The notes beneath the pieces were generated by a model. The model saw only the letters and a program-made list of their open reading frames with translations. It was not told the DNA's origin and searched no databases. Positions 1 to 37,043 of a stretch of 37,043 nucleotides of DNA are shown piece after piece. The position numbers and the translations under genes were made by a program. Numbering within the stretch: position 1 is the first letter of the stretch; every line of letters starts with the position of its first letter. The stretch spans positions 1 through 37,043 of the IMG/VR virus record IMGVR_UViG_3300006919_000158, one strand, 5' to 3'. This stretch comes from a virus.

Positions 1-1
1 T

Positions 2-595
2 GGAGCAAGTATAAAATTATTATTTAATGGCACAGAATTTATGGGGCAATTTGTTGCTAATGGTGCTGCAAGATTATATTACGACAACTCTAAAAAGCTT
101 GAAACAACATCTACAGGTGTTGATGTTACTGGTAATATAAACGTATCTGGTAGCGTACAAAGACAAATATCTACTACGCATCATACGTTTACTTTTGGAG
201 CAGCTGGCTCTGCAGCTCAAGATTATTGGATACCGTTTATTGGCAATAGTGAGTTAGCCGCACCTAACGTTACACATAGAACTATAGCGCCTTACGGTGG
301 TATATTGAAAAAAGCTATTGTACACTCTACTGTAGCTTACGGTAGTTCTGCGCAGGTTAGATTTCACAGAATAGATAATGGTACTTCTAGCGTATTCACA
401 AATGACAATAGTACAGACGATGTAACGACTAACGTTACAGCAGACATGTCTACAGCGTACAGCTCTGTAGCGTTTGACTTTACAACTAACAACACGTTTT
501 CAGCTGGAGATCAAATAGGTGTAAGTTTTGTAAGAAACAACACAGGATTAGGCGATGTTGCTATAACACTAGTATGGGAATATGAGTTATTTTAA
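2..595 (+). CDS. Tail fibre / receptor-binding protein, C-terminal part (5' truncated by window edge)
   Basis: The reading frame is open from base 2, so the gene starts outside the window; the first internal ATG (41) is probably not the true start. The visible N-terminal part (RLYYDNSKKLETTSTGVDVTG, then NINVSGS) is the repeat style of marine-phage fibre shafts. It is followed by about 140 residues rich in Ser, Thr, Asn and aromatic residues with alternating beta pattern, ending in WEYELF, as in a trimeric beta-sandwich tip. The family role is inferred: host surface binding at the virion exterior. The stop overlaps the next gene by 14 bases. It could instead be a head fibre, since crAss-like phages carry both. 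The shaft-type repeat is seen directly; the receptor-binding role is inference. Confidence 0.6.
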   Translation, partial: GASIKLLFNGTEFMGQFVANGAARLYYDNSKKLETTSTGVDVTGNINVSGSVQRQISTTHHTFTFGAAGSAAQDYWIPFIGNSELAAPNVTHRTIAPYGGILKKAIVHSTVAYGSSAQVRFHRIDNGTSSVFTNDNSTDDVTTNVTADMSTAYSSVAFDFTTNNTFSAGDQIGVSFVRNNTGLGDVAITLVWEYELF

Positions 596-821
596 AAATA
601 TAGGAAAAGATAAATATAAACACGCTGCGGCAGGTATTATATTTGCATTAATATTTACTGAAATGGGTATGTCACAAACTAATGTCTTTTTATCAGTACT
701 AGCTGTAGGCATAGCCAAAGAAGTGTATGATTATTTAGATTACGGATTATTTGATAAATGGGATGTGTTAGCTACAATATTTCCATTAATAGTATATTAC
801 ATATTAACTAGTTTGATATAA
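582..821 (+). CDS. Small membrane protein with K-E-x-x-D / D-x-x-A-T motifs, possible holin
   Basis: This 79-residue protein has three hydrophobic segments (about residues 15-30, 34-45 and 61-78) separated by charged conserved-looking motifs: DKYKH (10-14), KEVYD (46-50) and DKWDVLAT (58-65). That pattern (DKxxH in the first helix, KExxD after the second, DxxAT before the third) is familiar from small phage membrane proteins and resembles the YfiM/DUF2279-like group, but I cannot confirm a match. The size and topology suit a holin-like role in the inner membrane. The only lytic enzyme in the window is virion-associated, so a link to lysis is not shown. The start overlaps the fibre gene by 14 bases and the stop shares one base with the TerL start (TAATG), so translation is probably coupled. 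Confidence 0.6.
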   Translation: MSYFKNIGKDKYKHAAAGIIFALIFTEMGMSQTNVFLSVLAVGIAKEVYDYLDYGLFDKWDVLATIFPLIVYYILTSLI

Positions 822-2668
822 TGGCAAAAGCTGATCCACAAAAATATAGACCAATAGCCAATAACGGTCATCCAGATCTAAACCCTGAATCTGTAGAATA
901 TCAAGAGTATTGGGATAGAGAAATGGATAGGTGTATAAATGGATACAAGCCTAAAGGAATGAAAAAGATTTCTGGTAAATATTATTTTTATTTAAATTAT
1001 TATAAAATACTTGGTAATGATGGTGAAAAAAATTCTAGAAAAACTTTAATAAGTCCGTGGTATAGAGAAATGGATCATGAGTATTTTGATTTATATCAAA
1101 CCTGTAAAGATGAGGGTAAAGGCATGATTGTAATTAAAGCTAGGGATAAAGGTTTTAGTTATATGAACTCTGGTCTTATTGCTCACGAATATACATTTTT
1201 TCCTTACAATGATGTTGGTATAGCAGCAGGACTACAAGCTACAGCAGATGCATTCTTTGATAAAACAAAAAAAGGTCTAAACGGAATCCATAGTAATTTT
1301 AAACACTCTGTATTAAAAGATACAGATGGTATATTACGCTCTGGATACAAGCAAAAAAATAAAGATGGTAAATGGGAAGTAGGTGGATTTCAAAGTACAG
1401 TTATATGTCGTACAATGGATAATCCAGAGGTATTTAAGGGTGAACGTGTGTCTTTAATGGTATTTGAAGAGGCAGGAGAGTTCAAGCACCTTAAAAATGC
1501 ATACATGTCTTCTAAGGCTTGCTTCATGGATGGTAATGTTCAATTTGGCGTACCAGTCATAGGGGGTACTGGTGGTGACATTAGCAAAGCCTCTAAAGAT
1601 TTTATGGATATGTACTATGAGTCAGAAGCCTACAACCTAATACCTATGTTTATACCTGCTTCTAGAGCTTACTATGGATATTTTAATACAGTTACAGGAG
1701 AAGAAGATGAAAAGGGCGCTAGAAAAGTTTTGCTTGAAGAAAGAGAAACTATTTCTAATTCAGGTGATAGAGAGGCTTTTAATCTTCATATACAAAACTA
1801 TCCACTAGAAATACAAGAGGCGTTTTTAAATACTAAAACAGCTAGGTTTGATAATTCTAGATTAAATGCACAAAGATCTAGAATACTTTCTAGTAAAGAC
1901 TACAGAAGTCAAATACAGACTGGATATTTAGATTGGGATTTTGCAGGAGGCGACGACTTTGTTGTAAAATGGAGACCACATCCTGATGGGCCTTATAAAA
2001 TACTACACCATCCAAATCCAGATTTTGCTGACTTAGATATAGGTGGTATTGACTCTTATGACCAAGATCAAGCTGGATCTACAACGTCATTAGGTTCTGC
2101 AATTATATATCGTAGATTTTTAAATACAGAAACTCCTGGAGATATGGTTATTGCTGACTATACTGAAAGACCAGAAAAAAAAGAAGATTTTTGGGATGGT
2201 TGTTTGAAATTAGCCGTATATTATAACGCTAAAATGTTAGTTGAATATACTAAGATAGGTATACTAGATTATTTTAAGCGTATGAATGCATTGCAATACT
2301 TAAAAGAAAAACCTGAGTCAGCACATGCTCCAAACACAAAAACAAGAAACAGATATGGTGTACATATGAATAAGCAAGTCAAAGCGCTTATGGAAGACCT
2401 TATAGATGATTACATTAGAGAAAGTGTAGAAGATATATGGTTTTTAGATTTGATAGAAGAGCTAACTTCATATGGAACAAAAAATACAGACCGAGCTATG
2501 GCTTTTGGTATATGTTTAATACACAACATAGATAATTTTAGAAGACAGGCAAGGGAAAAAGATAAAGAAGTAAAAGACATTGGCTTTAGTAGGTATGTCC
2601 GTGGTCGTAACGGAGTTCCTGTAAAAGCTAATAATAATAATATTATAAAAGAAAATTACACGTTTTAA
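821..2668 (+). CDS. terL: Terminase large subunit (packaging ATPase/nuclease)
   Basis: At 615 residues this is the usual size for a large terminase. The N-terminal ATPase half shows a deviant Walker A-like loop at about residues 106-117 (KARDKGFSYMNS) and a clear Walker B with catalytic acidic pair at 210-220 (VSLMVFEEAGE). The C-terminal RNase H-like nuclease half shows its first acidic site at GGIDSYDQD (408-416, D411), a second at MLVEY (E475) and a third at NTDRAMA (D557). It drives ATP-dependent DNA packaging through the portal and cuts the concatemer. It starts one base inside the preceding stop and is followed two bases after its own stop by the portal gene, the standard packaging pair. 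No small terminase is recognisable in the window. Confidence 0.92.
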   Translation: MAKADPQKYRPIANNGHPDLNPESVEYQEYWDREMDRCINGYKPKGMKKISGKYYFYLNYYKILGNDGEKNSRKTLISPWYREMDHEYFDLYQTCKDEGKGMIVIKARDKGFSYMNSGLIAHEYTFFPYNDVGIAAGLQATADAFFDKTKKGLNGIHSNFKHSVLKDTDGILRSGYKQKNKDGKWEVGGFQSTVICRTMDNPEVFKGERVSLMVFEEAGEFKHLKNAYMSSKACFMDGNVQFGVPVIGGTGGDISKASKDFMDMYYESEAYNLIPMFIPASRAYYGYFNTVTGEEDEKGARKVLLEERETISNSGDREAFNLHIQNYPLEIQEAFLNTKTARFDNSRLNAQRSRILSSKDYRSQIQTGYLDWDFAGGDDFVVKWRPHPDGPYKILHHPNPDFADLDIGGIDSYDQDQAGSTTSLGSAIIYRRFLNTETPGDMVIADYTERPEKKEDFWDGCLKLAVYYNAKMLVEYTKIGILDYFKRMNALQYLKEKPESAHAPNTKTRNRYGVHMNKQVKALMEDLIDDYIRESVEDIWFLDLIEELTSYGTKNTDRAMAFGICLIHNIDNFRRQAREKDKEVKDIGFSRYVRGRNGVPVKANNNNIIKENYTF

Positions 2669-2670
2669 TT

Positions 2671-4917
2671 ATGCAAAGTAACTCATACAAATTTCCATCA
2701 CAGCTGCTTCCAGACTCACAAAAAGATGAGGCTTGGTGCGAACAAATGATAGATGCTATAGCAGGACACATTTATGAAGACAACAGTTTGTTTGAAAATA
2801 GTGTTTATGAAGACATACAGAATTACTCTATATACAATGGAGATTTTGAACATTCTGATTATGAATATCTAACAGAGCAATATGGATTTGCTCAGCCAGC
2901 TAGACTTGTTAATTATCCAATTATTCAGCCTAAAATAGATCTTTTGTTAGGCGAAGAATTACGTAGACCTATGGATATGAAGGTGGTAACTACAAATAAA
3001 GATGCTACAATTCGTAAAGAGGATATGAAAATAAAACTTCAGTTAAAAAAGTTTACTGAAGAGATGAAGCAGGAGATGATTAATAAAATGGGTATTGAAG
3101 TTAAGACTATGTTAGACGAGTTACCAATACCTGACGATATTAACAAATACATGGAGTATACCTACAAGGAAGCAGTAGAAGAGGTTGCTCAAGATGGTCT
3201 AGAGTATTTAAATAACAAGTATGGTTACAGGGAAATATTTAAAGCTGGATTTAGAGATTTACTTGTAACAGGAAATGAGTTTTACAAAATACATGTCAAA
3301 AATGGAGATCCATTTATTAGAAGAGTAGATCCTAGAAGTATTGCATACGACACAAATACAGATAGTGACTTTTTAGATGATTGTCAATGGATTGGAGAAG
3401 AAAGATTTTTAACTGCAAACGAAGTGTTAGATGAATTTAGAGATCAGTTATCTGAAGATGATGTTAAGTTCCTAAATGAAATGACGCAAATATCTTCTCA
3501 TAATGACTATGCATCTTACAATACCTCTATAGATTGGATACAATGGCAACAAGGTGATGCTGCAAGATTAAGGGTAATACATTGTGAGTGGAAATCAATA
3601 AAAGCATTACGCTTTAAAATATCTCCTAATAAGTATGATCCAGAAAGACCTTTCTACAAACTTGTTCCAGACAACTATAAAGAAAAGAAAAAAGATGTAA
3701 TCAGAACTAAGTATGTAGATGATATATGGACGGGTACTAAAATTGGAGGTCAAATACTTGTAGATTGTCGTAGAAGACCAAATCAAGTTAGGTCTGTTGA
3801 TGATCCTGGTAGCGCGCACTTGTCATACGTAGGCTTAATAAAAAATAATACTACAGGTAAAAAGTCTTCTATGGTTAGTATGCTAAAGAACATACAAATG
3901 CTATACAATATTGTTATGTATCATATAGAACTTGCTATGGCTAGGTCTGGTGGTAAAGCAGTAATATACGATGTATCTCAACTACCTACTAATCTTGGTA
4001 TGGACATGCAAACTGTATTATACCACCTTAAAACAGATGGTATTATTCCAATTAACTCTAAAGATGAGGGTGGACAAATAGCAAACTTTAATCAATTTAG
4101 TCAAGTAGACTTTACATTATCTAACTCTGTCCAACAGTTAATAAATTTAAAGTTAATGTTAGAAGATACTGCAGGTCAGATTTCTGGTGTTACAAAACAA
4201 AGAGAAGGTGCTGTTGGTCAATACGAATACGTTGGTAATGTACAGCGTAGCGTTGTGCAGTCGGCTACAATTACAGAAAGTTGGTTTCACGCGCACGGGC
4301 AGGTCAAAAAACAAGTATATCAAAGAGTATGCGAGTTAATGAAGATGGCCTGGAGTGAAGGTAAAAAAGCTTCTTTGATATTAGGCGATGGTGCTAGTAA
4401 AATATTAAGCGTTATGCCTGACATAGCACTTAATGATTATGCAATATTTGTGGGTGACTCTGGTAAAGATGACGCTATAAGACAATCTGTTACAGAGCTG
4501 TCACAAGCGGCTTTACAAGCTGGTCAGGTTAATTTACTTGATGTTATTAGAGTTCTTAAAGCAGACACAGCTACAGAAGCTGAACGTGTGTTAGAAATGG
4601 GTATGGAAGAAGTTAAAAAGCAACAAGTTGAGATGCAAGAGCAACAACAGCAAATGATGGCTGCTCAACAACAAGCTGAAGATGCTAAATTCCAAAGAGA
4701 AGCACAGCTCAAAAAATTAGACAACGACACTAAAATTAAAGTTGCTAATATACAGTCTGAAACAGATATTAAAGTTGCACAAATCAACGACATGAATAAG
4801 CGTGATATAGCTGACATGAAGGAGAAAGTAACTTTGTCTAAAGAGGGCGAAACAGGTGGTAATAATAAAACTGCATCTGAGTCTTTTGAAAAAGTCAAGG
4901 ATAAGGTTAGTGAATAA
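2671..4917 (+). CDS. Portal protein
   Basis: This 748-residue protein sits directly after TerL. The N-terminal portion carries the NYPIIQPKIDLLLGEELRRP region typical of large portal proteins of crAss-like and related podoviruses. The middle has a long helical stretch at about residues 385-430 (SSMVSMLKNIQMLYNIVMYH, then IELAMARSGGKAV), where the portal crown/stem helices would lie. Residues 643-725 form a Gln-rich coiled coil (VEMQEQQQQMMAAQQQAEDA, then repeating charged heptads), as in portal barrels that extend into the capsid. Twelve copies would form the channel at one vertex, contacting TerL during packaging and ring proteins afterwards. Identification rests on position, length and remembered family pattern. 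Confidence 0.85.
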   Translation: MQSNSYKFPSQLLPDSQKDEAWCEQMIDAIAGHIYEDNSLFENSVYEDIQNYSIYNGDFEHSDYEYLTEQYGFAQPARLVNYPIIQPKIDLLLGEELRRPMDMKVVTTNKDATIRKEDMKIKLQLKKFTEEMKQEMINKMGIEVKTMLDELPIPDDINKYMEYTYKEAVEEVAQDGLEYLNNKYGYREIFKAGFRDLLVTGNEFYKIHVKNGDPFIRRVDPRSIAYDTNTDSDFLDDCQWIGEERFLTANEVLDEFRDQLSEDDVKFLNEMTQISSHNDYASYNTSIDWIQWQQGDAARLRVIHCEWKSIKALRFKISPNKYDPERPFYKLVPDNYKEKKKDVIRTKYVDDIWTGTKIGGQILVDCRRRPNQVRSVDDPGSAHLSYVGLIKNNTTGKKSSMVSMLKNIQMLYNIVMYHIELAMARSGGKAVIYDVSQLPTNLGMDMQTVLYHLKTDGIIPINSKDEGGQIANFNQFSQVDFTLSNSVQQLINLKLMLEDTAGQISGVTKQREGAVGQYEYVGNVQRSVVQSATITESWFHAHGQVKKQVYQRVCELMKMAWSEGKKASLILGDGASKILSVMPDIALNDYAIFVGDSGKDDAIRQSVTELSQAALQAGQVNLLDVIRVLKADTATEAERVLEMGMEEVKKQQVEMQEQQQQMMAAQQQAEDAKFQREAQLKKLDNDTKIKVANIQSETDIKVAQINDMNKRDIADMKEKVTLSKEGETGGNNKTASESFEKVKDKVSE

Positions 4918-4922
4918 TTTAT

Positions 4923-4930
4923 TATATTTG
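4923..4930 (+). promoter_or_regulatory. Bacteroidota-type -7 promoter element (TATATTTG)
   Basis: TATATTTG fits the Bacteroidota sigma-factor -7 consensus TAnnTTTG exactly and lies in the 41-base gap before the scaffold gene, 29 bases upstream of its ATG. No good TTG -33 box is visible at the usual 17-23 base spacing, so strength is uncertain. It could raise transcription of scaffold and capsid genes above that of TerL and portal. Confidence 0.5.
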
Positions 4931-4958
4931 CAAATAGTTAATAAATAAAATTTAACAT

Positions 4959-6023
4959 ATGTCAGAGAAAGAATCAAGTATTGTTGATGCTGCAGAAGGG
5001 CAGTCAACAGAAAATGAAGCGCAAGAAAGTACAGGGTTTGATATAAACGCATTCCTGAGTGAAGAAGAAGGTAAAGTAGATACTAACACAGATGATCAGC
5101 CATACACAGAGGTTGATAACTCTAAATCGGATGATGATGAAGACATTGATGGTTTTGCTTGGAGCGATATTGAATCGCCAACAAACGAAGAAGAAGAGTC
5201 TGAAGAAGAGCAAGAGGAAGAGGAAGATTGGGATGAAGTTGTCTTTAGAAAAAAAGAGAGTACTGAAGCCGAGTCTGATAAAGAAGATGAAGTTAGCGAA
5301 GAACCTGGAGAAATAGATTGGAAAGCAGTAAGCGAATCTTTAGGTTTAAAAATTGATAGCAACTATAAAGAGCAGTTAGAAGCTATTGTTAGAAAGATGG
5401 ATGCACAAGGTGTAGATCCAATTAAATCTGCTAAAGAAAATGAAATCATTGATAAAATGGAATCATTTTTAAAAATGTCTGATAGAGATTTATTGTCAGA
5501 AGAAATGAAGAATGACGGAATGGAAGATGACGATATTGTTTCTGTTTTAGATTCTATGGAAGATGCTGGTACAATAAAAAGAGATGCATTTAGAATTAGA
5601 AAACAAATTAACCAATATCTAGAACAGGCTCGAGCAGAAAATGCAGAAAAAACACAAAAAGAGTCAAAAGCAAAAAAAGAAGCTATAGCTAATAATAAAA
5701 AGGAGCTACAACGCCAATTAAAAGATATGAATACTTTTATGGGTGGTAAAGTTGGAAAGAAGGATATGCAAGAAGCATACAAGTATATCGTATCTGGTGA
5801 TATGCAAAAGGATATTTGGAACAGTCACGGCAATGCTGCGGAGGTTGCAATGTTTATGCTATACAAAGATAAGTTTGCTCAAATCTTGCGTAACCAAGGT
5901 AGAGAAGAAGGTAAAGCTGGTATCTTAGATATTATCTCGTCTCCTTCTCGTGGCGGTAAGAACAAATCTGATTATAAACCAAAATCTAAAGGATTTGATC
6001 CCGCAGCATTTATGAAGGAATAA
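4959..6023 (+). CDS. Acidic coiled-coil protein, probable scaffolding protein
   Basis: This 354-residue protein lies between portal and major capsid protein, the normal place for a scaffold. Residues 1-110 are extremely acidic, with runs of Glu and Asp (for example EEEESEEEQEEEEDWDEVV). Residues 215-260 form a charged coiled coil (EQARAENAEKTQKESKAKK onward). The C-terminus is basic then ends in FDPAAFMKE, a plausible capsid-binding tail. This charge layout (acidic head, helical centre, basic tail) is common in scaffolds that are lost before DNA entry. No serine-protease motif is visible, so it does not look like a fused protease-scaffold. A promoter-like TATATTTG lies 29 bases upstream of the ATG. 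The role is inferred from position and composition, not from a recognised domain. Confidence 0.6.
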   Translation: MSEKESSIVDAAEGQSTENEAQESTGFDINAFLSEEEGKVDTNTDDQPYTEVDNSKSDDDEDIDGFAWSDIESPTNEEEESEEEQEEEEDWDEVVFRKKESTEAESDKEDEVSEEPGEIDWKAVSESLGLKIDSNYKEQLEAIVRKMDAQGVDPIKSAKENEIIDKMESFLKMSDRDLLSEEMKNDGMEDDDIVSVLDSMEDAGTIKRDAFRIRKQINQYLEQARAENAEKTQKESKAKKEAIANNKKELQRQLKDMNTFMGGKVGKKDMQEAYKYIVSGDMQKDIWNSHGNAAEVAMFMLYKDKFAQILRNQGREEGKAGILDIISSPSRGGKNKSDYKPKSKGFDPAAFMKE

Positions 6024-6106
6024 TTAAACAAAGGCAAAGCTCATTGTAAAGATTATGACTAAGTAAATTTTAATTTAGTTTTTAATTTTTAAATAATAAT
6101 AACGAA

Positions 6107-7546
6107 ATGGCAAAATTAACCTTTTCAAATGGTCAGTACGGCAACGGAACTACTCCAGAAAACGCATTAAACAACGCGTTACTACAGTATCCTGAAATTG
6201 CACGTACTTTAATTTCTCAATATCCGAGATACACACTAACTTTGCTTTTAGAAAAAGCAGGTTTATATGCTTCTGAGAGAGTCTTAGGAGATAACTCATT
6301 CGAGTGGAAAGTAATGGGTAGATTGAATAAAAAGCAATTTGTTAAAACTGGTAACGGAACACATGCTGCTGGTGATTCAGTCACAGTTACTTTTAGTGAC
6401 ACTTCAGGTGGCGCTGCTGTAAACTACTACAACAAATACGATCTTATTCGTTTTGAAGATGGTGGTACAGGTCTTGTAACAGCTATATCATCTACAAACT
6501 ATACTGTAGAAATGATTGACGCTTCTACATTTGCTGCAAACTCTGTAGCTGGTAGAATTGGTTCTGCTTTCCCTTACGGATCTAGCGGATCAGATGTTGG
6601 TGAGAATTGGGCTTACCCAGATACTCACAAGAACTGGTTAACAATCATGCGTAAAAAATGTACAGTAACAGGAAAAGATGCTACTGACGTTACGTGGATT
6701 GAAAACAACGGTTCTCGTTTATGGTACTTTACTCGTGAGCAACAGCTTATGGATCAGTTTATGTACGAGCAAGAATTACAAAGATGGTATGGAAAAAAAT
6801 CTGTAGCATCTATTGCTAACTCTTACGCTTCTACTAACACAGACATTTTCAGTGAAGATGTATCTGACCAAGTTTTAGCTGATGGTACTGATGGTCGTGT
6901 AATTATAGGAGATGGTCTTCTTGCACAAATTGACTCATCAAACCAAGGTACTTATACTGCAGGTTCTCTTACTGAGGACATCATTACAGAATTTATCGCT
7001 AAGCTTTCTTTGAATGCTCAAGGTGCTGAAGGTAATGAGTGGTTAGTATACACAGGTACTGAAGGACGTTTAGCTTTCCATAAAGCTATGAAAGATTTAT
7101 TAGTTGCTCCTTCTGGATCAATGACTGGTGGATCTATGTCTGGTGTAAGTGGTGACGTATCTTTAGGTGCTAACTTTACATCTTATCACGCATTAGGTAA
7201 CAAAATTACTGTTGCTTATTGTCCTGTATTTGATGACGCACACATGCACGGTGCTACATCAGGAACTAACGCATTTGGTGATAACCGTCTAAAAGAATCT
7301 GCTAAAATGGTATTCTTAGATATGGGTAAAACAAATGGTGTTTCTAACGTAGAACTTATCACTAAAGGTGCTGAGGGAACTAATAGAAGCTTTGTTAAGA
7401 AATACGTAACAGGTATGGTAAATCCTTACGATTCTAATTCTATGATGGCTGCTAACGCTGATGACAAATTTGAATGTCACGTTTTAGCTGAATCAGGAAT
7501 TGTTGTAAGAAATCCATTATCTTGCGGTATCTTATCAGTAGCGTAA
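6107..7546 (+). CDS. Major capsid protein
   Basis: At 479 residues and directly after the scaffold candidate, this matches the HK97-fold major capsid protein of crAss-like phages. The N-terminus is a helical arm (NALLQYPEIARTLISQY), followed by FEWKVMGR and an aromatic-rich core. A Gly/Ser-rich loop lies near residues 340-360 (SGSMTGGSMSG). The C-terminal portion contains CPVFDDAHMHG and ends in ESGIVVRNPLSCGIL, a C-terminus I associate with this capsid group. The start is preceded by the A-rich leader aataataacgaa with no Shine-Dalgarno, usual in Bacteroidota. The 83-base gap upstream is AT-rich and shows no clean TAnnTTTG box. A strong hairpin follows the gene. Confidence 0.85.
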   Translation: MAKLTFSNGQYGNGTTPENALNNALLQYPEIARTLISQYPRYTLTLLLEKAGLYASERVLGDNSFEWKVMGRLNKKQFVKTGNGTHAAGDSVTVTFSDTSGGAAVNYYNKYDLIRFEDGGTGLVTAISSTNYTVEMIDASTFAANSVAGRIGSAFPYGSSGSDVGENWAYPDTHKNWLTIMRKKCTVTGKDATDVTWIENNGSRLWYFTREQQLMDQFMYEQELQRWYGKKSVASIANSYASTNTDIFSEDVSDQVLADGTDGRVIIGDGLLAQIDSSNQGTYTAGSLTEDIITEFIAKLSLNAQGAEGNEWLVYTGTEGRLAFHKAMKDLLVAPSGSMTGGSMSGVSGDVSLGANFTSYHALGNKITVAYCPVFDDAHMHGATSGTNAFGDNRLKESAKMVFLDMGKTNGVSNVELITKGAEGTNRSFVKKYVTGMVNPYDSNSMMAANADDKFECHVLAESGIVVRNPLSCGILSVA

Positions 7547-7566
7547 TTAATTTTTAATTTGACTGA

Positions 7567-7586
7567 GGGAGGGCTTCGGCTCTCCC
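7567..7586 (+). promoter_or_regulatory. GC-rich RNA hairpin with UUCG tetraloop after the capsid gene
   Basis: GGGAGGGC-TTCG-GCTCTCCC forms an eight-base-pair stem (one G-U pair) closed by a C(UUCG)G tetraloop, one of the most stable RNA loops. It lies 20 bases after the capsid stop. No U-run follows, so it is not a classical intrinsic terminator; it may attenuate transcription, block 3' exonuclease decay of capsid mRNA, or be a processing site. A related hairpin lies at 8588-8608. Confidence 0.7.
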
Positions 7587-7610
7587 AATATGTCGCCTAA
7601 AAAAAAGAAA

Positions 7611-8084
7611 ATGGCAAATTATTTAGATTTATCAAACAAATCCTCAGAAGCAGGGCAAGGAAGATTGCCTAAGTTTAGAGGTCAAATCGATCCAGTTGTT
7701 ACTATTACAGCTAGTAGAACATTGTATGACTATGAAAGTGGTACAGTTTTTTTATTAGATGGTAGCGGTGTAGAAGATGCGATTATGAACGTAACATTAC
7801 CTTCAGCGAAAGCTGGCTTAAATTTTAAATTTATCTTATCAGCTATCGGTGACGAAGCTGCTGAAGATATTACTATTACACAAGCTGCTGCAGATGAAGA
7901 TTTTGTAGGACATGTTGTTACAGGTGCTGGTACAAAAGATACAGCAACATCATCTGACACAAAAATTATATTTGATCAGTCAGGAGGAGCTTCTGCTGGT
8001 GATTATGTAACGCTATATTGTGATGGAACAAGTTGGTTTGTTCAAGGTGTATGCGGTTCAGGTAGTGATGTAATATTTGGATAA
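7611..8084 (+). CDS. Small beta-rich head protein, paralogue 1 (probable capsid decoration/auxiliary protein)
   Basis: A 157-residue product is obtained from the ATG at 7611 (MANYLDLSNK). An in-frame ATG at 7590 would add seven residues but sits three bases after the hairpin, while 7611 has the A-rich leader and GCA second codon seen at most starts here. The protein is rich in Val, Thr, Gly, Asp and Ala and predicted mostly beta. Its last third, GDYVTLYCDGTSWFVQG, aligns with GDSVRIFCDGSQFVAKC in the next gene, and the SGTVFLLDG and VTLPSA segments also have counterparts there. Placement just after the capsid gene suggests an outer or auxiliary capsid protein or head-fibre base; function is inferred only. 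Confidence 0.6.
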   Translation: MANYLDLSNKSSEAGQGRLPKFRGQIDPVVTITASRTLYDYESGTVFLLDGSGVEDAIMNVTLPSAKAGLNFKFILSAIGDEAAEDITITQAAADEDFVGHVVTGAGTKDTATSSDTKIIFDQSGGASAGDYVTLYCDGTSWFVQGVCGSGSDVIFG

Positions 8085-8108
8085 CATTGAACTTTAATAT
8101 TATAAAAT

Positions 8109-8573
8109 ATGTCTAATTATATAAATCCCGATAGAGGAGTAGTTATTGCAGGATTAGATCCTGTAGTAAAGTTTCATAGTTTTAAAATGCATTTCGAAGA
8201 AGTTACTGCTGACAGAGCGTTAGTAGAAAAAGATTCAGGAAAGCTATTAGGTCTAAACAAAAGTGATGGCCTAACCATAACTCTTCCATCTTTAGCACAA
8301 GCTAGTGATGGTTGGTATGTAGATATTTATGTTAAAGCTGCTAATGGATCAGGCAATTATGTTGTTTCTGAGCATGCAGATGACACAGATAAAATTGTAG
8401 CTTTTGGTCAAGAGATAGTTACAACAGGTGCTCAAATTTACAAAGCAGACACATCTACAATTACATTTCAAACAGGACCATCTTTAGGTGATTCTGTAAG
8501 AATATTTTGTGACGGATCTCAGTTTGTTGCAAAATGTTTGACACAAGATGATGCTGGTGTAGTCTTTGCGTAA
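8109..8573 (+). CDS. Small beta-rich head protein, paralogue 2
   Basis: This 154-residue protein is a diverged paralogue of its upstream neighbour. Aligned landmarks are VTADRALVEKDSGKLLGL against ITASRTLYDYESGTVFLL, ITLPSLA against VTLPSAK, and GDSVRIFCDG against GDYVTLYCDG, with both ending in a short hydrophobic VVFA/VIFG tail. The two genes are separated by 24 bases and lie between two matching hairpins, so they look like a single expression unit. Two paralogues may occupy different capsid positions or form a heteromeric decoration. No enzymatic motif is visible. The structural role is inferred from position and composition. Confidence 0.6.
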   Translation: MSNYINPDRGVVIAGLDPVVKFHSFKMHFEEVTADRALVEKDSGKLLGLNKSDGLTITLPSLAQASDGWYVDIYVKAANGSGNYVVSEHADDTDKIVAFGQEIVTTGAQIYKADTSTITFQTGPSLGDSVRIFCDGSQFVAKCLTQDDAGVVFA

Positions 8574-8587
8574 AATTATATAATGAG

Positions 8588-8608
8588 GGAGGGGCTTTAT
8601 GCCTCTCC
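8588..8608 (+). promoter_or_regulatory. Second GC-rich RNA hairpin, related to the one at 7567
   Basis: GGAGGGGC pairs with GCCTCTCC (one G-U pair) around a five-base TTTAT loop, 14 bases after the stop of the second head paralogue. The flank shares the ten-base start TGAGGGAGGG and the closing CTCTCC with the hairpin at 7567-7586. AT-rich DNA follows but no continuous U-run, so it is better read as an attenuator or mRNA-stabilising element than a full terminator. Confidence 0.65.
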
Positions 8609-8623
8609 TAAATTTATTTAAGA

Positions 8624-8830
8624 ATGGCAATATATAAATTAATAAATGGTAAATTAGTCGACGTTAACGACTTACCGCAAGAAGAAAAAAAGGACAAACA
8701 CTTTAATTCTTCTATAAACCTAACTCCAGGGATTAAGTGGGGTAACAGAGGGTATCAGAAAAAATACATTTCTACTGACGAAAGAGGTAGAAGAAAAGTT
8801 TACTCTGAAACCAAAAACACAGGAGAGTAA
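8624..8830 (+). CDS. Small basic protein of unknown function
   Basis: This is a 68-residue charged protein (MAIYKLINGKLVDVNDLPQE), with a Lys/Arg-rich second half containing GIKWGNRGYQKKYISTDERG and ending in TKNTGE. It has no hydrophobic segment and no motif I recognise. It begins 15 bases after the second hairpin, with the common ATGGCA start, and lies 21 bases before the next gene. Its place among head genes suggests a minor virion or assembly protein, but this is only context. It is considered real because of packing, start type and codon use like its neighbours. Confidence 0.5.
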   Translation: MAIYKLINGKLVDVNDLPQEEKKDKHFNSSINLTPGIKWGNRGYQKKYISTDERGRRKVYSETKNTGE

Positions 8831-8851
8831 TTAATTAAAAACCAAAAAAAA

Positions 8852-9532
8852 ATGGCACATTTAGTTTACATTAAAGCGAAAGATCACAAAAAGTTTAACT
8901 ACGCATCTTTTGCTGCTTACAAAAACAAAGAAGGAAAAACAGTAACATTGTTAGATCCAGATGGAAATCCTATGGAAAAGTGGGAGCTTAACAATGCAAT
9001 GCAAGGTTTTGATTTAGAAAATGAACACGACAAAAGAGTGTGGGATTACCTACAAGAACATCCAGCTGTAAAAAGAGGTGGATTTACTTTTGTTGATTCT
9101 AGAAAAGGTGAGCAAGAAAACGCTGCTAAAGCTATTGCATCTGCAGAAGCAGTAACAACAGCAACATCTATGACGCCAGCAGAGTATGATGATATGGCAA
9201 GATTAATTGGTATATCACAAAACTTTGATGACATTATTAGAAAAGCAAGAGTATTGCAGTATGCTAATACATACCCAGACAAGTTCTTAGCTCTTTATAA
9301 CAACAAAGACAAGGACTATTATGTTTTCTTAAAGAAAGCTGCAGAAAAAGGCATTATAGCATATATTAATGATGTATGGAAATACGGATCTAATAGCATG
9401 GGTCTAACTGATGAGGCTGCTATAGAGTGGTTAAAAAACAACAAAGACATCTATGCTTTATTGCGTAATGAATTAAGAGGTAACAAAGAAGTTGTTGCAG
9501 AAAAAATTAAATCTACTAAAAAAAGTAAATAA
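8852..9532 (+). CDS. Hypothetical protein of the head/neck gene group
   Basis: This 226-residue soluble protein has an A-rich leader (aaaccaaaaaaaa) and an ATGGCA start. The N-terminal part has a short beta-like segment with KTVTLLDPDGNPMEKWEL (residues about 30-48). The rest is mostly helical: an Ala-rich stretch near 92-105, DDMARLIGISQNFDDIIRKA near 112-131, and a Lys-rich tail ending in KSTKKSK. I recognise no catalytic motif. Its stop shares one base with the next start (TAATG), tying it to the neck-protein genes. It may be a minor head protein or an assembly factor; a basic tail like this can bind DNA, but that is speculation. Confidence 0.5.
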   Translation: MAHLVYIKAKDHKKFNYASFAAYKNKEGKTVTLLDPDGNPMEKWELNNAMQGFDLENEHDKRVWDYLQEHPAVKRGGFTFVDSRKGEQENAAKAIASAEAVTTATSMTPAEYDDMARLIGISQNFDDIIRKARVLQYANTYPDKFLALYNNKDKDYYVFLKKAAEKGIIAYINDVWKYGSNSMGLTDEAAIEWLKNNKDIYALLRNELRGNKEVVAEKIKSTKKSK

Positions 9533-10113
9533 TGCGTATAACAGATGCTTTAGCTACTATGGATTTGCTTTTAGATAAAGCAGAACAACCATATTATAGC
9601 TCTGAAGAAAAAATAGAATTTTTAAAAGAAGCTTTACATTCTTTTATTAATAAACATTATTCAGAGTATGATAAAAGCCAAGTGTCTAGAGACGCATTAC
9701 AAGCTTTTGTTAAAACGGATACTAACGCAGAATTACCTAACGATTATTTGCATTTAATAAGTGTTTTAAATAATAGTAAAGAGTTAGAAATTGTTGGCAT
9801 TAAACAATATGAGTCTAATGTACATAGTGGAGATCCTTTTAATAAAAATAGTATTGCAACAGTAAAAAATGGTTCAATAGAAGTTAATGACGATTCGCCT
9901 AGCTTAAATTATACATATTTATCTAGTCCTAAGATTACATCTATATTTGATACTATAGATTTAAGTGGATCTGAACCTTCTGTTGTAAAAACAGTTCCTG
10001 AAATTTATCTAAGCGAGATTATAAATTTAGCTGTAAGAAAAATGATGGTAAATACAGAGAGCGACAGCGTGTTAGTAAGTAGTGCAGAGATAGAGCAAAG
10101 CAGACCGAAATAA
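9532..10113 (+). CDS. Putative neck ring / head-tail adaptor protein
   Basis: This 193-residue protein opens with a helical region (MRITDALATMDLLLDKAEQP, then EEKIEFLKEALHSFINKHY) like connector proteins that bind under the portal. It continues into a beta-rich middle with NDYLHLISVLNN and ends in a helix-turn (EIYLSEIINLAVRKMMVNTE). The layout of N-terminal helices, beta core and C-terminal helix is shared by crAss-like ring proteins, and it sits in the expected cluster between capsid and muzzle genes. The start overlaps the previous stop (TAATG). It is followed by a short AGAGC-loop-GCTCT hairpin and the longer structured region at 10135-10183. Assignment to a specific ring is not possible from the sequence alone. 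Confidence 0.45.
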   Translation: MRITDALATMDLLLDKAEQPYYSSEEKIEFLKEALHSFINKHYSEYDKSQVSRDALQAFVKTDTNAELPNDYLHLISVLNNSKELEIVGIKQYESNVHSGDPFNKNSIATVKNGSIEVNDDSPSLNYTYLSSPKITSIFDTIDLSGSEPSVVKTVPEIYLSEIINLAVRKMMVNTESDSVLVSSAEIEQSRPK

Positions 10114-10134
10114 AGAGCTTTTTTGCTCTCTGCT

Positions 10135-10183
10135 CAATGATAGGTCTAAGTACTAATTTATTTAGTGCAAGGGCCTATTGTTG
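10135..10183 (+). promoter_or_regulatory. Long imperfect RNA hairpin in the intergenic region
   Basis: The left arm 10135-10147 pairs with 10171-10183 over 13 positions, four of them G-U. A symmetric AA/AA internal loop follows, then GTACTAA (10150-10156) pairs with TTAGTGC (10162-10168) around TTTAT. A smaller hairpin (AGAGC, six T, GCTCT) lies just upstream at 10114-10129. The structure fills most of the 103-base gap and ends at the -33 region of the promoter-like element at 10201. It may end upstream transcription or act as a leader element. Confidence 0.55.
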
Positions 10184-10208
10184 TTTCTAGTAATTTTAAG
10201 TATTTTTG
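10178..10208 (+). promoter_or_regulatory. Bacteroidota-type promoter (TTG-N20-TATTTTTG)
   Basis: TATTTTTG at 10201-10208 matches TAnnTTTG, and TTG at 10178-10180 lies 20 bases upstream of it, within the 17-23 base spacing reported for Flavobacterium promoters (a second TTG at 10181 gives 17). It is the best-formed promoter in the window. The ATG at 10217 is only nine bases beyond the box, so the transcript would have almost no leader. Confidence 0.5.
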
Positions 10209-10216
10209 TAAAACAT

Positions 10217-11227
10217 ATGGCAACATTAAATGAAATAGCATACAACATCAAAAGATTAGCTTATGGTGGTAAAAGTAATTCTGAGCAAAATGTAAATATT
10301 GAGCAGATTAAATTTTGGATACATTATCATAGAGCCATGATGTTGAAAGAAATATCTGCCGAAGGAAAAGAATTAAACTATAGTAATTTTCAATCTATTC
10401 TTTTTGATCAATCTAACGATGCTTTTGCAACAAGAAGTCAATGGGCAAATTACATAAATACTACAGCAGACGACACTATATTAGCTGAAGCTATAGAAGA
10501 TGATCCTGCAACAGCAGAAGATGAATCAGTAGCAGCTGTTACAGCAGATCCTACAGCTACAACTAATAGCTCTAGCCAGTTAATAGCTTTTTCTAATAGA
10601 ACAGCTAGTTTAGCTGGGATAACACCTGACTCGCAATTAACTAGAAACGAAAGTTTTTACGGATCAAATTCTTACGATAATAATTTTAAAAGAAGACATG
10701 ATGATTACGGCATTTTTGTATTAAATATGCCAAATGTTATTAATATTGATGGTAGTGGTGTTAAAAATTTGAGGTATAGAAAGACTCAAGATAATTTATA
10801 TCAAAATCATGGATCTGTAGATATTCCTATATTATCTCGTAATGAATGGGAAAACAAACAATACAATAGATTTTCTAAACATAGCGTTTCAGCTTACATA
10901 AGTAGACCTAGAAGCAATAATAATATAGATCAATTGAATATAGGTTTTGTTAAGTCTGTTTTTAAAAGTGATACAAATGGATATGAAGATCCAATAAGAT
11001 ATTTAATTTATGCTGATTTATTATTGTCTGATCCTACAAAAATGTCTGGATGGAATGATGATCAAACATATCCATTACAACAATCATTAGTAAATGTTCT
11101 TATAGAAAGGATATTGCAAAAAGAATTGAATTTTACATTAAGAGTACCAACCGATACAATAAGTGATAACTCAGATACAACAAAGATTGTTCAGCCGCAA
11201 GTACAAAGACAAGTACGTAACAGTTAG
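10217..11227 (+). CDS. Putative ring / tail-connector protein
   Basis: The start is placed at 10217 (MATLNEIAYNIKRLAYGG), giving 336 residues. The frame is open back to an ATG at 10178, but that one lies inside the hairpin and promoter, adds a hydrophobic MLFLVILSIFVKH that looks non-coding, and lacks the GCA second codon. The N-terminal region (EIAYNIKRLAYGGKSNSEQN, then IEQIKFWIHYHRAMMLKEIS) is the pattern I associate with a conserved crAss-like neck protein. Residues 90-125 are an acidic Ala/Thr-rich insertion. Later parts are beta-rich, with a helical segment near residue 300 (LVNVLIERILQKELNF) and a Gln-rich end. The last 65 bases overlap the next gene in another frame. Confidence 0.5.
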   Translation: MATLNEIAYNIKRLAYGGKSNSEQNVNIEQIKFWIHYHRAMMLKEISAEGKELNYSNFQSILFDQSNDAFATRSQWANYINTTADDTILAEAIEDDPATAEDESVAAVTADPTATTNSSSQLIAFSNRTASLAGITPDSQLTRNESFYGSNSYDNNFKRRHDDYGIFVLNMPNVINIDGSGVKNLRYRKTQDNLYQNHGSVDIPILSRNEWENKQYNRFSKHSVSAYISRPRSNNNIDQLNIGFVKSVFKSDTNGYEDPIRYLIYADLLLSDPTKMSGWNDDQTYPLQQSLVNVLIERILQKELNFTLRVPTDTISDNSDTTKIVQPQVQRQVRNS

Positions 11228-11570
11228 AAAGATATATAATGATAGTGATATAGATTTACCTTACAGTAAGTATTATGCTATCGTTAAAAGGTTTTTTGAA
11301 ATATTATTTAGAGATGTAGTAACAAGATTAGAGCTTGTACATCTACCAAATAAGATGGGGTATATTTATTTAGACAAAAAAGAACATAAAAGAGCTTTTC
11401 ATTATAGAATTGATTTAAATGAGTCTAATAAAAAAGGAGAAAAGGTAATATATAAGGTTCCTATATTGGATGATTATTATTATAAGATAATATGGGTAAG
11501 ACCACATAAATATAAAAATTGCAAAATAATGCCTTTAACAAAGGTTAAAAATTTAATTAAAGAATTATAA
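11163..11570 (+). CDS. Conserved-looking basic protein of the neck cluster, function unknown
   Basis: This 135-residue Lys/Tyr-rich protein contains KYKDKYVTVRKIYND (14-28), LPYSKYYAIVKRFFEILF, LPNKMGYIYLDKKEHKRAFH, then DDYYYKIIWVRPHKYKNCK and IMPL near the end. The dense runs of aromatic and basic residues look strongly constrained, and I have a memory of similar small proteins in crAss-like phage tail-neck clusters, without a known function. Its first 22 codons overlap the previous gene, and KYKDKYVTV lies within that overlap, so the overlap appears genuine rather than a misplaced start. Context suggests a virion or assembly role. It ends one base before the next ATG. Confidence 0.5.
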   Translation: MITQIQQRLFSRKYKDKYVTVRKIYNDSDIDLPYSKYYAIVKRFFEILFRDVVTRLELVHLPNKMGYIYLDKKEHKRAFHYRIDLNESNKKGEKVIYKVPILDDYYYKIIWVRPHKYKNCKIMPLTKVKNLIKEL

Positions 11571-11571
11571 A

Positions 11572-12033
11572 ATGGCAACTAAATTAACAGGATCAGCATT
11601 AACAGTTACTATAACTGAATCGCTAAATGTAGCTAACAGTACTGCTGCCGACAGCTTAGACTTCGCACAAACTACCACAATGAGTTTTGCAAACATAGTT
11701 AATGTAGACAAAAGGATTGTTAAATTAGCTAACACTAACGTTACAACAATAGCTAATTTTGATACAACAGAATCTGCAGGTACTTACAAATTAGGTGATG
11801 TAAAATATATTAGAGTTACAAATTTAGATTCAGCACAAAATTTACAAGTTGGATTTGAGGATAGTGGTACAGATGCAGCATACACTTTAGTAGCTCCAGG
11901 TTGTTCTGTAGTTTATACAACTACAGTAGTTGAAGGAACAGTAGGTGGATCAACTTTTGATAATGTCGCTACATTAAAAGTTAAAGCTGGACACAACAAT
12001 CAAAATGTAGAATTGTTTGTAGCGTCAGAATAA
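11572..12033 (+). CDS. Small beta-rich structural protein
   Basis: This 153-residue protein is rich in Thr, Val, Ala and Asn, with few charged residues and an alternating pattern typical of beta-sandwich virion proteins (for example YIRVTNLDSAQNLQVGFEDS and TYKLGDVKYIRVTN). It begins one base after the previous stop with ATGGCA and ends ten bases before the next start. There is no signal peptide or catalytic motif. The placement between neck proteins suggests a minor head or tail decoration protein. Composition resembles the truncated last gene in the window, though I see no convincing residue-level alignment. The role is inferred from context. Confidence 0.5.
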   Translation: MATKLTGSALTVTITESLNVANSTAADSLDFAQTTTMSFANIVNVDKRIVKLANTNVTTIANFDTTESAGTYKLGDVKYIRVTNLDSAQNLQVGFEDSGTDAAYTLVAPGCSVVYTTTVVEGTVGGSTFDNVATLKVKAGHNNQNVELFVASE

Positions 12034-12043
12034 ATTATAAAAT

Positions 12044-13009
12044 ATGTTTGTACCTGTACACAGAGTTTTTAATAATGTATCTAGAAATCTAGGTCTAGAA
12101 AATTATACTAACAATATAGATGCTTGGGCAGAGTGGGCTTTTGAAGCAGAGCAATATATTGGAAGTAATAAGACATTTTTACAAAAAGAGATAGTTTATT
12201 CTAGCACTCCAGAAGCAGCTGTTGGATCTATAGAGATTGAAACAAATCCTACAGATATGTCATACATAGACATAAACGGAACTAGATTCTTTTTTGTAAG
12301 TAGCACTATAGTTGGTGATGATTTTTACATTGATATAAAGTCTACTGTATACTTAACTTTACAAGAAGCGGTAGATGTTATAAACAAATCATTGTATGAT
12401 AATATCCAAGGCTTAAAGGCTAGTACAAGTGGTTTTGTACTAACACTAACTTGTCAAGAAAATGGTGATTGGGGTAATCACTTGACGCTAGATTCTGATA
12501 TAGGCAAAGTAACTGCTTTTGCAGGAGGTAAAGAGATGTATCACAATAACCAAGTTAGATTGCCTGATAATATGGTTAAAATGTTGTCAGTTAAAGCTGG
12601 AGGCACTATTATATTTCCTACAAGCTCACAATTTAGATCTTCTGTATCAGAAAACAGTAACAAATATTATGTTAACGGCAATAGATTAAACTTGACTAAT
12701 ACATATACAAAAGATGTTACAGTAAGTTATTTAGCTGTTCCTATGTCAGAAGAAGGTTATCCAATGGTAAAACAAGGGCACGAAGAAGCTGTTGCATCTT
12801 ATATTATGTGGAAGCATAAATTAATTACGTATTATTCTGGCGAAACACCACAATATATTATTAAAGATTTAGAAAGAAGATGGTATCAGTTGTGTGGTAA
12901 AGTTCGTGGAGATGATAATATGCCAAATTCATCTGAATTATTAAAAATAGGTAAGGTTTGGAACTCTAAAACTAGACCTAGATTGTATGACGGTTTAAAT
13001 AACTATTAA
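12044..13009 (+). CDS. Putative portal-proximal ring protein with inserted beta module
   Basis: The 321-residue protein has an N-terminal helical part (NNIDAWAEWAFEAEQYIGSN, 23-42) and a C-terminal helical part (GYPMVKQGHEEAVASYIMWK, 238-257; then LERRWYQLCGKVRGDDNMP). These are the hallmarks I associate with a conserved ring/adaptor protein of crAss-like phages found just before the muzzle gene. Between them, residues 60-162 form a separate beta-rich unit with IDINGTRFFFV, LTLQEAVDVINKS, FVLTLTC, GDWGNHLTL and FAGG, like a module common in phage sheath and fibre proteins. The stop shares one base with the muzzle gene start. The protein probably sits between portal and tail hub. Confidence 0.55.
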   Translation: MFVPVHRVFNNVSRNLGLENYTNNIDAWAEWAFEAEQYIGSNKTFLQKEIVYSSTPEAAVGSIEIETNPTDMSYIDINGTRFFFVSSTIVGDDFYIDIKSTVYLTLQEAVDVINKSLYDNIQGLKASTSGFVLTLTCQENGDWGNHLTLDSDIGKVTAFAGGKEMYHNNQVRLPDNMVKMLSVKAGGTIIFPTSSQFRSSVSENSNKYYVNGNRLNLTNTYTKDVTVSYLAVPMSEEGYPMVKQGHEEAVASYIMWKHKLITYYSGETPQYIIKDLERRWYQLCGKVRGDDNMPNSSELLKIGKVWNSKTRPRLYDGLNNY

Positions 13010-16000
13010 TGGCTACCAATAAGCAAGATAATAAAAAACAAAAAAATAAAAATCAAATAACTAAACCTTCAGGTTTTTATGGAGGTATGGTTTCTGATCC
13101 TGATCCTAGGTTGCAGCCTAAAACAACTTACAGGTATGCTCGTAACATTAGTTTAATAAATTTAGACGGCACTTCATTAACTGTAGAAAATGCAAATGGA
13201 AACAGAAAGATTGTAGATTTATTAGAATATTTTGGTAAAGATAAAGATGGCAATTTTGGATTTTATAATTACAATCCAAGTAGTATAGAATATTATGGCC
13301 CTCAAGAAGACAATTTAGATACTAGCCTAAATCAACAAGATTTTGCTGGTAATATTGTAGGTCATTATTCCTTTAAAAATCAATTGTTTTTAATTGTTTG
13401 TGGTATTACTAGATTTAGTCAAAACGAATCTGATTTTAGAACACAATTTTTGTTGTTAGATTTTGACAATAACGGTGAGGTTTTAAGAGTTAAAGATTTA
13501 AGAGTAAGTTTTAATGCTAATGGTGGCGCTGAGTTGCCTAATATAAACATGGACCCAACTATATTATGTAGAGTTGAAGGTTTAGTAGAAAATGAATGTT
13601 TGACAAGAGTTTATTGGACAGACAATAAAAATCCACTAAGAACTTTATCTTTAAAAAGTTCTAACTTAACAACATTAGATCCTAATGAGTTAGATGTAAA
13701 GCCACAAGCTTCTTTTAATCAGCCTTTAGTTGATAAAACAATACCTGGATCATTATTGTCAGGTGTTTATGCATATGCCTTTAAATACAAAACAGATGAT
13801 GGAGCAGTTTCGGGCATATCACCAATTAGCGATATATATCATGTTTCTAATAAGTCATTAGCTGGATCTGCTACTTATTATGGATCTAATTCTGGATTAC
13901 CTACTAGTTATGGTTTACAAATAAAAGTAGGTGAATTAGACGAAAGATATGATTCTGTAGAATTTTATTCTATTTATTATCAAGATTTAGATAATGCTCC
14001 TGTTGTTTCTAAGATAGGAGAAAAATCTATTACAGGTAGTAGCATGGTGTTTACACATAGCTCTATGAAGTCTGAAATACCTTTAGGCTTAACTGAAGTT
14101 TTAATACCCTCTAATACTTGGGATCTTTGTAAGGATATTGCTGTAAAAGATAATATTTTATTTGCTGCAAATTTAAGAAGTATACAAAATGTAGTTGGTG
14201 AAAAAGAATGGAATGTTAGAGTTAGAAGATGTTCTTTGCACGATCTTAGTACAGGTAGCGGTTCTGAAGTTGGTGTTTTAACAACAACAGACACAGAAGT
14301 AAAAGATTATAGACTAGATAGCTCTGGCAATCCATTTGAATTATATCAAGCGGGTTCTTACAAAAAATGGGATTTTAGTAATTCTTATAAAGCTTGTAGT
14401 CAATCACATAGATATATGCCTGAAATCACAGATAAGCCTGTTTTAGGAGCGATGTCATATGGTTTTTTAGATACAGATAGTGCATATGCTCAAAAAAATG
14501 AATTAGGAGGATGTAGAGTATCTTTTTATAATTTAAGAAAACTTTCAGAAAATAAAAACAACAAAGGAAAGAGTAATGATTTAACTTACGGGTCATATTC
14601 TTCTGAAGCTACAAATTTATATACTGACTCATACACAGACATTAATGATAGCAATAATAGTAATAACTATAAATTAAGCTTATCTAATATTGGTGGTGCT
14701 AAAGATATGGTTAGCGCAGGAAGTAGAAGAGGGTTCCAAAGAGGAGAAACATATAGATTTGGAGTCTTAGTATATGATAAGGCTGGAAACCCAGGTAATG
14801 TTTTGTGGATAGGCGATATACAAATGCCATATCACTCTGACAGATATTACAAAAGAAAAATTGATAATTATACATGGGACAGTGTATTAAGAGATGATTT
14901 ATATGAAGATGATACATATTCTATTGATTATAGAATGTCTTCTAGCTCTGCTATGCAAGTTCCTGGATACGTAAATAAACATAATAAATTTGATCAAACT
15001 TTTTCTGATAATGGATCAACGGGTGAATCTAGTTCTTTTGAAAAAAATAATATGTTTTTTAGTCCTCCTGGTGTAACAAATCATTACACTTATGATTTAG
15101 GACTTGTATTTGAATTTAAAATACCTCAAGAGGTAAGAAATAAAATATCTGGATTTAAAGTAGTTAGAGCAGAAAGAACTGAAAACGATAGAAGTGTTCT
15201 ACAACAAGGAGCATTAGCACAAACTGTATATTATTCTAGAAAACCAGCAATAAATCAATATTCATTTAAATATTCGCCATCAACAAGTTTAACAAACTTA
15301 GGTTCAGAGACAGATGAAACAAATCCATTATGGCCTGAATACGAAACATTATTAGGTGGATATATTGGATTAAATTATTACCAAAACAATTTAGATGGTA
15401 GCGGTGGAGATGGAACTGCTGCTAATGAATACATAGATACTTCTGATTCAGCAACATCTGTGTTGTTAAGAAAAGATCAAGATGGATTTTATTCTAGTGG
15501 AGGAGGAGCAGACACTAATTACACTACTTCTAGATATTTTGGATATGATGCATGGGGGTCTTATAAAAGGGCTAGTGGAAGCATAGGAAATACTAGACAT
15601 ATATGCTTAAATACTTGGGTAATGTATTCTCCTGACAGCGCTTTTGGTGTAAGGCCTTATCAACATGTTAATGGCAATAGACTTAGTATAATATCTACAT
15701 TAAAAGCTGTAGATAAAATTAGAGTTAAATCAGATCCAGAAATAGAAGCCACTGATGAATACGGTAATGCTACAGGGGTTACTAGAACTTTTAATACTTC
15801 TGACTATCCTTCTATAGATACATCAATAAACGAGGTTAGTGTAGGCTTTCAATATGGAGGATGGAATGCTGGTTCTGATAAAGGCGATTATTTTACAACA
15901 AAAAAAGTAGCAGAATCTGATCAAAGAGCTACAGCTCATAGTGCAGTTTTTGCTGTATATGACACCCAATTGCACCAACATTTAAGTGATTTAGCTACAG

Positions 16001-19000
16001 GAGATGCTTCTAATAGTTATTTTAATAGTAATGGTAAAATCCAATATGTTACTAAAACTGATAACTCTATGATGAATGTGCCTAGTAACACACATACGTT
16101 AGGATCTGCTACAGGTAATAGACCAAGCGGTGCTGGAATACAACAAACTAGCGGTGATTACGGTGCAGGACAAAACGATCCTTTTTCAACAGAATATTTA
16201 GGATCTGGAATATCTAACTATTACGCTAATTGTAAAAACTTAGGTAATTATTTTGAATTAGGAAACTCCAAAGAAATTACAGATGGTGAAATTGTAGGTA
16301 AAGAATTTTTTGAAGACTCTAAAGGTAACTCTTTTCCAACAGGTTTTAATACGTCAGGTTTTTCAAACCACACTTTAGGATTTGCGTGGATGTCTAGTGG
16401 AAGTGCAAGTTGGAATACAGATGGCACAAAAACTGCTCCTAATATAGATGGTCCAAATTTTTCATGTGCTGTACAAAGTAAAGATTATGTTACTGGATTT
16501 ACAAATGGTTTAATGCCAGGACAAGCTCATAGAGATTTAGATATAAATCAATATAGCACAGATACAGTTTCTCAGTTAATGAGAGGAACAAGAGGTATTA
16601 TTTTAAATATTGCATTAAATACTCCAACAAGCTTATCAAGTTTATATACTAGTAGATCTACATCTTATCAAAGGTTTTCAGGAACTATAGATATTGCTAG
16701 AGTAATAAGCGAACAAAATTGGTGGGCTAGTAATGGTAGTAAAAAAGGAATGAATTATGCAAAAAATAAAAAAATACCATATATAGTTTCAGCTAACATA
16801 GTAAGAGAGCTAGTTGACCAATACGGCGGAAACACAAAACAAAGTATAGAAGAAACTGTTTACAATTCTTGCGGACATTATCATCCTATAAATGTAGATA
16901 CAGAAGGTCACACTTCTATAGTTTTTGGTGGAGATACTTTTGTTACAATGTATTCACACCAAGTAACTACATCTCCATATCCAGCAAACTCAGCTACAAA
17001 ATTTTTAATATTTCCTGTAGAATCTTTTGTAAATACACAAATGAGATCAGGATTACATTTAGGTAATGGAGATCACGAAGAGGGTTTTGATCAAGACAAT
17101 TTGCCTGTTAGTAATGATTGGTTATATAATCCTGTGTATTCTCAAGAAAAGAATTTAAAACGATTTGTTTCTGTCAAAGAATCAGATTGTGATATAAAAA
17201 ATCTACCTTACGAAATAGCATACTCTCAAACTAAATTAACAGGAGAGCCAACTGATGCATTTAGATCTTTTCCTTATTTAAATTTTCATGATGTAGAGGG
17301 TACATTTGGTGAAATAACAGGGTTAATAAATCATAACAATGAGATATATTTTACACAAGAAAAAGCTTTTGGTAAATTAATAATTAATCCTAGAACTTTT
17401 ATTAAGGATGATGCTACAGGTGATTCTATTTTTACAGGGCAAGGAAATATATTAGAAACAGAAATGTATATATCTAATGTGTACGGAACAAGACACATTA
17501 ACAGTATAATTAATAGTGATAAAGCTTTATACTTCTTTGACGTAGACAATGAAAAAATATTACAGTTTATTGAAGGTAAGGGTTTGCGTGTTCTTAGCGA
17601 TGAAAAAGGTATCAAAAATAAATTAAACAAATATTTAAATTTAGGTAGATTAAAAGTATATCAAAAATATAAAAACGAAAAAGTGTATGGTACTGGTCAT
17701 ATTGAAGATCGAATTTATCATAATGATATGCCGTTGCGTTTTATTGGTATACATGGAACGTTTGATAAAAAGAAAAGAAATTTAATTTACACTATATTAG
17801 ATGGTGCTAGAATTGATAAGCAAGACAGACTTGATAACGAGGCTATACATGATTTAAGCATTAGAAAAACATTATCAGGCTATAAAGACAACGTTTTTAA
17901 AGATGAAAGTTCAGGAGCATTACAAACAAGAGCTTTTAATCCTTGGATTAATGATACTGCTAGCATAGGATATGCTGATAGACTTAGATTTAATAACACA
18001 TTAATATATAATGAAGAGTTAGATACGTTTGTTACTTGGTCTGACCATACTCCTTCGCAATGGATAAATCATAATGGATATGTATATTCTACAGCTAACA
18101 GGCAAGTATTTACAGAGTGGAATGTAAGTATAACTGAATATCCAACATCTTTAGCAGGTACAACTATTGCTAATTATAGTCATGAAGATTCTATGGATTA
18201 TAAAGATATTTATAGATACGGATCTAATAGATTAAAACAAGGGTCTGTGCAGCTTTGGATGTTAAATGGTAGTGAAGAAAAAAATATTCTTTACAATGAA
18301 GATGCCAATTTAATGCAAATTGATGATGAAGATGCGGCTTGGGTTCATTCAGTAAATGATTTTGTATCACCTAATCCATTATTTGTTTTTGACGGTTATG
18401 ATAATATATTTACAGAATATCCTAAATCATATACATCTACTGGATATGATATTAATGGGGTTCAGTATAGTACTTATAAATATTATATAGAAAAAGGATT
18501 TTCTAGGCATCATTTAAAAAGAATTTATCCTGTTATATTTGAGGCTTCTATTAATGATTTTTCTACTGTAAATAAAAAATACGACAATGTTAATATACAT
18601 GTTACTGCAGATAATGTAATAAATAATGGTATTTATAATTCTATAGATAGAAATGGATATATTGTTTACGATGAAGATAGCACACTTTCTGGAGTCAGAG
18701 AAGTTTATAAATTAAATAGATTAGATAACACAATAACAGATCAAGTAAATTTATCTTGGTATTATAATACAAATTCTGTTAAAAATATAATGCCTGCATT
18801 GCAATCTAATTCTGATGCTTATTATTCTTATGAATTGACACAGTATGAACAAGGAGCGTATACACAAGTAGAAAATACGTCTTTTTCATCATTGTTTGAT
18901 AAGATAACCTACAGTACTGATGTATTCAACAATAACACTACTTATAAATTTTATGATAAGCTTGAGTTGTTAAATAGATTAGGAGATAATGAAGGTGATA

Positions 19001-19317
19001 CAACAACAGAAGATATACAATATTTTTCAGACAAATTAGATGTTTATACAAGTCAACTATTAAATCATAAATATAGAGAAGGTGTTTTAAATGTTCCTGT
19101 TTCTGAAAACAAAATAAATGATAATTTATTTAATATGGATTATGATTCTGATACCGAATATAACATCGATTATATTAATAGTTTAACTGAAAAAACTAAC
19201 AAGTTAATTTCTAGCAGAATAGTAGGTAGTTATTTAAATGTTAAACTAGTGTCAAGAACACACAAAAAATTTAATATCTTTGCAATAACTGCAAAATTTA
19301 GAAAATCTTTTAATTAA
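13009..19317 (+). CDS. Giant tail-hub protein, muzzle-like (crAss-like tail stem)
   Basis: At 2,102 residues this is the second-largest gene. After a Lys/Gln-rich head (TNKQDNKKQKNKNQ) comes KPSGFYGGMVSDPDPRLQP and TYRYARNISL, an opening typical of the large tail protein of crAss-like phages. Near residue 245 is SGVYAYAFKYKTDDGAVSGI followed by SPISD, a beta-sandwich or propeller-like repeat. Much of the remainder is Asn/Ser/Tyr-rich beta structure with many Gly turns. A segment around 1425-1480 (NHNNEIYFTQEKAFGKLIIN) looks like a propeller blade. Family knowledge places multiple copies at the distal tail, forming the muzzle through which cargo leaves. Position after the ring proteins and before the ejected proteins supports this. 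No depolymerase motif was recognised. Confidence 0.65.
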   Translation: MATNKQDNKKQKNKNQITKPSGFYGGMVSDPDPRLQPKTTYRYARNISLINLDGTSLTVENANGNRKIVDLLEYFGKDKDGNFGFYNYNPSSIEYYGPQEDNLDTSLNQQDFAGNIVGHYSFKNQLFLIVCGITRFSQNESDFRTQFLLLDFDNNGEVLRVKDLRVSFNANGGAELPNINMDPTILCRVEGLVENECLTRVYWTDNKNPLRTLSLKSSNLTTLDPNELDVKPQASFNQPLVDKTIPGSLLSGVYAYAFKYKTDDGAVSGISPISDIYHVSNKSLAGSATYYGSNSGLPTSYGLQIKVGELDERYDSVEFYSIYYQDLDNAPVVSKIGEKSITGSSMVFTHSSMKSEIPLGLTEVLIPSNTWDLCKDIAVKDNILFAANLRSIQNVVGEKEWNVRVRRCSLHDLSTGSGSEVGVLTTTDTEVKDYRLDSSGNPFELYQAGSYKKWDFSNSYKACSQSHRYMPEITDKPVLGAMSYGFLDTDSAYAQKNELGGCRVSFYNLRKLSENKNNKGKSNDLTYGSYSSEATNLYTDSYTDINDSNNSNNYKLSLSNIGGAKDMVSAGSRRGFQRGETYRFGVLVYDKAGNPGNVLWIGDIQMPYHSDRYYKRKIDNYTWDSVLRDDLYEDDTYSIDYRMSSSSAMQVPGYVNKHNKFDQTFSDNGSTGESSSFEKNNMFFSPPGVTNHYTYDLGLVFEFKIPQEVRNKISGFKVVRAERTENDRSVLQQGALAQTVYYSRKPAINQYSFKYSPSTSLTNLGSETDETNPLWPEYETLLGGYIGLNYYQNNLDGSGGDGTAANEYIDTSDSATSVLLRKDQDGFYSSGGGADTNYTTSRYFGYDAWGSYKRASGSIGNTRHICLNTWVMYSPDSAFGVRPYQHVNGNRLSIISTLKAVDKIRVKSDPEIEATDEYGNATGVTRTFNTSDYPSIDTSINEVSVGFQYGGWNAGSDKGDYFTTKKVAESDQRATAHSAVFAVYDTQLHQHLSDLATGDASNSYFNSNGKIQYVTKTDNSMMNVPSNTHTLGSATGNRPSGAGIQQTSGDYGAGQNDPFSTEYLGSGISNYYANCKNLGNYFELGNSKEITDGEIVGKEFFEDSKGNSFPTGFNTSGFSNHTLGFAWMSSGSASWNTDGTKTAPNIDGPNFSCAVQSKDYVTGFTNGLMPGQAHRDLDINQYSTDTVSQLMRGTRGIILNIALNTPTSLSSLYTSRSTSYQRFSGTIDIARVISEQNWWASNGSKKGMNYAKNKKIPYIVSANIVRELVDQYGGNTKQSIEETVYNSCGHYHPINVDTEGHTSIVFGGDTFVTMYSHQVTTSPYPANSATKFLIFPVESFVNTQMRSGLHLGNGDHEEGFDQDNLPVSNDWLYNPVYSQEKNLKRFVSVKESDCDIKNLPYEIAYSQTKLTGEPTDAFRSFPYLNFHDVEGTFGEITGLINHNNEIYFTQEKAFGKLIINPRTFIKDDATGDSIFTGQGNILETEMYISNVYGTRHINSIINSDKALYFFDVDNEKILQFIEGKGLRVLSDEKGIKNKLNKYLNLGRLKVYQKYKNEKVYGTGHIEDRIYHNDMPLRFIGIHGTFDKKKRNLIYTILDGARIDKQDRLDNEAIHDLSIRKTLSGYKDNVFKDESSGALQTRAFNPWINDTASIGYADRLRFNNTLIYNEELDTFVTWSDHTPSQWINHNGYVYSTANRQVFTEWNVSITEYPTSLAGTTIANYSHEDSMDYKDIYRYGSNRLKQGSVQLWMLNGSEEKNILYNEDANLMQIDDEDAAWVHSVNDFVSPNPLFVFDGYDNIFTEYPKSYTSTGYDINGVQYSTYKYYIEKGFSRHHLKRIYPVIFEASINDFSTVNKKYDNVNIHVTADNVINNGIYNSIDRNGYIVYDEDSTLSGVREVYKLNRLDNTITDQVNLSWYYNTNSVKNIMPALQSNSDAYYSYELTQYEQGAYTQVENTSFSSLFDKITYSTDVFNNNTTYKFYDKLELLNRLGDNEGDTTTEDIQYFSDKLDVYTSQLLNHKYREGVLNVPVSENKINDNLFNMDYDSDTEYNIDYINSLTEKTNKLISSRIVGSYLNVKLVSRTHKKFNIFAITAKFRKSFN

Positions 19318-20084
19318 TGGCAAATAGATATTACGAAAATTTATATTCTGATATGTCTAATGAATTAGGCTTAGATGAGAATGTTAATAATGAAAGCAAC
19401 AAACGTAAATCACCTATTTACACAGAGCAGTTACAATTTGAAGATCCACAGAGTATTGTTAATAGAGAAGTAGATCCTATACAATATGGTATGAGCGCAC
19501 AAGAAATAGCTGAGACTGGAGCAACTGTATATAAAACTGCAGATACAGCATATAAATTTTTTGAAGGCAAAGATGCTTCTTTGTACTCTGATATTGCAGA
19601 TAAAATAAAACCTATGTTTTATAAGGAAGCTGACACTTTACAATCTATATACGGTGAAAATTATGTAGAGGGTGTAGGTCCAACTGGTGGAGAGGCAACA
19701 ATAAAGCCAGGAACAGGATTGATTTTAAAAGCTAGTGGAGAGGCTTTAAAATACCTTGCAGACGATGATGATCCAACAACAATGAATGTTGGTGAAACTG
19801 TTGGTACAGCTGCCTCAGGAGCTGGTACAGGTGTTATGCTTGCTAGTTTGTTGTCTGCACCTGTGTTACCTGTAGCAATAGCAGCTTCTATATTTTCATT
19901 ATTAAGAGGTAAAAGAAGAAGAGATAAAGCTAGGGAATTGCAAAAACAAAAAGAAGCGCAAGATGCAATAGTACAAAATTATAGAGACACTCTTGCTGAA
20001 TACAGGGAAAACAGAGATCAATTTCTTTCTAATTACGAATACGAACAACAAACAGAAGGTTTGGCAGATAAATATATGAGTTAA
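19317..20084 (+). CDS. Putative ejected internal protein with hydrophobic hairpin
   Basis: This 255-residue protein has a soluble N-terminal half and then a strongly hydrophobic Gly/Ala-rich stretch at residues 160-196 (TVGTAASGAGTGVMLASLL, then PVLPVAIAASIFSLL). That stretch is followed at once by the basic cluster RGKRRRDKAREL and a coiled coil to about residue 245 rich in Gln, Arg and Glu. The layout resembles small inner-core proteins of podoviruses (T7 gp14-like in general design) that insert in the outer membrane during DNA ejection; the comparison is by architecture, not homology. Both ends use TAATG start-stop overlaps with the muzzle gene and the lysozyme gene, consistent with coordinated production of virion cargo. 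Confidence 0.5.
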   Translation: MANRYYENLYSDMSNELGLDENVNNESNKRKSPIYTEQLQFEDPQSIVNREVDPIQYGMSAQEIAETGATVYKTADTAYKFFEGKDASLYSDIADKIKPMFYKEADTLQSIYGENYVEGVGPTGGEATIKPGTGLILKASGEALKYLADDDDPTTMNVGETVGTAASGAGTGVMLASLLSAPVLPVAIAASIFSLLRGKRRRDKARELQKQKEAQDAIVQNYRDTLAEYRENRDQFLSNYEYEQQTEGLADKYMS

Positions 20085-22564
20085 TGGCAGAACCAGTAAA
20101 TCCAGCATATCCAACATCAGGTAGATACCCAGGCAATAACCCTGTGTCTAGGCAAGAGGTATATGATTATCTTATGACAAAACCAGGAATGACTGATGTA
20201 AAAGCCAATGCTATAATGGCTAACATAGAAGGTGAATCAGGTTTTTATTCTGACGCTATACAAACAGGAAACGTAGATAATAGAGGTATAGGTTTGTTTC
20301 AACATACATTTTCATCAAGAAAAGAAGGATTAGTAGAAGAGGTTCCTGATTGGGAAACAAACTGGAAAGGACAAATAGATTATGCTATGGGTGAACCTGA
20401 AATGAGAAACTTCATGAGAAAAGACTATGATAGTCAAGAAGAAGCTACTGAGGCCTTTATGATGAAGTTTGAAAATCCTGCAATTACAAGTGAAAAATAT
20501 CCAGGTAAAACTTTAATTAGAAGAGGTAATAAGTATTATTATGTTGAGGGAGGTAAAAAAATAAAAATACCAAAAAAAGACTATGAAGATGCTGTAAGAC
20601 AAAAAGCAGAGGGTAGGCTTGAAATATATGAAAATACTGAATACAGACAAAATGTAATTGCTAGAAGTAATATTACTCAAGAAGATTATGAAAATTATTA
20701 TGAAGGTGCAGAAAGTGTTACTATAGATGGAGATGAAGTTGTTGTAGATTTTGGTGATGGTAACATTATAAGAGAGCCTATTTCAAAAGTTGATGATGCT
20801 ATTAATGCTGAAAGACAAATAGAGTCTGAAGGGGGTACAGTAGGCGTTTCAGATCAAACAGAATCTGGACAACAAAATCCTCCAGTAATACCACCTGTTA
20901 CAGGTCCAGGTATAGAAGGTGATACGCAAGTTGTTACAAATACAAATGAAGATGATGGTGAGCCATCTGGTTTATCTAATGAACAAGCAACTCCACAAGA
21001 TGTTGAAGAAAGTGATTATGTAGTAGATCAAACAGAAGCTGAACGTGTATTTGGTCCAACAGCAAGACTACAAAATATAAACGGTAAAAACGTAATATTA
21101 TATACAGATAATGAAGGAGTTGAACAGCAAGTAGACGCAGATACTGTTACACAACAAACTCCTGATTATGTTACTCCATCACCTGTTCCGCCTCCAGCTC
21201 CTCCAATAGTACCAGAAGTACAAGAGGAAGTGCCAGACGCTACTAGAACTCCAGAAATACCTGAAGTAGAATTACAGGAAGATTCTGAAAGAGAGATAGC
21301 TGAAACTGAAGAAGAGTTAAGGCGTCGTACTATGGAAAGACAGCAAGAGTTAGAAGAAGAAACACAGGTAGAAGAAACCGAAGAAGTTGTTGAAGAAGTA
21401 GAAGAAGAGGTAGTTGATGAGGTAGAGGTAGAAGAAGTAGAAGTAGGAGTAGCGGAAGTAGAAGAAGAAACCGAAGAAGTGGTAGAAGAACAGGTTTCTT
21501 CATCTTCGTTATCATTAGAAGAAGTACAAGAAATTTACGGTCCTAACGCAACTATAGGCAATGTAAATGGTGAAGAAGTGATACTAATTACTGGAGCTGC
21601 TGAAGATGGATCGGAAGATGAGGAAATTATTATGTCTGACGCTATAGCTCAGAGAGATGCAAGAATAGCTGCAGAAAATGAGCAGATAGAACAAAACAAT
21701 GCAGATGCATTAGGCATGAGAAGACGTGACTTCAGAAATATGACTGAAGAAGAATTAAATCAGCGTTTAGAAGAAACTAATTTGTCTGATGAAGAAAAAG
21801 ATAATATAAGAACTAATTGGACAAGTGCTAACGAAGATAGTATATTAGAAAATTTATTTAATTCTTTTACCAAAGGTGATGGTAATGCTTTAGAAAAAGC
21901 TTCAAAACTATTAAAAGCTTCTGGTGGTATATCATCTTTAGTAGCTGGTTTTGTTGGAGCTAAAGCTGCTAAAAAAGGTATGGAAACAGTAGAGGTTCCA
22001 GAAATAGAAGGATTAAGCACAGCTTTTAAACAATATTCACAGCAGCAAAAAGCTTTATCTGAAACTGGATTGTCTTACGCTGAAACGCAAACTATAAAAC
22101 AAGGTATTGATGAGGCTTATAAATTAGGTATTGATAATTTAGTTAGAGGTACAGGTGGTGATAGAGCTAAATTTTTAGCTGGTACAGGAGCGTTAGATTC
22201 TAACAGACAAACTTCATTATTAAAATTAGCTGCATTAGAAGATGAAGCTAGAAGACAAAATAGAGAAGCTTACGGAAAGGTTTTAAGTTTTGAAGCTAAT
22301 TATAATAAGGAAAAAGATATATTTACAAAGTCTAGAGAATACAATCAAAAGTTAGCTGACAAAGCTATGTTTCAAAATACGGCATCATCTGCTTTTCAGC
22401 ATGTTTTTGATAACATAAGATTTGGTCAGGATTACGCACCAATATTAGATCAAATGCAAAAAACAGTAAATCAGTTAGGTAATGTTTCTAATTTATTGGG
22501 TTCTTTTAATATTGAAACTAATAATGATACAGAGCAAGATGATCCTAATGATCCTAATGAATAA
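20084..22564 (+). CDS. Virion-associated tail lysozyme / ejected protein
   Basis: The 826-residue protein starts with a phage tail-lysozyme-type domain (about 20-180): SRQEVYDYLM, then KANAIMANIEGESGFYSDA with E51 as likely catalytic acid (E49 alternative), and NRGIGLFQHTF as the substrate-cleft motif. It would cut peptidoglycan during entry. Residues about 203-241, 321-357 and 485-522 look like three diverged copies of one small beta unit (GDEVVVDFGDG, GKNVILYTDNEG, GEEVILITGAAEDG). A Pro-rich stretch (359-378) and a very acidic Val/Glu repeat (400-470) separate them. The C-terminal 230 residues are helical with a hydrophobic Gly/Ala patch at 612-630 and end in a repeated DPN motif. The domain layout suggests a packaged, elongated ejection protein. 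Confidence 0.78.
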   Translation: MAEPVNPAYPTSGRYPGNNPVSRQEVYDYLMTKPGMTDVKANAIMANIEGESGFYSDAIQTGNVDNRGIGLFQHTFSSRKEGLVEEVPDWETNWKGQIDYAMGEPEMRNFMRKDYDSQEEATEAFMMKFENPAITSEKYPGKTLIRRGNKYYYVEGGKKIKIPKKDYEDAVRQKAEGRLEIYENTEYRQNVIARSNITQEDYENYYEGAESVTIDGDEVVVDFGDGNIIREPISKVDDAINAERQIESEGGTVGVSDQTESGQQNPPVIPPVTGPGIEGDTQVVTNTNEDDGEPSGLSNEQATPQDVEESDYVVDQTEAERVFGPTARLQNINGKNVILYTDNEGVEQQVDADTVTQQTPDYVTPSPVPPPAPPIVPEVQEEVPDATRTPEIPEVELQEDSEREIAETEEELRRRTMERQQELEEETQVEETEEVVEEVEEEVVDEVEVEEVEVGVAEVEEETEEVVEEQVSSSSLSLEEVQEIYGPNATIGNVNGEEVILITGAAEDGSEDEEIIMSDAIAQRDARIAAENEQIEQNNADALGMRRRDFRNMTEEELNQRLEETNLSDEEKDNIRTNWTSANEDSILENLFNSFTKGDGNALEKASKLLKASGGISSLVAGFVGAKAAKKGMETVEVPEIEGLSTAFKQYSQQQKALSETGLSYAETQTIKQGIDEAYKLGIDNLVRGTGGDRAKFLAGTGALDSNRQTSLLKLAALEDEARRQNREAYGKVLSFEANYNKEKDIFTKSREYNQKLADKAMFQNTASSAFQHVFDNIRFGQDYAPILDQMQKTVNQLGNVSNLLGSFNIETNNDTEQDDPNDPNE
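21340..21500 (+). repeat. Low-complexity GAA/GTA repeat encoding an acidic Val/Glu tract
   Basis: This stretch inside the lysozyme gene is nearly all gaa, gag and gta codons and encodes about 50 residues of alternating Glu and Val. It probably forms an extended charged linker. Degenerate trinucleotide repetition makes it prone to length change between relatives. The opposite strand gives a poly-Leu open frame that is an artefact of this composition. Confidence 0.7.
22542..22559 (+). repeat. Two-copy 9-base tandem repeat (atcctaatg)
   Basis: Two perfect adjacent copies of a 9-base unit lie at the 3' end of the lysozyme gene, encoding the repeated DPN in the acidic C-terminal tail. They keep the frame. 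A small slip-duplication is the simplest explanation. Confidence 0.6.
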
Positions 22565-22576
22565 TAAATATAGATT

Positions 22577-24805
22577 ATGGCAGAACAACAAGACGCAGCT
22601 TTAAATATGCTAGGACAGTCACTATTTTCAGGTGACGCTTACAGCCAAAGACAGCAAAGATTTAACTTAGCGGCACAAGCAATACAAATGCAAAGTCAAA
22701 AAGTGCAAGCTAATAATCAAATACAATCTGCTGTAAGAGAAAACTATGAAAATTCTATGGCAATTGCTAAAGATGCTAGCATTAGACCATATGATAGAAA
22801 AAGATTAGAAAATTTATTAGGAGGCGGATATGAGTCTGTTATAGAAGAAATTAAAAATGATTTTAATGGAGATTTTATAATGTACTCTAATAATGTAGAT
22901 GCTAGTGGAGTTAGTGGAGCAGATAAAATTAGAAATATATTTTTTAATAAAGATTTGCAGGATTTATATGAAGAAATGAATCATAATAAAACACAGTTTA
23001 CAAAAATTATTGAAATTTCTAAAACAAATCCTGAGTTAGTACCAGCTATCTATAAACAAGCTTTAGAAGAATGGCAACAAACTAATCCTACCGATCCTAC
23101 ACCAAAACTTTCTAGACTACCTGTTTTTGAGCCATTAGTAGACGTTAAAGAAGATTTAGAAGAGTATTACCAAAATGTTGGTGGTAATTATGGTGCAAAT
23201 CATATGGATATAATGACTATAGCTCCTCATAAGGTTTTGCACAATATGCGTGTAGAAGGTTATAGTGAGTCTGAATTAGAAGAAGTTATAGCTAATTTTA
23301 ATAAGCCAGGAACTAGAGGCTATAGTTTAGTTAAAGACTTTTTAGAAAATAATCATAGTACTAGTGGATTGTTAAATCCAGAAAGCCCTAATTATGTTAC
23401 GGGTCAGTTAAAATATAGTAAAGGTGATGAATTTGCAAGGGTTTTTGATTCAATAGGCAATGAATCTTACGAGATAAATGCAGGTGATAATTATGAAACT
23501 ATAACTAAAGATGTAATAAAACAATCATTTGCATATCTTAAAGATATAGAAGGTATATCAACAGTAAAACAAACAAAATTACCATATGAACACTATGGTC
23601 CATTTAGAGGTAAAGGTAAGCGTGTAGTTACTGGTTTAAATATAACAGACGATAATGTTGATATGGAAAATATTATAGAATCTGCGTTACCTGGATATAA
23701 TGCAGAAATGGGTAATATAATATATAATAACGGCAGGCTTGTTTTAAAAAATTATGACTTTGTAAAACATAAAAATGTTTATCATGCTGAAGATGGTTCT
23801 CTAGCAGGTAGTGATGAATTATTTAAATTTGAATCTGGACTAACATATGCTGCTGGTACTTCTATAGCAGGTGCAGGTGTGGGTGCTGTTACTGGTCCAG
23901 GAGCAGCTGTAACTGCTGCAGGTGGTTTTGTTCTTGGAGGATTAAGCTATGCTTCTACAACTGAGCTTAATAGCATAAAAGACTTTACTGTTGATAAAAT
24001 AGTAGTTGGTTATAAATTAAATTTAGGCGATGGCGAATCAGAACTATTATTAGATTTTGAAGATAAAAATGATAAAGATGCACAAGCATATGCAGAAAAA
24101 TATAACTTTGAAAATGTTGACGCACTACAAGGAAGTTTAGAGCCTGTAATATTAGCTTATGGTAGAGATCAAGACCCATTGTATAGTGATGGATATTTAA
24201 TTGAGCTTGCATTTAACAAAGATAATATTAGAGATATAAAAGAAAGGTATCGTAGTGAAGAAGATAGTTTTACAAGATCTATAAATGATGGAAAAGCTGG
24301 TAAAAGATCATTTGAAAATTCACAAAAACAAGCAGAAATAGATGCAAAAAGAAATGTAATTGCTGTGGAAAAAGCACAAAATTATATTACTAATTCTTTT
24401 GGTGGTACTAATGCAAGCGCAGATACATATAATAATTTGATTAATACATTTAATCCAGCAATTGAAAGTTATTCTAAAGCAGTTAATATACCAGAAACAA
24501 AAACACAGCCAAATCAAAGTTTATTATTAGCAGAAATTCTTGTATCTTCGCAATACTATCAAAATCCAAACACTAAAGAATTTAGTAAGTTAAGAGATGA
24601 TCAAGGAACTAAAGTAGGTGCTGATGCGCTAAACAAAGTAAACAATCTTAAATTTACAATGGGAACTGATAAAGGTAGATTAGCTGCATATAAAAATTTG
24701 CCAACAAAAGATATAATAAAAGGGTTTGAAGCTTTTTATCCAAAAGAAATGGTTAAAGAGATAGAAAGACTTACTACAGCATTAAGAGATTTAAAAGGAT
24801 TATAA
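22577..24805 (+). CDS. Putative ejected cargo protein with glycine-zipper segment
   Basis: This 742-residue protein opens with a helical Gln/Ala-rich region (QRQQRFNLAAQAIQMQSQKV, 25-44). It contains one hydrophobic Gly/Ala segment at about residues 420-460 (YAAGTSIAGAGVGAVTGPG, then AAVTAAGGFVLGGLSY), a glycine-zipper pattern typical of proteins that enter membranes. No enzyme motif is visible. It starts 12 bases after the lysozyme gene with ATGGCA and ends one base before the giant RNA polymerase gene. Placement between two large cargo genes and the membrane-active segment suggest an ejected protein forming part of the trans-envelope channel or filling the tail lumen. This is inference from context; the family itself I do not recognise. 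Confidence 0.5.
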   Translation: MAEQQDAALNMLGQSLFSGDAYSQRQQRFNLAAQAIQMQSQKVQANNQIQSAVRENYENSMAIAKDASIRPYDRKRLENLLGGGYESVIEEIKNDFNGDFIMYSNNVDASGVSGADKIRNIFFNKDLQDLYEEMNHNKTQFTKIIEISKTNPELVPAIYKQALEEWQQTNPTDPTPKLSRLPVFEPLVDVKEDLEEYYQNVGGNYGANHMDIMTIAPHKVLHNMRVEGYSESELEEVIANFNKPGTRGYSLVKDFLENNHSTSGLLNPESPNYVTGQLKYSKGDEFARVFDSIGNESYEINAGDNYETITKDVIKQSFAYLKDIEGISTVKQTKLPYEHYGPFRGKGKRVVTGLNITDDNVDMENIIESALPGYNAEMGNIIYNNGRLVLKNYDFVKHKNVYHAEDGSLAGSDELFKFESGLTYAAGTSIAGAGVGAVTGPGAAVTAAGGFVLGGLSYASTTELNSIKDFTVDKIVVGYKLNLGDGESELLLDFEDKNDKDAQAYAEKYNFENVDALQGSLEPVILAYGRDQDPLYSDGYLIELAFNKDNIRDIKERYRSEEDSFTRSINDGKAGKRSFENSQKQAEIDAKRNVIAVEKAQNYITNSFGGTNASADTYNNLINTFNPAIESYSKAVNIPETKTQPNQSLLLAEILVSSQYYQNPNTKEFSKLRDDQGTKVGADALNKVNNLKFTMGTDKGRLAAYKNLPTKDIIKGFEAFYPKEMVKEIERLTTALRDLKGL

Positions 24806-24806
24806 T

Positions 24807-27800
24807 ATGGGATTTGATTTAAATGAATTTTTTCAATCACGAGTTAAAGCATCTAGAGGTGGATACCAACAGGCACAAGACGAATTAAAAGATCAAGTAC
24901 AAGATTATGATCAAGGTGGTCCGCTAGAACTTAATCCAGGAAAAAATTTAAGTTTTTCGCAAGGAGATATTAGTACTGCTGCAGCTGAAAAAAGAAGATC
25001 ATTTATGGATACAGGTAGAGGTTCTGGCATTCAACAACCAAATGTTATAATTCCTGAAGATCCTGAAGTAAAAGGCGCTATAGATCAAGATAGATTTATA
25101 AAGCAATCCATGATGCAAACTGAAGACATAGCTAGGTCTGAAGTACAGAGATTGCAAAGATCGTTATTAGCTGGTAGTGGACAAGTAGTAAGTATGGTAG
25201 GTGACGTGTTTAACTTTTTACACGCTATAACGCCAGATACAGGAGAAACATTTGAGCCGTTTGAAACAGTAGGTAATTTTATTACAAAGCATGGCGATAA
25301 AGCTATGAATCAAATGAAAAACACTTACATTCCAAAAGAGTTGGAAACTATCGAAATAGGAGATATGTTTAATCCAACTTTTTGGACGGGTGATGTAGCT
25401 CAGCAAATTCCTAACTTTTTAGCTATGTTAGCGCCAGGTGCTGTAGGAACAAAACTTGCTAGTAAAGGTTTATTAAAATATTTACCAAAATACACAAAAG
25501 CATCAAGAGGATTTTTAGATGATACAGTAGGTGTTGTTACAAGAACAAAAGGCAGGGGGCTAGGACGATCTATTATTAATGTTGGTATAGAAGGTGCTGA
25601 TGATTTTATTCTCTCAAAAGGAGGCAAAGCTTTGTCAGCTTTTCTTGGTGGTGGTATTGGTACTACATTAGTAGACGGAGCTACAATAGCAGGACAAACA
25701 TATAGAAATGGATTAGATTTAGGTTTAACTGAAGAAGAGTCTTCTGTAGCTGCTGCTAATGTATTTGGTAATAATTTTGCGTGGGCAGGTATTAATGGTT
25801 TGTCTTGGGCAATTACTTTTGGTAATGCTAGAATAGCGCCAGTAAGTAGTATGTTAAAAAAATTGCCAAAAAATAATTTTGGTAAAACTATAGCTGGTAT
25901 TACGCAAAGCAGGGTAGCAAGTTTTATTGGTAAGGCTGGTTTAGAATCATATGAAGAGTCTTGGCAAGAATCATATCAAGATTGGGTACAAAAAAGAGCA
26001 ATAGCAAAAGTTCAAGGCGTTCCTTTTAAGTATGATGGTGACTATTTATTTGCTAGCCAAGGCTTTAGAGATTATTATGATAGCCCTGAAAATAACAGAA
26101 CAAAATTTGTTGCAGCTGCCACAGGTTTGTTAGGTGGTGGTTTTTCTTCTATAATAAATGATTCAGCAAAACAACAGTTAGCTTTAGATCGTCAAAGAGA
26201 AATATTAGAGCAAAATATAGATTTACTAAATGATGGTAGTAGAGAGTCTAGATTAGCAGTTATAGATAATGTGGTAAAGCATTCTGTAGAAGCAAGAGAA
26301 ACAGATGAACTAAAAGCTTATATACAGCAACAATTAGATAAAGGTATTATAGATGAAAAGCTATACGATTTTTATAATAATATAATAGATTCTTATGAAG
26401 ATCTTTACAATAGAATACCAGACTATATAGAAGAAACTGAAGGCTTTGGTAAAGAACAATATTTTTCTAATTTATCTTTAATAGAAAGAAATAAAAATGC
26501 TTTAAAATATGCAGAAGATGAGTTAAAATCTTGGCAAGAAGAAAATAAAGATTCTATTGGCACAGAAAAATACGAACAGGTTTTAAAAGAAAAGCAAGAC
26601 CAATTAGACAATTTAAGAGTAGAGTTAGAAGAAGCTAGCGCTAAAGCTAGAGATGTTAATTTAGGAATAGAGCAAGAAATACTTACAGAAAACGATAGGT
26701 ATAAAAAAGGTGTTGGTTTAACAACAGATGGTAAATTAACTACTAAAGATGGTAAAAAGATTGGAGGAAGATTTGCTCCACAAAGTAAATTAGATCAAGA
26801 GCAAAAAGAAAGCATATTTACTAAAGAAGCTGAAGCAAAAAAAGCTAGAGAAGAGGCTGAAAAACCTGAAGAACAAGAAGATGCTACTGAAGAAAAGCCG
26901 TCTATTGTTAAAAGAGCTGTAGATACTGCAGGTCAAGTAGCTCGTAAAACAGGCGAAAAATTAGGTATAGTTAAACCTAAAGAAGAAACTGAAACACCAG
27001 CTAAACCAGATGTAAAAGCTGAGCCAGAAGCTGAAACTAAAGCAGAGCCTAAGCAAGAAGAAGATCCTTCTGTATCTAAAGTAGCTTCTAAATTAGAAAC
27101 AGGTACTATAACTCCTGAAAATGTTAGGCCACAAGATCAAGCTGATGTTGATGCAGCAATTAATTCTGTAGCAGAAAAATTAAACGCTGGTACAAAAGTT
27201 GCTGAATTAACAGATAATGAAAAAACGATTGCTATTGAGTTCCAGGAAGAGGTATCTCAAGCACGTAAAAAAAAAGATAATTCGGTAGACGTAGAAGTTG
27301 GTCGTAAAGTAGACGCTAGTACAGCTAGGGAAAAATTAGATAAAAAACAGAAAACTAAGACAAGTCAAAAAAAGCCAGCTAAACCAAGAGATAAAAAAGG
27401 CAAAAAGTCTAACTACAAATCTGCTAACCAAAACGTAGCAAAGAATATAAACTTTAGGCGTAGGAATGCTAGAATAGCTAATACTATGTTTATACAGGAC
27501 AAGTTAAACGTACCTGTAGGTATTATAGATTCTTCATTTAATCACTTTGGTACATCACCTGCATATGAGGTTGCTGGTGCTATATTTGTAGATCCAAATA
27601 AACTATATCAAGAACTATTTGTACACGAGTTTACAGGTCATATTTATTTTAGAGTAAATATGGATAAGCCATTGATTAAGAACTTTATCAAAGAGTTTGC
27701 TAAATCAAACGAGTATGTTGCTCTGAAAGGTAGATACCCAGAATTAGAAATGTTTAATTACAATGGTGTAGATTATACTTTAGCGGAAATTTCACAAGAC

Positions 27801-30800
27801 TTACACGAAAGATCGTTTAATAAAAATGATGAGTTTTTCTATTCTAATTTGACTCCTGAATTACAGGCTTTAATAGATATAGTAGATGAAATAGCAGCTA
27901 ACGAGAATGCAGGAGCATATGAAGGCACAGGTGTTACTAAACAAATAGAAGACTATTCAACATTAAAAAATATGTTAAACGAAAACAACCTTGTTAAAGA
28001 GGTTGCTTCTGAAAAACAATTAGCTTTAATGGAGGAAGGTTGGGCCACATATATATCTGATCCTGACAATCCTAATACAAGAGAAGACGCTAAAAAAATA
28101 TTTGATGGTATATTAGAAAGTCCACAAGAAAATAAAAAGCGTAAGTCTAGAATAAAACGTTTTTGGAATTTAGTAAGTAAGCAAGGTAAGTCTATTGAAA
28201 AAGAATCTAAAGCTATCTTACAAAGTGATAACGACTTTGATGGAATGAGTTTAGAAGAAATGCGTAGTAAAATTACTGCTGACATGCTTAAAATGACTCC
28301 TGAAGAAGTTAGACAAGGCAGGGCTACTAATTCTAGAAGAATGAATTATAAGCCTAACAGAAACTTAACTGATACATCTGTTTTTGAAAATGAATTAGCT
28401 AACAATGTATATAGAGCCGTAAGTAATGATAAAAAGTTAATAAAAGAGTTTGCTACTAAATACTCTAACGATCCTTCTAAACTATTAGAAGATGATGAGT
28501 TTATAAACATTATAGTAGAAAACATGGCTCAGCTATCATACGAATATGGTGTTCATAATAGATTTGCAGAGGCTATAATATACAATACTAAAAAACTATC
28601 TAAATTAAATCGTGAAGTTGTTGATTTACAAAAGAAAATTGATGCAGCTAAAAATTTAGATTCTAGAAGAGAGTTTGTAAAACAAATTAAATTTAAAAAA
28701 GCACAACTTAGAAAAGCAGCATCTAAAGTACAGCCAAAAGATATAGACACTACTACTATACAAATGGGTGAAACTAGTATGAGTGTAAGGTCTTTTGCAC
28801 AGGCTATAGCTTTTAAAGTTATGAATCGTAAAGGCATAAACTCTGCTTTTGATAGATTTACTAGAGAGGTAAAAAAACTATCTAGCGATGTAACAAAATC
28901 AGAGTTAGAAAATTTATTTAATAATGCTTTAGAAAAAGAAGGTCTTAATGATTTACAAATAGAATCTCTTGTAAGCGATCAATTGCGTGTAGTAATAGAT
29001 GAGTATGAAAAAGTATTTGGTATTAACTACCACGGCTTAGACGCTATTACAGACATTAATGAATTAGTAGACTATAGTGATAATGTTTTAAATATATACA
29101 ACAAAGACAAAGACGAGCTATTGTCTAGTATGTCTACTTTAATGCAAGACTTCACTAGAGTATATATGCAAACGCCAGAAGCTCAGTCTAAAAAGAAATC
29201 TGTAAGACAGCCATATGTAAAGAACAAGGCTTTAGGCGCTATGGCAATAATCTTGCAAACAGCACAACAGCATAGAGGTGATATACAGGGTTTTATAGGA
29301 TCTATTAGGTCTAATAAAAATAGTTCTGTAGTTGCTTTTGTAAAATACTTAGAAGATAAGTTAATAGTAGAAGGAGCTAAATATAGAAAGCCATTACAAA
29401 TACTTAGGAACAAAGACACTAAGAATGTACAAAAAAGTATGGCTGATTATTTATTATCATCTATATGGATAAACTTTAGCAATAGAACTAACGAACAAAT
29501 ATTTAGTACAGTAGAAAAAAATAATGACTCAACACAAATTAACTCATTAGATTTATTTAATGAAGAAACTACAGCTAATGAAGAAAGAGCTTTAGTGTCA
29601 AGAGTTATTAAAGAAGCTGGTTATATATTTAACAAAGGTAGAGAAGGTGACAGAAGACGTAGAGATATAGAGTTTTCTAAAAAAATTATATCAGCTATCA
29701 AAGGATTAAATACTGATTCTACCACTACATATGAAGACGCTGAATCTGTATTAATGGAAATGTTTGATGTTTATGGTGGTAATTATTTTTATTGGAGTAC
29801 TTTAGAACAAACAGGTATACAGGACGGCAGAAATAGAATTAGTTTAAACGATTGGTTTAAAAAGAATGAAAACAAAATAATAAAGTCATTAAAAGATTCT
29901 AGAATAGATGTAGGTGTATTTGAGCCTGTATTGCAGCAAGCAGCTTTAAATAGTAGAGTATTCTATTACTTTACTATGATAAAGAATGCAGAAGGCAATC
30001 CATCAAACACAATGAATAGTCGTAGCTTTATTATAAATCAGAACGAAAGACTAAATGAGTTTTTTGCTAGAAAAGAAGAAGAGACTGATCAAGAATATTA
30101 CGACAGAGTTTATGATAGAGCAGAATCATTAACAAGTATATACGGTAACAATGCTTACCTTCCGTTTGAATTTAAAGTTGTTGATGGTGTTGAAACAATT
30201 GAGCCTAGAATGAACGTTTTAAAGTTTAGAGGTGGTCTTATATCACAATTAAACAATAGAGGCTTAAACTACGTTAGATTAACTCCACAAGAGCTTATGG
30301 TTAGTGAGATGTCTGACTTTATGAGTGCGCTAGGTAGACGTAGACAAAAAGATAGTGAAGGCAATATAGTTGACACTACATACATGCAGCAGGTTGGCGT
30401 CTTTGCAGAAAAGACTAGAATGTATTATGTAGAAACTAAACTACTTAAAGATTCACAAATTAAAGAAGAGATAGATTTTAGATTGTCTGACTATATTGGA
30501 CAAACATATTTAGATGGAAATCCTGTATTGCCATTTATAAAACAAAAAGGTAAAAAGGCTGTTATAGATGAGTCTTATGTTAGAAAGCAAGTAGCCTTGT
30601 TAGAAAAGCATATGATGAATAATTTACATTTATACAAAACAAATGTAGATTTTGAGCAAATGTTTGATGGCAACAAATTAAATGCTGCAGGTAAAAAAGC
30701 ATTACGTACATATATATTAAACTTTGGTATTAATAGATTCCAAGCACAAAGAATGTTTATAGGTGATCATAAACAATTTAAAAGTGAAGAAGATTTTGTA

Positions 30801-33800
30801 AAGCGTAGTGCTGGATCTATAGCAAGACAAATGCCTACTGATATAAATCAATCTGTAGATGTTCTTATATTAAAAGATCAAGAAATTGATGGTTTTTCAG
30901 AAATGGATGCGCAAGGCTATATGCTTAGCGAAGATGCTGACAACGTAGGATCGCAGTATGGATTAAACTTTATGCGTAATGATAGTGAAACTGCTAGACA
31001 CTTTAAATATGTTTACTATGGTCAAGACTTGCGTGAAGATGGTTTAATTAATAATGTTTTTCAATCAAACAGTTCTTTTTACGCTAAAGCTAATGTTATG
31101 TCTATTACTCCTGAAATGGAAAAGAAAAATGCATATTTAGCTAGTGTAGCAGAATTATTAAGAGTTCGTAAAGCGGATTTACAAAAAGATAACAAAGAAC
31201 TTAACTACCAAGTTGTAGCATATCAAGAATCTGCTATCAAAACAGCACCTTTTAAATTAGAACAATATAGTATAGACTTAAAAGATATTAATGCTGATAT
31301 AGTTGGTACAGCATATGAATTTGAAATAAAACAACCTTATAATGATTTATATTCTAATGATTTAGGTTACGTTGGTTTAGATGGACAAAACTTTGGTGTA
31401 CAGTTAATACTTGATAAAGAAAAGTATACATCACCAATGGCATCACAGTCATACTCACAACACCTAACTAATACTACGCCTGAAACAAAATTGTTAGCGC
31501 AAGGAGCACATAGAGCAATAGCTAGAGCTATGTCTTATCAATTACAAGAATCAGGAGTTAAAAAGTATTATAATGTAGATGAGTATACAGAGGGAAAACA
31601 AATATCTTTAAATAGATCTTTATTAGATAAAATTAATTCATCTTGGGCTGGTAATCCTACTGGCAATATGAAGGATTATGCAAGTGCATTTTTCCCAAAG
31701 CTTAATGTATCTAGAAACTCTATACTTAATAAATTACTTATAGAGGTTGGTACAAAAGTTGTTACTCCAGGAACTATAGCATTCCAGGTAACTCCATATG
31801 GTTACAACTTAAAATCGTTTACAACTTTAAAATCTATAAAAGATACTACAAGCGATCCTGCTAAAATTAACAAGTTAATAGATAAGTATGGTGAAGATTT
31901 AATTGTTTCTGAAGCTATACTGCCATATAATATGTCTAAAGATTATAATGTAGGTGATATAGTATTAGGTAGTCGTATACCTTCACACGCAAAAGCAACG
32001 CAGCCTGTATTAATTGTTAAAGATTTCTTTGATAGAGATGCTGGTAGTATAATAGCTGTGGCAACTGGTGTTTCTAAATCTATGGGTTCTGACCTTGATG
32101 GTGATGCTATATTTGTAAACAGCAAATATGTTAAGAAAAATTTAAAGTTATCAGAAACAGCTTACAATAGAGCTTTTGACAACATTGTTAAATTAAATGG
32201 TAATCAAGCACACATAGATGAAATAACTACACCAATTGATTTTGAAAATGATGTAAAAGAGGCTTTAGAGTTTGCGGAAGATAAATTAGGTAGACGTACT
32301 GATGATTTTTCTACAGCATCAAATCAAATAATGCCTATAGGTATGTTAAATGCTTTTAACGAAAATGTGCCTGCGGGTGGAATGATTGGTATTGCCGCTA
32401 CAATGCAAAGAGATATGAATTACTTTGCACACCATAATGCAGAAATAGATTTTTCTGTAAGAATAGAAGGTGTAGAAAGGAATAAAATATCAGATGATGG
32501 TAAAACTAATTATTTACAAACTGCTAAAGTTTTAAATATTATATTAGATAATCCAAAGTACCAGTATGCACGTAAGCTAGGATTTACTTATGAAACAATA
32601 AAACCAGCAATGTTGTTGCTTAGAATGGGCTTTAATTTTAAGCAGGTAGCAACTATACTAAATAGCCAAGGTGCATTAAAATATAATAAGTACGTATCTG
32701 AAAGAACTGTTATAAATGTTAATGACATGTCTTATTATACTCCTGGACAAAAAGCAATGCTTGAGTACTATGAATCAGAATACAATAACAAAGAAGTTAC
32801 TGATTCGATACAATTCTTATCTAAGAAGCAATCACCATCTATGTATGTAAGAAAAAATGTTGATCCATTATTAGATGTTAAGAAAGGCGATACAATAAAT
32901 TTAGACTTTAGCAATGTCAATGACAATATGTTTAATATGCAGGTTGTTAAATTGCTAGACTCTATGAATAAAGTTGGTACTGAAGTATTTGACGTAGGTA
33001 GAGTTATTGGTTCTTATGGTCTTACATTACAAAATGGATTCCAAGTTGACAAACTTTTGTCTGATTTTGAAAATGTAGGTAATAAAGATTCTAGGTTTGT
33101 TGAAGGTCCAATGAAAGCTTTAAAAGCTGATCCTATTATACAACACAATGTAGACGTTCTTAATAAAATAAAAGAATTAGATAGAGAAATTAATACGCAG
33201 TATAGTAATGAAGCTTTACAAGTACAAAAATCTATAAATAAAATAGTTGATAGTAGTCAACAAAATGCATTCGAAAATCATCCTGTTGCTGTTAGACAGT
33301 ATCAGTTATTTAGAATGCAGCAAGATTTATCTGTGCTACAAGATATGCCGTCGCAAGACGTGTTATTTGCAAGCATAGAGCAGTTAGTGTATGAAAATTC
33401 TAAACTGCCGTATGATTTGCAAAATAGATATTTAGCTGACGGTATTATATTAAATTATGATAGTAAAACTGTATCACTAAATAGCAGGTTTGTTGACGCT
33501 AACATACCTGAGTCTGATATAAATATATTGCAGAGACATTTTGATTTGCTAGATCAAAACAGAGGTATTAATAAATTTGATATAGCTCCAGGTACACCAA
33601 GAATAGAGGTAGACAAAATTGATGATATAGAAATGGGATACACGCCTATTTATATGGACTTTAATACAGACCAAAGAAAGCTGTTTATACAAATGGACTT
33701 TTTGCAAAACGGATGGATTGGTTCTTCTTCTACTTCAGTATTATGGAGCCCTAACTCTTTTGGTAAAGATTTTAAAATTAATCAAGAGTTAAACAATTTA

Positions 33801-36758
33801 ATATTAGATAATAAAAGAAATGTTTCTAGTCAAGAGGCAGATAATTTAGCTATAGAGTTTTTAAAACAATACTCTTATAACGCTCCTTCAGTTACAATGA
33901 TTGAAAGCGAAGTATCTGAAGATGGCACTGTTTATGCTATTAAAAATTATCCACCTCCTGTAATAGATAAGTTACAACAATCTAACACGCCTCATGTTGT
34001 AAAATCGTGGGATAATGTAGATAGATTGTATAGAACTTTTGAATATAAAGATGGTAAATATTATCTAATAGGAGATTCTAAATTTAATCCTAAACAAGAA
34101 GAACAACATAGGTCTACTAATACTAGCAAAACATTTAAGCAAGTAGTACGTAAAGTTGTTGACAGGAAAAAATTTGGAAATAGATCTAACAAAAGTAGAT
34201 ACAAAGGATCTTATGACATTTCTGATGTACAAGTTAATAGAGCTGAACAAGCTGGTATACCTACAAAGGCTATGTCTAAGGATGCATATTTTCAATTAAA
34301 AGGGCTGTCTACAAGAAATAGAACTATGTCTGCTGGTACTGAACAGTACTATAATAAAATGTATGAAAACTACAAAGAGCAGCATAATGATTTATATCAG
34401 TCATTGTATTTAACAGATATAAAAACTGACAACTATAAAACTTTAACTGAGGCTGAGTTAGTTGATATATCTATTAAGTTAAGTAATTTTGATAAAGTAT
34501 TATACAATCAGTATATAGAATATATTGGTGTAGAGCTTACTGAAAGAATGGAAAAAAAGCAAATAGCTAACATAGCTGAAGTTGCTAACAAAAATAAAAT
34601 TTCATTAATTGGTAAAGATTTAGGTGCTTGGGAGTCTTGGTTAATTTCTAATAACTTAAAACAAACAAATCCAGAAGTGCAATCTATTATTAGAGATTTA
34701 CAAAATGGATACATGAAGTTTGTTAAAGATTATAGAAGAATATCTAATCGTATAGGTAAGTTAGAAAAATCTATAAAAGAAGAAAGGTTATCTAAGTTAA
34801 CAAATGCACAAATTACAGGTTTGTTTTTGAGAGGTAAACTAAACGATTACATATACAAAAACTTATTTAAAGTTAATGTAAATAAAGATGGGCGTGAGTT
34901 TATATCTTTAAGAAAAGCTGAAGAATTAAAAAATGCAGGAGCTACACAAAATGAAATAGCTTTTTATAATTTGTTTATAGATCAAATACAAAAATATAGT
35001 CCTGGTAAAGATTTAACATCTATACCTTATAAGGCTATGAGTGGTTTACCTTCTCTAGGTAGACATGGTTTATTAGGTTTATACAAATCACAAATAGGCA
35101 GTACGTCTGATTTAAACAATATAAAAGTACAGGGTGAATTGTTAGACGGCACTACTGATATTAGAACGTTTGCAGAATGGAAAACTTTATACGAAGCTAA
35201 AACAAAAGATTCTTTTTTAAATAAAGCTAAAAATTTAATAAGATTAGAAAAAGTTAGAAAACGTGCTGTAGCAGCAGCTAAACGTGGTATGAACGATGAC
35301 AAAACTCCTATCTTATTAAACAAAGTAGAAAGAGCTGCTATGACTGATAGCGATGTGTTTTATAACATGATAGATAATAAAAATGTTAGTATATCAGAAA
35401 TAGGCAGTAGAGACTTAGGAGATGTGTTAAAATCATTTATACATAGCAATATGTTTAAACACGGAACGCAAGAATATAGATTAGATTATTTAAATGAAGT
35501 TAAAGTTATATCAGACAAAGATGGTAATAAATTTTTTGAAGAAACTTATCAGCAATGGGCTGTTAGAAATGAAAAGTCTGATTTCTTGGGTATGCAAACA
35601 TATTTACCTCTTATTGATGGTGCTATAGCATTAAACAAACTTAAAGGTAATGACAATATGGTAAAATATCTTCAAGAGGTTTGGAAAGACAATGTTATTG
35701 GTGGTAAAAAACAAAAATCATTTAGTGGTGTTTGGGATTGGTCTATTAACAAACTTGTAGATATTACAACTTTAGGTTATATAGGTTTAGACTCATCTGT
35801 TGTTTTAGGTAATACTATTATGGGTAAATATACAAACCTTAGGGCTAAAGGCGGAAAAGAGTTTGTAAAAGGTGAAAAAAGATTTTGGCAAGGATTTTTA
35901 GGGGGTCAGGCTTCTGTAAAATCATACAAAGAAAGAGCTAAAAATTTAAAATTTGGAGCTACTAATAAAACTACTGCAATGCTTAATGAGTTGTTTAAGT
36001 TTGAATACTATGAGTATGAAGATATATCAGCAGTACATAAACAAAATCCTATTTTTAGATTAGCATTGTGGCCAATGGAACAATCAGAAAAATGGATACA
36101 AGGTGTTATGTTTTTTGGTCAAATGACTGAAAAGCAATGGGGCTCATATGATGCAGATACAGAAGGTAATTTATTAGTAAAAGCTGTTGATGGTAAGTTT
36201 TATAAATATACAGATTTGCCTTTAGATCAAATAAGCTCTGATGCATTGAGTATAGATCAGGTAAATCAAATAGTATTTGATGTTAAGAAACAGCAAGGTT
36301 TTGGTTACTCTCCTTTAGACCAGCGTAGACTTTCTATGTATAGTTGGACAAGAGCTTTAGGACAGTTTAAGAAATACTTTTGGACATTTGGTAGAGAAAG
36401 AACAAGTGAAGAAAATATTGATATGTATGGTAATCCTGACATAGGTACATATAGAGCTTCTTTTGAATTTACACAAGATATGTATCAGGGTAAGAAAACA
36501 TTAAAAGATTTTCAAAAACTTCCTGAACACAGAAAAGATGCTATTATTAGATATGTGCGTGGTGTTGCTATGACTATGGCTGCTATGTTAGCATATGGAT
36601 TGTCATCTGATGATGATGATAGTGTAGTGTCACAAAGTATAAATAGAGCAGCATATGCTAGAATACAAGAGCAAAACGTACTCTTTAATCCAGATAGATT
36701 AAAGTTTATGGCAGTGCCTCCTAGCGTCAATTATGTATCAGATAGATTAGGGATTTAA
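24807..36758 (+). CDS. Giant virion RNA polymerase with fused ejection and metalloprotease-like domains
   Basis: The protein is 3,983 residues. Residues 195-470 are hydrophobic/amphipathic with Gly-rich stretches (FLAMLAPGAVGTKLASKG, FLGGGIGTTLVDGATIAG), like membrane-entering parts of ejected proteins. Residues 555-640 form a coiled coil, and 670-875 are a Lys/Glu/Pro linker. Next comes a zincin-like site, HEFTGH (940-945) with EEGWATY (1076-1082). The polymerase signature is at 2390-2433: RIPSHAKATQP followed by GSDLDGD, matching in order and spacing the cellular beta' block RAPTLH to NADFDGD; D2429, D2431 and D2433 would bind catalytic magnesium. The crAss-like phage phi14:2 packages such a polymerase (gp66) to transcribe early genes. 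The C-terminus has a hydrophobic segment near 3920. The long fusion is unusual; proteolytic maturation is possible. Confidence 0.82.
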   Translation: MGFDLNEFFQSRVKASRGGYQQAQDELKDQVQDYDQGGPLELNPGKNLSFSQGDISTAAAEKRRSFMDTGRGSGIQQPNVIIPEDPEVKGAIDQDRFIKQSMMQTEDIARSEVQRLQRSLLAGSGQVVSMVGDVFNFLHAITPDTGETFEPFETVGNFITKHGDKAMNQMKNTYIPKELETIEIGDMFNPTFWTGDVAQQIPNFLAMLAPGAVGTKLASKGLLKYLPKYTKASRGFLDDTVGVVTRTKGRGLGRSIINVGIEGADDFILSKGGKALSAFLGGGIGTTLVDGATIAGQTYRNGLDLGLTEEESSVAAANVFGNNFAWAGINGLSWAITFGNARIAPVSSMLKKLPKNNFGKTIAGITQSRVASFIGKAGLESYEESWQESYQDWVQKRAIAKVQGVPFKYDGDYLFASQGFRDYYDSPENNRTKFVAAATGLLGGGFSSIINDSAKQQLALDRQREILEQNIDLLNDGSRESRLAVIDNVVKHSVEARETDELKAYIQQQLDKGIIDEKLYDFYNNIIDSYEDLYNRIPDYIEETEGFGKEQYFSNLSLIERNKNALKYAEDELKSWQEENKDSIGTEKYEQVLKEKQDQLDNLRVELEEASAKARDVNLGIEQEILTENDRYKKGVGLTTDGKLTTKDGKKIGGRFAPQSKLDQEQKESIFTKEAEAKKAREEAEKPEEQEDATEEKPSIVKRAVDTAGQVARKTGEKLGIVKPKEETETPAKPDVKAEPEAETKAEPKQEEDPSVSKVASKLETGTITPENVRPQDQADVDAAINSVAEKLNAGTKVAELTDNEKTIAIEFQEEVSQARKKKDNSVDVEVGRKVDASTAREKLDKKQKTKTSQKKPAKPRDKKGKKSNYKSANQNVAKNINFRRRNARIANTMFIQDKLNVPVGIIDSSFNHFGTSPAYEVAGAIFVDPNKLYQELFVHEFTGHIYFRVNMDKPLIKNFIKEFAKSNEYVALKGRYPELEMFNYNGVDYTLAEISQDLHERSFNKNDEFFYSNLTPELQALIDIVDEIAANENAGAYEGTGVTKQIEDYSTLKNMLNENNLVKEVASEKQLALMEEGWATYISDPDNPNTREDAKKIFDGILESPQENKKRKSRIKRFWNLVSKQGKSIEKESKAILQSDNDFDGMSLEEMRSKITADMLKMTPEEVRQGRATNSRRMNYKPNRNLTDTSVFENELANNVYRAVSNDKKLIKEFATKYSNDPSKLLEDDEFINIIVENMAQLSYEYGVHNRFAEAIIYNTKKLSKLNREVVDLQKKIDAAKNLDSRREFVKQIKFKKAQLRKAASKVQPKDIDTTTIQMGETSMSVRSFAQAIAFKVMNRKGINSAFDRFTREVKKLSSDVTKSELENLFNNALEKEGLNDLQIESLVSDQLRVVIDEYEKVFGINYHGLDAITDINELVDYSDNVLNIYNKDKDELLSSMSTLMQDFTRVYMQTPEAQSKKKSVRQPYVKNKALGAMAIILQTAQQHRGDIQGFIGSIRSNKNSSVVAFVKYLEDKLIVEGAKYRKPLQILRNKDTKNVQKSMADYLLSSIWINFSNRTNEQIFSTVEKNNDSTQINSLDLFNEETTANEERALVSRVIKEAGYIFNKGREGDRRRRDIEFSKKIISAIKGLNTDSTTTYEDAESVLMEMFDVYGGNYFYWSTLEQTGIQDGRNRISLNDWFKKNENKIIKSLKDSRIDVGVFEPVLQQAALNSRVFYYFTMIKNAEGNPSNTMNSRSFIINQNERLNEFFARKEEETDQEYYDRVYDRAESLTSIYGNNAYLPFEFKVVDGVETIEPRMNVLKFRGGLISQLNNRGLNYVRLTPQELMVSEMSDFMSALGRRRQKDSEGNIVDTTYMQQVGVFAEKTRMYYVETKLLKDSQIKEEIDFRLSDYIGQTYLDGNPVLPFIKQKGKKAVIDESYVRKQVALLEKHMMNNLHLYKTNVDFEQMFDGNKLNAAGKKALRTYILNFGINRFQAQRMFIGDHKQFKSEEDFVKRSAGSIARQMPTDINQSVDVLILKDQEIDGFSEMDAQGYMLSEDADNVGSQYGLNFMRNDSETARHFKYVYYGQDLREDGLINNVFQSNSSFYAKANVMSITPEMEKKNAYLASVAELLRVRKADLQKDNKELNYQVVAYQESAIKTAPFKLEQYSIDLKDINADIVGTAYEFEIKQPYNDLYSNDLGYVGLDGQNFGVQLILDKEKYTSPMASQSYSQHLTNTTPETKLLAQGAHRAIARAMSYQLQESGVKKYYNVDEYTEGKQISLNRSLLDKINSSWAGNPTGNMKDYASAFFPKLNVSRNSILNKLLIEVGTKVVTPGTIAFQVTPYGYNLKSFTTLKSIKDTTSDPAKINKLIDKYGEDLIVSEAILPYNMSKDYNVGDIVLGSRIPSHAKATQPVLIVKDFFDRDAGSIIAVATGVSKSMGSDLDGDAIFVNSKYVKKNLKLSETAYNRAFDNIVKLNGNQAHIDEITTPIDFENDVKEALEFAEDKLGRRTDDFSTASNQIMPIGMLNAFNENVPAGGMIGIAATMQRDMNYFAHHNAEIDFSVRIEGVERNKISDDGKTNYLQTAKVLNIILDNPKYQYARKLGFTYETIKPAMLLLRMGFNFKQVATILNSQGALKYNKYVSERTVINVNDMSYYTPGQKAMLEYYESEYNNKEVTDSIQFLSKKQSPSMYVRKNVDPLLDVKKGDTINLDFSNVNDNMFNMQVVKLLDSMNKVGTEVFDVGRVIGSYGLTLQNGFQVDKLLSDFENVGNKDSRFVEGPMKALKADPIIQHNVDVLNKIKELDREINTQYSNEALQVQKSINKIVDSSQQNAFENHPVAVRQYQLFRMQQDLSVLQDMPSQDVLFASIEQLVYENSKLPYDLQNRYLADGIILNYDSKTVSLNSRFVDANIPESDINILQRHFDLLDQNRGINKFDIAPGTPRIEVDKIDDIEMGYTPIYMDFNTDQRKLFIQMDFLQNGWIGSSSTSVLWSPNSFGKDFKINQELNNLILDNKRNVSSQEADNLAIEFLKQYSYNAPSVTMIESEVSEDGTVYAIKNYPPPVIDKLQQSNTPHVVKSWDNVDRLYRTFEYKDGKYYLIGDSKFNPKQEEQHRSTNTSKTFKQVVRKVVDRKKFGNRSNKSRYKGSYDISDVQVNRAEQAGIPTKAMSKDAYFQLKGLSTRNRTMSAGTEQYYNKMYENYKEQHNDLYQSLYLTDIKTDNYKTLTEAELVDISIKLSNFDKVLYNQYIEYIGVELTERMEKKQIANIAEVANKNKISLIGKDLGAWESWLISNNLKQTNPEVQSIIRDLQNGYMKFVKDYRRISNRIGKLEKSIKEERLSKLTNAQITGLFLRGKLNDYIYKNLFKVNVNKDGREFISLRKAEELKNAGATQNEIAFYNLFIDQIQKYSPGKDLTSIPYKAMSGLPSLGRHGLLGLYKSQIGSTSDLNNIKVQGELLDGTTDIRTFAEWKTLYEAKTKDSFLNKAKNLIRLEKVRKRAVAAAKRGMNDDKTPILLNKVERAAMTDSDVFYNMIDNKNVSISEIGSRDLGDVLKSFIHSNMFKHGTQEYRLDYLNEVKVISDKDGNKFFEETYQQWAVRNEKSDFLGMQTYLPLIDGAIALNKLKGNDNMVKYLQEVWKDNVIGGKKQKSFSGVWDWSINKLVDITTLGYIGLDSSVVLGNTIMGKYTNLRAKGGKEFVKGEKRFWQGFLGGQASVKSYKERAKNLKFGATNKTTAMLNELFKFEYYEYEDISAVHKQNPIFRLALWPMEQSEKWIQGVMFFGQMTEKQWGSYDADTEGNLLVKAVDGKFYKYTDLPLDQISSDALSIDQVNQIVFDVKKQQGFGYSPLDQRRLSMYSWTRALGQFKKYFWTFGRERTSEENIDMYGNPDIGTYRASFEFTQDMYQGKKTLKDFQKLPEHRKDAIIRYVRGVAMTMAAMLAYGLSSDDDDSVVSQSINRAAYARIQEQNVLFNPDRLKFMAVPPSVNYVSDRLGI

Positions 36759-36762
36759 TTAC

Positions 36763-36770
36763 TATATTTG
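36763..36770 (+). promoter_or_regulatory. Bacteroidota-type -7 promoter element (TATATTTG)
   Basis: This is an exact TAnnTTTG match, identical to the box at 4923, in the 27-base gap after the giant polymerase gene. It is followed by an A-run and an ATG 15 bases beyond it. No clear TTG -33 box is seen at normal spacing. It probably drives a separate late transcript for the following structural gene. Confidence 0.5.
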
Positions 36771-36785
36771 TAAAAAAAAATAATA

Positions 36786-37043
36786 ATGGCTAATATAAAC
36801 GATCATTTTAATAAATCATTTAGTATACACGGTAGTAAAATTGTAACTGGAAACACAGCTGTTACAGCTAGTTCTGGTACATATTTTGCTGTACAATTTA
36901 TTACAGATTGTACACCTACAGCGTTTACGCTAGCTAATGGCGAAGGCACATATAGCGGCATACAATACGGTGAAGGAACTGTTATCTATGGAGATATAAC
37001 AGCAATTACAGCTGGAGCATCAGAAACATATATTTTATTTAAA
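36786..37043 (+). CDS. Small beta-rich structural protein, 3' truncated by window edge
   Basis: The frame opens with ATGGCT and the first 86 codons run without a stop to the window end. The translation begins MANINDHFNKSFSIHGSKIV and continues as Thr/Gly/Ala-rich beta structure (YFAVQFITDCTPTAFTLANG, then GEGTVIYGDITAITAG). It is preceded by aaaaaaataata and no Shine-Dalgarno, and by a promoter-like TATATTTG. Composition fits a fibre, decoration or tail accessory protein. The pattern SGIQYGEGTVIYGDITAITA resembles small virion proteins that start fibre modules in marine phages, but a specific family is not recognised. The total length is unknown. Confidence 0.6.
   Translation, partial: MANINDHFNKSFSIHGSKIVTGNTAVTASSGTYFAVQFITDCTPTAFTLANGEGTYSGIQYGEGTVIYGDITAITAGASETYILFK

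Follow-up and report, generated by a model that had tools for sequence, protein, structure and literature searches.

The viral DNA analyzed here (positions 1 to 37,043 of the IMG/VR record IMGVR_UViG_3300006919_000158; this entire 37,043-nucleotide stretch is referred to below as the window) encodes terminase, portal, and major head proteins that match crAss-like families, followed by a 2102-aa protein, two cargo-like genes, and a giant protein (Table 1). The same gene order is found in crAss001, cr4_1, and Flavobacterium phage Fpv3. In blastp searches, several gut crAss-like phages match the giant protein in their polymerase region, and the locus shows the layout of the virion RNA polymerase block of Crassvirales: a giant gene with the DxDxD motif that comes after the muzzle, C1, and C2 genes, along with a crAss-like portal and terminase. 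The 826-aa product of the gene in the C1 position weakly matches a tape-measure PHROG, and the C-terminal region of the giant protein resembles the downstream giant gene of cr1_1 at the level of 28% (E = 1.8e-8 in blastp). The corresponding polymerase proteins of crAss001 have been found in the virion by proteomics and are thought to enter the cell together with the DNA (PMC10172136). By analogy with crAss001 and N4, the giant protein of the window is presumably packaged in the virion and delivered with the DNA.

The initial annotation singled out in this giant polymerase protein an HExxxH zinc-protease motif, HEFTGH, and a downstream segment, EEGWATY, that would provide the third zinc ligand. 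Both segments were located in the giant ORF, at residues 940-945 and 1076-1082, respectively. The HExxxH pattern itself was read correctly, although the two His residues are separated by four residues (as compared to three in HExxH) rather than by five, and the inter-motif distance, put at about 130 residues, is 137 when counted from H940 to E1077. The zincin-like domain that carries these motifs is located upstream of the polymerase, with HEFTGH ~1490 residues (1489) before the DLDGD motif. It is preceded by an E/K/P-rich linker, in which conservation is lower than anywhere else in the protein (65% identity to the closely related contig L003). A 110-aa antisense ORF (27953-28285, minus strand) overlaps the domain and is probably incidental.

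Table 1. Features of the giant polymerase locus in the window (residue numbers refer to the giant protein)
Feature	Coordinates	Strand	Basis
Two genes in the position of the C1/C2 cargo proteins, 826 and 742 aa	20084..24805	+	Synteny: crAss001 gp45/gp46, Fpv3 gp30/gp31
Giant virion RNA polymerase-type protein, 3983 aa	24807..36758	+	ORF, DLDGD, blastp, gene order
Polar E/K/P-rich linker joining the N-terminal module to the zincin domain, residues ~640-860	26724..27386	+	Composition
Predicted zincin-like (gluzincin-type) domain, residues ~880-1110	27444..28136	+	Alignments of 24 homologues
HEFTGH, residues 940-945	27624..27641	+	H, E, and H identical in all 24 homologues
Extra codon, Gly944 in the alignment (HExxH to HExxxH)	27636..27638	+	Relatives outside the clade all have a gap here
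Gln1071	28017..28019	+	Invariant in both homologue alignments
EEGWATY, residues 1076-1082	28032..28052	+	Second Glu invariant
DLDGD polymerase catalytic motif, residue 2429	32091..32105	+	
C-terminal region	36267..36656	+	blastp: similarity to a giant gene of cr1_1, separate and located downstream, and to phi14:2 gp76

Conservation of the predicted zinc site

A domain-based scan retrieved three close contigs (L001 to L003, 80-100% identity), all of which contain HE[FY]TGH and EEGWATY; a search with a degenerate DNA pattern of the motif returned the same three contigs and no others. More distant relatives were collected without using the motif as bait: a portal alignment led to 80 crAss-like contigs, and a polymerase-spanning query, run in 26 of their records, revealed nine giant proteins (L122 to L130). 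All nine carry a zinc motif at the matching place, which is HELSHP in five of them and HEFSH, HEKWH, HENWH, or HENFH in the others. Further members of the family, again all with HExxH, came from motif-guided scans; such scans are biased to the motif, and their output was used for the alignment, not for estimating its frequency. No relatives were found among the GTDB contigs, an HMM search of 50 portal-bearing contigs (most of which end before the giant gene) returned only the already known carriers, and tblastn searches with the domain or the polymerase against named phages produced weak matches or none. A weak match of residues 985-1033 of the window protein to 568-617 of crAss001 gp50 does not keep the register of the polymerase and is probably fortuitous.

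In the alignment of 24 homologues, which has a mean column identity of 34-35%, invariance is limited to five columns (H, E, H, Q, and E), and none of the homologues lacks the residues corresponding to H940, E941, H945, and E1077. This pattern makes H940 and H945 probable zinc ligands and E941 a probable general base. The downstream motifs of the relatives (LLEEAFA, VLEEAVA, ANEALA, and QDEALA, as compared to MEEGWA in the window) vary before the second Glu, so the conserved residue, and the probable third zinc ligand, is E1077, the second Glu of EEGWATY. The distance from the first His to this Glu, where readable, is 107-130 residues in the relatives versus 137 in the window; the long inter-motif distance is thus a family trait. 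The zinc motif precedes DxDGD by 1286-1407 residues in most environmental relatives and by 1457-1661 residues in the HENFH group, and several relatives have a polar linker 120-300 residues upstream, as in the window. Gln1071, which precedes the third-ligand Glu by six residues, shows the same invariance in the family as the zinc ligands.

Two of the relatives have additional features. In L128 (225-12299), there is, besides the upstream motif, a second HExxH (HETIH, residue 3275) located downstream of the polymerase; the window has no counterpart of it. In L126, the giant gene is split just past the polymerase motif into overlapping 2312-aa and 1376-aa frames (3917-8044 and 8013-14948), which could be a genuine split of the gene or the result of a frameshift.

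Searches of Pfam, PHROG, and PDB sequences produced no peptidase match above the threshold, and a search of PDB sequences with the family profile returned nothing credible. One family member showed a weak match to Tox-MPTase2 (E = 0.0017, below the cut-off); matches to PatG_D and other sub-threshold Pfam matches were judged to be due to chance. The AlphaFold model of the window domain has a mean pLDDT of 59.5, its better part including the two motif helices, and that of the homologue L145 has a pLDDT of 74.4 and a pTM of 0.74, with its first 36 residues below 50. Both motif segments are on predicted helices in either model (the third-ligand helix spans positions 208-220 and 190-201, respectively), as the initial annotation proposed for EEGWATY. 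A Foldseek comparison of these moderate models, in which the N-terminal strand region has a pLDDT below 50, with the PDB and viral models detected no zincin match.

Apart from HEFTGH, the 3983 amino acids of the giant protein include no HExxH- or HExxxH-like motif. Any such motif appeared in 3% of the shuffled giant proteins, and only 0.3% of the shuffles combined it with E[AGS]xA 30-180 residues downstream. Chance is excluded far more strongly by the conservation of the site than by these shuffling statistics.

Origin of the HExxxH motif

The HE[FY]TGH variant is confined to the window and L001 to L003, whereas every relative outside this clade has the classical HExxH. In the alignment, the difference amounts to a single extra residue beside the second His, present only in the window clade. 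In a polymerase-core tree of 24 rows, the three HExxxH rows form one clade (100/100), which joins the HELSHP group (100/100) inside the HExxH relatives. Given this nested position, the HExxxH motif is, as judged from the alignment and the tree, a derived state that arose by a one-codon insertion in an HExxH lineage.

The motif is encoded by CAC GAG TTT ACA GGT CAT in the window, CAC GAA TAT ACA GGA CAC in L003, and CAC GAG TAT ACA GGG CAT in L002, so that the extra Gly codon is GGT, GGA, and GGG, respectively. Comparison of the entire zincin domain with that of L003 gives dN of ~0.13, dS of ~1.15, and dN/dS of ~0.11. The synonymous differences between the motif codons and the low dN/dS ratio indicate that the insertion is stable and that the site has been kept in the window lineage. 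A sequencing or assembly error was ruled out as the source of the extra codon, which is carried by three further contigs, in two of them with synonymous differences. The initial annotation allowed for a distinct, convergent, or degenerate metalloprotease; the first two descriptions agree with the invariance of the His pair, E941, and E1077, and the last one is not supported, the site being retained with synonymous changes in its codons.

Zincin domains of other phages

An HEAFH-type domain is present in the gut crAss-like phages crAss001, cr4_1, cr1_1, cr114_1, and cr10_1. In four fused giant proteins, 1431-1503 residues separate it from the polymerase motif that follows; in crAss001, which has the split form, it occupies the very end of gp47. 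This domain shares with the one in the window the phage order, the place upstream of the polymerase, and the ExxA signature but differs in the spacing (roughly 40-50 residues in most cases, versus 107-137 in the window family) and in having HExxH rather than HExxxH. Based on their position, the two domains are likely to be homologous across the order; profile comparisons, with probabilities of 13.5% and 41.5%, are no more than suggestive of this relationship. Another crassvirus, phi14:2, has no HExxH in the gene at the corresponding position.

An HExxH zincin located beside a giant polymerase has been described in the virion RNA polymerase of N4, where it forms the C1 domain (PMC12633501; PDB 9pnr, 11gp). 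However, the N4 zincin lies after the polymerase and the window zincin before it, the N4 polymerase is T7-like whereas the crAss polymerase is of the DxDxD type, and a profile comparison of the N4 zincin with the window family gives no significant match (8.5%). A second type of crAss-like zincin (type-B), with HExxH followed by an EF motif, is encoded in the downstream giant gene and matches the zincin of N4 gp50 (L177) with a profile probability of 95.8%. It is carried by L015:498-4763 (phi14:2 gp76), L016 (cr4_1 gp27), L017, L018, and the C terminus of Fpv3 gp32 (L012). Such a match suggests that one protease module may have become joined to phage polymerases that are unrelated to each other, those of N4 and of the crAss-like phages with type-B zincins. 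The N4 zincin profile also matches chain G of PDB 9sfn (Internal virion protein, 1337 aa; E = 9e-7), which looks like the same domain.

Polyvalent phage proteins contain zincin-like MPTase domains, including an HEXXXH subset that also has the extra residue (Iyer et al. 2017, PMC5512222). Similarly to the window domain, these combine the zincin motif with a downstream Glu on a second helix and a variable insert, and reside in giant proteins that enter with the DNA (entry of the window protein being presumed). The window domain differs in having no Pfam match and in that its HExxxH arose within an HExxH-containing crAss-like family; for the latter reason, its insertion is probably independent of the one in the HEXXXH set.

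Possible roles of the domain

As a whole, these data are best explained by a gluzincin-type domain, derived from an HExxH form with its site kept, in a packaged polymerase protein of a crAss-like phage, and we regard this explanation as likely. The domain would descend from the HExxH domain common to all near relatives, with H940, H945, and E1077 binding zinc and E941 activating water. The giant protein would travel in the virion and leave it together with the DNA, whereupon the domain could cut within giant polypeptides, the probable site being the linker immediately upstream; the composition and place of this E/K/P-rich linker suit a cleavage that frees the polymerase part. Such a cut would free or activate the polymerase.

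As the working mode of the domain, self-processing after ejection falls somewhat short of an even chance. Self-processing has been proposed for the zincins of polyvalent proteins, and P1 DdrB undergoes cleavage prior to packaging (PMC5512222); the polymerase of N4 is repressed by its C-terminal region, which holds the zincin (PMC12633501). The N4 vRNAP is reported to be packaged unprocessed (PMC5512222) and has been purified, and its structure solved, as a stable full-length recombinant protein (PMC12633501). Given this stability, self-cleavage is not automatic, and a trigger or some other role must be allowed for. The most specific scenario, in which a built-in protease cuts its own protein after ejection, switching the polymerase on, and the one-codon insertion yields a still-active HExxxH, thereby independently repeating the solution seen in M49 and TMCP, is rather speculative.

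An active zinc protease could also be aimed at a host defense or transcription factor met early after ejection, as zincins of polyvalent proteins have been proposed to be possible effectors (PMC5512222) and the entry of the crAss001 giant polymerase proteins with the DNA (PMC10172136) would bring the domain into the cell. We consider such a target doubtful: the fixed place of the domain beside the polymerase over a very deep divergence better fits a polymerase-linked job, and nothing in this analysis points to a host substrate. The third option, a zinc-binding fold that has little, if any, protease activity and plays a part in structure or in packaging/ejection, draws on the uncut state of the N4 vRNAP in the virion and the requirement of its zincin region for encapsidation (PMC5512222), as well as on the insertion being a rare change in the active-site helix, where the extra Gly may have lowered or ended catalysis. 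This option is unlikely, too, given that E941 is as invariant as the ligands, the HExxxH clade included, and a purely structural site would not need a general base; furthermore, such HExxxH enzymes as DPP III, TldD, and TMCP are active.

A chance motif in a helical protein, even with no fold recognized from the models and with ~0.017 HExxxH motifs expected at the His content of 0.78%, is very improbable because the H/E/H/E residues stand nearly alone in being invariant over 24 divergent homologues, and the motif is present in 9/9 relatives found without it as bait.

Capture by the phage of a true member of the M49 (DPP III) family, the type initially suggested for this motif, has a practically negligible probability: the two share on sequence alone the HExxGH hexapeptide and an EE-type third-ligand motif, but DPP III is a two-lobed enzyme with its EExRA-type motif ~57 residues after HELLGH (137 in the window), the M49 model has 548 positions against ~230 aa of the window domain, and no M49 match was found in the window or its relatives by a Pfam scan or a six-frame search, which had a positive control in a Bacteroides. 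The nearest relatives of the window domain are phage HExxH domains, and HExxGH is found in this family only in the window clade, all other members having HExxH. The likeness to DPP III is therefore convergent, and so is the likeness to TMCP and TldD. The TMCP/MATCAP tubulin carboxypeptidases are gluzincins that, similarly to the window domain, combine HExxxH with an EEG third-ligand motif (PMC10499314) but are eukaryotic and have no Pfam match to it; TldD has HExxxH with a Cys ligand (PMC5810440).

While HEXXXH zincins in polyvalent proteins (PMC5512222) and a zincin adjacent to the virion polymerase of N4 (PMC12633501) have already been published, the crAss-like zincin family, which has no Pfam or PHROG model, and the documented in-lineage change from HExxH to HExxxH are new. 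A literature search, with Yutin 2018 and Drobysheva 2021 outside its reach, returned no paper combining crAss-like phages with zincins or metalloproteases. To the crAss-like giant polymerase proteins, the current analysis adds a conserved protease-like domain that is absent from Pfam and PHROGs. The HExxH sister lineage and the HExxxH lineage of the window make a clean natural pair for studying the tolerance of the active-site helix to an extra residue, and the presence of the protease-like domain makes it directly testable whether these proteins undergo processing on entry.
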